In this document: positions 1-64,000 of the stretch, piece after piece
Layout of the letters: each line of letters begins with the position of its first letter
How positions within the stretch are numbered: the stretch's first letter is position 1
DNA from: Cloeon dipterum
Taxonomy: Eukaryota; Arthropoda; Insecta; Ephemeroptera; Baetidae
DNA: 64,000 nucleotides
Direction of reading: 5' to 3'
NCBI RefSeq assembly: GCF_949628265.1
Contig: NC_088788.1
Span: forward strand, 27,948,335 to 28,012,334
The notes under the pieces: generated by a model
What the model saw: the letters and a program-made list of their open reading frames with translations, nothing else
What the model was told of the DNA's origin: nothing
Database searches by the model: none
Translations under genes and position numbers: made by a program

Positions 1-3000
1 GAAAAACAATCAGCAGTTAAAAAAGGCATTCAACGCGAAATGACCCGCCTCTATAACAATTTTCCGTCCGAGTGCGATGTATATAGAAATAAATTTTGTC
101 GGTTCTCGTGGTATAAGAGAAAATAATTGCAAGCGGAGGAAAACGTGGCGGCAAAGAAAAGCGTTAACTAGCCAATTTCCTGAGCAGACTGCTCGCACAG
201 CGTTTTGGGGCCGAAAATCACAATAAAATATTTCCGCTCCATTAACCATTAAGTGAGAGCTACTTCAGCAGCCAGAAGCTCTTGTTGTCTGCAAAGGCAA
301 ATTTGATTGTGGCTGTTGCAAATTACACAGCAGCCGCGCGCACAGGCAATTATTATTAAATAATTACACGCTCAATAGGATGAAAAACGAACGGGCTCTC
401 AACGTAATTTTTCTCTGCGCGGGCAACCGACGAACGGTTCCACTGGATGAGCAATATTTGAATTTAAAATGAAGCAATTACCGCAAAATGGCGCGTCGAG
501 CGAAAGGCCCTGCTCGTAAAAATCCCATTCCGAAGGGAGTTTGCTGTGGAAGAAAATTTGCCCAATCTCGAAAGACATGAGCCAGGCAGATTTTATTTTC
601 GTCGTTTATTTTTTCCCTCTCTCCGCGATATATCTGCACGCATTAAAAGCAGATAAAAGATGATGGTGTATACGTCGTACAGCGCGCAGAGAGGAGAGCG
701 ACCACTTTTCATACATTTCGCCGAGAAGACGCAAAGTGTTTTCTATCAGTCGGCAAACTTATTCTCCTTGGAAGAGAGCGACACAAACATTTGCCTGCTT
801 GCTCGAAAAGCAGCTCTGGTGCGCGGATAAAATTATGTGCCGTGTATTTTTCTTGCCCGCCTCGCACGCTTGCTTGCTGCTTAATGTATTATTCGCTTAC
901 ATTCGCTTATGTGTATGGGGTTGTGAAAAAAGGATTTATTTTAGAAACCTGCCCACGCACATCATTTCCCCAGCTTTCACACCGCTTTAAACGCTTTCAA
1001 CAATTTAACAAACTATACCAATTTAGCATCTTGTCTGAAATGGTTGCCACCAATAATTAAATATTTTTATTTACCTCCTAAAATGTATAAAATATAATGG
1101 AGCCTTTCTATCATTACACGAAAAATATTACATTTAGTTGAATGGTCAGTTTTCATTAAATGTATTAAAAACATAATATAAATGCTTTCTTGATTACTAA
1201 AATTTAAGATTGTAAAAGATTTTGCTTTTAATCTTAATAACTAATATATAGTTTCAAATATAATTTCCCTTTTTCCTGTACAAATAAATGATATAAAAAA
1301 TCAGATTATTTAGTTCATGAAAAACAATTAGATCTTTTTCTTCTACTGTTTTTCACATCCCTATATGACTCCTCTCGGATATACAGCGTGCAGGCTGTGG
1401 CCAATTTTAGATCCCCTGCCCGTACGCCGGCCTATTTTCCCAAACGAAAAACTCTTTTTATACACCATTAGACCGTAAAAGTTGAATTCCCGAAGGCTTT
1501 TACACTGCTTGTCTATTTTATCAGGTCGAGACGGAGACCTTATCTCTTTTCTCGGAGCCGATTCCGCCCTGCGCTTCTGCTCGCTCGACAACGAATTGGG
1601 GGGAAAATCACGCGTGCAAAAACGGCCAGGTCGATATTCTCATCGCGTATATATTATTATAACATATAGTTTTGATTTACAATTAACGTAAATTTTTACG
1701 AGCATTTCTGCCTGCCGAATTTATCTGCCTGATGTTTCCCGATCGTCAGGCACGCAGATATCTGGCATTCAATCAACCTGCTTTTCGGAGGAAAAAATTC
1801 CGAAAGCGCGCCGCCGCGCGGTTATATCTGACGGAGGAATCTATCAATTGATAGTCTGTGTATGCGGTGATCCGACCACGTACACAAAAACCACAAATAT
1901 CCTGTAAGACAAGTTTTTTTGTCAATCCGCGCGGCTTCCAAAATTTATTGTATTTTCACTGATATAGCTGTAATGCGGTCTGACGATTCTCATGGCTTGA
2001 GCCGGCGGCAAAAAATGGCCAAAAATTCGTTTAGCCGGCGCAAAAATGGGATTGAGTGGTTTTAAGCAGCGAGCGAGGCTGCTGCTTTATTGAATAGTTC
2101 GATTTGTGATTTATATGCGCCAGCAGGCAGCGCCAGAGTGGAAAACAATGGAAAGCGAGCTTCTCAAACTAATTTATCTCAGGCGAGTTGTTTTTTAAAG
2201 GTCGGCGGGAGATGTTGCAACGGAAATTCGAGCCGAAAGATTAGCGTCCACACTTTAGAAAAGTTGAGAGCCTCGCGTTTCTCGTGAGACCAAACAAAGC
2301 GGCCAAGCCATTTACCAATCTGCACTCTTCAGCAACACACTGAGGCGGCTTAAGAAGTTCTTAATTAACAACAGACGAGCACCTGCTGGCATGCGCGAGA
2401 AAAAGATCGGAGAGGAAAGAAATTAGAGGAAAAAAAGTTATTTGCATGCGGCGGCGCTGTAATTTCCGAAGAATTTATTTTGTATTAAGGAGACTAGAAG
2501 AAAAGCTCTTTCCGACTACTCCCCCGGGCTGCTCTTCTCTTGAGTACGAAAAAATTAGTTAGCATTAGGGTCGAGAATTTTAATCCCTTCGCCATTCAAA
2601 CTGGTTAATCCGCGCACGGTAAAATGCAGCAGATGAATCGAAAAGCATTTATGTAATTTATAGATTTCCGAAGCGAATTTTGTGTACGCGTGGCCTTTGT
2701 CAGCCATGGCAAACTGTATTAGCGACTGTTACACTTCGGAACCGGCCAAAAATCGGCTTAATCGAATGGCACACAGCTTACAGTGCTGTTAAATGCAAAG
2801 TAAAAAAGTCACGTGTCAACATTTACAGCGAAAAATCCGTTTAAAATTCACAACCCGACTAAACAAAACATTCCTAGAGCGCAGACTATTCCGTCCAAAT
2901 AGCTGGTAAGCCGAAAGGAAAATAATTGTTTGTTTATTTTGCGGTTGGGAAAATGTAAATTACTCCGGAGGGCCGAAAGTGGGGCTCATTAAAGAAAGGC

Positions 3001-3168
3001 CCGGTTGGCTGGCTGACGGAAAGAGCAGCTCGATCGAAAAAGAGAGGATGAAAAAAGGAGGCAAAGCAGCCGGAGAGGACTGCGGGCCCTAAAAAGCGAT
3101 CACGCCAATAACAGCCATGGGCAGGCACATTAGCATTCGCGGCCGGTGTAACACTTTTCAATCAGGAT

Positions 3169-3172
<4 letters not shown>
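1..3172. other. Non-coding region, no gene found
   Basis: All frames are short, overlapping and without recognisable domains or splice-linked exons. The DNA alternates between AT-rich stretches (about 1050-1330) and GC-richer blocks with many CG dinucleotides. This would fit intergenic or intronic regulatory DNA of a neighbouring gene, but nothing specific supports a function. Confidence 0.5.

Positions 3173-3246
<74 letters not shown>
3173..3246. repeat. (GA)n microsatellite, about 74 bp
   Basis: An uninterrupted AG dinucleotide run. The apparent Arg-Glu repeat protein read from it is an artefact of the repeat. It is one of several long GA/CT arrays in the window. Confidence 0.98.
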
Positions 3247-3249
<3 letters not shown>

Positions 3250-6200
3250 GTGCTCGCAGGCTGGATGGATACCGGGGCCGCCAGAAAATACCGTACCGCA
3301 TCTTTTATGGGAGGTTACACGAATAATTATAAGCGCGCTTTTAAAGCTGGCCAGGCGTAACTAACAAGTAACATTATTAAAAAGTTAAATTACGCAGGCA
3401 GGCCAGCCAGCCGCCATGCTGACTGCTGTCATTCATGGGCACAATGTACAATCTTTCGTGCCCGTCAATCATAAGCAAGCGTAGCTAAGGGATTTAGCCG
3501 TGCCGCGTGTGAGAAAGACGACAATTTCTGCTGCCTCCTCCGCGCGCGGATGTTCGATGGACCGGCCCTTCATCTCTAGCTGGCAGTGGCGTAACTTCAA
3601 ATTTGGACTCTAACAAGCCCTATTGAGAATATTGATTTTAGGGCGTAACTCACGGCGTCAATTTTTATCCCTTTATCCCCTTCGGTGGACTGGAAAAGGT
3701 TCCTCGCCGGAACCGCATGAGTTCCAATAAAGGAGAATCCAATTCGGAGATCGACTTTTTTGGAGGCGGCTTTAAAAGGTGGAAATCATTGCGGAGATTG
3801 CCTCCGTGATACGAGGTGCATTCAATTTTTGTGGGACAGAAAAATCGGATTCTTGGGAAATAACGCAAATTGAGCGAGAAATCGAGGCTGAAAGATCCCC
3901 CGGAAAACGACGTCGTTATCAGGCCGCTGCATTTAATAATTCCGTGACCGCGCCTCTCCGGGCGAAAGCGCAGGAATTCCAATGTGTCTCTTGACCCTGC
4001 GGTGAACACTTGGATTTTGCGTTGTGTCTGTCGCACGCTCCGCCACTGACCGAGTCTGCAGCTCGCGATATTACATTTATTGTGTATAGGGCCCCGGTGT
4101 CGGTTTCTCGGACGAATTCGGCTCGCCAGCGAACGGGTCACATTCCTTGCCTTGCAGATGTTACCCGATGCCTCTCTCGGCGGCTGCTGCGCTATTAGAG
4201 ATGTGCCGGCGTAATTATATCTTGAGGGAGGATGTGGCGTAATTTCAGCGTGTTCGAGGAAAGGGCCGCGAGCCACAGCGTCTCACTATATGCTCTCTCG
4301 GGGGCTAATTGCGTTTTTGACAACAGGTGCATTTAAAAGTGGCTAATATCCGCAGGACAACAGTTGTAAAACGTGAATCGGGAATTAATTTTTGTTCTTT
4401 CGAAGAAGACACGGCTCACTCGACCGCCTTTTGGCTGATTGTTTTTAATGAGACCGAGCATCAGGAATTCCAAATGCCAGAATCGATTGCCAAGTGAGGC
4501 ATGTCGTCTCATGCAGATGCAGTTTCAAAAGACTCGCTTATTGTTAGGCTTTTCCAGTTTGCGGGGGAAAAATTCATTATTGTGTGTTGGACTGACCATT
4601 GTCCCAAAAAATTTCAAATCAAGAGTCTTATTTTGAAAGTTAACGAGGTGAAGTCTATTAGAGACAAATGAACTCGATGGTATAATTGGCACTTAAAAAT
4701 AATGTATTGTTTTAGCAATATTTTTATTTTCATGCTTGAGATAATTTGCAATTTCCTGAAGAATATTAACACAACAGCATTTAATACCACCACAATTATT
4801 GTAGCGTTTTTCTTCCTCGAATGACTAATTTTGATACAATTTAAAGCATAAATGCCAAATTTATATACGGTCGGGAGTTCATTCAGTTGGCATAATTCAT
4901 ATATCATGTCATAAAAGGGAAAGAAAATTCTAAATGGAAATAAACATTTTCTGTGCGATTATGTATATTTAGTTTGAAAAAATGTGCAAAGAGATTGACA
5001 AATCAGTGCTTGGTCAATTTTGTTATCCATGTATATACTTGTATTTTTTTTTAATTCTTTCAAGCTTTACAATCTAACAGAAAATTTCTGAATAATCATT
5101 TTCCTACATCCAGTATATTTAATAATGTATTACTATGGGAGCAAAAATGTAACACTGACATTTTTACTCACCTGAAAAATATCCTGCGATACGATATTAC
5201 GAAAATTACATCCCTCACAAAACTAATTTTAACAGATAATCACTGTTTATTTTCCATTACAAGTTCCGCTGGCCAACACCTCTTCAGACTACATAGACGA
5301 CCATTAACATTGTGTTCGCGTTTGCACACAAACCACAGGGAATTTTCCATTTTAATCCAACTGGCAGGACTCTTCGTGAACAACGTTTGAACAGTGTGCA
5401 AATTTAAACGAACCATAATATCACACATCATCGCTGAGCGCGCCGGGAAAAAAACAGCAACACCACTTGTGCGAGCAGGCAAGCGAAAATGTGCTCATCG
5501 AGAGCGAACCCATGCATGATGTTTACCCTTTCCAGAGTAATTAGCTACTATTACATTATAATTAGCATTATTTAACACGTAAAACTTTTCCCACAGCGAG
5601 CGTTGGAATGCCGTGTTTTGTTTCGACTGCTGCTTCAAATAATGAAGCTCTTTTAATCCGGGCGCGTGTGTGTGGCGGCGCACAATATACAATTCAAAGA
5701 GCAGGACCCGGCCGATGTAATTAACCATGAGCGAGCAGGAAAAATTATAAAAAATTGCGTCACAAATCATCTCATCAAATCAAAATTAAAAATTCACAAC
5801 ACACACACGCGTGAGCGCAAAATCGCTTTGATAAATTAGCCACGGTGTAAGCTCCAACGCGCGGTTTTTGACGCAAACAAATCGACGAATTCAAAGCAGC
5901 AACAAGAGAGCAGAAGCCACATTTTAATTCATTAGAGCGCTAATGGAGCCTTTTAGTGTATTTGCAAAAAAAACAGCAGCATCGAGAGCAGCTCTCTCGC
6001 ATTATGATAATAAAACGCGGTAATCTGCTTGGAAAGCGGCTGTGGCGGTAAATCTGCAAATCTGGCTGCGGCGCGGTTTTATTTTTTGTGTCCAGCCAAC
6101 CGCCCGACCGACCCACTCGACAGCCGATAAACAACGTCGGCGGTGATCCCGTGAATTATATTCTCTGCCGTAACATTTAGACCGGAGTAACAAGTTCGGC

Positions 6201-7400
6201 GGAAAAGAGCAAGCATGTGAATATCATTAAAAGAGCAGATCGCTAATTAGTTTTGGCCAATCGATCATGGCGACGCCGAGTCGACCAGCCAGAGCGTTTA
6301 GGGAAAGGCACCAAAGCAGCCCGCAGAGCTATTGTGTGCCGCTCTGGCACGAGAGTTATAGGGATGTGAAAAATGGTCGGGCGATTTGTCTCGAATCTCC
6401 TCAGACACCTATTAAAACCAAACAAAAAATAAGTTTGACCACTAGAGCTTGTTAAAAAAATTCAAGCATGCGTAATTGGAAAGAAGGAGAAGGTGGGAAA
6501 GAATAAATAATTACTGAATAATTATACTTGCAAATTTAATCTGCCAGATTGTTTTAAAAACTGCATCGAACATGGTGGGACGACTTATAAAAATGCAACT
6601 CAAGAAATAATACTCCTTCCAGCTATTCTATCACCAGTGTTGGTTTGATCGTGAACGAAAGGAAGAAATCGACATTTTTCGCATTTTTCACATCCCCACA
6701 GCGAAAATAAATTCACGCGAGGTCGAGGAAAGCCGGAATGGATGATTTTCGTTCGTTTGGTTTCAAGGGCGGCTGATTGTTGAATGCTAATATTCACTGG
6801 GTGGTGTCATGATTTGAACATATTACGCCTGACCCCAGAGGTTAAACGGCACTTCTTGCACAGCCAGCCAGTCCCTTCTTCTTCTTCTTCTTCTCTGCAT
6901 ATATACAGACTGGCTCGACCGGCCTGCCGGCGTAGGTTGCTTTTGAAAGCCGCTCAAGGTAGGGGACACCACCATCTGAACGGAGAAACCAATGACACGG
7001 CCAGCCGGGCAGATCCATCATTTTTTACGCTGCTTTTATCGCATTATTCCTGCCTAACTCACTTTCGGCGTTTTTATGAAATGCTTTTTAAGGAGCTGTC
7101 TGTCAAAGTGTGCGACTTCACGTTTATAATGGAGCTGCCTGCTGCATTATTTTATTAATCCCCGACGCGAGTTGTACCTTCCTGTTCGTTTTGGGTATCT
7201 CTTCGCAGCCGCGAGTAAAAATCTCGTGGGATTTTTATATCGACGGCTTCTTTTCTTTTTCGTAGATAAACACAATCTACTTGTATCAGAATTCCTTCAA
7301 TTAGACTTACAAATGCGAGGAACGTCAAACAAATTGCCCATATGAATATTCATTCGTATCATACTGTTGTTCCACCATATCATTTTTTTTCTTTAAATTT
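3247..7400. other. Non-coding region, no gene found
   Basis: The longest frame (minus, 3665-4276, 203 codons) has low-complexity basic composition, no domain and no splice-linked partner, so it is treated as chance. A short TTC-type triplet run lies at 6875-6894. Nothing else is supported. Confidence 0.5.
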
Positions 7401-7610
7401 AAGAAAAACTGAATGGCTCTACTCTGTGAGGAAAATTTACTCTGGATGCTAATAGTGAAAAATTAAATAACAAGTTCTCTCCCTGTGCAGCAGCTGTTTC
7501 AGCCTCGCAGGCCTCATCACTAGTACTTAACCTCTTAACAAAATTCATAACTGCACATAATTCTGAATTAGCGATCGTTGAAAACGTCCGGCTGTACTCA
7601 TCGCTGAGTA
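7400..7610. repeat. Dispersed repeat related to the foldback element at 61.7 kb
   Basis: About 200 bp align by eye with 61688-61880. Shared words include GAATGGCTCT, CTACTCTGTG, GGCCTCAT and ACCTCTTAA followed by CAAAATT. The right inverted arm that is clear in the 61.7 kb copy is weak here; a possible remnant (GGCTGTACTC) lies near 7590. It is probably an older, eroded copy of the same non-autonomous DNA element. Confidence 0.6.
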
Positions 7611-9900
7611 AAATAAAAAAGAGGGCATATGAGTGACGAAATCTTGCCAACCCCACCACTCGCCCTCCCTGTTGTGATTTAACCTTCTCTCATTCTTTGT
7701 CTTAAAATATATTTCTCGTTTGGGATGATGAATCAGGCTTTTTGCCTAAAATCTTTTTTAATAGGGCAGCAGTTTGCAGCCGTCAGTAAGGTACAAGGGA
7801 ATTATTCCTCCGTATATAATTGTGTATTTCTTTAATTTTTTCTTGATTTTTTAATATTAGTAGGAGTTATGTTTCTCAATTTTACTTCAAACCGCGCCGA
7901 TCGATCTTAGTTTTTTAATGTTCTTTAAATAAACAAATAAAAATTTCAGCTTTTGGTAATTCATTCACATTTCTTGGCTTGGAAATGACCTAGCTTCCGT
8001 TAGCATCGATTTTGGCAATATGTTGTATGTGTGGTTTTGCCAAAACGGAAAAAGAAAACCAGGGCTATTCAGCAGTCAAAAGCTTGACTAAAAGTAGGAA
8101 ACATTAACACCACACGATGAGAACGCTGGCATGAAACCAAATTTCTTATTCAACGTGACTGATCCTGTGAATGCATGGAACCGCCTCATTAAAAATTGCA
8201 GTCGATTGTTCAAAGCGCACGCAAAATGGATAAATTTACGATGCGAAAATTACACGTTCCAAATTTTCTCTACTCCTTGACGGTAATTTATTTGCGCTCA
8301 CCTTTTTAGCGCTCAGCAGCTTTCGAAGGAATCTTCCATCAGAATGTCAATAGAGCCGGTCTCCGCCAACTCACGGCAGTCTGCCGAAAAGAAAAAGGTA
8401 AGAAACCCATCCATCTGCAACACGCACAAACAAGCAGATCATCAAAAGTGCTGGTGCACCATTTTTCATTTCGTCAAAAGCGCGAGCACGCTGTTCACTT
8501 TTCAATTTGCCCGGATTTCATTTTAGGCCGAAAACCCGGCATCTCCTCGGTGAAAAATAAATTAACAAACTGCCTTCACCTGAAAAATGCGTGCAGGCTG
8601 AGCACAACGATTTTTCATCGGACTTTGACAGCGCGCAAGATGAATAATATTTCCTCTTCTTTCTCACACTCAGGCGGAGCAGTTTGTTTGGGGCCCGTGT
8701 GTGTGTGTGTGTGTGTGTGTATAAAATTAGTTGTGTGCTTGTACGAGCGAAGAATCGATTGGCCCAATTCATTAATGGATCGGGATTAAAGGTCACGAAA
8801 CGCACACTCACAAGCTAGGCGGAGCCGAAGAAAAGATTTCCTGCCGCCCGCCGGCGTCGGTCGGCTGAATAAAAGATGGAGAATTAGCACAAATTTGGGG
8901 AAGTGCAGCTTATGCAACACGCACGTCGCTCCCCCAACTGACTGACTGAGTGAGTGAGTAATGTGGATGAAAGTCAAACACACGGCCGACGAGGATGTGT
9001 GCGAGTTGAAGATAGGCAACGTGCTTGGCACCGCCGACCGACGGGTTGCAAACAACCACCCCTCCAGCACCATAATGTACACCGCCGCGCGTGCACGCAT
9101 TCTCGACTGGGTGAGCACACTACAAGCTAAAGACACACTTGCGCCGCTTTCAAACGAGCCCTACTCTGTGTGCACTTGCAATTAACGAGCGTTTTCTCAT
9201 TACTGCCATATATACACCGGGGAGAACCCTGATTATTACACGACATTATCTACTTTGCTTCTTAAAAAAAAGAAATAAATCAACAAAAGCTAAATTCAGC
9301 CTCATATTTGCAACGCCTCTCTCTTTACAAAACTCGTGAACCAATACAAATATATTTAAAGAAATAAAATTATTCCACTCTCATCATGACAGATGAAAGG
9401 GAAATTTAATCAAGGTTATATTTAATTTAAGATTATCTGTATTATTCAAAGGATCATCGATATACCAATCAAAGATTTTGTGGGGACGTTGTGCGGGATC
9501 TGCTACTGTACATAATCAAGAGTCACGAATCATTTGGAATTTTCAGGAAACGCTCGCTGCTAATGATAAATGATGAAATGTCGTGTATTATTTTAATTTT
9601 TCTTTTTAAAAATTTCACTTACAGCAAAAACTCCTGAATTAAATATAGTGATTAGTTAGTTGAGCTTTTTCACCTTGTTCTTTAATTTTTGTTATATCCT
9701 TCCCGGCCACCCCGCAACAACATACATTTCAATTTTCCCATGCGTACGTTCTTCATTAATCAAATACTAATATTTATTTTATATCGTAAAAGTTGCTATG
9801 AAGGTAGTAACATTGCAAAGTTTGCTGGGTTTCAGTAAAAAGCCAAAGTGTTCGGTTTCTCCCCCTCATGTCCTGCAAAAGAAGCAGATATCACGTAAAT
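7611..9900. other. Non-coding region, no gene found
   Basis: No coding signal. It contains a GT dinucleotide run at 8697-8721. Overlapping frames on both strands around 8340-9190 have no recognisable domain. Confidence 0.45.
8697..8721. repeat. (GT)n microsatellite
   Basis: A perfect GT run of about 25 bp. Confidence 0.95.
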
Positions 9901-9907
9901 ATTTACA

Positions 9908-10073
9908 AGGCTGGACTGGGGCAGAAATTTCTACCGGGGCGCTCTATCTAACATTAAAGCAATGGGAGCCTTGGGGGCATTCAGCCAGAGGGGCGCTATA
10001 AGGCTCAAGTTAAATGTATGGGCGGCGCACTGGGCGAGCACCTGGTTCGCCTGATTATCCAGTCCAGCCCTGT
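9908..10073. mobile_element. Possible short inverted-repeat element (MITE-like)
   Basis: GGCTGGACTGG at 9909-9919 is matched by its reverse complement CCAGTCCAGCC at 10059-10069, enclosing a GC-rich segment of about 140 bp in AT-rich surroundings. There is no coding capacity. A clear target-site duplication was not found, so this may be a small DNA-transposon remnant or only a hairpin. Confidence 0.45.
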
Positions 10074-11850
10074 GTTGAAAAAGAAAATTAAGATAATGGG
10101 GTTTACACCATTTTTTTATGAAAAAGGAAAAAGTTTCAAATTTGTCAACATTACGCAGGATAGTTAACTTTTATTCTTTAGCCAGTTCATATTTTTCCAA
10201 GTTAGTCACATAAATGACAGTTAATGTTCAGATAGGAAAGGGCCTTTTAAAAACACATACATAAACGTTCGTGGCATTTTAATAACACACATTTTTCTAT
10301 CAACGATCACGATCAGACACATTTCACCTCGACAAGCTTATAGCAATCGCCGAAATCTCGCCGCAGTTTAGAGCCAACTAATTTCACATATATAGGGTGT
10401 TGTTTTGCTGCGTGGTATGCGTGAAACGAAAAAGGCGCCCTCTCGCGCACCACGCATGACAAGTGGCATGCGACTTTTCTCGCAAATGCCGCAACTAGCG
10501 GCCCTCTTGGGCTTCCCAGTCGCAAGCAGGAGCACCATACACAACGAACAGAGCAGCCAGCATCGTTAGCAGCGTGCATTCCAAATGGGGAAACAATCAC
10601 GCAACTAGTAATGGGCCTTGTTTCTGTCTCGTTTTATTGCGATAAGCGCGCTGGCCAGCCAGCCCAGCCAGCCCAGCCAGCAGCCGAGTGGTCTGCCCCG
10701 GCAGTAATCTGATATTGGTGCCGCAAAGGTGCTCTCGCTGCAACCGCAGGCACTGCCAGTTGTCAACCCAAATCCCCTTTTCAAACGTCAACGAGAACTA
10801 TTTTTTGACTTTTTGTGCAAGAGTTATTGCCAAGAAGCGAAATTACGCTTTATTTATATGAAAAACTTGTGTCCAGAAAATTAAAATAAAGCTAAAATCA
10901 TGATTTATTTAAAAAAATTTCATGATATTTGTGAGGGAATACGCAATGAAAAGGACAAACATTCATTAACTATCTAGTAATCTTATAGTGAGTACGTTTT
11001 AAGCGTCGGGACAATTTAGCTTGATTACATTTTAAGGTGCAAATATTTTGAAGAAAATTCTTAAACAGAGGAGATAATAGAATCAAAATTAACACACTTC
11101 TCTTATTACTTAAATTAAATTAGTCGACAAATTTGAATAATTCTTTACAAACTAAAGATTCAAAATAAAATGAAATGCCCTTTTTGTAATGATAATACTT
11201 TTGATCATGGTTTGCTCTTTGAGTAAAGTTTCGCTTTTTGCGCTCAACACGCATACATGCGGCTTCGTTTGGTGAAAATAAATATGGAAAATATGTACAT
11301 GCGCGCGCGTCGGGAGATAAAGAACAGGAGAGCCGAGCGCACGCAGCCCGCAAAACGGCATTGAGCGGAAAGGCGCTTTGTGTTTTGCTGCATGGAAATT
11401 ATCAACCAGGAGCAGGCAGGCCTTTGATATTTATCTCTCAAGATGCTGCGTGGGTTTGTCTCTCGTCGCTGGCAAAGAATTTTGCGCGAAATTAATTCAG
11501 TTCTTTTTAATAACATGCAGCATAGAACTGTCTGTTCCGTCGCGCTCTCCTTTGTGCTCCTGTGTCATTATGTTGCCGACGCTCTTTGATTAAAACGGCC
11601 AAGATTTCTCCTCTAAATGTTTATTTTAAGACGCGAGGGAGAATTCTAAATTGTGACTCAAAAAGATGTAAATTTTAAGCCACTATCCAAATCAATGTAG
11701 AATTTTGGAAGTGATTTTGGTTTGAAAACGTTTTGAAATTACAAAGAAAATTCCGGTTGTGCTTACTTTGACTCAGTTTACCCCTTTTGTAATCAGCAGA
11801 CACATTTTTTTAAATAAAACTAATTAATTAGAGTAATAGCAATATTCTTT
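10074..11850. other. Non-coding region, no gene found
   Basis: No supported gene. A short tandem run of CAGCC-type units lies at about 10649-10685. The remainder is mixed AT-rich and GC-rich spacer downstream of the minus-strand M3 gene. Confidence 0.45.
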
Positions 11851-14800
11851 TTAATTATCTACAATATTATTTGATGCTACTTTGACTGCTGGCTTAACCA
11901 CCTTCAAACCCAAACTGTTCAAAAGTGCATTGGGAGATGGATCACGACCTCTAAACCTCCTAAAAGCAACAGCTGGCTGAACTGCGCCGCCAGGTTCAAG
12001 AATGCATTGTCTAAATCTGTGAAGATCAAATTAGCAAGGTGTATTGCTGTTGAATTAGATTAAAACAAACCTCTTTCCAACCTCCTCAACATCTTCAGAA
12101 GAATCCTTAAAAGCATTGTACGCGTCAGCGGCCACCATTCTACCCCACAGGCCTGAGTAATAGGCTGCCGCCCAATCCCCAGAAAAGATGGGTGTAAAAG
12201 AGCAAGGATGGGCGTCCCTTTTGTCTAGCTCAAAGGGCATGTACTGCTGATAGATGCGCTTCACTGTGTCCAGCCAAAACTCATCCCTTGGTTAAACAAA
12301 AATGTAAACGCAAGTTTAAAAATAAAAATTGTGCCTACGTTGAATGCAAATCCATGTCCAGAGTGGAGAGGTACAGCTCGCGGCACAGTTCATGGCCAGC
12401 TAAAATGCGGTTAGATTTGGACAAGGACGCGATTGTCTCCTCAGTGAGCTGCTCTCCAGTTGCGTGGTGGTGGCTGAGCGATTGTAGGAAGCTTGGGTCA
12501 GTCAGCCTGCCAGGCAACAAAATCCAAAATTTAGCGGAATTGTCTCCATGAAGGTTTTTAGTGCATACCACATAGACATGAGCTGGCTGCTGATGTTGAC
12601 AGCGTCCCACTCAACATTAGTGAGACCAGAGACTTCAGAGCAGGTTGCAGTTGCCAGAACTTGTTGCAGTATGTGGCCAAACTAAAATTTAAGGATTTAA
12701 TTTAAGGGTGAATTTAGACCATTTTGAGAACTTTTAAGTACTAAACTGCACTCACAACTAGTTACCAGCAAAATTGACAAGTAAACCCCACGTTTCGACC
12801 AAAATTGAAGTATTTTTTTAGTCAAGACTTTCGTGATATTTGACAAAAATAGCCAATGAAAAGTTTATATCTAGCACCATAGGTGAGTTATGGAGGCCAA
12901 CCTTAGTATGGGTCTTATGGGAATTTCCCTGAATTTTTTTTTTAAATTAGCAACTCTAGTTCAATATAAGTGAAATTTGATATTATGCAGACTCTCTCCT
13001 TGTCGAGAGAAATGAAAAAACGATTGCTATGAGATTTTGACTATTTAATGCTCGATTGTTTACTTTTTTGCTCTTTAAAGAGCTGGTAACACGTCGATTG
13101 AAATATTAAAAACTGGCAGTAGTAATTTCTTAAGTTAAAGAATATTTCACAATCTGACACTTTTAGAAAGATGTTTTTTATTTAATTTATTTAATGTCTA
13201 AAGATAGATGCAATGCTGAAAAAATTTAGATGCGAACTATAATCTGAATAATTAATTTTTTAAGCATAATATTGTTTATATTTTTAACGTCTTTTGGCTC
13301 AAAGTTACCTCTATGTTAAAATTAAGTCGTTTTCTGGTAGTAAAATACGACCCACCATCCCACCAATCGATTTGTTTCATTAATAGGAATCTATACACCA
13401 AAAATCATCATGGCTGAACAAAAATGGATTTTTTTATCGATTTTCAAATTTTTCAAATAATTTTGTCCAGTCTGTATCTCAAAAGCATTGGTAAATAGAA
13501 AAATTTTCATGTTAACATCAAATGAGTATACACGTTTTATGCAAAAATATAAAATTTCGGGGTGGCCGGAGTGTGGGGTTTTCTTGTGAGCCGCAAAATT
13601 ACTTATGTTTATTTATTTGTTCACTTTGTATAATTATAAACTAAATTAAGCAATTGGTTTATCAACTAGTTCCAGTAACAAAGATGAAGCCTAATTTTTG
13701 ATTAACAAGAAAATCTCAACCTCAAATTATTCTTAAAACTCTATTATTCACATTATCGTACATCATGAATTTGTTATACGTAAAAAAATTTGTAGAACTT
13801 AATTGTGCTACCATATTTTCAAGAGAATTTATATAATCAATCAATTCCAGCACTTCTAAGATTGTTTGAAAGGCTTGGAATATTTGAGTCAGCGATACAA
13901 ATACCTCAAATAATTTCCGCAAAAAAATTAAGTACCATAAAAAAGAAAGTATTTTTCAATTAATCGTGCAGGTGATTGTAAAATTGGGCATAGCTCAACA
14001 ACCAAACTCAATTTTCCTTCTTGAGAACAAATTTTCTCCCTAGTGGCAATAATTTTCCTTGTTGTAAGAAAAGGCAACAATCTATTTGACAGTGAAAATT
14101 TGAGTGTGTGTAGAGCCGTAGAGCGATGCGCAATTTCACTAGGATGAAATGTAACAATACCCATCAATATCGCGCCTTACCTTAGAGAAGAGCTCCCTCA
14201 TTTCCAAGATTGTCAAGCATGAAGGAGTTCCTGTGGTCGTGTCAGGAGGAGCGAAATTGAAAACCAGCCCGCCAAGGGGAACGCCACCATTGGGAATGGC
14301 CAAGTTTCTGCCTCTAACATTCAACATCCAACCAATCGCAGATTTTCCTTTGGATTCCGGTCTGTGAATATTAAATTCTTGTAGATAGCAGATCCCAACA
14401 AATGACAGTTACCTCAAGAAAGGATCAAAGTAGAAGCCTCCAAAAAGTCTTCCCTCGGCACTTCTCACTTGGTAAAATGCAGCGTCAGGGTGCCAGTTGC
14501 TTGCATGTTCATCCTTGACAATCTCTAGCTGGAAAAGTTTTTCTGCCAACCGGAACATGCAGCTCACTACATGCTCCAAGGGGAAGTACAATTGCATCTC
14601 TTCTTCAGTCATTCTGGAATGAACCGGATGGTAAAAATTTCAAGGACAGAGCGACTTAAAAATTACTTGAAAATTGATCTTTGCTGCTTTCGTTTCCAGT
14701 ACGGAATATCCCAAGGCATTAAACCTCCTTCAAAGCCTCTTTCTTGCGCGAATTTCAGCAAATTTTTTAGTTCCACGTCTTGTGCAGGCTTGGCTGAAAT

Positions 14801-17800
14801 GTTACAAATACGCGCATTTGCATTAAGTGAACTGAGAAGTTTTATAAAAGGTAATTAAATTATGTGATATAAAAAACATAAAAATGATGAACAAAAACAC
14901 ACCTGTATGCCCTATTTTTAGATTTTAAAACAGCTTTGAACTCTATTAGAAGAACGCTTATATTAAAAAAATTCTAGTGAACAAAAATCTTTTCTTTTGA
15001 AGAGCTCAACCTGTTTGCATAAATTCTAGAGATATAATTTTTTTATTAATCAATGACGGTATTTCTATTTCTGAAGAAATCCTACGGTCAAATGGGGTTA
15101 AGTAAGGAGGGCGTACCCTTCCTTTTCATTTTTTCAATAATTAGCGATTTTGATGAAAGATTTTCCTGGGGTTACATGCTGATGATATTGTACTTTTAAG
15201 AGAAAATGTTAATGATATCAGTATTTTACTGCTCAGAACCAAGTAATCGAGGGAATCTGTCACTGGTGTTATTTCTTTTGTGGATTTCAATGATGTCAAC
15301 TCTAAGAGACAAGGAAGCCCCATAGCCATCTCAAAAATCTTCCTCAAAGTTTTTATAAATACAAGGACAGTTCAAAAGGCAGCGATTTTTTAACACCGTT
15401 GATACTCTTGTTCCACAAATAATAATTATGAAAATTACCTTTAAGCAAAAGAGTTGCAATCATTGACCTGACTGTATCCACCTTTCCCGCCATTTTGGTC
15501 TGCATCGACATGTCAGCAAATGTATCAAAGCCGAGCAGCTTGGCCTGATCCTTGCGCATAGACCGTAGCTTTTCAATGTGGACGCTGTTGTTGAGCTCTC
15601 TGTCGCCTTCATTGGAGCACCGTCGCACACTTGCCTGCCACACGTTCCATCGGAGTTCTCGCATTGGGCAGTACTGCAAAAAAGGCTCTGCCACAGACTG
15701 TCTCAGAGTGACGGTCCACGGTCCTTGACCTGGCTTTGCTGAGTCCTGAGCAGTGGCTACCAGGAGACTGCGAGGAAAGTCTCGAGTCATGCTCGGGTCC
15801 CCGATTATCTGTTTGAACGCTTCAGTTGCAACCTGGAAAAAGCCACCATGTTTCACTTGAATTAAAAATGTGTTTAAAACTGTCAACAGAGGCTGAAAGT
15901 TGACCAATTTTTTGTCATTGTATTATTATTTGGGGCGTTTAAGATACCACTAATCCAGACGACCATTTTAGAAATTTTCAATCTTGGCCTCCTCGATTTT
16001 TAAAACGGTTTTTTATTATGGTTGGCTCTCATCAACACCTAAATTTTCTCAATATTAAGGCAAATATTTATGAAGATGCCTGTTTTCAGGAATTAAAAGG
16101 TCTGGTGAATACATCTTTGAGCTTTGAACGATATAACGGGCGCATCGCGACGACTACGGTCTGTTTTATCGGTTTTTCGCTAGCTTTGTAGCCCTTTTTC
16201 ATCTGTATATAACCTGACATTTGCATTTTATATGTATATTGACTTAGATGAAAATAAACAAATATAATATAATAATAATATAATCTCCTTTTCTTTTTAA
16301 TCTTGCAATCAATGATATTAATGAGGTAATTAATCATATTCCTGGACTTAAAGCTATTTTATTTGCGGATGATATTGTGATGACTAGTGAGACACTGAGT
16401 GATTTGTGCATTGCATGTGTGGCTGTAAAGGAATACTTACAAAGTAGAAGTCTTCAGTTGAACTTAGGTAAATGTAAGGCAATGAAATTTAGAAATAAGG
16501 GACGAGGTCGTTATGCATTGAATGAGAAAATTGAATTAGAAGGTGTGAATGTGGATTTTGTCCCAGAATTTTATTATTTGGGTGTTATGTTTCAAGTATC
16601 AGAATTATCCTTTGGTAGGCATGTGGAGAAACAAGCAAGGGCAGCCCTTATGGCGAACTTATAGTATTAAAAACTTGCATAAACTTTCCATTAAAACGGC
16701 AGTTAAACTCTTTGACTTGAAGGTTTCTCCTACTGCCTCTTATGGCATAGAAGTTATTTGGCCTTATCTTACAATTAATGCTTTTGAAACATTAGAGCGA
16801 GTCAAAACCCGATATCTAAAGAAAGTGCTGGGGATCTCTAAATACAATAGATCGCGATACGTCTATGAACTAGTGGCCAAAGACTTAAACTTTTTTGCTA
16901 CAGATCTTAAAATGAAATATGATCTCCCTGAAACTGATAATTATAAGAAGTTTGTTAACATAAAGATTATAAATAGACGCTTGATTTGTGATGCATTTTA
17001 TGAAACTCAAACAATGATGAATGGGAATTGGAGGGTGCCGAATTTTGAAGATAGACATGTATTTACTTGATTTGCATGCCATGGATATCACTATTTGTTC
17101 TGTGCAACTCAGATGTACCATTATGGACCTCAGGAGATTTGTAAATGTAGATTTTGTGGGGAACAGTGTGAAAAATATCGTATTTTGAAATAATAATATA
17201 ACACTTCTTGTCACTTGTGCACCAATTCAAAAATATTTTGTTACAAATGACGAAGGAAATATATTAAGAAGTAATTGGAAATCTATTACCAAAAATTTTT
17301 TTGTACCTTTGCTTTGCCGAAAAATTGACCCCTTTCTTGTCCAATCTGACCCATGATATTGGAGTAATGCTGAAATTCTTTTGGTGCTAAATCCAGTCCA
17401 TTCAGTCTACCCTCAAGTACAAATTTCTTAACAGTCCTTGCCTCTTCCTCGCTAAACTTTGAGCCGCTTTCATGGATTTTCTACAGACTTGAAGAGTCAG
17501 AGTGGGATAAAATTAGCAGCAATAATCAGGCACCTTCATTGCTTCGTAAATTGGCTTGCTGTGCATCCTCTTTGTCTTAGCTTTTCTGGCCCGATCGTGC
17601 ACTTTCGAGTAGCTGTCCGCACTGATCAGTTTGCTGTTAACTAAAGCAAAGGTCTTGACGATGCTCCATGCTGAATCCAGAGGTAAAGCTAGTTCATCCA
17701 GCTTGTCAACCACGTCGTCGTATTTGACATCATCTCCCAGAGCTAAAATTTATTTGCGTTTGTCAACACGAAATAATCCATAACAAGATTTTTCAAACAT

Positions 17801-18107
17801 TTGATGCCATCCTCAAGTTTCCAAAGGTTCGTTTCGTATTCCAAAATAATTTTTCCTAGAGAGTTAAGGCATTCCTCCCCGTTGACATTGGCGAACGACG
17901 GGAAAGTCTCGTCCGCCCTTGACAGAACGTGCTTTTCCGGCAATTCGGATTTGGTTTCTGGCAATCTGTAAAAATCAATATGTATTGATGGCACACTTAT
18001 TATGAGATATTAGCAACTTACAAGACATAGTAACCGTAGTTTCTGCGCTGATAAAACCGAGCGGTGCTTTGAAAAAGAAGCTTCCTTCGAAGAATACTCG
18101 CAGCCAT
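11851..18107 (-). CDS. M3 oligopeptidase A-like protein with lost catalytic residues
   Basis: Twelve exons on the minus strand: 18022-18107, 17799-17965, 17534-17742, 17307-17480, 15439-15832, 14667-14793, 14413-14613, 14181-14361, 12569-12681, 12339-12506, 12071-12286, 11851-12016. All junctions are GT-AG and all phases agree, giving 733 aa, a full family length. The start MAASILRRKLL is basic and Ser/Arg-rich, like a mitochondrial presequence. Family landmarks follow in order: a helical N-terminal half, TKMAG, LYFPLEHV, FYFDPF, then the active-site region. There the expected LF-HE-FGH reads LFSKFGH, the third zinc ligand (Glu in EWDAVE) is Asn (EWDAVN), and the substrate-contact stretch reads TPIFSGDWAAAYYSGLW, where active relatives have His-Ile-Phe and Gly-Gly-Tyr and a second Tyr after YYS. 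The frame is open throughout, so this is an intact pseudoenzyme rather than a decayed gene. Its biological role cannot be read from the sequence. Confidence 0.9.
12682..14180 (-). other. Intron 8 of the M3-like gene (1.5 kb)
   Basis: AT-rich, with no coding exon detected. The intron falls exactly inside the altered HExxH motif, after the Lys codon and before Phe-Gly-His. The donor (AAG followed by GTAAGG) and the acceptor (ATTTTAG) are both canonical. Confidence 0.8.
15150..15260 (+). pseudogene. Possible reverse-transcriptase fragment
   Basis: The plus strand reads HADDIVLLRENVNDIS, which resembles the catalytic ADD block of non-LTR reverse transcriptases. It is flanked by stops and frame breaks and lies in intron 5 of the M3-like gene, on the opposite strand. 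It is a short degenerate remnant if real. Confidence 0.45.
16284..17190 (+). mobile_element. 5'-truncated LINE, C-terminal reverse transcriptase part
   Basis: The plus strand encodes the second half of a non-LTR reverse transcriptase: SPFLFNLAINDINEV, then the catalytic LFADDIV (about 16357-16380), then the thumb region with YYLGVMF. One frameshift near 16650 moves the reading to the next frame, which continues with a long hydrophobic/basic C-terminal region to 17067. A stop there is followed by a Cys-containing end (CRFCGEQC). The 5' end is cut at an AT repeat, typical of incomplete reverse transcription. It lies in intron 4 of the minus-strand M3-like gene. Confidence 0.85.
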
Positions 18108-19151
18108 TTTTTTAGATTAAAAAATGTAATAAATAACACTGGGACTTGGTTAAGTCTTCCTTGTGGCGGCTGCGTCTCTACTTCGACGAGAGCATCTCAA
18201 AATTTAAAGTTGGCTTTTGATGACGTGATTGGAGCGAAGAATTTTTCAACTTTTAGCAAGACCAGTTTGTTTTGAAACTCATGTGTGCGCTGAATGCCCT
18301 CTGCCCCAGATGGTGCTTATGCAGGCACACCCACTTTTTGTCAAGTAGGGCGGGAATGGAATGAACAAAAAGCTTTCTCAGCAAACACGCGCACCACCTA
18401 GCATTTTTCATTTTTTGTTCAAGTTTTTTCTGTCGCTCAAGTTTGGATTCGAAATTTCTTGCAGTTTTAAAATTTTTAGGTTCAAAATGATCTTTCTTGG
18501 TTCTGCCCCATACAATATTTCCACCTCGACAAAAATGAACAAAATACACAGTTGAAAATTGAAAGAAGGGTGAGAGACGATTAACATTATGTTTATTACA
18601 ACCTGAAAAATTATTGTTCTTTGAGTTTCTCTTGAGATGTTATCATCAATTAAACACTATTTCGGCTGTAGATTATTCCACAAGTGGTAATAGTACTGAT
18701 TGAACTTGAAAATAATTCTCTGACAATTTGACGCTCACAAAGGAGTTTTAATGAATATAGCATCAAACTTTGATATAGTTTCATTTTGAAAAATATATTT
18801 TTATGTATCAATCATCAAGAAATAAAATATTCCTCGAGTGGAAATTTCAAGTCAAATATATTTTTATAATTTACCGGAAATCTGATAAAAATATCTGTAG
18901 ATGACATTTTTAATAAACTATTACATCTCCATGACTAATATTTCGGGAATGAATTGACTGAAACAAAAAATTTCATGCTTATTTTGAATTCTTTTCTTTA
19001 TTTCCTGAAGTATATACATACGTATATTTATAATTACAAAAGGAAACTTTCAAGTTTCAATTAAGTTTGAAAAAATTCTACGAGAGTTTAACAGCATATT
19101 TATGTTTGGTTTGTCTGTTGTTTCTAGTCTGTATGTGTGTAATTGCAATTT
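18108..19151. other. Spacer between M3-like gene and first secreted gene
   Basis: AT-rich spacer with no supported exon. The minus-strand frame at 18253-18549 has no recognisable domain and no splice partners that I can find. The region 18108-18250 should contain the M3-like promoter; no TATA box is obvious. Confidence 0.4.
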
Positions 19152-19494
19152 TTATGGGTCGTAGATTGTTTCCTCAAATTCCCTCTTATCCATTTCTCGC
19201 ATCGGGCTTTCGTTATCAAAACCTCTCCCTTGTCTTGCGCCTCCCTTTCTGCAAATGGAACAAACGTCAACGAATTAGATCAATTCGACAAATTTTAGCT
19301 TAAAAATTACTCAGCATCATCAACCAGTCGATTGGCCACGTCCTTCAGCAACTCAGATTGAACCGCTATTAATAGAAATTAAAGTCTGTATTTTGAACGA
19401 ATCCAGAATTTTAAAACAGTGTACCTTTATCTTGGGCCAAAACGGCAGTCATCAGCACGGTGCAAAGAATAAGACAGAGGATCTTTTTCGCCAT
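19152..19494 (-). CDS. Small secreted precursor, 73 aa, three exons
   Basis: Exons 19425-19494, 19311-19365 and 19152-19248. Intron phases are 1 then 2, as in the peptide genes further on. Exon 1 encodes a strong signal peptide (MAKKILCLILCTVLMTAVLA). Exon 2 encodes an acidic helical-looking spacer (LLKDVANRLVDDA). Exon 3 follows an excellent acceptor (GTTCCATTTGCAG) and gives a Gly/Arg-rich segment, then a Lys-Arg site followed by the acidic end EFEETIYDP. If intron 2 were retained, the frame would stop right after VDDAE, so both a 42-aa and a 73-aa product are possible. There is no family match by eye. TATAAAG lies at 19562-19570, about 70 bp upstream of the ATG. Confidence 0.65.
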
Positions 19495-19561
19495 GGTGTT
19501 CAGCAGTTGTTGCTCTTTCGCAGACTATGTGGATTGAGTGAGTAAATGAGGGACTGGCAGG

Positions 19562-19570
19562 CTTTATATT
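19562..19570 (-). promoter_or_regulatory. TATA box of the 19.2-19.5 kb gene
   Basis: On the minus strand the sequence reads ATAATATAAAGCC, about 70 bp before the ATG at 19494. A CTCACTCAATCC stretch between them could be the initiator. Confidence 0.5.
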
Positions 19571-20715
19571 ATGTACCCCACCTCTCCCTATAGGTTTATC
19601 ACATTTTTGATTAAAATAGCAACAACAGCTCATGTCTGATTAACTCAAGTTGTGACAAACTCAATTTCCTCTCCCTGTGGTTTCTGATTTGTATTTTACC
19701 GATAGCAAAAATAAAATATCAACCAACACAACAGATATTTTCATGAATCTGAACTGAGATCCCGAAATTCACAGTGTTGGAAAAGTGTGTTTGAAACTTG
19801 AAAAAAATATGGCATTATGTACTTTTTCCTTTGTACATTTGTACCACCCTATTATCTTTCTAAGATCAGTGAAAACGTTAAATAAAAAATATTTCGCCAT
19901 TGAGTGGCCTGGCTGGAAACTATGATGAAGATTATTGTTGAAATAATAACACCCTAGTAATATTGAATAATTTATTTCCAATTATAATTTTCTGACCCAT
20001 TCTAAAGCAACAACAAATTGTCTTGCAGAGTTAAACTTCGATATATAAGGAATGGGTTTTGGATGGTATATCACATGTCATTATCATAGATAAAACATAG
20101 AGCATAATCCATTAGTGATAATTTCTCTCAGCATTCATTCTTAAATAAGTGCTTAATAATAGTAATAAGTACTTAATAAATTAAGTGCGCCAGCCTGGAC
20201 AGATCCGGCAAAAATTTTCTCGAATGTTAGATTCTTTTCAGTTTTTTTCCGTCAACTTATTGGTTTACTTGCCACTTTTCATCAGGGGTTCATTTTTGAT
20301 TACGCTGTTGAAGCAAGAAAAATGCTGACCTTTAATAATTTTTTTTATTAAGCTGTTTTTTCTTGTGATGACATTACGATTACACTCTGCAAAGATGTGC
20401 CTAAATTAAAAAATTTTCCTAGTGCAAACATTTTCATATTTAATATGTTATTAAATTATATCCAAAGCTCAAATTTCAAGCTTTATTTGACACGATGAGT
20501 TTACAGAAACGATTCCTTCAACTATAATGTGCGAAACAATTAAAAAAAGCTCAGGTATGGGATTACATAGGCAGTTAAAAAATACTTTGTACAATTGATA
20601 AACTATTTATTAGCTACCTTATGATCAAAATCCCCAATTTCTTATAATTCTTACAAATAATATCTTAGCAATTTCTTTTAGCAATACAGAGCACGACTTC
20701 CCTGGATAAAATTTT

Positions 20716-22613
20716 TTAACCTACGTAGTGCCTTAAAAGTACCAAGAAACAGGTAATCATCATTGTGCAGGACGCGGCTGACGACCTGACAGAAGCACTT
20801 TTTTCTGTGCAGTCGTCCGCAATCAACGCGAAATTCTTTGCGTCTCCTTTTTCTGCATTTGTGGTAATCATCACCCTGTTGTCCGTAGCACGGAGATGTT
20901 CACTTTCAAAGTTGAGCACGTTGACCTCGGTGACCATGACGACATTGACGGTCGTGGGTTCCGTTTGCTGCGTGGTGGTTGGCGCCTGAGTGGTGGTCAT
21001 GGTGGTCGAGGGAGTCGTGACAGATGGTGCCTGGGGCGGCATCTCGTGCCAGTAAGGGTTGGTTTTACGTCGGCTGAGCGCGGCAAACAGCTTCTGGAAT
21101 GACGACGAGCGCCGCTGCCGCGAGTGCGAGGCGTAGAACAGTCTCTTCATCCTAACAAATCAACCGGCGAATTTAGATTTGCGAAGAGAACTCAGAATCA
21201 ATTAAATTTGCTTGTTCATCCTTACTAAAATAAAATATGCGTTAAATTCAAAAAAAAAAAATTAAAGAAAAACATGAGCTGGAAATTATTTAAAACGACT
21301 GAGTTTGGGAATCGTAAAAGCAAAGGTAAGGAATTAAGGAAAAGGAAACTTTAAAAATGTGACAATATTGGAACCAATTGCTGACAAATACAGAATGTAA
21401 TTTTTTTGTGTTTGGAGAGTGAATTGAAATGTTTCTTTTCGTGCGGTTAAAATAAGTATAACCGCATTGACCAGCCCGATGTCTCGCATAGTTGGGGGTT
21501 TGTCAAGGCAATGTGAGATATTTCAGGATGGAGGTGTAATAATACCTATAGTGACAGAGATGTCAAAAGGAAGCTGATTTAGTGACTCTAAATGCTCAAA
21601 CGGCTCAACGGGCTAGGTGGCGCACCGGCTATTTCACGTCTATTTCACACATTTAAAGTGTCTTTAGGGACAAATGTCTCGGGTTTCAATCAAATACCTC
21701 ATGCGAGGTGGCGAAAAGATGGCCATATTGGGCCCAAGCTCCTCTGCGGCCACTCGGGCCACTTGTTCCATGTTATCCGCACGGCGGTGTTATTGGGATT
21801 TTTAATGTGCTGAGCAGAGGTAAAAAATAACCACAAAAATCAATCAAAATCTGAATTAATTAATTTTATATTTTAAATAACAGGATAAAAACAGGCAAAA
21901 ACCGCAAAAACATTTTAACCGCTCTACCAAATTATAAATTAAAAACACTGGGGTGACCTTAGTGAAATTTATGTTGGAGCAAAACAAGAAGAAGTGATAA
22001 AGTATTGCAAATCGGAATCATTTCGGTATTTATCAACAGTAAAAAATATTTACTCTGGTATAGCCAAGTTAAAAACAAGAATATCCTTACTGTGATAGCG
22101 ATGCTTGATATAGGGTCAAAAGTAAGATATCACGTTATTGCCAGATAAGATTGCGGCCGCATAGAGCTAGTATCAAAAAAGGATAAACAGAAAACCACAG
22201 TGGGAAATAAATCAGGCGTAGAAAAGATAAAAGTCTTTCCTTGCAAGGTTTTAAATTAATTCAATGTGAGCTGAACTTTAAATTAAAATGAACGAGACAC
22301 TTACGCCGATGAAAAAATGCGTCCCATCATGTCACTCCTCTGGCGGCTTTTCATGGTTTCCTTTAGCAATTGCGTAAAGTCTATTTCGTGAAGCTCCCCA
22401 TTTAGTTTGGTCCTTCCGCCACCTTAAAATTCGTTCCAGCAATCAAAATCTTTCCAGATTCTTGAAGAAATAAAAAAATATACCGGAATCTGCGTTCATT
22501 TCTCTCGGGACTGATTTCTCGTGGGCGAGGCTAGTCTCGTCGTTACACAGGACAAGGGTGACAACTAGGACAGTGCCCAGGGCAAAGAGAACGCGCACTG
22601 CACGACCAACCAT
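20716..22613 (-). CDS. Secreted Thr-rich protein, possibly GPI-anchored, 227 aa
   Basis: Exons 22484-22613, 22305-22422 and 20716-21151, with intron phases 1 then 2, as in neighbouring peptide genes. The N-terminus is a signal peptide (VLFALGTVLVVTLVLC). The second exon is charged. The third begins at a Met-Lys-Arg and has several basic cleavage-like sites (SRQRRSSSFQKLFAALSRRK), then a Thr/Pro-rich stretch (about residues 120-150) suited to mucin-type O-glycosylation. It ends with a small-residue segment and a hydrophobic tail (MMITCFLVLL) that could be a GPI-attachment signal. The family is not recognised. It could be a prohormone-like or mucin-like surface protein. The exon chain is supported by good splice sites and an open frame. 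Confidence 0.65.
21500..21825 (+). repeat. SINE-like dispersed repeat, copy 1
   Basis: Matches 44886-45245 by eye through GAGATATTT, AACGGGCT, GGCGCACCGGC, GGGACAAATGTC, GGTTTCAATCAA, ATGGCCA and the shared end TGAGCAGAGGT followed by A-rich sequence. The middle and 3' blocks (GGACAAATGTC versus GGACGAATGTC, and GTTATCCG) are also present in the 41.55 kb element. There is no coding capacity. It lies in intron 2 of the secreted Thr-rich gene. Confidence 0.7.
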
Positions 22614-24070
22614 AATTTCTCTCTAACTCTGAATGCAGCGTTTTGTATTTGCACCCAAGCCAAGCGGACACACAAGTGCTGCATCAGCCTTCAATGCTAG
22701 TTGGATGCACAACCGTTCCGTTTGCATTTGAATTAATTTTTTTATCCAACTCTGGTATTAAAAATCCGGCCTGATACAAATGAGTTTGTTTTTTTTTATA
22801 AATATCTTACTCTTATCATTTGTAATGCAAAAAATAGTCATCATATTTAAGTTAAATTATTCTAAAATTCGCATATCATGTCGCAAAGGCCAGTTTATGC
22901 GATGAAAAATCCCATATAAATCAATCGTATTTTCCTTGACACATATTTGACAATGAGAACCATAAGTTTAATTAGCTGATGCTTGAAAATTCATAGGTTG
23001 CCACTTCAAAGAAAAATACTGATTGAAAGATGCCAATTTTGCAGATCCACTTCCTTCAGCTGACTCAGCACGCTAAGGGATTCCACTCGTCTGCCAGAGA
23101 GGGTATTATTATTTGAAAATGTATTGCATAACGGACTAACTTTCAGCGATTATCGAACATATGCTGCTCGCGAAAACGCTTTATTTTTCAGGCCATATTT
23201 TCATCCTGACAGCAGCGGGCTTCCTGTCAAAGGAGTAATGAGATCCATCACACAGTAATGCGTGTGTTTTGATATGTTTTTAACCTTAACCTTCCACGTA
23301 AAAAATATTTATCATAGTGATATTATTAATATCGGCTGTTTTATTTTATCATAAGTCGTTGATTGATATTGTTTAAAAAAGCTAGTTGAGAATATTTTCC
23401 GCGGGTTATATATACCTGGATTTAAAAAAAAATCGAACAAATGTGAGAAGTCCAAGGCAAGCCCTCTGTTTGGGTGCAGACTGGCCGCCGCAGGGCCATT
23501 TTTACCGTCCAACCACATTTCGCGTAGGCGAGCGCACAGCGCACACACACACAGAGCGACCATCATAAATGACATTGCGGTGGCGACACAGACACCCGCG
23601 CAGCGCGGAAAAGAGAGGACCGCTGTGCTCCAGTGGTGTATAAATCAGCCGAGCTGGCCATTCCGCACTGCAAGTCGAGTGTAAAGCTGATGATAGCAAA
23701 AAGTAGTTTGTTGAGCAATAAGATGGTTATCGCGTCAATTAAAATCGGGAGAAGAAACCGTGATTTACGACCGGCGGCGAAATTGGCTCGCTTTTTAACT
23801 GGAAATGCGCCTTGGCCATCCGCTGTTTCGAGCGCCGGACGTAAAACTGTGCGAATCCATTTTCCCATTTATTTTGCACTATTGATTCTTCATAAAAACG
23901 GCCGTTACTTTCCGCATTTGCTTTCTCGCCCTCTAAAGGGATCAAAGTCTCCCACCTTTTCTAGCTTATTGTTAGTGAAAATTGCAAATAATAGAATTTT
24001 AAAGGGTTGAGCAATTAGCGCAAAAATTTAATGAGTGTTTATAACTGATTTGATTAATGAGTGGGTTAAA
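22614..24070. other. Spacer, no gene found
   Basis: No supported exons. Frames around 23300-24010 overlap on both strands and have no domain. Confidence 0.4.
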
Positions 24071-24430
24071 TATCCCTCACCGTCGGGGTCGAATCGGAAT
24101 GGTAGGTAGACAGTTTTGAAGATTTTTTAATTATGAATAAGAATAAAATGACCAATTATTAATTAACGTGCAAGTTAAAAAAATATAATAACATTTACTT
24201 ATGCATATCACCTGCTCAGTATGGCGAGAGATTGCCCTGTAATTTTATCGTTTTTTGCAACATTTTTCTAGCTCTATTTGCCATTTCTTGCATTTTTTTC
24301 TATTAATATTATTTGTTATACATTGACTGCAATATTAAACAAGTGTGTACCACCCAAGGGAATTTAATTATATCCTGTCCGTGTTGAACAACATATTATG
24401 CCAAAATGAAATATTTGTTTGGAATAATTC
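24071..24430. repeat. Direct repeat C, copy 1
   Basis: Shares an ordered series of blocks with 25320-25570: CTCACCGTCGGG, a GTCGAA word, CAGTTTTGA, AACAAGTGTGTA, GGGAATTTAATTA and GCCAAAATGAAATATTTGT. It flanks the broken peptide gene P1 on its left side. The reverse strand of the first block resembles a tRNA B box (GGTTCGATCCC in the 32.1 kb copy), so the unit may include a tRNA-derived piece. Confidence 0.65.
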
Positions 24431-24633
24431 TCACTCCAGTTTCAACATATATTTTCTCTAAAACTTCGATTTCAATTAAATAAGTAAATAAAAATTTACC
24501 ATCGCAGTAAATAAACTGAACAAATTTGGATCATTGCGTGGAATTCTCGAAAAATTAATAATTAAAGAAGTTTACGACAGTGGTTTTTTTCTACAGTAAA
24601 ATTAGATGCGCGATTAAATGTTTTGGACGGTTT

Positions 24634-24667
24634 TGCAGGAAGGACTCAGGAGTGATAAATAGCGAAG
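24634..24667 (+). promoter_or_regulatory. Shared promoter block of peptide gene P1
   Basis: GCAGGAAGGACTCAGG followed by GTGATAAATAGCGAA. The TATA-like GATAAATAG sits about 45 bp before the ATG. The block is identical to that of P3 and clearly related to those of P2, P4, P5 and P6. Confidence 0.65.
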
Positions 24668-24698
24668 CACGCGAGCGTTTTTCTGCAGAACAGCAATC

Positions 24699-24774
24699 AT
24701 GGCCAAGACGCAAGCATTGTATCTCCTCCTGTTGTTGACAGCATTGGTTTTGGCTGTCCAATGTATTCCTGCAG
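24699..24774 (+). pseudogene. Peptide gene P1, only promoter and signal exon left
   Basis: The 76-bp signal exon is identical to exon 1 of P3 (MAKTQALYLLLLLTALVLAV then QCIPA) and ends at the same GC-type donor (GCAG then GCAAGT). After about 24800 the match to P3 is lost, and homology returns at about 24950 (TTTGATACGGAA) and again at 25160-25350. The segment holding exons 2 and 3 in P3 is therefore missing, and a LINE 3' end lies at about 25060-25115. Without a splice the frame stops at the sixth base of the intron. I see no replacement exons and call it a broken copy. Confidence 0.7.
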
Positions 24775-25059
24775 GCAAGTAACAAAACAAATAGAAAACA
24801 TACAATGTACCTGTCGAGGCACCAAGAAGAACCAAGCGCATCGTAAAAAGCAACCCTGACGTGAAATTCAGGTATATCCAGTATCATTGGCAATAGTTAC
24901 TTCAAGAAGAAATTGCAATTCAGAAAAAAAGTAACAAAAATACAAGATACAACAATTTTGAAGTCAGTGTTTGATACGGAACATAAAATAGGTTTTAGTT
25001 ATATGTTAGAAATTTCACAAAATTTGAAAAAATCCTTAAGACTCAAATGCTTTGTTATA

Positions 25060-25115
25060 TTTTTTGTTAAGTTCTGGATGTGGATGTATGGGGCACAGTT
25101 GCCCTGCTGATCCGT
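25060..25115 (+). mobile_element. LINE 3' end
   Basis: The words GGATGTATGGGGCA, GCCCTGCTGA and CCGTAATAAA match the 3' end of the LINE at 54160-54215 (ATGTATGGGGCAAAATAGCC, then CATAATAAAG). It is a 5'-truncated insertion within the P1 remnant. Confidence 0.6.
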
Positions 25116-25319
25116 AATAAACAAAATTTGAATCTAAACTGATTTTAAAGTTTTTAATTTGGCTGTAGCGTTTACACTTGAATAGAATATTCGGACGTTT
25201 CAGATTTCATTTGAAATTGGAAGGCACCCAATAAGAGCTAAAATAGTTTAGTATTTTTCCTACATCATTAAAAATCATTATCAAACGAGATTTATTAGCA
25301 ACTTTTTTTAAAGACTCAA

Positions 25320-25570
25320 AACCTCACCGTCGGGTCGAACCAGATTGGCAAGTAAACAGTTTTGATGACCCTTATGAGTCCTTTAAATTATGGATAAAAA
25401 TAAGATGGTCAATTATTAACAAACGTGCTATGTATTCTTTCGTTTAATATTATTTATAATGTATTGACTCCAACAATAAACAAGTGTGTATTACCCCAGG
25501 GAATTTAATTACATCCTGTCTGCGTTGACCAACATTTAATGCCAAAATGAAATATTTGTAATCAATATCC
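25320..25570. repeat. Direct repeat C, copy 2
   Basis: Second copy of the repeat at 24071-24430. A short third piece (CTCACCGTCGGGATCGAACC) lies at 32074-32103, downstream of P3, in the same relative position. Confidence 0.65.
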
Positions 25571-26067
25571 TGCTAGTTTGAAATTACGTATGAAAACTCT
25601 GATGGTAAAATAGAGGTAAATTCCGTAACTTTGGAATATTTACGAAAAATAATTGAAAAAAAATGCAAATTAATGAAGACACAAATATTGCTGGTTGTAA
25701 GAGGAATGGAAACTACCAATCCGTTTGTTGTAAATCGGTGGACGTTTCATTTGAAGCAAAGCTGAATCTAAAGCGACTGCGGAGGGGAAGAGGCAAATAA
25801 ATAATAATCAAAGCGGCCAGTTAGAATTGGCTTCATATTAAAACTGGTACACGCACACAGTGTGTGTTATTGCCTCGTGCAGACCACATTTCCAGGGAAT
25901 AATTTTAATTAATTTCCACGGCGGGCGGCGAGCGATAAATTAATAAATCCAGGCGTTCGGCGGCAAAGAGGTTCTCGCGTATGTGGCAGTCGTACGTAAA
26001 TAGCTTGCACACACCAGGGCGAAGTAATTCGAGCGTCGAGCTCAGCTCGCAAATGTGTTTGTGTGCG

Positions 26068-26142
<75 letters not shown>

Positions 26143-26500
26143 GTGGCCTGGGGATTGTTAATAATAAGCAACCCTTGCAGGTGAAACAATGCCGGTCGGT
26201 TGGCCGGTGATTTAAATACCGTTTATAATGGGCCTCTCATGAATATCTCGCATAAAGGAGCGCTGCTTTTGCTCTCGCCTATCTCACATTAAATATTGCA
26301 TACACACACACAACACGATTTCCTCTTCTCCAGTTCGCAATTGTATTATTTTCGGGGTCCAGGCTACCCGAACGCTGGGCAAATACACATCTCGGCATTA
26401 TGCACTTCTTTTGACGCCATCCCCCATTGTGCGGGTGGGAGACCTCTTTTGGCATGAATGTTTCAAATACCGACCAGTTGATGTATATTTGCCTGCCGCC
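25571..26500. other. Spacer with a GA microsatellite
   Basis: No gene detected. It contains the GA array at 26071-26138. Confidence 0.45.
26071..26138. repeat. (GA)n microsatellite, 68 bp
   Basis: An uninterrupted GA run. Confidence 0.98.
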
Positions 26501-26504
26501 GCCT

Positions 26505-26880
26505 TGCTTCAGTTGGCCACCACTTTTGGTCCGAACTCGGCTAGTCCGACCAGTAAGGCACATTCATGCATGCAGATTTGACGCCCCAACACTAGTGTAT
26601 GCGCCGAATTTGCATCACATCATTGGGTTGAAAGGGTACTTTGATTATTTTAGGACCTTTTCCAGAACCTGTTCTCGTGCAATTCTTCATTCCTTTTCAT
26701 TTACTTGTTAAATCCAAATTAAGTGCCACTTATTTTATTTTTTAAGTGAAAATATATTAATCTGAAAATATTAATTAATATTTTATATCTGGGTGAATTT
26801 TCAGAGCATTAACATTAGTATTATTCCCTAAAAAACCTCGCACACAAATATCATGAAATAGTACAGGCCGCAAAAAGGGG
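26505..26880 (+). repeat. Repeat B, copy 1
   Basis: Nearly identical to 36347-36745 and partly to 35070-35340. Shared words include CACTTTTGGTCCGAACTC, GGCTAGTCCGACCAG, AACACTAGTGTATGCGCCG, ATTGGGTTGAAAGGGTACT and GGTGAATTTTCAGAGCATT. It is non-coding. The other two copies stand directly upstream of P5 and P6, but no peptide gene follows this one. Confidence 0.8.
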
Positions 26881-27099
26881 AGTATCCCAAACTTGCAGTG
26901 GATTTTTGCGGTATTTACCATTTTTGTGCTGTTTTTTGCACCTCATGATAATATAATGAACAAATAACATTTTACCATATTTAATCTCCTGCCCTAGTCA
27001 GAAAGTCCACATATCTTGCTGAAATTAATATTTTATGTAGACCATTTGATGCATATTTGTTAGGCTTAGTGCACGCTACAGTTGTCCACTGTAGGTCCT

Positions 27100-27225
27100 A
27101 ACTGTGGCTCGGGTGGTCCGACGTACGAACAAAGCACATATTCATACATGCAGATTTGACGCTCCAACACCTGTGTATGCCGAATTTGCATTACATCATT
27201 AGGTTGAAGAGGTGCCAGTGAGTAT
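27100..27225 (+). repeat. Repeat B, diverged fragment
   Basis: CATGCAGATTTGACGC, CCAACAC, TGTGTATGCCGAATTTGC and ACATCATTAGGTTGAA match the left half of repeat B with several differences. Confidence 0.6.
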
Positions 27226-29810
27226 GCCTCTCGTTTTGGTCGCAGCCGCAGAGAAAATCGTGCAATCAGTGCGGTTTAAATTCGATTTTGTTGGGTGAAT
27301 GCATTAAGCACTGCTTGTTATTCCACTACTGTCTGGAATACTGTGTCTTAAATCAAGAAATTTAGGATAGTTACAAATTTTACGAATCAGGAATAAAAAA
27401 GAGCCTTGGTTTTATTTCTATGAAGTAGAATAATGTGTATTAAATTACTATAAATTATTACTTGAAATAAGCTATAGCAAATCAAATAAATATATTAAAT
27501 AAATGAAGCATCAAGGAGATTTATATAGTTGATTGAAATATGTACCGAAAATGGCTTCAAAACTGAATAAAAGAAGTTTAAAATTGAAATATTCAAAAAT
27601 TAAAATTCTTTAAAACCACAAGAAATAGAGTCTACGTTTAAAACAAAATATTTTAATTTAAATGGTAGTTCCATTTTCATAAGTTTTGTGTTTCACGTGA
27701 ATCAATGTGAAAGATAAGCTACGCTATTTTATATAGTTAGAGTATAAATATGGACATTCGTATAGATGAAAAACTAGTTTAAAACACAATTCGATCCCAT
27801 AACGGTCTCTCAATTAAGGAATGGGTCGGTGTCTGAAAAATTGAGGAAGAACGAGCTCTTGAGAGCCAATGCAAAAATTGATTTCCTCATTGGTATAGAG
27901 TCTTATATCTCGTTAATAATATTAATATTTCGTGGTTTCGATGTGTAAAAACAGATCAAATAAACATAATAAACCCTCGGTAAAATCGATTGATTGTGGG
28001 ATTTCTCCTTAAATTTTTCTGAATTGTAAATCTGGGCCTCGAATTTCTTGCAGAGCAAACAGTGATGCACCGTGAGCCATCGCCAAAGCATAATTGAGCC
28101 CGGCTGACGAGCGAATAAATACTGTTCTGCATATATCGGCGGCAGTTTGCGAAGTTCAGGGGTCAGTCAAGCTCTGGCAGAACTGTCCGTCCCCAGGCTA
28201 CGGTAAGTGGCTGTGTAGTATAGTATTATTATATTGCGGCACATATTCAAATGCGGTGCGGTCATTGCGCGCAAGAGCGAGGAGAGGGAGACTGCTGGGA
28301 CATGCGAGGGTGTTTGTTATTTTTTTCCGGCCGGCATTGTGCTCTGCCATTGTCCGAGAAGGTGCTTCCTACATTAATCAAACCATAAATTCTCTCTCGC
28401 TCTCGCTGCTTAAAGAGCGGCCGCCTTTTTTGCATGCTCTCGCTCTAAACTAAAAGAGCAATTCATTCTGCGCGCGGGAATATTTATTCAAATTATTCTG
28501 CCGGCGCCACTCTGGAAATAATACGTGTTATTTTTTGAAAAACAACGCCGACCGTCGCCCTGCTGGCTGCTGCTGTTTTATAGCATGCAAATTCCGCCGC
28601 GTCGGGGAATCCATTCATTGGCCATTTTTCCTGCATACCTCCGCATGTTGCTGAGATTGCCGCTTTTTGCGTGCACCAGAGCAATTCAGGTTCTTTTTGA
28701 CTCGCTAAACGGTAGCCTTTGTTTGCATTTGGAGAGCGTTTTTGCCCAAAAGTTCAATGCAACCATAAGGTCAACAATTTATAGTTGGAGAATTTAATAT
28801 CCCACTCTTTACATAATTTAACTCACAAACGAACGTGTTCTAAATGTGAAACTCTGCTTAAACCCTTGTTCAGGGTAAACCACTCCCTCTTCCATAGTCA
28901 AATTGCTGAATTTCGATTCGTTAGGTAGCAGAAGCAAAAACGAGCAAAAAAACTTAGTACTGATGACAAGTAGAGATGTAAATCCTTAACAAAGGCGTGT
29001 ACACCGTAGACAACTCAGGGAAAACAGCAGAGAAAGCCAATTTTTGCCATCCCGGCTTTATTTTCGGTCCTTTTGCCAGGCTAACAGCGGGGTACGAGAC
29101 AAATTCATGCTGTTTTCGTCTGGGAAATAAATTTGATAATATTATTAAATGTAGCGTGGACCATTTAAAGAGATTTTCAAGCAAATCATTTTTTTATCTT
29201 GTTACGGGCAGGATGAGCGCGCGCCAGCGGATTCTGCTGGTGACCACAGAAAATAGGAACTCGTATTCATTCGTTTCGTGCAGCACCAGCACAAAAATCC
29301 ACTCTCGCAGTTCTCCCACTTGGCTGCTCCTTTCGCAGCCGCAAATAAATATAGTCATGCATAGCAGCCGACACGAATTTACGTGTAAAGCGAGATAGTT
29401 CTCTTTGGGGAATTAATTTTCCCATTGAGATTTGCTTTATGAGCATCGCACACCGTAATTTTTGTAACAAATGATTTTGGAGTCTTCAAAGTAGCAATTT
29501 TCCACTTTAGTCTCTTTGAATTTTGCCCCTCTTTATGTAAAAATTACTCATTATGATGCTGTAAGTATTAAAACAGCCTTTTATCCAAGAACCCTGATTC
29601 TGTACAAAAATAATTCTTCGTTAGGATTTTAACTGCTTTTGTGCTATTTTGTATCAGGCATCACAATAAAATCGGTACAAAAAAACGAGTTGTTTGTGTT
29701 CGCAAGGTCGAAAGGTTATAAAAAAAAATTCATAATTGATTTACTTGTACGCAGGAATTTTGCGGCCACAGTGTTGTTTAATCATTAAAAACAAGATAGC
29801 AAGGATGTTT
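27226..29810. other. Spacer, no gene found
   Basis: AT-rich to 28090, then a GC-richer block to about 29400. No frame shows a recognisable domain or a convincing signal peptide with splice sites. Confidence 0.4.
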
Positions 29811-29843
29811 TGCAGGAAGCCCCTCAAGGGAGATAAATAGTGA
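29811..29843 (+). promoter_or_regulatory. Shared promoter block of peptide gene P2
   Basis: TGCAGGAAGCCCCTCAAG followed by GGAGATAAATAGTGAA. The TATA-like core is about 49 bp before the ATG. GGAAGCCCCT is close to an insect kappaB-type site (GGRRNNYYCC, one mismatch); this is a resemblance only. Confidence 0.65.
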
Positions 29844-29880
29844 AATACGCGTGCCTTTAATTTTCAGTAGTGCAGGAATC

Positions 29881-30317
29881 ATGGCTGAAGCACAAGCATT
29901 CAATTTTCTCCTCCTCCTCCTGTTGACTTACGCAATGATTATGGCTGTCCAATGTGCTCCTAAAGGCATGTTACAATACTTTAGTAAATTAAAAATATTA
30001 GCATTACATCATTGCAGGGTTAATTTCAAGTAAATTAATATTTTATGGTGACATCAGATAGTAAGAAGAAAGGTTTTAAGCCACACTATTTAAATGATAA
30101 AAGTGTATTAATGGAATATTTAATATAACATGTGAAGTAAAAATGTCTAATGTCTTAAAATTTTCAGAAGAAACATCTCCAAGCGGTGGAGTTAGGTGGG
30201 TTCACAGTTTGAGTTGAATTTTGATAATTTTAATGTGCTTTTTGCTTTAGAGAGGAACGCATCTGGAGGAATGTCATAGGTGCAGTTAGAGGAGCGATCC
30301 AAGGCTGGGGTCGATAA
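29881..30317 (+). CDS. Secreted amphipathic peptide precursor P2, 59 aa
   Basis: Exons 29881-29965, 30168-30195 and 30251-30317, with phases 1 and 2. Exon 1: signal peptide MAEAQAFNFLLLLLLTYAMI then MAVQC. Exon 2: acidic spacer (EETSPSGGV). Exon 3: the RxxR motif REER, its first Arg split by intron 2, then IWRNVIGAVRGAIQGW followed by Gly-Arg and stop. Gly-Arg at the end would be trimmed and used for C-terminal amidation. The predicted product is a 16-residue cationic amphipathic amide. The first donor is GC (AAAG then GCATGT); the GT 4 bp further on would break the frame. AATAAA lies at 30372. Exact family unknown; antimicrobial, venom or signalling roles are all possible. Confidence 0.8.
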
Positions 30318-30996
30318 TAAATGATGGTTCAAGCTGATGGAGAAAAATTATTTGGCTCTTTATGATTCTTAAATAAATTAATACAGCAAATACGAATCTG
30401 CATTTTTATTTCATTTCATGATATTGTCTCCTCCCCAAATGATCAGTAGATGGTGGAGAAATAAATCTCTTTATGGGATGACAATTTTTCGGCTAGCTTT
30501 TGAGCTAAAAAGGTCATAAAACACTGCGTAATTCTGAAATATTTATTTCATTAAAGGAAATTTTAAATACGAAACTTTTACACTCTCTAATATTTACATT
30601 TTCACTAAGCTCAACAGTTAAAATTAATTTGTCTCTTTCCTTTAAATCAAAGGCAGTTCATTGCATTAAAATAAAAATGACTGAATTAATTCACATGTAG
30701 ATTTTCATTTCATGAAAATTTCAATTTTTGTGACAAGGTTTATGTTAAAACCACTTAATACATTTAATATTTAAAATTTGCTTGCAATAATTCTCACTCG
30801 AATTTCAACATTTATTTTCTCAAAAACTTCGATTTAAATTAAAAAAAATAGTTCAAAAATTACCATCGCAGTAAAAAAACTGAACAAAATTGTACGATTG
30901 CGTTGAATTCTCGAAAAATTAATAATTAAGGAAGTTTACGACGGTGCTTTATTTCTACAGTAAAATTAGAAGCACGATTAATTGTTTTGGGTGGTT

Positions 30997-31029
30997 TGCA
31001 GGAAGGACTCAGGAGTGATAAATAGCGAA
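30997..31029 (+). promoter_or_regulatory. Shared promoter block of peptide gene P3
   Basis: Identical in this block to the P1 promoter (GCAGGAAGGACTCAGG, GATAAATAGCGAA), about 45 bp before the ATG. Confidence 0.65.
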
Positions 31030-31061
31030 GCACGCGAGCGTTTTTCTGCAGAACAGCAATC

Positions 31062-31496
31062 ATGGCCAAGACGCAAGCATTGTATCTCCTCCTGTTGTTG
31101 ACAGCATTGGTTTTGGCTGTCCAATGTATTCCTGCAGGCAAGTATCAAAACAAATAAAAAACATAAAAAACAGCTCCAATTAGATGACTGGCTTTTCTAA
31201 GTAACTGTAAATTTAGGAAACTCGAGTATCAATAATCGTTACTTTTTGGTGGTTGTCATTGAATTTTTCAAGTGTTTAAAATGTATTCTTTTAATGAATT
31301 CCAAATATTTTCAGAGGAAATGTCGCCAAATGTAGCAGACAGGTGCGTCAAGCCTATGCCATAAAAATTTCCGTTTTTAATTGCTGTTTACAATTTATTT
31401 TCCAGACACAAGCGCATGTATTTTCCACCAAATTATATCCATAGACCTTGTGGAAAACTGGGACTGGGTTGCTTGCCGATGAAAGCAGTCGGATAG
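31062..31496 (+). CDS. Secreted peptide precursor P3 with two cysteines, 64 aa
   Basis: Exons 31062-31137, 31315-31342 and 31406-31496, with phases 1 and 2. Exon 1 is a Leu-rich signal peptide identical to P1. Exon 2 encodes EEMSPNVAD. Exon 3 starts in the split Arg of the furin-type site RHKR, followed by a mature segment that starts MYFPPNYIHRPC and ends with CLPMKAVG at the stop. The two cysteines are six residues apart and could close a loop; the final Gly is an amidation donor. Unlike its relatives this peptide is Pro/Tyr-rich at its N-terminus and not a simple helix. The first donor is GC (GCAG then GCAAGT). AATAAA lies at 31522. Confidence 0.8.
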
Positions 31497-31559
31497 ATTG
31501 TTGGTGCGTTCCGTGATTTCAAATAAACTATATATGGTAATGCATTTGATTGGGAAAGC

Positions 31560-32328
31560 AACTTAAATGTTTGTTCTGTCTTGAAATAAATTTGTAAGTT
31601 CAGCAATCGCAAATATGTTTTATTTTTAACTGTCCCAATTTAAAGAATGCATTGTAAAATGGTAAGTGAAGAGCTCTCAGTTTTGAAGTTACATTGTTTG
31701 ATACGGAATATACAATAGAAAAGTTTATGAAAATTAAAAAAATGCTTTACAAGAAACGTAATAAATTGATTTAAAGGCATCTATAGTTAGGCTGTAGCAT
31801 TGAAACTTGAATAAAAATTACGGACGTTTCAGATTTCATTTGAATTTGGAATGAACCCAATCTAAGCAAAAATTGTTACATAATTTTTCTTAATCTTTGG
31901 TAGAAAATTATTAATACATTCAATACAATATAAACCAAATAAATTGTAGATATTAAATGCACCTGCTTTTTATGAGCACCATCCATCTTCTGTGTAAACG
32001 GAGAAAGGGAATAAACAATAAGTAGTCATGATCAAATGAAATTTATTAGCAGCTCATTTAAAATACTCGTACTCTCACCGTCGGGATCGAACCAGATTGG
32101 CTGCATCATTTTCTTTTATTGTTGGCAAAAGTGCGACACAAGTTTGATTGCATAAATTGCGCGAGCGAGCCGGTCTAGTGTTAATCCTAGCAAATGCGGC
32201 GCAAACACTGCGAAGGCCGCTGAATCCTGCGACCGGCTGCAAACGGGCTGCTCTGTATTAGATAAATTGCAACTGTGTGTATGCAAACACGCAGGCCGGC
32301 GTGAAAGGCAAGATCGCAATCACCCCCG

Positions 32329-32373
<45 letters not shown>

Positions 32374-33615
32374 GACTACATATGCAGAAAAGGGAGCGAA
32401 AAGTGTGCGAGTGTGCTGCAACAAGATTTGATCCCCTTTCAGAGCTGGCGCGCGAAAATAAGCACAGCTCTCTCGTCTCTGCATGGATGGCGTCTCAATT
32501 TCAGCGCCTATTTTTCCTTCCGGCGCGCAATTTTATTTCAGCAGTTGAGGGGGTCGCCTCTTGACACCTTAAAACAGGGACACGCGTAAATTTCTTTCTA
32601 GGAGGCACCTTTTATTTGAAGCCACAAAAGTCAAATTCCAGCCGTCAGCCACAGTAAGCAAAAGGTAGACGGGAAATGTAGCCGCCATAGCTGGCCGTTT
32701 TTTAGACCTTAAGGCCTACAATTGTTGCGCCCTAAAAGGCAGCTAGACAAAATCAAATTATGAGATTTATAAATAAACGCCTGATAGGAAGGGTGTCTGA
32801 GAATTAAATCTCAGTGTAGAGACACTGCGTATTTTTTTAAGTTTTTAAATTCTGCAAACATCATAGCATTTTATGTTAAATCAAAGAAATAAATGTGATC
32901 AAAATAACATTTAAGTTCGAAAAAGTCTTTAAAGAGTTGATTTCGTTACGTCAGGTATAAAAAAGGCAATTATTAGATTCAAAATTTTAGCCAAAATATA
33001 CTTCGTGTCACTGTTTTTACGATCAGTGAAAAACGAGTGGTAGCTTGAGACGGATTTTGTAATATAAGACTTTGTTTTCACAAAGAATGTTGCCCGCTGG
33101 AATTATATTTTGAGGCAAACAAGGGGTGCCCCATAGCAAGACGGAGGCGCAAGGGTGGTGAGAGAGCGAGTCGAGACTGCTCGTTATGCCCTGAGAACTT
33201 CTTGCTCTGGAGAAAGACAGCGAGCACAATATCTGGCTGCCTGGCTTGCTTGCTCGGATTTCTTTAATTACGCGCGCGGCCAACAAAATTACTTTCTGTT
33301 ATTTCCTCTCGCTTTTCAGCTCGTCGGCTGGCGTCTCTCACTCAGGGCGGCCCGCATTCAAAAGTGGCTCTTTCTCTCTGACGTTGGCCTCGAGACCGAT
33401 CTTATATGATATTCCCTTTTCAGCCTCGCCTTGCTTTCCTGCCTCGCAAGTATTTGTAATTTAAACGCACACGCCACTTTGATATCGGACTGCTTTTCCT
33501 CTTCTTAACTTGCCTGCTTTTAATTTCCGTTATTGAAACAACGCCGCACTGTCGTCTTTGATGAGGACGCCGCTCGTAGCCAATGCCACAGCTCCAGCCT
33601 ATGTTTTCAGAATTA
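31560..33615. other. Spacer: downstream part of the P1/P3 unit, then no gene
   Basis: 31678-32103 matches the region after P1 (24950-25355), including TTTGATACGGAA, GGACGTTTCAGATTTCATTT and CTCACCGTCGGG. From 32104 to 33615 there is non-coding DNA with a CA run at 32337-32370. Confidence 0.5.
32337..32370. repeat. (CA)n microsatellite
   Basis: A CA run of about 34 bp. Confidence 0.95.
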
Positions 33616-33619
33616 GTTT

Positions 33620-33930
33620 CAAATAATGATCTTTGTTATGGTTCTAAAGGGCTATTTTGCCGCTTACATTGCCATATCAGACAAATCAATTCACGTATGA
33701 ACATAATGGTTAAAGAGAGGTGAGACGTTGGTTCAATATCTCTTTAAGAATTGTTCTTTTAAAAATTCTTTTATTGCACTTAAGTTTACGTTCAGACGCA
33801 GATTCGGAAGAAGATCATTCCACAGGCGGTAGCTTTGAACTTTAAAACAGTTTCCGGGCACTTCAACACTTACAAACGGGGGCAGCAGTTTCATTCGATG
33901 CGCTCTAGTCCTCTGCCTGCAGGTTAGCAT
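33620..33930 (-). mobile_element. LINE 3' end with C-terminal protein fragment
   Basis: The minus-strand frame 33733-33930 ends with MKLLPPFVSVEVPGNCFKVQ, then SYRLWNDLLPNL, and a Lys-Arg-Tyr end. It matches the end of the plus-strand LINE at 53.4-54.2 kb (FVSVEVPEKCFQVQSYRL). The 3' flank also matches (GGCAAAATAGCCCT-type words). It is 5' truncated and non-functional. Confidence 0.75.
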
Positions 33931-34320
33931 TGTTCATTTTGGTTGCTAGAGGGCTCAAATAAGGCGGACTATTTTTAAACAGAATTATAGGCATAATCTT
34001 GAATTGCAAACCGAAAATATGGCTGCTGAATTTTGTATTGACCAAAGTTCGTGCAAGGGTATTTTATTTTAGGTTTCGTTTCCGTTTTCTTGGAATTTAG
34101 CTATAAACAAATGAAAACAGGTAGAATTAATTTTGCTACTTTTAAGGAGCAAAAGGATCAAGCAGATTTGATGTAATTTCATCTACTTTTAATAAGTAGA
34201 GAGAAGTATAGAGACACATAATATGATTGGGATAATTTAATAGTTTATAAGAAGGTAAACAGGAAATTGTATGAGTTTTCATAACAAATTATGTATACAT
34301 ATATATAAAGATAAGATATG

Positions 34321-34352
34321 GAGGAAGCCTTTCAAGTGTGATAAATAGCGAA
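34321..34352 (+). promoter_or_regulatory. Shared promoter block of peptide gene P4
   Basis: GAGGAAGCCTTTCAAG followed by GTGATAAATAGCGAA, with the TATA-like core about 47 bp before the ATG. Confidence 0.6.
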
Positions 34353-34387
34353 CAGTGCATGCTTTTGACGGCACAACAACTGCAATC

Positions 34388-34856
34388 ATGTTCACGGCAA
34401 AAACACTCTGCATTATCCTTTTATTGAATTTCGCGATGATTTTCGCCGGCCAATGTGCTCCTGCAGGTATGTTCTTGTTCTTGTTTGATTACAAAAGAAA
34501 AATTAAAACAAAAATTTCAACTAAAAAACCTACAGTTGCTCAGTCTTGTTGTTTGAATTTTCATGAAAAGCACACGTAGGATTTAAATTTAAAACATTGG
34601 CTTCGTTTGATGACTTTCAGCTCCTTTTTCAATTTAAGCTGAATTTGAGCGATGTTTTATATTTTTTTATTGCTTGCAGGGAACACGTTGGATAATGACG
34701 AATTGAGGTATGTTTTGTGATGAGAAACATTGAAAAGTTATGTTAATATTTATTATACTTCAACACAGGGATGAACGAATCTGGCAATACGCGAAATACA
34801 TTCCCAATGCCATTAGTGCAGTACAAGGAGCGATCGATGGTTGGAAGTCAGGCTAA
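34388..34856 (+). CDS. Secreted amphipathic peptide precursor P4, 64 aa
   Basis: Exons 34388-34466, 34680-34707 and 34769-34856, with phases 1 and 2. Exon 1: signal peptide (MFTAKTLCIILLLNFAMIFA then GQCAPA). Exon 2: acidic spacer (NTLDNDEL). Exon 3: the RxxR site RDER with its first Arg split by intron 2, then a segment that starts IWQYAKYIP and ends GAIDGWKS, then Gly and stop (amidation donor). It shares the IW start and the GAI-x-GW end with P2 but has an insertion between them. This is the only plus-strand copy with a normal GT donor (GCAG then GTATGT). AATAAA lies at 34933. Confidence 0.8.
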
Positions 34857-35069
34857 AAACGAAGGATGCAGGCTGATGCAACATAGCAGATGAAAATGTC
34901 ATTTTATTTCGTTGTCAAAAATGATATTAATAAATAAATGTCGACAATCGCAAAACATGTCTTACGTTTTAAACCATTAAAAAACAGCCTCTCTTTTTTG
35001 GATCCAATTTATATTCTTTATAAATTCCAATCAAATGGAATTATTAAATTATCTCTTAATTTTTTCGTT

Positions 35070-35340
35070 TTTTCACATCATTGGGTTGAAAGGGTACTTC
35101 AATTAGCACCTTTTCCAGAACCTATTCTCGTGTAATTCTTGCCCCCTTTTCATTTACATTTTAAATCAAAACTTTAGCGCCACTTATTTTATTTTATTAG
35201 TTAAGTATTTACCGATATATGTTAAAAATATTAATCTGACAATATTAATTAACATTTGAAATCTGGGTGAATTTTCAGAGCATTTACATAATTATATTAT
35301 CCCCTAAAAAAACATCGCAAACAAATATCATGAAAAAGTA
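35070..35340 (+). repeat. Repeat B, copy 2 (left-truncated)
   Basis: Starts at ATCATTGGGTTGAAAGGGTA and continues through CCAGAACCTATTCTCGTG and GGTGAATTTTCAGAGCATT. It lies directly upstream of P5 and forms the left part of the duplicated P5/P6 unit. Confidence 0.75.
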
Positions 35341-35537
35341 TTTCAAGTGGTGAGCCAAGTTCTATGAAAAGACCATATTTGTTTTGTTCATTTAGTTAGG
35401 TTAGGATGTTGATAATACTGTAACAGAGTATATTTTTGTTTTCACTTGTAAGATCAAGGGAGCAAAATATTTTGCGATTAAATTCACGGGTTGTTTTTCA
35501 ATTAAAAATGAACCAGATAAGTTAGTGGTATTTGCTC

Positions 35538-35572
35538 AGCAGGAAGCTCCCTCAGAGATATAAATGGTGAAG
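35538..35572 (+). promoter_or_regulatory. Shared promoter block of peptide gene P5
   Basis: CAGCAGGAAGCTCCCTCAG followed by AGATATAAATGGTGAAG, with the TATA box about 43 bp before the ATG. GGAAGCTCCC fits the kappaB pattern GGRRNNYYCC exactly; functional relevance is inferred. Confidence 0.65.
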
Positions 35573-35602
35573 CGCGCAAGCTTTAGGCACACATCTGAAA
35601 AC

Positions 35603-35992
35603 ATGGCCAAGGAACAAGCAATACATTTTCTTCTCTTGCTGACTCTAGCATTGGTCTTGGCTGTTCAATGCGCTCCTGCTGGCATGTATCAAAACATTAA
35701 TATATTATCATTTAAGTCATCCTTCTAAGATTAGCAAGAATGGATCTTGCTGGTTTTAATTCTTTACAATAAAATGTCTTAGATTTGTTACATTTTAAAT
35801 CATTTTTTCGATATATCGTTATTTTTTATTTATATGTGATTTCAGAAAGCTCTCAATCAGACACTGAAGAAAGGTATGTTTCCCAAAATACCGAGTCGCA
35901 ATAGGTTTTATTTTTAACTTTTAAGGGAAAAGCGCGTATTTCCTTGGCTTATCGCTGGTGCAAGTGCATTGGTAGGAAAAATCCTTGGATAA
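35603..35992 (+). CDS. Secreted amphipathic peptide precursor P5, 57 aa
   Basis: Exons 35603-35681, 35846-35873 and 35926-35992, with phases 1 and 2. Exon 1: signal peptide MAKEQAIHFLLLLTLALVLA then VQCAPA. Exon 2: acidic spacer ESSQSDTEE. Exon 3: furin-type REKR (first Arg split by intron 2), then VFPWLIAGASALVGKIL, Gly and stop. The predicted product is a 17-residue hydrophobic, weakly cationic helix-forming peptide with a C-terminal amide. The first donor is GC (GCTG then GCATGT). Using the GT 4 bp downstream gives an early stop in exon 2, so the GC donor is needed. AATAAA lies at 36085. Confidence 0.82.
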
Positions 35993-36346
35993 ATCAGGAA
36001 CTGTGAAATGAAGAACAAAGCTGAGATGACCCAACGTTTTGAACAAGTAGTGTTAATAATGCATTTTTGAGGAGTCTGCAGATAAATAAATTGCTATCAA
36101 TTAATTAATTGTTTCACTGGTGTTTTGTAACATGAATCCTTAGGGTACAGTTAAGCTTTTAAAATTTCTATCGATGTTAAATTTTTTATAATACTTTTAA
36201 CTCACACAACTAGAGGTCTCAGCCACGATATTTAAGGCAGTTGCTGGCGGCACAGGCTTAGCCGATTTTTTGTCCGGCGGAGGCGGCCGGCGTGGCTTTA
36301 TAATGTTTTAAACGAAATTTGGTAGTTCTTAACGGCCCGAAGTGTT

Positions 36347-36745
36347 ACAGTTGGCCACCACTTTTGGTCCGAACTCAGCTAGTCCGACCAGTTAGACACA
36401 TTCATGCATGCAGATTTGAAGCCCCAACACTAGTGTATGCGCCGAATTTGCATTACATCATTGGGTTGAAAGGGTACTTCGATTATTTTAGGACCTTTCC
36501 AGAACCTACTCTCGTGCAATTCTTGCCCCCTTTTCATTTACTTCTTGTTTACATATCAACACTTTCGCGCCACTTAATTTATTTACTTCTGTAAAATATT
36601 TACCAATTTATATATGTTAAAATATTAATCTGAAAATATTAACTAACGTTTGATATCTGAGTGAATTTTCAGAGCATTTACATACATTATCATCTTTAAA
36701 AAACATCGCAAGCAATTATCATGAAATTGTACATGCCGCATGGGG
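36347..36745 (+). repeat. Repeat B, copy 3
   Basis: The closest match to 26505-26880. It starts at GGCCACCACTTTTGGTCCG and lies between P5 and P6, forming the left part of the P6 unit. Confidence 0.8.
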
Positions 36746-36927
36746 TGAGCTAAGTTTCATAAACGGACCATATTTGTTATGTTCATTTAGTTAGGATATT
36801 GATAATACTGTAACAGAGTATATTTCTGTTTTCATTTGTAAGATCAAGGGAGCAAAATATTTTGCAATTAAATTCACGGGTTGTTTTTCAATTAAAAATG
36901 AACCAGATAAGTTAGTGGTATTTGCTC

Positions 36928-36962
36928 AGCAGGAAGCTCTCTCAGAGATATAAATGGTGAAG
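36928..36962 (+). promoter_or_regulatory. Shared promoter block of peptide gene P6
   Basis: Differs from the P5 block by one base in the GGAAGCTC part (CTC then TCAG instead of CCC then TCAG). The TATA box is about 43 bp before the ATG. Confidence 0.65.
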
Positions 36963-36992
36963 CGCGCAAGCTTTAGGCACACATCTGAAAAC

Positions 36993-37380
36993 ATGGCCAA
37001 GGAACAAGCAATACATTTTCTTCTCTTGCTGACTCTAGCATTGGTCTTGGCTGTTCAATGCGCTCCTGCTGGCATGTATCAAAACATTAATATATTATCA
37101 TTTAAGTCATCCTTAGATTAGCAAGAATGGATCTTACTGGTTTTCATTCTTTACAATATAATGGCTTTTGCCATTTCCAATCAATGTTCAAAATTTCGTT
37201 AATTTTGATTTATTTGTAATTTCAGAAAGCTCTCAACCAGACACTGAAGAAAGGTATGTTTCTAAATCTCCTAAAATACCGAGTTACAATAGGTTTTATT
37301 TTTAACTTTTAAGGGATAAGCGCGTCTTTCCTTGGCTTATCGCTGGTGCAAGTTGGTTGGTAGGAAAGATTACTGGATAA
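36993..37380 (+). CDS. Secreted amphipathic peptide precursor P6, 57 aa
   Basis: Exons 36993-37071, 37226-37253 and 37314-37380, with phases 1 and 2. Exon 1 is identical to that of P5 over all 79 bp. Exon 2 gives ESSQPDTEE. Exon 3 gives RDKR, then VFPWLIAGASWLVGKIT, Gly and stop. Compared with P5 the mature segment has Ala to Trp (three base changes in one codon) and Leu to Thr (two changes). The first donor is GC (GCTG then GCATGT). AATAAA lies at 37472. It is a sister gene of P5 from a local duplication. Confidence 0.82.
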
Positions 37381-37539
37381 AGCAGGAACTGTGAAATGAA
37401 GAACAAAGCTGAGATGACCCAACGTTTTGAACAAGTAGTGTAATGATGCATTTTTGTGGAGCCGGCAATTTAATAAATTGTTATCAATGAATTCATAGTA
37501 ACATTGGTGTTTTGTAATACGAATCCTTGGGTACATATG

Positions 37540-40500
37540 TTTAAGCTTTTTAAATTTTCTTCACGCTAAAACTGTTATAAAAATTAAAACAATGCAAGAA
37601 AAGCATTTAATCCCTTAGTAAGTTTCTGTAAAAAATTGAAATTTGAAGATGCCTCCAGCACACACAAATTAATAGTTAATAGTAGATATATACATTTTCA
37701 TATTTCAGTTTTATTATTTTCTTTTCTTTGAAAGAATAGCTTTGATAGCTTAATTCTAAACTTTTCACAAAGAGACTGCCTGAAATAATTTTCGTAATAT
37801 TATTTATTTATTTATTTAAAGAAACACCAATTGTGTACAACAAACATAGACATGCATACAATATTACAGTACACCAGCACGCATGAGAATAAATGGGATC
37901 TTCTCGCATTCCAAAAAGTGGTAGAAATTCACATGTTCATCACGGAACATACATTTACAATCGAGACCGGCCTGACAATGATATTTCTTGTTAGTAAAGT
38001 ACACATAATTATGGTCGTGCCTGGTGAAAACATGTATATTTAGAAATCAGGCATTTTTTCGTAAAATTATAGTATGCATTATTTAGTCGTGCAAGTTGCC
38101 AATTAAATTACATATTCTATAATATATTATTTAAACATCTCCCCTTGAAGTGAAAAGACAACTCATTGTTAGTCCAAAATGAAATTTGAATTTCTCGCAC
38201 AAACATGGAAAGTATTCTAAGCAACATAATCCGCTATTTTTTTACTTTGACACAGAGACAGCAAGGAAATGATTATTTGATATTATCGATTTAAAATAAT
38301 TCATTCCTAAGAATTTTATAATATGATATATTCCATGTGTTGTACACTGTTGGTGTTTAATAAATATAATAATACAAAAAATAATTCATTCCCTGAGAAA
38401 AATTTACTCAAGTTCCCACCAATGCAATCTCATTTTCCAGCATTCTCTACACCCGTTTTCCTAGCCTGTCTTATTTATTTCATGCAGAAGGCGATGATAT
38501 CTCCCAGCATCATTCTCCGGCAGGTCATTTTCGGCAATGAAGAAAGCGCGCGTCGCGTACGCCCGACTTTCACGCGTCCTTTTGCTGCACGTACATATGT
38601 AAACCACGCACAATATAAAAAAAGGGCTGCTCTGTCCTCCTTTATCATTTTGCATGAGGGCATGCACGCACGTTGGCTGCTTTTTTGCCGAAATTGCTGC
38701 TGCTTCTGTTTGTGACAGCCGTCGGAACACAAAAGGAATTTTTATCAATACCACGCACCAAGGACTTTACGCTCGGCTGCCCGCCCATTCACAGCCCTTG
38801 CCAATAAAGCTGCCGACATCATTATCATATGTATTATACGGTGCGCGTGTTGGCACTTATTATTATTTGTCAATCAAAGGCTTTAAGCGCGCAATTTCCT
38901 TAGCAAGCGTATTAGCAGCTGCCACTTTCATCAAAACAGCCGGCGAATCCAGCGCTCACTTTTGTCGCGATTGTCAATTACACTCGCAGATATTCGCCGC
39001 ATGGACCCTCTTTGAACGTGAATAAAAACGCCACTCTTCATCAGACGCGCGCCATCAACAAGTATTGGCGGCCGGGGACACTCTCCTCGACTTTGCTCTT
39101 CTAGATGCCATCGCAGACACACCTTGTCCAGATGTGCGCAAAATTATCAAGGATTATAAAAATTAGACAAAAAATTTTAAAGAAAAACAACAAAAAGACA
39201 CATTAATGGGCTATGAGATATTTACCTAAAAATCGCTTCAATGGAGCCAAATACCGCCAAAAGGGGTCCAAAATACCATCTAAATTGGCATTAAAACCGT
39301 CTAAAGATATAGTCGTCTCTTTTGTAAAAAAAAAACATCTAAATATCCCAACCCTAAACTTGACACCACATGTTCTATTGGAAATCCTTGGAGGAACGCA
39401 TGAACTTGAAACATGATATCCTGTTAGTTTAGTCATCTTCAAGACGTGGAAAAAAGTACGTCGACTTAAATTCCCACAATTCTTTAATAATTATTTGTCC
39501 ATAAATGCTCGCGGATCTCTGTTCAAGGTGTGTGTCTGCCTAGCTCAGAAGAAACGCAGAGAAGAAATCGGCGGGATCGAGTGGATAGCTGGGCTGTCAA
39601 TTTTCTCAAATTCCATCTCACTCGCTTGTGCGAAAGATTTCAAAGGCGCCTGCTCCCCTGCTTCATCTGCGTTCACTCTTCATTCTGAATGGCGCAACTA
39701 ACTGCCGAGAGACGGAAATTGATTGACTGCTCTATCTGCATATATTTGCTTCGATTCAAAGAGATTGTTGAGGAAATTTCGCCGGCAGATGAGACGCGCT
39801 CACTCTTGAGCAGGAAAATGGGTCGAGGCGAAAATCGTGACAGAGGCAATTTTTACTCCCGGCACGAATTTCCATCGTCTATCCTTTTCTACGTGTGCGT
39901 GCTCCGATCAGCATCACACTACACCCCAGCTTTTGTTGCCCAAGGAAGATTTGCTCAAGAAATTGAGCTACTTTTCAACGTATAAATCCATCTGCATTAG
40001 TGTTATTTCAAGCCTTAGGAATCACTTGTGGTTTCCTGTTTTGCCAAGTGGTGCCAATAATAAAAATATGTTTTCTTGATTTTAATTTATAGATAGGACG
40101 AAATTAATTGTGTTTTTTCCGTGCGTAGTTGGACTTGCAACATGAAAACGCTCTGAATATAAATTTTGTTTTCCTTATGTTAGAAATTGTAAACTTATTT
40201 TGCTTATTTGACATTGCCTGATTTAAGTGAGATAGACCTTGCAGTATATTTCAAATGTTTCCGAATTATTTGTATTTCGATTAATATAACGACAAAAATG
40301 AATTTTGTAACTGTAGCTTTTGAACAATAAATTAATAAATTATGGTATGCTATATATACACGATAAAAGCGTTCTAGCATTCTTATCTTGAATAAATAGA
40401 TTGAAACCACAGGGAAAACATTATATTAAATTTTAGTAAGGTATGCACATAAACGATTCAAAAGAAAAGAACATTATTCTTAATTATACATCTAGGAATT

Positions 40501-41550
40501 CGCTGCATGGACCATAAAAGGCTAACTTTGTTAAAACAAACAATATTTTTTTGTTGCCTGAATGTCGAAAACCAAATTGAAAGTTAATTTAGAGCGGGAA
40601 TACAAATTTCAAAAGTGGCGAACAGCCATACATTTTGTGCAGTCTCATCATTTATATCGACCGGCATTGGGAAAAGGCCGCGAGGCTCGAATCAGATAAG
40701 CGGCGAAAATCAGAATTGCCGAAAAATCCAGTGCTCGCGCGCAATTCAGCGGGCGGGCGCCTAGCGTCGTTCCAACTTGCTCACATAAAGATAAATTTCG
40801 GCGCCGTGCATAATTTCCCACGAGTGAGATTTTTTAGAGTTATTCCGGTAGATTATCCTCGGGCTCTCTTTTGCCTGCACTCCTTCTCTCTTCGCTTCCT
40901 CGGCGGGCGCGGCATAAACCAACACTAAACATGTCATTCATAAAAGAATCTTTGACGACTCGGCCGTGCATCCACCTTGGGAGATATTCCTCTCTCTCGT
41001 CGGCTCAAAACTTTTTATATGAATTTTAATGCGACCCGAGAGAATACAGCACCTCGGAATTGAATTTATTTCCCGTTCTCTCTCTCTCTCACTTTCCTAG
41101 CAGCCCACGTTCCGTTTCTCCTCGCTACCCCTTTTGATTCGATCAACAACTCACCGCGAGTGACAAGAATATGCTTCCGAGGTCTTCCGCACAATTAAGC
41201 TCGCAACTTTGTTGAACAAAAACTTGCTGTACGAGAATAATATGTATTCTATACTTCTTGCGCGCATTCACTTTGGAATCGGAAAGCCGCTGTTGGATGC
41301 GGTCGAAGTTGAAGTTATTCTTGAGAGATCGCCACGAGACGAGGCAGGAATCCCTTTTCCTCAACTATTGTGGCAAAAAAGTTGCACAGTGCATTTCTTG
41401 TTGCATCCGGAAGTAACACAACTTCAGAATGTTGCTAGAAAAAGCTAATTAAAAGAAGCGCTGTAGGGATTCAGCGCTAATTTGTTTTTTCCTGCATTCG
41501 TTGCTAATATAAGCATTTAAGTTAAAATGATCTTCAACTTAACAATAAGT
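37540..41550. other. Spacer, no gene found
   Basis: No supported gene. AT-rich to 38400, then GC-richer. Frames at 38323-39025, 39495-40079 and 40635-40928 overlap frames on other strands and show no domain, signal peptide with splice sites, or repeat homology. Confidence 0.4.
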
Positions 41551-41905
41551 CTAGGGTGTAGCATGTTGGACACACCGGTTTTCGTTAGATCACCGAAGAA
41601 CATTCGTTGCAGTCAGTATGTGGTGGATGGGTGACCGTCTGCATGCCGGCTGCATAATTCTAGGCTGACTCGCTACTTGCTGGTTTGCACCTTACCAGCC
41701 TGCGTGATTTTGCTTCACGGGACGAATGTCCAGCGTTTCAATGCAGTCTTCGGTGCGGAGGCAAGTGGCCCTTGAGTGGGCTGGGTCCCTGTGCGGCCTG
41801 GTGCGCCCATGTTATCCGTTCGCGGTGTAATTGGCGCCCGGGTTTCAGCATTCGTGCTAGTGCAGTGCGCGCCCTTCCCGGTCCTCGGACAGGAAAAAAC
41901 CAACG
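41551..41905 (+). mobile_element. SINE with a 5S rRNA-like head (SINE3 type)
   Basis: The first 110 bp resemble 5S rRNA: CACCGGTTTTCGTTAGATCA followed by CCGAAG, and the C-box region TGGATGGGTGACCGTCTGCA. That order and spacing is the 5S internal promoter. A GC-rich body follows (GGGACGAATGTCCAG, CGGTGCGGAGG, GTGGGCTGGGTCCCTGTGCG, CATGTTATCCGTTCGCGG), ending near GGTCCTCGGACAGG. The 3' 115 bp recur at 58257. It is probably transcribed by RNA polymerase III and dependent on a LINE for mobility. Confidence 0.75.
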
Positions 41906-42285
41906 ATAAATCTCATGTTTGTTAGCTATGAATCAACTCTTTACCCTGAACACTCACGAGTTTAAAAGATTTAAAAAAGGATTATCACAAAAACTGTAAA
42001 AAATTATATCGTGTAATACGAGACCAGAAATTGGCAGTAAAATATGGATAGGCCAAAAATGGGCAGATTTTAAATGTTGCTCCAATAACATAAAAAAGTA
42101 ATTGATCGGAGGGAGAGTCGGATATGATTGCAAATGAAAATTTGTTACATGTTTGCAATGTACACTTTTTTCAACTTTTCGTATGGTTTTACTTCGTTTA
42201 CTTGATATCTGCAATAAGGCACAAAGTTTTCAATGTTTTACGTTAAATTTTATTTAGTTTTTCACATGTTTCATTTTTAGATAGT
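41906..42285. other. Short spacer downstream of P7
   Basis: No gene. It contains the likely P7 polyadenylation signal on the minus strand (TTTATT on the plus strand near 42249). Confidence 0.4.
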
Positions 42286-42708
42286 TTAACTGTTTTCTAC
42301 TTCTTGTTCCTTTTCCTTAGTTCCGTGATTGATTTCAACCATGAATGCTTCTACACCCTTGACCATAGCTCTCCAGACCAAGTGCTTGTTCTTCCTGTGG
42401 AGAGAAATGGTTAATTTGAAAACTGGAAAGTATAAAAATTATTGGCATAGAAAGCGGTATATATATAAAAGTCTCAATTAAGTAGAGAATATAATATGTA
42501 CTGACATGACAAACCCAAAAAGGCGCTTGTTTTGAATATTAGCCCCCGCATCCGGATCTGCATATCCTAAAATGAGATGGAAATTTAATCAGTAACATTT
42601 TGGTCATTATCAAGAACCGTTAATACCTATGGAAGCACTCTCGATGGACAATGCCAGCACAGACATAATCAGGAGGAGGTAGCAGAGCTGGGCTGAAACT
42701 CTGGCCAT
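42286..42708 (-). CDS. Secreted peptide precursor P7, divergent member, 83 aa
   Basis: Exons 42627-42708, 42506-42566 and 42286-42394, with phases 1 and 2 as in P2-P6. Exon 1: signal peptide MARVSAQLCYLLLIMSVLAL then SIESASI. Exon 2: acidic spacer (YADPDAGANIQ), then Asn-Lys-Arg cleavage site and LFGFV. Exon 3: KNKHLVWRAMVKGVEAFMVE, then an acidic/Lys-rich tail (TKEKEQEVENS) after an internal Gly. A cationic helix of about 27-29 residues is the likely active part. It differs from P2-P6 in having the cleavage site in exon 2 and a C-terminal tail. Both donors are GT (G then GTATTA; AT then GTCAGT). The phase of the second donor decides the frame of exon 3. Confidence 0.7.
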
Positions 42709-42760
42709 TGTTCTGGAGACTGCGTCGCTCTATGCACTGTGTGTCAACCAACGCTGTAAT

Positions 42761-42769
42761 TAATTTATA
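42761..42769 (-). promoter_or_regulatory. TATA box of P7
   Basis: The minus strand reads GCTATAAATTA about 55 bp before the ATG, a spacing similar to P1-P6, although the GGAAG block is not evident. Confidence 0.55.
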
Positions 42770-44885
42770 GCTTGCGATCGAAATGATAACGATCACATGA
42801 TTAACACTTCCTTAATATTAAAAATAGCGCTTCAAAAACTGATAACTATCACTGTATATTTGTAACGGTTAAAAGAATTCATCAAGAAGAAAAATACAAT
42901 GTAAAAATTTCCTACTATTTTGAATACACATTAGTATATAGGATCAGCATGATGAATGTTTCGTTTTCTAAGTCTATATTATTATAGAAGATAATTTAAA
43001 AGATTGAAGGAAAATCAGGAAATATAATTAAATTACGTGTATGGAGGATCGCACTCGTTAAATCAACGATGGAGGCGCCTACAGGGAATTACTCTAGTAA
43101 AGCAAATGCTAATTAAAACGAGTGGCTGCAGGCGTGTTGCTAATTAAAACTTGCCGGCGAGTTAATTGTATTAATTTTTGCAGCGAACAATAACTCGCTG
43201 CTAGTCGGCAAAAGCGTCGAACAAAGAAACTTGTAGTTGCGAGAGGTTGGAGCAGAGCAGAAGGTATGCAACCTGCGCGTAGCTCGTGCTTGGCATTTTG
43301 CATCGGCTCACTCGCAGGCTGACATAGCGCAAATGCTAACGAAAATGAACGAGAATGTGGCATTGAACTGCTACCATTGTTCTTGATCACAGTTGGGAGT
43401 TTAATCGATTTTTCAATCGGCTGATTAATAATTCCAGGCTTCAGGAAATTCAATATCAAACTTTCAGACGGCTGCTCTTGCAAAGCCTCTCGCTGTCCTT
43501 TAGAGCGAACGTTTGTTGCTGCGAATTCAAAGTAACAAAAGGCAAGCTGAAAACACTTTGGATGTTTATGACAGCGTGTAAACACGTACACTTACATAGC
43601 CGATGCATAATACAGGTTGAACGAGTGCAAAACAGCATCGCTGAATACGTAATGAGACGCTAATACGCCTTCGATATATCGCACTTTGCAGCGAAAACGA
43701 GTCGAGTGCAAGTGCTTCGCCGCTAAAAGCAGCTAATGGAAACGGCGACAAATTTATCCGCTGTCAAAGAAGACAGGCGAGCGAGTTCCCAGTTGCCAAG
43801 CACCATCCGATAGATAGATAGATAGTTTGTCAATTAATTAGACCTGATTCGCCGGAATCCGTCGGAGGGCTTGTTTTCCGCGAGAGCATGTCCATTAAAA
43901 GTGTCGTCGTCAGCTGGCTATTAGCAAGAGGCGCCGATGAATTGTTAACGACGCCGCCGCCAGTGCAGCCCGACGAGTGCTTGCCCGGCAGAGCGGAAAC
44001 AGAGACAAATGAGTGGCGACATCCGAGAACCGAGATGCTTGTTGCGAATCTTTCTCTCGCACACCACTATGCAGTGCACAGCGGCAAAAGCAGGCAGTTG
44101 CTCGTGAGTGCGCGCTCACTCTCTCGCTCGCTCGCTCGATGGAAACGGAGCACCTGATCAAAAGCTCGCAGACGGAAAGAGCGTGTTGACACTAATAATG
44201 AATTAGCCTCCTGAAATTTTTATGCTTGAGCCGTGCGTCACGAAAATTCGGACCATCGTTTTGAGGATTTTGCGCGACCATTTTTTTAAGCCAGTGGTGA
44301 TTTTGTCGAGAGGGGGCGTTTATCAATTTCGAATTGAAATGGAGCTTATTAGAGGTCTGATAAAATAGTTTTCGAGATTTTTTCCTGGGAAAACTTTAAA
44401 ATTGTATTATTTTATCCCGTCACAAGACCAAAAAAAGTTAAAAAAAAAGAGGAATTGCACACAATTTAGGCATGTTCTGCTTCAGTAAGTTATTAAAAAA
44501 ATGATATTCCCATGAGATTTTTTAATGATTCCATTTAAGTAGCCTCGTGAGAAACGTTTTTTATTGTGGGAATCAAGAGCGGGATTTTTTCCTCGTTACA
44601 AAGAAAGTGTAGTTTTATACTCTATTTAAAAATAGCTTCTTCTAGTCACAAACATTTAATTATTAATAAACCCAACTTTCTGGTCCCTCGAGATAAACGA
44701 TGTCGATAAAATTGGGTAAATCGAGTTCGAATTCGAATCCTGGTGCCAGTTTTTCGAAAAACTTGTCGCTAAACAAATTAACGGACCAGAAATGAAAGCA
44801 AGGCATAAAAACAAAAAAAAAACACGTTTTCCTCAAAATTTTGACCAGCCCGTTGGCTCGCATTGTTAATTCATTCTCAGGAGTG
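42770..44885. other. Spacer, no gene found
   Basis: The 160-codon minus frame at 43109-43591 has no domain and no typical coding composition. A short GATA repeat lies at 43809-43825. Confidence 0.4.
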
Positions 44886-45245
44886 TCAAAGCAGTGGGAG
44901 ATATTTGAGCAGTTCAGGGATCTAATACTGGCTGCCTAATGTCAAACATGTCCAAAGGTGCTTAGTTAAGTGACTCGAAATTCTCAAATAGCCCAACGGG
45001 CTGGGAGGCGCACCGGCGCCGACTCGCCACTTGCTGATTTTCGCACCTTTCCATTGGCTTTAGGGACAAATGTCCAGAGTTTCAATCAAAGACCTCGGTG
45101 CGGGGAGGCGTAACGATGGCCACATTTGGCCCAATCTCGGGCCACTTGTTCCATTTTATCCTTTCAGCGGTGCTATTGGAACCTTGGACCTGGTGAGATC
45201 ACAGACCACAGGAAGTGTTGAGCAGAGGTTACAAAAATTGAATGA
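44886..45245 (+). repeat. SINE-like dispersed repeat, copy 2
   Basis: Pairs with 21500-21825 over most of its length and shares central words with the 5S-headed SINE: GACTCGCCACTTGCTG, GGGACAAATGTCCAG and CGGTGCGG. It is followed at 45300-45350 by a LINE-like end (GGATGTGGGGGCGTATGG, then ACAATAAAT). Confidence 0.65.
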
Positions 45246-45299
45246 TTTTTCCTCTTGTTTGAAAATGTTTGCATATTTTTCGGTAACTTGTTGATTTCT

Positions 45300-45355
45300 T
45301 TTGGATGTGGGGGCGTATGGTGTGTAAAGCTACCCTGTTGTTATACAATAAATAT
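45300..45355 (+). mobile_element. Possible LINE 3' end
   Basis: The GGATGTGG, GTATGG, TACCCTG and ACAATAAAT words line up with the LINE 3' end at 54160-54215. It is weakly conserved. Confidence 0.4.
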
Positions 45356-45823
45356 TTATTTTGAAAGTATCTATATTGCTAGGTAATAGAAAACTAAGCT
45401 CTCCAAATATATAAATGTGACCTCTATATGGTTAGAGCTTAAGTTTAGTTACTACCAACTGCGTTCTATACATGATGACGCGAATCTAAGGTAATGTGCT
45501 GATTCATGAACACACTAATTACGTATTAAAAAACCAAGCTGAACCACCTAGATGATGAGCATACACAAACACAACCTACTGAGTTCCACAAACAAGTTGT
45601 TTGCGAAATTCCTCTCTCTAGCTCGATGTTGCTTGTTTTGCCGCACCGAGGGACCAGATAGATGCCTTGTGTGCCGCCGGCCGGAATTAGAGGAAGAGAG
45701 GGTGTCGAGAATCAGAGATCGCATGGCGGGCCACGAGTTTCAAAAGCGCCTCTCGAGGTTGAGCTGAGCGCTAATTAATTGACAAACTATCGCTCCTCTA
45801 TTCGCTGTATCGGCGCATTAAGT

Positions 45824-45917
<94 letters not shown>

Positions 45918-46174
45918 GCTGCGTGCCTGCTGTAATGGACACGATGCAGTATGCTGGCCACGGATTTGAGTCTGCCCGCCTATCGCCAATAATATCGCGG
46001 GCAGCTCGCATCGCCTACGTGACTCGAATGTGTCTCTTTTCCCCTTGTAATAGGCAACCGGCGCGCCGGCCAAGAAGCTCTCCGCAGCCGGCGAAATGAA
46101 AAACAAAGGCGCTGGCTCTCTCGGCGGCGGTTCCGCATGAGGTGCTCCGTGTTAAGTGCTAGCCGTTAGAAAAA
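45356..46174. other. Spacer with a long CT microsatellite
   Basis: No gene apart from the CT array at 45826-45915. Confidence 0.45.
45826..45915. repeat. (CT)n microsatellite, 90 bp
   Basis: The longest dinucleotide run in the window. Ser-Leu or Glu-Arg repeat frames across it are artefacts. Confidence 0.98.
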
Positions 46175-46318
46175 ATGACCACCATCTCTGACCCAAGGAT
46201 AATTATCAAAGCCCTCGCTCATCCAAATGCCGGAGCAATCGCCGCCACTGCGCTTACTGCAAAGAATGTCGCCAAGAATTTCATTTCTGCGTGCTTTTCG
46301 GGCATAACCTGCACATGA
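46175..46318 (+). CDS. Possible small ORF of 47 aa
   Basis: ATG after an A-rich context (TTAGAAAAAATGACC) opens a frame with even, helix-like composition: MTTISDPRIIIKALAHPNAG, then AIAATALTAKNVAKNFISAC and a short end. There is no signal peptide and no family match. It may be coding, an exon piece or chance. Confidence 0.25.
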   Translation: MTTISDPRIIIKALAHPNAGAIAATALTAKNVAKNFISACFSGITCT

Positions 46319-49300
46319 GAATGGAATTCGTTTCAAAATTTCAACTTTTTTAATGGTTTTTCTGCGTTGTTGCTTAAGTAATTCAAACGGGATGGTAGAA
46401 TTTTTTTATAAAATATCAAAAAATATAATATTTTTTTAGATAAAATATCACAGAATAGATATATTTAAGAGTGGACAATCCTGTGAAAAACTTGTATGAA
46501 AGTAACCCATTTAAATGTATTTTTTAATATTCTATTTTACAATTAAACTTAAAACATTGTGTAAATCCACCTAATTAGAGTGAATTACTAAATGAGATTA
46601 AAATTACCACAATATATGACTTACGTAAAAGTTCCATTCAATTAAGTTTATGTCTACAAAACTAGTAATTAAATATATACAATTTAAAAAAATCAGAAGA
46701 TCACATTTAGGAGAAATTAGGCATTTGTAATGTTAGCAAATAACCCGCTGGAACTCAGAAATAAAATAGAGGCAAAAATTTACATGGCTCTAATCACTCG
46801 CCACACAACAGCCCAAATACTACACAATAAACGTGTAGTTTTTTCTTCGTCCAAGTCTATTTATTTTTCTAGCCCTAACAAAGCGCTGTTCATTTTCGCC
46901 TCTCCATATATTTATAGCTTCAAAAGATTAGAGCAACAAAGGAGCTGTCAATTGGAAGGAATCGGCTCGCTGCAGGAAATTAAGTGCCGGCAGAGGTGTG
47001 AGAGAGTATATATGTGTTAACTTTGAGCACGCCATTCAAAATGATCAGAAACCTTTGAAGTTTCAGCGGGCCTCAATGAAAAGAATGCGTCCAATAAGAA
47101 AGTGTCAAAGCAGGTGCGGGGCGTGAAAAGAAAAAGGGTCCTTAAATCTCAGCCAGCAAGGCCGGCGGCGGGAATTAGGACGGCCGACCGTTGGTGCAGC
47201 ACTAAAGGACACGGCGGCATTAAAAACGGCGTCGACGGCGGAAAATTAAACCATAAAGAGAAGGCCAACAGTAAAAATGAGCTGTGCGAATGTTCAAGCC
47301 CGAGAGCAAAAAGAGATTGTCTTATTATATTATCATGGTCGATATTCCGGGCACATATTTTATTGAAATCTCTTCTCGTTCTGAAGGGAATAACTTGCAT
47401 CAGCGGTCGTATAATACTTTTCCTTTTGCAGCTCCACACTCACACACATGCCGGTTCGAAAATTGATTTTCAGCCCAGATTTAATCACATCCGCGGCTGA
47501 ATATTTTACGTCGAGGTGTCACAGCGGCAAAATCTGCGCGCTTATTATCGCCAGGCCGGGCTTTAGTCGATTCGCGTGATTTTTGTTGGTGGTTGACAGC
47601 GATTTTATTAAAATCCATCGATATCTTCAGCCCCTCCCGCAGTGCTTCTTCCCTTCGAGGTCCCGTTACGACGCTGATGAAATGCCTCTTTTGAAAGAGT
47701 GCAAATGTGGTGGCAGCAGGACGCGCGATTCGATTGAATTTTATTTCACTTCGCGATGTGCTTGCCTCCGCATAAAAAAGCACTTCAACACTGGCATGAT
47801 GAAATAAATGTTTGAAATGCAAAATGTGAACCAATTTTATGGTATTTTCAAAATGTATCTATTGAATTTTATCGTGACTTTTAATTTTGAACGTACGCAG
47901 GTTTAATTTTGATTGAATTTCGTTCTCTCCAAAATCAGGGTTATAATCAGAATTACATTTAAAAACTGTAATTCTCATAAGGTTAACCTGCAGAGTAAAT
48001 AAAGATTCAACCTGTTTTTTTTTACAAACGCTGGGAACATGAAGAAATTCATGACTGCTGTCCTTTGATGCCGAAAATTCACGTGGGTTTTTGCAGTGGG
48101 TACGTCAGAACGGTGAAATATTCAAATTGAATCTCTTTGAGAGCTGCCTCGTTGAAGGTAAAAAGTCTGTGCTTGTGCTTTGCAACGCTAGCGTACTGTG
48201 AAATTTCTCGTGAAACGCACTGGATGGATATAGTTTCGTCATACAGTAATGAACGGCTCTGTCGCTGATAAATGGAAACGTCAAAAGCAGCCAGACGCCA
48301 GTGCGCGCGCGTATGCAAAAAGTGCGTGCCGAGTGTTAATGATGCCGAATCAATTTGTGCCCTTTGAAATCGTAATCCACACTTGTTTCCTGACAGTTTT
48401 ACTTTATGGCTGACCCTCTGGCCGGGATATTTTTTCGCAATCACGACCCTGCTGGCGCCATCAACTTTTCAACTCAATAATTCAACTTTGTGTATATGTG
48501 TGCGAGTGTGCGGTTTGCCCCCGGGTGAAAAATTTTATACGCACTGCAGCGTTTTTGCTGCGAGCGCCCGCGCGTATGATTTATTTTTCCGAATTCCTCC
48601 GACTTGGCCACTTTTTGCGCCTCTTCCACGCCGCATTTCCAATTCATGGCCGCGAATTAATGCATTCCGCTTTTTCATTTATGTTTGAACGGCCAGAAGT
48701 GAGTGGTTTTTGCCCAGTCCCTCGACGGCGAAAGGTGAGGCGGAAATTTTCCACTCGTAGCTCAGATTCTGCACAGGCCGACAGCTTTTCCGATTTTTCG
48801 CCGCTCCATTCAACCAGCCATATACATTCATGCGCGGAATAAAGCTACTTACATGCACAGGTCCATCGGATCGCGATCATTCTATTTTGAATATTACTTG
48901 TCAACACTGTTAAGGCAATATATGGCTGCACGGTTTCTTATTCCTCACAATTATAGATGCTTCAGAGCTTGTTCACGTATGGGTACAAGTCACAATTTAG
49001 GACTTGGAATTTTTAGGCCCTTAATTTGGGTATTAGTTTTAGTAGTTAGTTAACTAGTGAATCAACTGGAGTAGAGGGAAACTCCAAATTAATTAAATTC
49101 GTTATAGAGAACATATTTAGCAAAAGCTAGTGTTTCCAGATTTTTGATTCAAAATCTCTAGGTCTGCAAACATTTAAATCAACAGATGTGCAGGTGAAAC
49201 ATTTACGTAATTTACAAGCTAGGAAATGTAAGGAAACAGATATTACAAGGAACTATAGACCTAGAGAAATAAATCCAACCACAAATTCAACAATGGATAA

Positions 49301-50499
49301 ATTTTAAAATTAAAATTTTGGCCGAAAATTTTCATTAAATTATCTTGGTTGGATTATATTATAACCTAAATTAAAGAACAAAATTTTTTCCTCTGTCACT
49401 TTCTAGATTTTTCGTGACACAAGATGCAAAAATTTTATTTTTCAAAAAACCTAAAAAATATAACATTATGGAATTGTAGGCTTTAGAATTTTTGTAAGAG
49501 TCGTAGCAGCATTTCGCAAGATTTAGTCACTTGTTATCTTCTTTATTTTTGCTTATATGCTTGCCAAGTGAATCTTTTTCAATCTGATAATCTAGAATCT
49601 TCTCTGCAGTCAATTCTGTTGTATGAATTGTGTATACGCATGTAAATCAGTGCTGATGAGGTATGAGGAGCCAAAACAGCTGGATGTATAGCAGGAGATC
49701 GTGCAGCATTTTTATTCTGATTTAAACACCATTTGCATCAATTTTTCTTTAACTAAAATATTTTTCATTTCAAAAATTTAAAATTAAATTATTTGTTCAA
49801 AATCAATCGTTTTATGACGACTTGAAACAAATTGAAAGTTTTACCGAGCACTAAATTGTACTTAGAAAGTGCAAGAAAACGGTGTCATAAATAATACTTC
49901 AACTGTGGAGTGCACAATAAGCATGATTATAGATTCCACGTGATAATGTTTTGCATGCCTCAAGCTGTAATTACCACTGAACGCGCGAATTTCCAATAAA
50001 CCTTTTCTGTGTGCACCGTTCGCTCTTTCTCCTCCATAACCAATAAAGCTGGGACTTATATTGATGAGGCACGCACGGAGGAAAGCGGATTTTGTGCTCA
50101 GAGGGTTGTCTTCTGTTTACCTGTCCAGAGGAATATCGAGTCGGATGCAATAAAAGTGATGATGTTTACCTCGCCCGAGAAGAGCGCAGACCCATATTTG
50201 AATAAAATCGATCCACTCTCTTGCTCTAAAGCACAAGATGCACACACAACGTACAGATATTCCATTTATGAATCGCCGTCTACATGCATACCACCCAAGC
50301 ACAAAAGAGTGTATATATTAATATAGACTATTTGTGTATCCCTCTGACGTTCAATTTGAATATCGCGTGGTTGAGTTGAATGCTCAAGGAAAGCACTGTT
50401 GACCGTCATTTCTGCACATTTCATGTTTTATTCTAGCCGAAATCTTAACATTAAAAAAGAATTTCAGATCATTGACCCCCCAAATTATAGCTGTGCTGT
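46319..50499. other. Spacer, no gene found
   Basis: AT-rich at 46320-46720 and 48850-49990, GC-richer between. No frame with a domain or splice-linked exons was found. A likely polyadenylation signal for the next gene lies near 50425 (minus). Confidence 0.4.
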
Positions 50500-51077
50500 C
50501 TATGGAACCGCTGCAACTGGTATTGGACCGATTACTACTACATTTGCCCTCATGCAAATCAACAATGTGCCCTCGTTGTAAAGCTTCCAAGTCAGAATAC
50601 TTTGAGCCTGAAATAGAGAAGAAGAAAATAATCAAACTGGCGGAAATGAAAAGTATTGTAAATTTTGAAATTGGATGTAAAGGGATTGATCTTGCAATTA
50701 GATTGGCTTGGGAAAGTGTCAATGAATGAAGCGTTTGCAATTTGATTAGATATTAGTTAAAAGAATTGCCAATCCAGATCCATAACCCATTTGAAATTAA
50801 CTGCCAAGTTTTTGTTGATTGATATAATCACATGACAAATATATATAATAAGTTCTCACAAGGGTCGCATCGGTGTCAATGAAGAGTTGTGCCGTGTAAA
50901 CGTGAGTCTGACCGCCACCGATCGGACACGTCGTGAACATCAGAGCATCACAGTTTCTGGGCCACACGTCAACTCCGCGGCTTAATCCGAAGGTGGTGAG
51001 GGTGACGTCCGGGTTGAGTGAATTCGCACTGGAATCTAATGGGTTTCAAAACTCCAAGCGGCTGCTATAAAACGCGC

Positions 51078-51142
<65 letters not shown>

Positions 51143-52204
51143 ACGATAATCCGGCCGACTTTATTGTCTCAGCGAGCTGCAGCTCTCGTCGTGGATAAGG
51201 CTGCTGATTTACAATATCTTTGCTATTGCCACGACCGCGTCGGCAAGAGCAGAGCGCGGCTGCAATTTCGGTAATCCTCTTTTGCCTTTATGCTTTATCG
51301 CTTTATCGAATTCAATTCAGCGTGAAATTCTCCGAGGTTTGCTAAATCCGACCCACCAAACCTCGGCATTTTTCCAGCACTTGCCTGAATGGAAGCGGAA
51401 GGTGACGCTTGCATTTTTTCCCACCATCAGGTCGCAAGTTGACTCGAAGCCGTCGTCACATCCTTCGATGTCAACCTCAATCAAAGAGTACGCTGAACCT
51501 ATAATATCAGATAATACATATTTGATTGTTAATATCCACTGAATTTGAATCATGTCATCATATAATTTTTTCGTTGACTATTGAAGTTGAACCATTAAGA
51601 AAAGATAATGCAAATGGAGTATACCAAATGTACTTGTACCACATTTGTATGTACACACGACTAATAGAAGCAAGAGAGTGAGCAGTGCCTGCCCTCAAGG
51701 GTCATTAATATCCGCGAATCGGAGATCCTTCTTTAGCCCTCTCGAGAGGCAACCGTGCAAATAATTTGACAATATTTTCATTTTTCCACATGATATTTCG
51801 CATTACTTCTTGCTCGGTAAAATGTGCTTTGTTGGTCGAGACGAAGTGATCGGAAACCAATATCCTGTGATTACTATATTGGACTTTATCATATCTCCAA
51901 ACAAAACTGTTCGATAGCAATTTCAGACCGAGATTTGTCCGCTCGCATGGGAAATCTGGAGGATTAATTATTACGACACATCGACTAGTGCACTGATAAA
52001 AATAAAAGCGATGCAGATGCACGGGAGTTTGTGAGTGATATTAAATTCTGGCTTGCGTTCGCGACTAACCCGCTTCGCATCGCGAGTTAGATGAATGAAA
52101 GTTTGATGAGAAATCCTACCGCAATCCTCATAAGAGATACTGCCGGCGTGGGCGGCTGCAGCGACGAGCAGTAGCGAAATTAGAGCGAACAGTTGACGTG
52201 ACAT
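50500..52204 (-). CDS. NPC2-like (ML domain) secreted lipid-binding protein, 159 aa
   Basis: Exons 52120-52204, 51381-51498, 50860-51028 and 50500-50607. The start is a signal peptide (MSRQLFALISLLLVAAAAHA). The six cysteines of the NPC2 family are present in order: YEDC, IEGC, ESTC, PRNC, FTTC, LLIC. Exon 3 carries the CPIGGGQTHVY segment, and exon 4 the end TWKLYNEGTLLIC followed by ANVVV, matching the usual NPC2 finish. Exon 4 follows a strong pyrimidine tract and acceptor (TCTATTTCAG). The exon 2 donor is GT inside GGCAAGTGCTGG; the nearby GC option would shift the frame. NPC2 proteins bind sterols or other hydrophobic ligands, and many insect copies are secreted. TTTATAAATG lies about 47 bp upstream of the ATG. 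Confidence 0.88.
51080..51141. repeat. (GA)n microsatellite, about 62 bp
   Basis: An uninterrupted GA run in intron 2 of the NPC2-like gene, about 50 bp upstream of the exon 3 acceptor. Confidence 0.98.
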
Positions 52205-52248
52205 GGCGTCCAATTAGCAAACACTCGAATGGATCGACAGTTCACCTC

Positions 52249-52258
52249 ATTTATAAAG
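52249..52258 (-). promoter_or_regulatory. TATA box of the first NPC2-like gene
   Basis: The minus strand reads CTTTATAAATGAGG, about 47 bp before the ATG. Confidence 0.6.
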
Positions 52259-53399
52259 GAAGCGGGGGCCGGCGATAAGATTTAATTTGCGCCTCCTGAA
52301 GTGCGCTTGACAATCTAATCTGCTGATCTCGCGCTCAAGGTGTCTTTTATCCTGCACTGGCAGCTCCGAGCTGGATTTACAATTTTGAGCGACACGGTCA
52401 CGAAGTCTCATCAGATTTGCCCAGATTTGGATTACGCCGAGATTAATAATTCTCCCCGCAAGTGCATGTGTGAGCTCAATCACGACGGTGTCGCTGACGC
52501 TTGCGCCGATTATCGGGTCTTCGGCTCAAGAGCCACGGTGAAAGGACGGTGAGATCATACTTTTTTATCGCACGAATATTGAGTTGTTGTTTTGCGGCTG
52601 TCTAAATGATGTGTTATTGCTGATGGCTTGAAGTACTCTGGCGTCGGAGGATAATTAACAACGCCACAGACTGTTTATCACTGTTCGCACGCTGTATTTT
52701 GTAAGATTACTCTGTACGGTATCATTTGGTACAATCACAGTTTGAGACGTTATAAGTTAAGAGCTATCGTTTAGTTTATTTAATTTAACATTTGTACAAA
52801 TAAAAATGATACCCTAATTAATCATGCACTTTGTGTTGCTCTGGCTGAAAATTGGTATTTCCTGTTTTAAAACTTTAAAAGAAGGACGTTGAATTGATCT
52901 TTTTAAATTCATGCCATGTAAACAAAGTACAGACAACCATGCCCATTTTCATAAATCAAATTAATTTTGATTTCAACCAAAAATTATGAATACCTCGAGT
53001 GCATCTACCTTCATAGGCATAATTCAACTATTTAATGTTGAATGAACACATTTAATCTGGCAATTAAACTTACAGGATTCTACGTGTCATTTTATTTTAT
53101 GGTAAAATCGGTGAAATCATTATTTTCAAGCAGTTTTAAATTACATAAACGAAGGTGAGCAGAGGGGATTTTTTAATTCGAAAGTTTTTGCAAGCCATAG
53201 AGCTTCCAGACACCAAAGGAGTTATATCCTGTGAGAGATTTTTTAATTCAGACTTTAAGGCAAATTGATCAGTGTGCTATTTTTTCTTAGGAAAGGTCCG
53301 AGATTTTAGATTATATTTACTTTTTTAGTCTTGATTGGAAAATACATATCATAACACCTGTAGCAAGAAAGGTCAACAATGCTAGCCATAAAACTCCCG
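52259..53399. other. Spacer, no gene found
   Basis: AT-rich beyond 52560. No supported exon or repeat. Confidence 0.4.
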
Positions 53400-54215
53400 C
53401 GTACAGCTCGACTCAATCGGTAAAGTTAAAATTAAAGACAATGAAATTCAATTTAGCGATGAGATTGAGTTGCGAGAGGTTGAATTCGAGTTCAGCGAAA
53501 ATGTGAAAAACCTAGGTATCGTTTTTGATAAAACCCTCTCCTGGCATGGCCAAGTTTCGCGAATTTTTCAAAGAGTTTACGGCACCTTTAAAAACAAAAA
53601 TTTAGAAGCGTAACCCCAGAGAAAATAAGAGAACAACTTGCTAAGAGCTTAATCCTGCCCCATTTTGACTATGGTGATATTGCGTGTTGTAATCTCAGTA
53701 CCTGTCAATTAAATAAGCTACAAATACTGCAGAATAATGCAATTCGTTATATTTATAATGTCAAACGTGGCCAAAAACTGTCTGATCTCTATAAAAAATG
53801 TCAAATATATAATGTAGTTGATAGGAGAAATCTGCACGTGTTAGTGCAGACACAAAATTCTGACTGTATAAAAATTGTCCGCCTTATCTGTGCCATTTAG
53901 AAACCAAAATGTACGATGTAAATCTTTTTGGCAGGACAAGAGCGCATCAAATGAAACTACTGGCCTCATTTGTAAGTGTTGAAGTGCCCGAAAAATGTTT
54001 TCAAGTGCAAAGCTACCGCCTCTGAAACAATCTTCCGCCCAATTTGTGTCTCAACGGAAACCAAAGTGCTTTCAAGGAATTTATAAAAGAACGGTACCTC
54101 AAGAAATATTGAATCACCTCTCTTTTAAACAATTATGTTCAAACTGATATTATTTTGTCTGGATATGGCAATGTATGGGGCAAAATAGCCCTGCAGAACC
54201 ATAATAAAGATTACT
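53400..54215 (+). mobile_element. Degenerate LINE 3' part with 3' end
   Basis: Broken frames on the plus strand read FSENVKNLGIVFDKTLSWHG, then LAKSLILPHFDYGDI, YIYNVKRGQKLSDLY and FVSVEVPEKCFQVQSYRL, the usual order of the C-terminal part of a non-LTR reverse transcriptase protein. Several stops and frameshifts are present. The 3' end (ATGTATGGGGCAAAATAGCC, CATAATAAAG) recurs at 25.1, 33.6 and possibly 45.3 kb. The closing Lys-Lys-Tyr-stop lies at about 54112. Confidence 0.82.
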
Positions 54216-57200
54216 TTGAAACTAAAATGCGAAAACCAAAATTTATTATAATAGCAATCTTACACCGCACAGAGCCACAAAATATAACTAGGGAAAATCG
54301 AGAATCGTTCATTTATTTAAATTTAAAATTGTAAAATTTGTCTTTGTATTTTAATTTTAAACTAGTACTTATAGATTGTTTTATGTCTCACAATTTCGTT
54401 CTAGTTACAATATTGTTATGTACAATTGTATGGGGAACAAATATAAAAATGGTCCAAATTTCCTTAGATGAATAACATGTATTCTAACTCGAACAAAATC
54501 ATTTTGTTATAAACTGACTGTCGGGAAACGAAAAACTACAATATTGAATAACATGAATATAAAATTAAATTTTAAAAGATTTGATTTGTGATATCTTTAG
54601 CCCTATGATTATATGACGTGAAGTTTCCAGAGCTCAAATATATAGAGAGCGGATTTTAGTTATTGCAGAAGGTAAAAGTAATCAAAATGGCTCATCAATT
54701 GATTTGTCCCTAATCGGTAATCAAAATTTGATAAATTGAACTGCAAATTTTGTTTTTAATAAATTTTTAAAATTAAAGACATGTGAATCGCTAAAATTTT
54801 TGAATAGAAAAGTTTTGACTAGAACACTTCTTGATTCATCACTACTTGTCCTCTACGAGTTTTTTCTGTAAGAGTTTTTTCATCATTATTGAATACAAAG
54901 GAATTTTGCCTCATAAATATGATAAAAAAAATCACGATTGCAGGCGCAAATTAATGCAATTACTTTGCCGATTATTGTTAACGGAAAACCTCATGAACTA
55001 GGTGCATCAACCTTCACTGGCAGCTATCAACAACATAAAAATCGTTTCCTCCTTCAATATTTTCAGAACTTTAAACACTCTCTTAGTTGGAGATCGAAAA
55101 TTTATTAGCCTGTCAATCTGGAAATTGGATTAAGCCTTTGACGTAAAGATCAATAAAAGAAGGGACGAGTTCCTCCGGCTTTGAGCATCAGATCTGCAAG
55201 ATGGCAAGTTTCATCTTACTTTCTTGCATGCGAAAAGAGGGGAAAAGTTAAAAAACGCGATGAACCGGCGCGCCACTGCGTAATTTGATTTGGCGTCACA
55301 AAGCGAGGGCACCGCGCGATACCATTGTTGTCTCGGCGGCATTTTGCAATTGAAGCCTCCAAGATTGATCATCGCACGCGCTCGCTCGCGGGAGAGAGAG
55401 AGAGAGAGAGAGAGAGAGCTGCTCTCTCACTCTCGCGAAATATGATGTAGTGATGGGCCGTAATTGATGACGGGCCGACTTCTTGGGCGGAAAAGTTGCT
55501 GCCGCATTGCTGCTGGAAGAACTTAGTTCTCCGCCCATTATGGGGCCTAGTTGATAAATACGCAGGAACGGGTGCGGCGTGTGTTGCGACAATTAGCTCG
55601 CAGGCTTGATCTCGCGCGCTCGATCGCACCGAGTGCTTTTTCTTCTTTGCCCGGCTTGCACTTGAAGACTTTATCAGCCCTCGAGGAGCGAAGGCTGACA
55701 TCATAGACGAATCTGGGACTCCAGTCGAGTGCGCGCCGGCCAACAAGCCGACTTGGACTTTGAAGAGGACGTAATTGTGCGCAATCAGGGGCCGGCTCTT
55801 CTCTGACCTGCGTCTGCCCGCAGAAAAGTGCTTCTTGAGCGCTTTTGATCCAAAGTTCAAGCAGCGCTTTTCAAAATGCTGTGTTTCTTTTGCCGACAAC
55901 TGTGGTTCTCGTTTAATTAAGAAATGACTTGGACGGGAATAAGAGAGCGAATTGCGCTTTTTCTTTGTGGCTGAAACTTTTCCCCGTCTTGTACTGTCTG
56001 CAAGTGACACAGGTTGCGCCACAAAACGGCTTTTTTGTATGTTTATCCGGACGTATTCCAACTGTAAGAGCTGATTGCATTCTAACATCTCTCTCTGCTC
56101 TACAGCAGCGAATAAGCTATGCTGAAAGGAATATTTAAAAAATGGCTACCGTCACAAGCCACACTTAACATTTTGAGATATTGAAGGCTGACTCAAATAC
56201 TTGAAATTGAGTTTAATATGACTCATAATCTTTAACTCCTGAACTACTCTCATGGTTAATCTCAAGTGCGGAAAATATTGCATTGAGACTTATTTTTCAA
56301 ACTTAAAAAAACTTAATGGAAAACCCAGAAAACAACATAAGAGCAATCTCTAAAGATTGGGTGTCTGTGTACCTCAAGTAACACAAAATAGAATATGCTT
56401 ATATTAAGATAAATAATGTAAATCGACGATAAATATATATTATGTTATTTATAATAAATTAAATTGACATATGAAGTCCTTTTTTGCACATTGAGATGGA
56501 TTTATAATCAATCTAAATTGATTGCAAATATTAATTTTCGAATACTTAAAAATCAACAGCAATTAATTTAATATGCATCGCTCCAAGCTAATTTAATTTA
56601 ATTTGAAACACTATCTCGAATTTATTACATCTCAAAAATAAATTAAATTTAAGCGCAAATTCTTATTACGTTAATTCCAGAAACAAGCAAGTAGAAGATC
56701 CTCTTTATTTGATCTCAGAGAGAATTAATACCCTAAATTAACAATTAGCATCCATTTGCTATATTAAAAACAAATTTCCCCACTTCGCATGCACCCCTAA
56801 GATTCCATTTCACGGCACGTAAATTTAAATTTCATGGAATTAGCGTACAAACTCCTTTCCAACGAGCAGAATTCGGCACCGTGTTTTGTTGTCAAGCGAG
56901 CGCGTGCGAACATCCCTGGCAAACAAAGTTTTTAGGCGGTGCGGACGGCAGAGAAGGATCGAAAGCGAGAATGAAATGTGCGAGAGAAAGGCAACTAGTT
57001 TGCTGCTCTTAATTTTATTTCGAGGTGCGGTGCTCATCAGAGGCAAATACGTTACAAAATGCGGCTCCGTCGGCGCTAATTAGGCAAGAGTGAGAGGGAG
57101 AGAGCTCTCGTGCGTGGATTCTCCAACAATATGTGCGTCAAAAAGTTGCTGGATTGCAAAGTTGCCTCCTTCATCCACTTAAGAATACACAGTCGAGTTT

Positions 57201-57262
57201 TTGTCCATTTTAATTCGCCGGGAACACCAAATGCGCGCCGACAAGCAGCCTCCTCTCCCAAG
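54216..57262. other. Spacer between the two NPC2-like genes
   Basis: No gene supported. The longest frame in the window (minus, 55369-56088, 239 codons) runs partly through a GA array and has a basic, low-information composition with no domain. Confidence 0.45.
55392..55418. repeat. (GA)n microsatellite, short
   Basis: A GA run of 27 bp. Confidence 0.95.
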
Positions 57263-60200
57263 TTATGACGTGATTCTGGACTGGATTTTGAAGCAGTGGT
57301 AGACCTTCTCGTTGAAAATACTTCCATCTGACAACGACCAGGAGACGTCAACTTTGATCTGCGGAAAGATGCCGTTTAATTAGATGTCATAATCAGTCAA
57401 AATACTGCGCTGTGGAGTTGAAGAGTTGTCAAAGCAAAGGGGGAGCAACACAAGCATTTTACAAAAGGCGAATGTAAAATTTCAAGCATCCTTAACTCCA
57501 ATGCAACAAAACGTGTGGCGTCTTTGAGCTCACGAAACTTGCATGATTTACCAAATGCTTGAAATTTTAACAAACGCCTTTTCTTCATGTTGAATCGAAA
57601 TTTCGAACAGTATCCTCGAAGCTAAAAGCTCAACCAGTTTCTGCTTCTTCCTGAAAGCCAATTTAATGAACTGAAAATTTATTGAACAAAAACATTAAAA
57701 ATAAAAGACGCCTTTTCTCCTCAATTTTAAACAAAAGATTAAAATGCTGCTATCAGCTGTCACAGTAGCAACTCGGGTCCTCTTTAAATTAATAATAAAT
57801 TTGATCTTAATTATCTGAAAACACTTGAAAGTGTCACTGATTTTTTGCGCCGTTGTCCATGTTAATGACGAGATATTTACATCATCGCTAGTTTGTCATC
57901 TTTTTTAATGACGGCCTTTACTGACACGATCTCATCCAACGAAGATGCATGCGTTTCATTTTTTTGTCTTTTATAGGTGCAAAGTACAAGATCTTACCCT
58001 TGGGTACGAGTTCAATACGTCGAAAGCGTTTTTGTACACGTACTCCTCCCCAGCTCTCAGAGGGCATCCAACCTTGGTGGTGCCGTCCGCATTGTAGATG
58101 TTTCCACAGGCGTCTGTGCCATCGACGCCTACAAAGGGTAGAGGCACTCCAAAGACCACAGCGAACACGTTGGTCGTCAATGACTTGATGTCTTCAGCTA
58201 AAATTAATGAAAAATGTAAATTTAGAATAATTTTTTTCACGTCTAATGTAGATTCAGCTGAGTGGGCTGGGTCCCTGTGCGGCCTGGTGCGCCCATGTTA
58301 TCCGTTCGCGGTGTTATTGGGACCCGGGTTTCAGCATTCGTGCTAGTGCAGTGCACGCCCTTCCCGGTCCGAGAGGACAGGGATAAAAAGAGTAAAAAAA
58401 GAATTTCTACTTTCAAACACAAAAGCTAGGATACAATGAAAATTACGTAACAGTTCATTGACGAATTCATCCATAATCCGAGTTTGGTTTTTGTATTTAT
58501 ATAAGAAAACAAAAATTGCTTTTCAAAAGCCAAGCCTGTTTAATTATGATTTTTGCTGCTTTCTACACCTCCAAGGTTGATTTTCCTATACAAAACCGAT
58601 GTCTGTCACTACCAATAACCCAACGATAAGCACAAAGTTTTATTATAATGGTTCTATAAATTTTACAGCGTCATGTGGTTAAAATAAATATAAAAAAAAA
58701 CGACCAAACGAATTCGACGTTTCCAGAAAGCGTAGGAACTTGATCTAAGAAACGGAAAAATACGTATTATGAGCAGCACTCAGGGTGGCCAGCAAAGCGT
58801 GAAGGTCCCGGGCCAAGCATCTATCATTCTGGCCTCTGCTTGCGGGCCTTGCGGTTGCACACGAGGATCTCGCGCCGGACAGGTCATTCGTTTACCATTC
58901 ATAATGCATAGTGCGCGGCCTTATCTTTTATTTACAAATTGCCGAATAATGGTGGCCAGCGCTGCTAAACACTGGGTCTGGCTCTATAGATATACCTTCT
59001 AGACTCGACATATCAGAAGAAAGCGTGCTTTCAAGGCTACGCTTGGGCTGTAGAAATGCAGTCGTAAAATGCATATGATCAAAAGAAACAAATCAAAAAT
59101 TTCGACGGTTAAAAATAACAGCCAAAGCAATAATTATTACGGGTGAATGAACAACGAAAGAATGTATATCTAAACATAACTGGATAAGGAATTCCTTAAC
59201 AAGTTCTTCTTTGCCTGTCGCTTTAAGCGATATAGCTTTTTATCTGTGATCCGCTTAGTGGTGCATTAGTCCTTCTCATCCACTTAATTCGATTTCGTAA
59301 GAATATACGGTTATACAAGAGCGACCAAACGCATCGGAAGCTCCCCTCGGCTAGATAAAATCAGAAACACTACCTGGCTTCAGCTTAATTTCGACGCCGA
59401 CTTTGCTCTTCTGTCGCAGTCGGCAGGGAGGCACGGCACAGTTGGTGATCTTCACGTCGTCCTCCGCAAACTTGACGCCTGCAACCGGCAAGAGAGTGGG
59501 CAATATTAGTCTCTGACGCAATCGCTGCAAGTGAATTAAAGGTTTCGATGCCAAAAAACTAACAATATGCTGCTTGCGGCTTGCGTGAGAGGCACCAGAT
59601 TTCTTTCGCATAGACCTTGAGCTTTTTGTGCATATTTCAACTGAATCTGCAATTCATTGTTTCGGACGCTCGAGTACTCCTGACTGTGAAATACATCTAC
59701 GTTACCAAAATTTGTTGATTTACTTGCGATTTAAACTAAACTGAACTTAAAAGTAGTTGAAAAATGCTAAAAAGCATTAAACATAAATATATTGGATTTA
59801 AGGAGTATTGAAATTAAAAGAAAATCTACTCGCTAAGAGTTTAAAAATCGCACATTTTGATGGAAAAAGACAAAATATTTTGTTTGATCATCTGATCACG
59901 CATTGAAAAGCAAAACTCAATGTCACTGCGGGATCGTAGATGATGGACAGGCACTGCGAAACGCGTTGCGTCAACTATTAATCGCCATCAGCCCATCAGA
60001 ATCGCTAACCAGCCAAATGACGGAGAGTGCAGCACTTTGATTTACTCTGGGTTTAATCATTCGAGTATGGCAACGGAATCCTCCGAATTAAACGCGTGAT
60101 TAAATTCGCTCAAAACCCGCTCCCACAGCATGACAAATGGCAAGCCTGTGACAAACTTTATTGGAAATGGTCAAAAGTGTACCGCAACATTGTCGTCAGA

Positions 60201-62663
60201 TTTTTCATGAGATATTTTCTAAATTTTCCCTATTATCTTTGTAAATGGAAAACAACAAGAAAAGTGACATGCGATGAAATCCCATCAGTGTTATATCCCA
60301 AGAACCATGAAATTTTAAAATTTAAAATATTGCTATCAGTCAAGTGCTTAGTAAAATTGTCAAACCAAAAATATTAATTTATCTGTCGTCATATAAGTAG
60401 TGCTCCTGTGAAGAGAAATTTAGTTAATGAAATTTAGAAGACGCTTTGAATGTATAAAAATCAGGAGTGATCCGAATTTATGTGACATTTTAGTAAATAA
60501 ATGGCAGGAGCAGCAAAAGGCCGAGAGGTATGAGGTGCCATTGTTCAAAAGAGAAATCGTGTGTGTCGCTTAATAGCAGCAAAGATTAAGCCGGCGAAAC
60601 CAATCATTGAATCAGGGAGGAAGCACGCGCGCTTTTCTTGTTTTGTGAAACAACCTCTGTGTGAGCAAACAGCGGACGACAGGTATTCACCGTGGAGGTC
60701 GCCAATTGTAACAAGGAATGTGTTTGACCCGCCGAATTCTTTAAGCGGAACGAAATGTAGCTCTCACATAAATATTTCATCGAAGATTGTCGATATCTCA
60801 CAAAAAAGTAGTTCCAAGTATTAACAACTTTTCCCCGTTCAAAATACACTTAAAATACTTTTAAGACAGAAATTATTATATCGTTATTAATTATTTTAAA
60901 AAAATGCTCTCAGTGAGTCCAAAAATTGTTGCTTGATTGTTGCCAACTAATGCGCCAAAAGCTTAAAACGTCACATCCAAGGAAGATATTAAATTTGTCA
61001 TCACGCGACGCGCAGGAATGCGTTCACGAAATTATTTGTCGAAGTGTAGCGGAAGGCAGAGTCGTCTTCGCCGTTGCAATGCGTCGGCCGTGAATCACAA
61101 ATATGGTATAAGCGGTGCCGCGTGACTTGACACTCGTAATCGCTACCGCCTCGTCTAATAAGAATACAAAGCGACACAAAGCGTGTTCGAGTAAGAAAAG
61201 AGATGCGCGCGCGTTTTGTTCACAGGAAGAAGGATTATTTTCTCTTTATAAGCGCCAGAGGCGAGCAAAATAAACTCGGTCGCTTGGCAAAGACAGCGTC
61301 GCAGATTGGATTTGCTGGGTCTTTATAATTGAACAGGCGGACTCGGTGACGTCCGCGAGAAAACTGCACGAGACTAGCGTTTAATTTGTGTTGATCTCAG
61401 TTGCAGAAGGTTTGCATGTGAAGATGTAATTAAAAAGATTGGGTTCTACTGTGCGAAGGTAATTGGAATGTTTGAGCAGGAGGTGCGTGCTTCAATTACC
61501 AATTAGCACGAGACAAACATTTTAGTTTATTTTAAGATGGCCTGTTTGATGAATTCGAATAACAATCGATTTAATATAATTTTGTGTGCTCCACTTGATG
61601 ATTGATTGTTTTGTTTCTAATCATAAGAATTAAATTAATTAAATTCTAAGACAAGGAACGAAATAGGTTGAATGTTTAAATTGAATAAAAACAGAATGGC
61701 TCTGCCGCTCTACTCTGTGTGGAAAATTAATTTTGGATGATCAGCTATTAGTAAAATGTTTGAAAGGAAAAATTTAATAACACGTTCTCGTACTGTGCTT
61801 AGCTGTTTTGACCCCGCCGGCCTCATGAGCAGTACGTTACCTCTTAAACAAAATTAATAGCCGCAGTATTAGCTGTTATTTAATTTTTCCTACCAAAATT
61901 TTACTAATAGCTAACCAACCAAAATTAATTTTCCACACCGAGTACAGCCATTCAGTTTTATTAAATTTTAAATTATATTCCACTGTCTTAAATACGCAGG
62001 TATAAGTTTTAAAATTTTTACTGCATTAATGCCATTAAAGGCTAACATTTGGAGACCAGGCCATCTTTACTTTAGAACAGAAAAGTTGATTGATTCTACA
62101 AAGGGCAAATATTACAAATTAAATGCTAACGAAATGAATGGGAATTAAGTTAAACCAGAGGCAAAATCAAACCATCGTTAGAAAAAAAGTACTTGCTCTT
62201 CAATAGCATAACTCATTGCAGGAAAATTTTGAGAAATCTGATGAGAATAGCCTGTTCTGCCTGGTCTTAGTATGCGAGACTTGTTTTTATATGCTCTTCA
62301 ACAACACATCGAGATAAACCATTTATCTTCATATATTTAGCTTTGATTTCTATGCTGCACGTTGACTACGAAAGGAAATCTATAAATATGAACTTCGAAT
62401 GAAGGTCAAGTGCAGCACACATATTGCATCATCGTGAAAAGGTGTCACTGATGCCTGCACTTTCAAAGTGTCACTTTCAATGACATGCTTTCACTATAAC
62501 AATTAGTTATACTAGATTGGCTTCAAGCCTCCTGGAATGGTACTCAAAATTTCTCTCCGTACCAAATTTGCCAAAATTGCTAATGCGTACCTTGCTGGCA
62601 CGGCCGGACCTCGGTCGCGTGCACGGTGGCGGCGACGGCCAGTAAAAGCAGGAAGTACTTCAT
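57263..62663 (-). CDS. NPC2-like (ML domain) secreted lipid-binding protein, 157 aa
   Basis: Exons 62591-62663, 59374-59478, 57998-58197 and 57263-57358; all splice sites are GT-AG and the phases are consistent. The signal peptide is MKYFLLLLAVAATVHA. Six cysteines sit at the expected places: VRPC, ITNC, VPPC, TDAC, KVGC, VYHC. Exon 3 has the hydrophobic segment VFGVPLPFVGVDGTDAC and CPLRAGEEYVY. Exon 4 has VDVSWSLSDGSIF, then YHCFKIQSRITS and stop, the standard end of the ML fold. Intron 1 is 3.1 kb and holds an inverted-repeat element (61675-61985). Intron 2 holds a SINE piece (58257). It belongs to the same family and strand as the gene at 50.5-52.2 kb but is clearly diverged in sequence. 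No TATA box was found upstream of the ATG. Confidence 0.9.
58257..58385 (+). mobile_element. 5'-truncated SINE, relative of the 41.55 kb copy
   Basis: Almost identical to the 3' part of the SINE at 41551-41905 (AGTGGGCTGGGTCCCTGTGC, GGTTTCAGCATTCGTGCTAG, CCCTTCCCGGTCC), followed by an A-rich tail. It lies in intron 2 of the NPC2-like gene, in opposite orientation. Confidence 0.8.
61675..61985. mobile_element. Foldback element with inverted arms of about 75 bp (MITE-like)
   Basis: Left arm words GAATGGCT, GTGTGGAAAATTAATTTTGG and AGCTATTAGTAAAAT recur as the reverse complement on the right side (61895-61968: ATTTTACTAATAGCT, CCAAAATTAATTTTCCACAC, AGCCATTC). The internal part is about 130 bp and non-coding. 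An eroded relative lies at 7400-7610. Confidence 0.8.
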
Positions 62664-64000
62664 TGTGCGACTGCGGTCCAAACAGAACTAACGAGAAGCG
62701 GCTCCGCCGACTGCAGGCTCAGGTGATGCCATCCCCACCCTGAGCTAGAGGCCGCCGAGTGGAACACCTTCGCCTCTATTGCTCTACTGCTTAGATATTA
62801 AATATTGACGCTAGTTATTGTAATCACCGGCTTCTTGTTTTACTTTCCAAGAACAAAACAACTGGCGCGATAACCTGATCTCGAATAATATCTTCAATAA
62901 GGACTATGGTGTAAAATAATGGAGGAAGATACTGTTGCAAAAAGGAGTCCTTTGTAAGCAAAGCATGTCTGCGAAATGGAATTTGTTAATATTTATTGCG
63001 TAGATGGTTTCCAGGAAGCAGATTAATTGGAATCCAAGGTGTGCTGTACACGGAGAGATATTATAAGAGAGTTTAAAAAATATTAGCTCTCGCAAGAAAA
63101 ATTACTACAAATAATAACACTCTATTTTTATCTCTTTTTACACATTTCTTTCTCTGGACATTGGATTAAATGAGGTAAAGCTTCCATGCTGATGCAACAG
63201 TAATTATAAAACTCATTTTTTTAAAATAATTTTCGTGGCTTATAGCGGCGTGAGAATGCCTTTGTAGTTACTTTTACAGTTTTATTGCTGACTCTGTTTT
63301 CAAATCTTGCTTCATGTTTATTTTAATCCTTGTTTATTTCTACACTATCCGTCAGTAAAAACCCTTTTTTTACAATGGTAAACCTCTCTCATCCAGGGAA
63401 AAGTGTTGAAATATTAGCACTGTGCTGGAGTATTATTTTACGCATCATCAAATACTGAACAGATCAACTGAAAACCAAAGAAATAACTTTTCACTTTTGA
63501 ATGTAGATCCCACTTCAAACAACACAGATGCGGAGCATTGATAATAACTCGAAACCAAAGTCGGCGGTGAAACGGAAATCGAGAAGCGTTCGCTCGCAAC
63601 AAACACAAAAGCGTGGCGTTGAGGGCACAGATTCTTTGTGGGCCTTTCCCCCTCTATTTTGATAAAAAAAAAATTGTAATAAATCGAGCAGCAGCCGTCT
63701 CTGTGTTATTTACCTCCAGTTGGTAAGCTGGCGGGAGAGCTTTTATCAATGCAAACTTGTGTCGGCAGCGTCTTTTCACGGGCGGCCGGATCATTTTTCA
63801 ATCTGCTGGCGCTGGCGGGCTCTTTCTCTCTTTGTCAGCGGCCCGATTTTCGAATATGCATATAAAGTTGGAATTAATAGAATGGGCATTTTTCAATAAG
63901 TGATGATTAATCAAAAAAGCGGCGCTGGGTGGGTGGGTGACACCAGTGTGATGGATAACTGTTTCATGTTGGTGTCACAAAGAGTCGATCCGAATTTCGC
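62664..64000. other. Upstream region of the second NPC2-like gene, no gene found
   Basis: No supported exon to the window end. It should include the promoter of the 62663 gene close to 62664-62760, which is GC-rich and TATA-less. Confidence 0.4.

Follow-up and report, generated by a model that had tools for sequence, protein, structure and literature searches.

We find that a 64,000-nucleotide stretch of the Cloeon dipterum genome (the window) carries five intact three-exon precursor genes, P2–P6, that appear to belong to a lineage-specific, duplicated family of prepro-effectors in this mayfly. Judged from sequence, their products are most likely host-defense (antimicrobial) peptides, a reading to which we assign a probability of about 0.65. 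That the P-type genes form a real gene family is close to certain.

We rebuilt the models of P2–P6 from the sequence. In each gene, a signal exon is followed by an acidic spacer exon of exactly 28 nt and by a third exon that opens with R-x-x-R and continues with the mature peptide and a C-terminal Gly; the introns have phases 1 and 2, and the reading frames are uninterrupted. The final residue is Gly in P3–P6, and P2 ends Gly-Arg. A first-pass annotation of this DNA had proposed the same exon chains, frames and phases, a furin-type basic site, and a final Gly, and the rebuilt models bear these out, with the site at the start of exon 3 and an added Arg in P2. Missed in that annotation were the status of P1 as a lone first exon and the GC donor of intron 1 in five of the seven intact family genes, including P2, P3, P5, and P6. 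Alignment of the upstream regions, from which the promoter-like blocks below are taken, revealed a conserved block with a TATA-like element. P6 is a tandem duplicate of P5 at a spacing of ~1.39 kb. The features of the cluster are as follows.

24635..24662, +, P1 promoter-like block (GCAGGAAG...GATAAATAG)
24699..24774, +, P1 orphan signal exon, identical by eye to P3 exon 1
29812..29840, +, P2 promoter-like block
29881..29965, +, P2 exon 1 (signal peptide), GC donor, phase 1
30168..30195, +, P2 exon 2, 28-nt acidic spacer
30251..30317, +, P2 exon 3: REER site, IWRNVIGAVRGAIQGW, Gly-Arg, stop
30998..31025, +, P3 promoter-like block
31062..31137, +, P3 exon 1 (signal peptide), GC donor; homologs P0002, P0003
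31315..31342, +, P3 exon 2, 28 nt
31406..31496, +, P3 exon 3: RHKR site, MYFPPNYIHRPCGKLGLGCLPMKAV (two Cys), Gly, stop
34320..34348, +, P4 promoter-like block
34388..34466, +, P4 exon 1 (signal peptide), GT donor
34680..34707, +, P4 exon 2, 28 nt
34769..34856, +, P4 exon 3: RDER site, IWQYAKYIPNAISAVQGAIDGWKS, Gly, stop
35539..35567, +, P5 promoter-like block (GCAGGAAGCTCCCTCAGAGATATAAATGG)
35603..35681, +, P5 exon 1 (signal peptide), GC donor
35846..35873, +, P5 exon 2, 28 nt
35926..35992, +, P5 exon 3: REKR site, VFPWLIAGASALVGKIL, Gly, stop
36929..36957, +, P6 promoter-like block
36993..37071, +, P6 exon 1 (signal peptide), GC donor
37226..37253, +, P6 exon 2, 28 nt
37314..37380, +, P6 exon 3: RDKR site, VFPWLIAGASWLVGKIT, Gly, stop

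The seven intact family members found comprise P2–P6 and one gene each in clusters C2 and C5, which lie outside the window and each contain one broken copy as well; one further family fragment is located elsewhere in the genome, and one copy (L031) has fused segments. Two matches with three mismatches (L011 and L012) were dropped as being at the level of a reversed-pattern control (3 matches), and two one-mismatch matches (L057 and L059) were dropped where the control gave 1 match. In all seven intact genes exon 1 stops before the spacer, and RXXR and the terminal Gly are retained; the third exons of the family span 55–91 nt, and the mature parts 13–25 residues. A search restricted to this architecture, with criteria fixed after the genes had been seen, recovers the model in seven of seven intact genes. 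When the DNA behind exon 1 was subjected to dinucleotide shuffling, the model turned up once in 14,000 shuffles. The same search gave no exon 2/3 model within 600 bases behind the first exon of P1. The exons are short and the models are known here from DNA alone, which would suit chance open frames rather than genes, but the shuffles, the existence of paralogs, and annotated homologs that read through the same junctions contradict chance and make this explanation extremely improbable.

These homologs were found using a seven-sequence profile. It matched hypothetical C. dipterum proteins; among 1155 candidates scored from a database of 5.77 billion proteins, none from another species reached E <= 1. 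With P0004, which matches P7, the relatives number four (P0001–P0004). The profile was needed, as a single-sequence protein search with P5 had no match at E <= 10. At the protein level, three annotated C. dipterum proteins continue across the junctions of our models. The published C. dipterum annotation, from which these three proteins presumably stem, is described as built by Augustus with RNA-seq hints (PMC7250882). The same paper gives 37 RNA-seq datasets for the species (projects PRJEB34721 and PRJEB35103). Among P2–P7, the C2 and C5 genes, and P0001–P0004, which were all covered by the Pfam scan, no Pfam family scored above its cut-off; weak matches to Acyl-CoA_dh_N, DUF5527, LEAP-2, calcitonin, Anophelin, and Ycf4 were all below cut-offs and were rejected. 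The earlier view of the family as undescribed agrees with these searches. PDB sequence searches with the mature part of P3 and with that of P4 gave no match at E <= 10.

Sequence comparisons indicate that the prepro part is constrained and that the mature part evolves fast. In five of six paralog pairs, the mature segment diverges 2–3 times as much as the introns (Fisher p 2e-5 to 0.02) and about 3–4 times as much as the 3'UTR. Divergence of mature-coding DNA is 0.43–0.51 versus 0.17–0.23 for introns in the four pairs that set P5 and P6 against the C2 and C5 genes, and 0.24 versus 0.10 in the C2–C5 pair; in P5–P6 the two do not differ detectably. For 20 of the 21 pairs the prepro part has a pN below its pS; only the near-identical P5–P6 departs from this. 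Comparison with the annotated homologs gave the following counts of differing residues: 3/40 in the prepro part and 8/14 in the mature part for the C2 gene and P0001 (p 3e-4), 6/40 and 7/14 for the C5 gene and P0001 (p 0.025), 2/38 and 12/23 plus gaps for P3 and P0002 (p 4e-5), 3/38 and 6/23 plus gaps for P3 and P0003 (p 0.07), and 1/39 and 12/23 plus gaps for P0002 and P0003 (p 7e-6).

Because pN exceeds pS in the mature part in only 8 of the 21 pairs and mature pS is frequently elevated as well, positive selection on the mature segment is not proven by these comparisons. Local hypermutation, segment exchange, or flank conversion could give an equal pattern. The genes would then be real and their mature hypervariability mainly driven by mutation or conversion, with homogenized flanks, an exchanged exon-3 segment, and little selection on the peptide sequence, which is compatible with a defense function and is in line with the raised pS and the fused-segment copy L031. 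We regard this as unlikely, however, given that the mature parts of C2, C5, and P0001, though divergent, stay amphipathic (<= 0.0026 of shuffles) and that RXXR and the terminal Gly are intact in every one of the seven genes.

The first-pass annotation had described the products as amphipathic helical amides. Measured against 2,000 composition-matched shuffles, helical amphipathicity is high in P2 (fraction 0.0085) and P4 (0.006) and, outside the window, in the C2 and C5 genes (0 and 0.0005), marginal in P5 (0.04), and not beyond the shuffles in P6 (0.11) and P3 (0.57). The helical moment is thus above shuffles in four of seven intact products, with leader and cleavage site judged by inspection, and the description is supported for P2 and P4, is borderline for P5, and is not supported for P6 or P3. 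P3 and its annotated homologs P0002 and P0003 are instead two-Cys peptides, with C-x6-C in P3 and C-x4-C in the homologs. Net side-chain charge is +2 in P2, +3 in P3, +1 in P4, P5, and P6, and 0 in C2 and C5; this low charge is weaker than that of classic cationic peptides and counts against the defense reading. All seven intact genes encode a C-terminal Gly as amide donor, with optional basic residues, and the peptides are probably amidated. The C. dipterum genome also has an exon that looks PHM-like by its motif.

In the host-defense reading, for which we infer activity, tissue, and inducibility, the leader would be removed by signal peptidase at about VQC/AP, a furin-like protease would cleave after RXXR, and PHM would convert the C-terminal Gly to an amide, in P2 after trimming of the Arg. 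The released amphipathic helices (P2, P4, and the C2 and C5 genes) would act on membranes of microbes or parasites, as may the P3-type two-Cys peptide, and P5 and P6 may yield more hydrophobic helices acting on membranes. New peptides would arise when a gene is duplicated and its exon-3 segment then changes, while the delivery cassette in front stays fixed. Two strict kappaB consensus patterns, GGGRNNYYYY and GGRRNNYYCC, were scanned for upstream of nine copies: P5 has both, and P2 and the C3 fragment have only the first. Sites in so few copies do not establish immune inducibility, and we make no case for an immune promoter.

A signal peptide, a (di)basic site, and an amide also mark insect neuropeptides, and the architecture would fit precursors of neuropeptides or peptide hormones. 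The core neuropeptides of insects, however, stay conserved from one order to another, whereas here the mature part is the fastest-changing and least conserved segment and the profile search detected C. dipterum relatives only at E <= 1, so that we consider such a role quite improbable. Venom and seminal peptides, too, typically show duplication and a rapidly diverging mature part, and the family could comprise exocrine defensive or seminal peptides shaped by an arms race or sexual selection instead of humoral immunity; no venom is known from mayflies, and this alternative seems to us rather unlikely. It gains from a likeness to ant venom genes. The Tetramorium MYRTX genes and the proposed aculeatoxins are described as tandem arrays of genes with two or three exons, one GC/AG intron, and variable mature parts behind a similar prepro part, that encode linear membrane-disrupting and single-disulfide products with amidation signals (PMC10800049); tandem arrays, exon number, predicted product types, amidation signals, the GC/AG intron, and a mature part more variable than the prepro part are shared with the mayfly genes. 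So is a short second exon, which averages 26 bp in the ant A1 genes. Exon 1 of the A1 genes contains the whole prepro part and runs into the mature peptide (PMC10800049), whereas signal, spacer, and mature parts are split over three exons in the mayfly. No homology between the two was found in the profile search at E <= 1.

Anuran skin antimicrobial peptide precursors are described as having a highly conserved signal, a negatively charged propeptide, and a hypervariable mature region (PMC6245896). The mayfly family shares the conserved prepro part and the fast-changing mature region, but its spacer is a separate 28-nt exon, its charges are low, and no sequence relation is detectable at E <= 1. 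The short hydrophobic amides predicted for the mayfly recall the anuran temporins. Cecropins are insect peptides that are helical and amidated at a C-terminal Gly; the mayfly precursors differ in that the mature part has 13–25 residues, follows an RXXR processing site, and comes after a spacer with an exon of its own, and there was no Pfam cecropin match among P2–P7, the C2 and C5 genes, and P0001–P0004. Thanatin, an antimicrobial peptide of a bug, is a hairpin of 21 residues with one disulfide. It resembles the P3 type in its size and one Cys pair, but the P3-type Cys spacings are those given above and P3 has no match in PDB at E <= 10. The mayfly family most likely works like the frog-skin and ant-venom peptide families but is not detectably a member of either.

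We tentatively propose, at slightly less than even odds, a young effector family limited to Cloeon or mayflies. Its fixed three-exon cassette (signal, 28-nt spacer, and exchangeable mature exon, with a frequent GC donor in intron 1) would have given rise, under diversifying selection, both to amphipathic helices and to peptides with two Cys. If so, it would be the first hypervariable defense-peptide system reported from Palaeoptera, as far as literature searches show, and an independent invention of the strategy of frog skin and ant venom. No mayfly antimicrobial or defensive peptide family is described in the titles and abstract openings of the literature matches listed. The genes are readily overlooked because of their short third exons and the usual GC donor in intron 1, so comparable families may be absent from other annotations. 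The family offers a compact, testable case of effector-peptide invention in insects, and the predicted peptides are short enough for direct testing.

P7, which had been assigned to the same group in outline, has P0004 as homolog and the following exons.

42627..42708, -, P7 exon 1 (signal peptide), GT donor, phase 1
42506..42566, -, P7 exon 2, 61 nt: spacer, NKR site, start of mature part
42286..42394, -, P7 exon 3: remainder of mature part, without terminal Gly

The basic site is present and the annotated protein P0004 matches the model, but the KR site sits in the 61-nt exon 2, and P7, having no C-terminal Gly, is not fit as an amidation substrate. Its kinship with P2–P6 is at best uncertain: for P7 as a paralog hhalign gave a probability of 31% (E 5e-4, single comparison), and the similarity of its signal exon stood out from 2,000 zone shuffles for P3 (13 of 2,000), P5 (13), and the C2 gene (5) but not for P2 (472) or P4 (487). 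The C. dipterum genome has no second copy of P7 at E <= 10. P7 and P0004 differ in 1/42 residues of the prepro part and 12/41 of the mature part (p 7e-4).

Gene models for P2–P6, the five intact plus-strand peptide loci of the window, were rebuilt from the DNA, and this confirmed the plan proposed in the first-pass annotation of leader, acidic spacer, basic site, mature peptide and Gly in three exons separated by introns of phases 1 and 2. All five genes have a hydrophobic leader in exon 1 that ends in QC(A/I)P and a short Glu/Asp-bearing spacer in exon 2, whose length is always 28 nt; intron 1 is in phase 1 and intron 2 in phase 2. Exon 3 encodes R-x-x-R, the mature part (IWRNVIGAVRGAIQGW, MYFPPNYIHRPCGKLGLGCLPMKAV, IWQYAKYIPNAISAVQGAIDGWKS, VFPWLIAGASALVGKIL, and VFPWLIAGASWLVGKIT, respectively), and a C-terminal Gly, which is followed by Arg in P2. 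These motifs predict signal cleavage, furin cleavage, and amidation. As a chance control, the 600 bases behind exon 1 of seven intact genes (P2–P6 and one gene each on contigs C2 and C5) were scanned for a 28-nt exon 2 and an exon 3 that begins with RXXR and ends in Gly, together with 2,000 dinucleotide shuffles per gene. The model is present in the real DNA of 7/7 genes versus 1 of 14,000 shuffles; because these criteria were derived from the models, the control gauges specificity, not discovery. P4 has one alternative exon 3 in the bases scanned, and the DNA downstream of the orphan first exon P1 contains no exon 2/3 model, as was the case for all 2,000 of its shuffles. We regard it as almost certain (probability about 0.97) that P2–P6 and their relatives are a real gene family.

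The minus-strand locus P7 had been placed in the same plan in outline. It has a leader of the same general kind and a phase-1 intron 1, but its exon 2 is 61 nt and includes both the basic site (NKR) and the beginning of the mature part, and it is without a terminal Gly. P7 is at best a possible relative of P2–P6. No second P7 copy was found in a search of the same genome.

Searches of the genome (190 Mb, 10 contigs) identified further copies on C2, C5, and the window's own contig, C3:

C2:22369579-22371157, minus strand, P4-like and P5-like copy (DNA and pattern searches)
C5:8391094-8392804, plus strand, P4-like and P5-like copy (DNA and pattern searches)
C3:7389230-7389392, isolated family fragment with exon 1 fused to intron 2 (locus L031, C3:7384001-7394000)

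The order within both pairs matches the window. Each pair has an intact P5-like gene, with RDKR then FLDGIVKFIGNIF on C2 and RDQR then QFFSAIGKIIGDII on C5. Both P4-like copies appear broken on inspection: similarity to P4 starts within exon 1, whose own start is absent, and exon 3 is out of frame on C2 and carries an in-frame stop on C5. In the C3 fragment, the promoter block and the start of exon 1 are joined directly to intron 2, with exon 3 behind it; exon 2 and the last part of the signal are missing. Additional pattern, DNA, and protein searches of the genome yielded no other members, and the family count is a lower bound.

The family had been called unrecognized, and the database searches bear this out. 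No Pfam family membership was detectable in a Pfam scan, and a profile of the seven precursors (1155 candidates, database of 5.77 billion proteins) found no relative outside Cloeon dipterum at E ≤ 1; the three relatives obtained, P0001 (resembling the C2 and C5 genes), P0002, and P0003 (both resembling P3), are all annotated "Hypothetical predicted protein [Cloeon dipterum]" (Ephemeroptera, Baetidae). One more C. dipterum protein, P0004, was found with P7 as query. The matches place the window in C. dipterum or a near relative; as the annotated proteins are similar, not identical, to the genomic members, its source may be a congener or a different lineage. The P0004 contig has 696,950 bases, as have those of P0002 and P0003, and the three therefore probably lie on one contig. 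No description of the family occurs among the literature matches listed, which lie outside subscription papers, preprints, and supplements. In the available parts of the texts, the paper on the C. dipterum genome (PMC7250882) contains neither "antimicrobial" nor "peptide", PMC11597413 has no "antimicrobial" and two unrelated uses of "peptide", and PMC11491810 contains neither "immune" nor "peptide".

Intron 1 has a GC donor in five of the seven intact genes (P2, P3, P5, P6, and the C5 gene) and a GT donor in P4 and the C2 gene; GC also directly follows the P1 orphan exon. GC-AG introns make up 1.3% of ~2.46 million introns in 61 species, according to PMC3033335; because the family copies are related, the GC donors represent a single event or a few, rather than five. 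If exons 2 and 3 are left unchanged, no GT within −40 to +100 bases of the site preserves the C-terminal frame in P3, P5, or P6, and P2 and the C5 gene have one alternative GT donor each, further in. The junction residues of P3 are also present in its annotated homologs. The first exons of the C2 and C5 genes are 98% identical, and the +2 base of intron 1 gives GT in the former (locus L026, 4904) versus GC in the latter (locus L029, 6502), a difference that, judged from the sequences, is a recent donor switch.

About 35–70 bases upstream of the ATG, P1–P6, the intact genes on C2 and C5, and the C3 fragment share a conserved block, GCAGGAAG... (P4 has GGAGGAAG), with a TATA-like element behind it that reads ATAAAT, or ATAAAA in the fragment; this suggests shared regulation. 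Strict kappaB matches are too scarce to support naming it an immune promoter. The annotated start of P0001 is an upstream ATG that would fall in the TATA-like block; since this ATG is absent from the C2 gene, the inner ATG is likely the true start.

In the signal and spacer (prepro) part, pN is below pS in 20/21 pairs, the exception being P5–P6 with zero synonymous change there, and this part is, on that pattern, under constraint. For the mature part, pN is above pS in 8/21 pairs. When P5 or P6 is compared with the C2 or the C5 gene, 43–51% of aligned mature DNA sites differ, with 17–23% in introns, 12–15% in the 3′UTR, 21–29% in the spacer exon (about as in introns), and 10% in exon 1; for the C2–C5 pair the mature, intron, and 3′UTR values are 24%, 10%, and 9%, and for P5–P6 they are 15%, 13%, and 11% (not significant), the pairs sharing sequences and thus not being independent, and the five significant pairs having 3–12 gap columns in their mature alignments. 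Comparisons with the annotated proteins point the same way, with the following differing residues (mature; prepro):

C2 gene vs P0001, 8/14; 3/40
C5 gene vs P0001, 7/14; 6/40
P3 vs P0002, 12/23; 2/38
P3 vs P0003, 6/23; 3/38 (p 0.07)
P0002 vs P0003, 12/23; 1/39
P7 vs P0004, 12/41; 1/42

Diversifying selection on the mature segment is likely, and we do not claim positive selection as proven because pS is often raised there too.

Helical amphipathic products had been anticipated. Scored as the fraction of 2,000 composition shuffles reaching the real helical hydrophobic moment, this holds for P2 (0.0085) and P4 (0.006) but not for P3 (0.57); P5 gave 0.04, P6 0.11, P7 0.03, the C2 gene 0, and the C5 gene 0.0005. 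With 5,000 shuffles, P0001 (FIGIIAKLIGRVI) gave 0.0026, P0002 and P0003 0.29 each, and the first 28 residues of P0004 and P7 0.04 and 0.06. P3, P0002, and P0003 have two Cys (C-x6-C or C-x4-C), are non-helical by this measure, and might, at a guess, form a loop or hairpin. With predicted helical products and this two-Cys type behind the same prepro, one prepro would yield two product kinds. The charge of the seven intact products is low (0 to +3).

An amidating enzyme is expected in an insect. Cu2_monooxygen exons exceed the Pfam cut-off in the genome (7 matches); that at C2:22245717-22245830 reads TAHHMLLFGC, which we take to be of the PHM type, the amidating enzyme, so that such an enzyme is probably present. 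This exon lies ~124 kb from the C2 cluster, and another (C3:27897684-27898083) ~75 kb from P1; the nearness is possibly coincidence.

Conserved signal, acidic propeptide, and hypervariable mature region are shared with frog-skin peptide genes (PMC6245896). Ant venom peptide genes, similar in their working, are tandem genes of two or three exons, with one GC/AG intron, whose products are linear or carry a single disulfide (PMC10800049). The mayfly family is no detectable member of either. A host-defence function seems to us the better bet, though well short of assured.

A whole-genome search located a repeat block at four places, all within the P cluster; the gene-less copies are perhaps remnants of lost copies. 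These and other features of the window are:

26505-26872 and 27137-27213, repeat block copies without a gene
35073-35346 and 36343-36740, repeat block copies upstream of P5 and P6
51971-52213, minus strand, ORF resembling a secreted first exon, no match in the Pfam scan
15353-15907, minus strand, exon of a Peptidase family M3 gene (Pfam 59 bits)
57971-58240, minus strand, ML (E1_DerP2_DerF2) domain ORF (Pfam 42 bits vs cut-off 22.7)

A ~129-base repeat occurs at 41773-41899 and 58259-58387 (92% identical), the second copy just past the ML-domain ORF.
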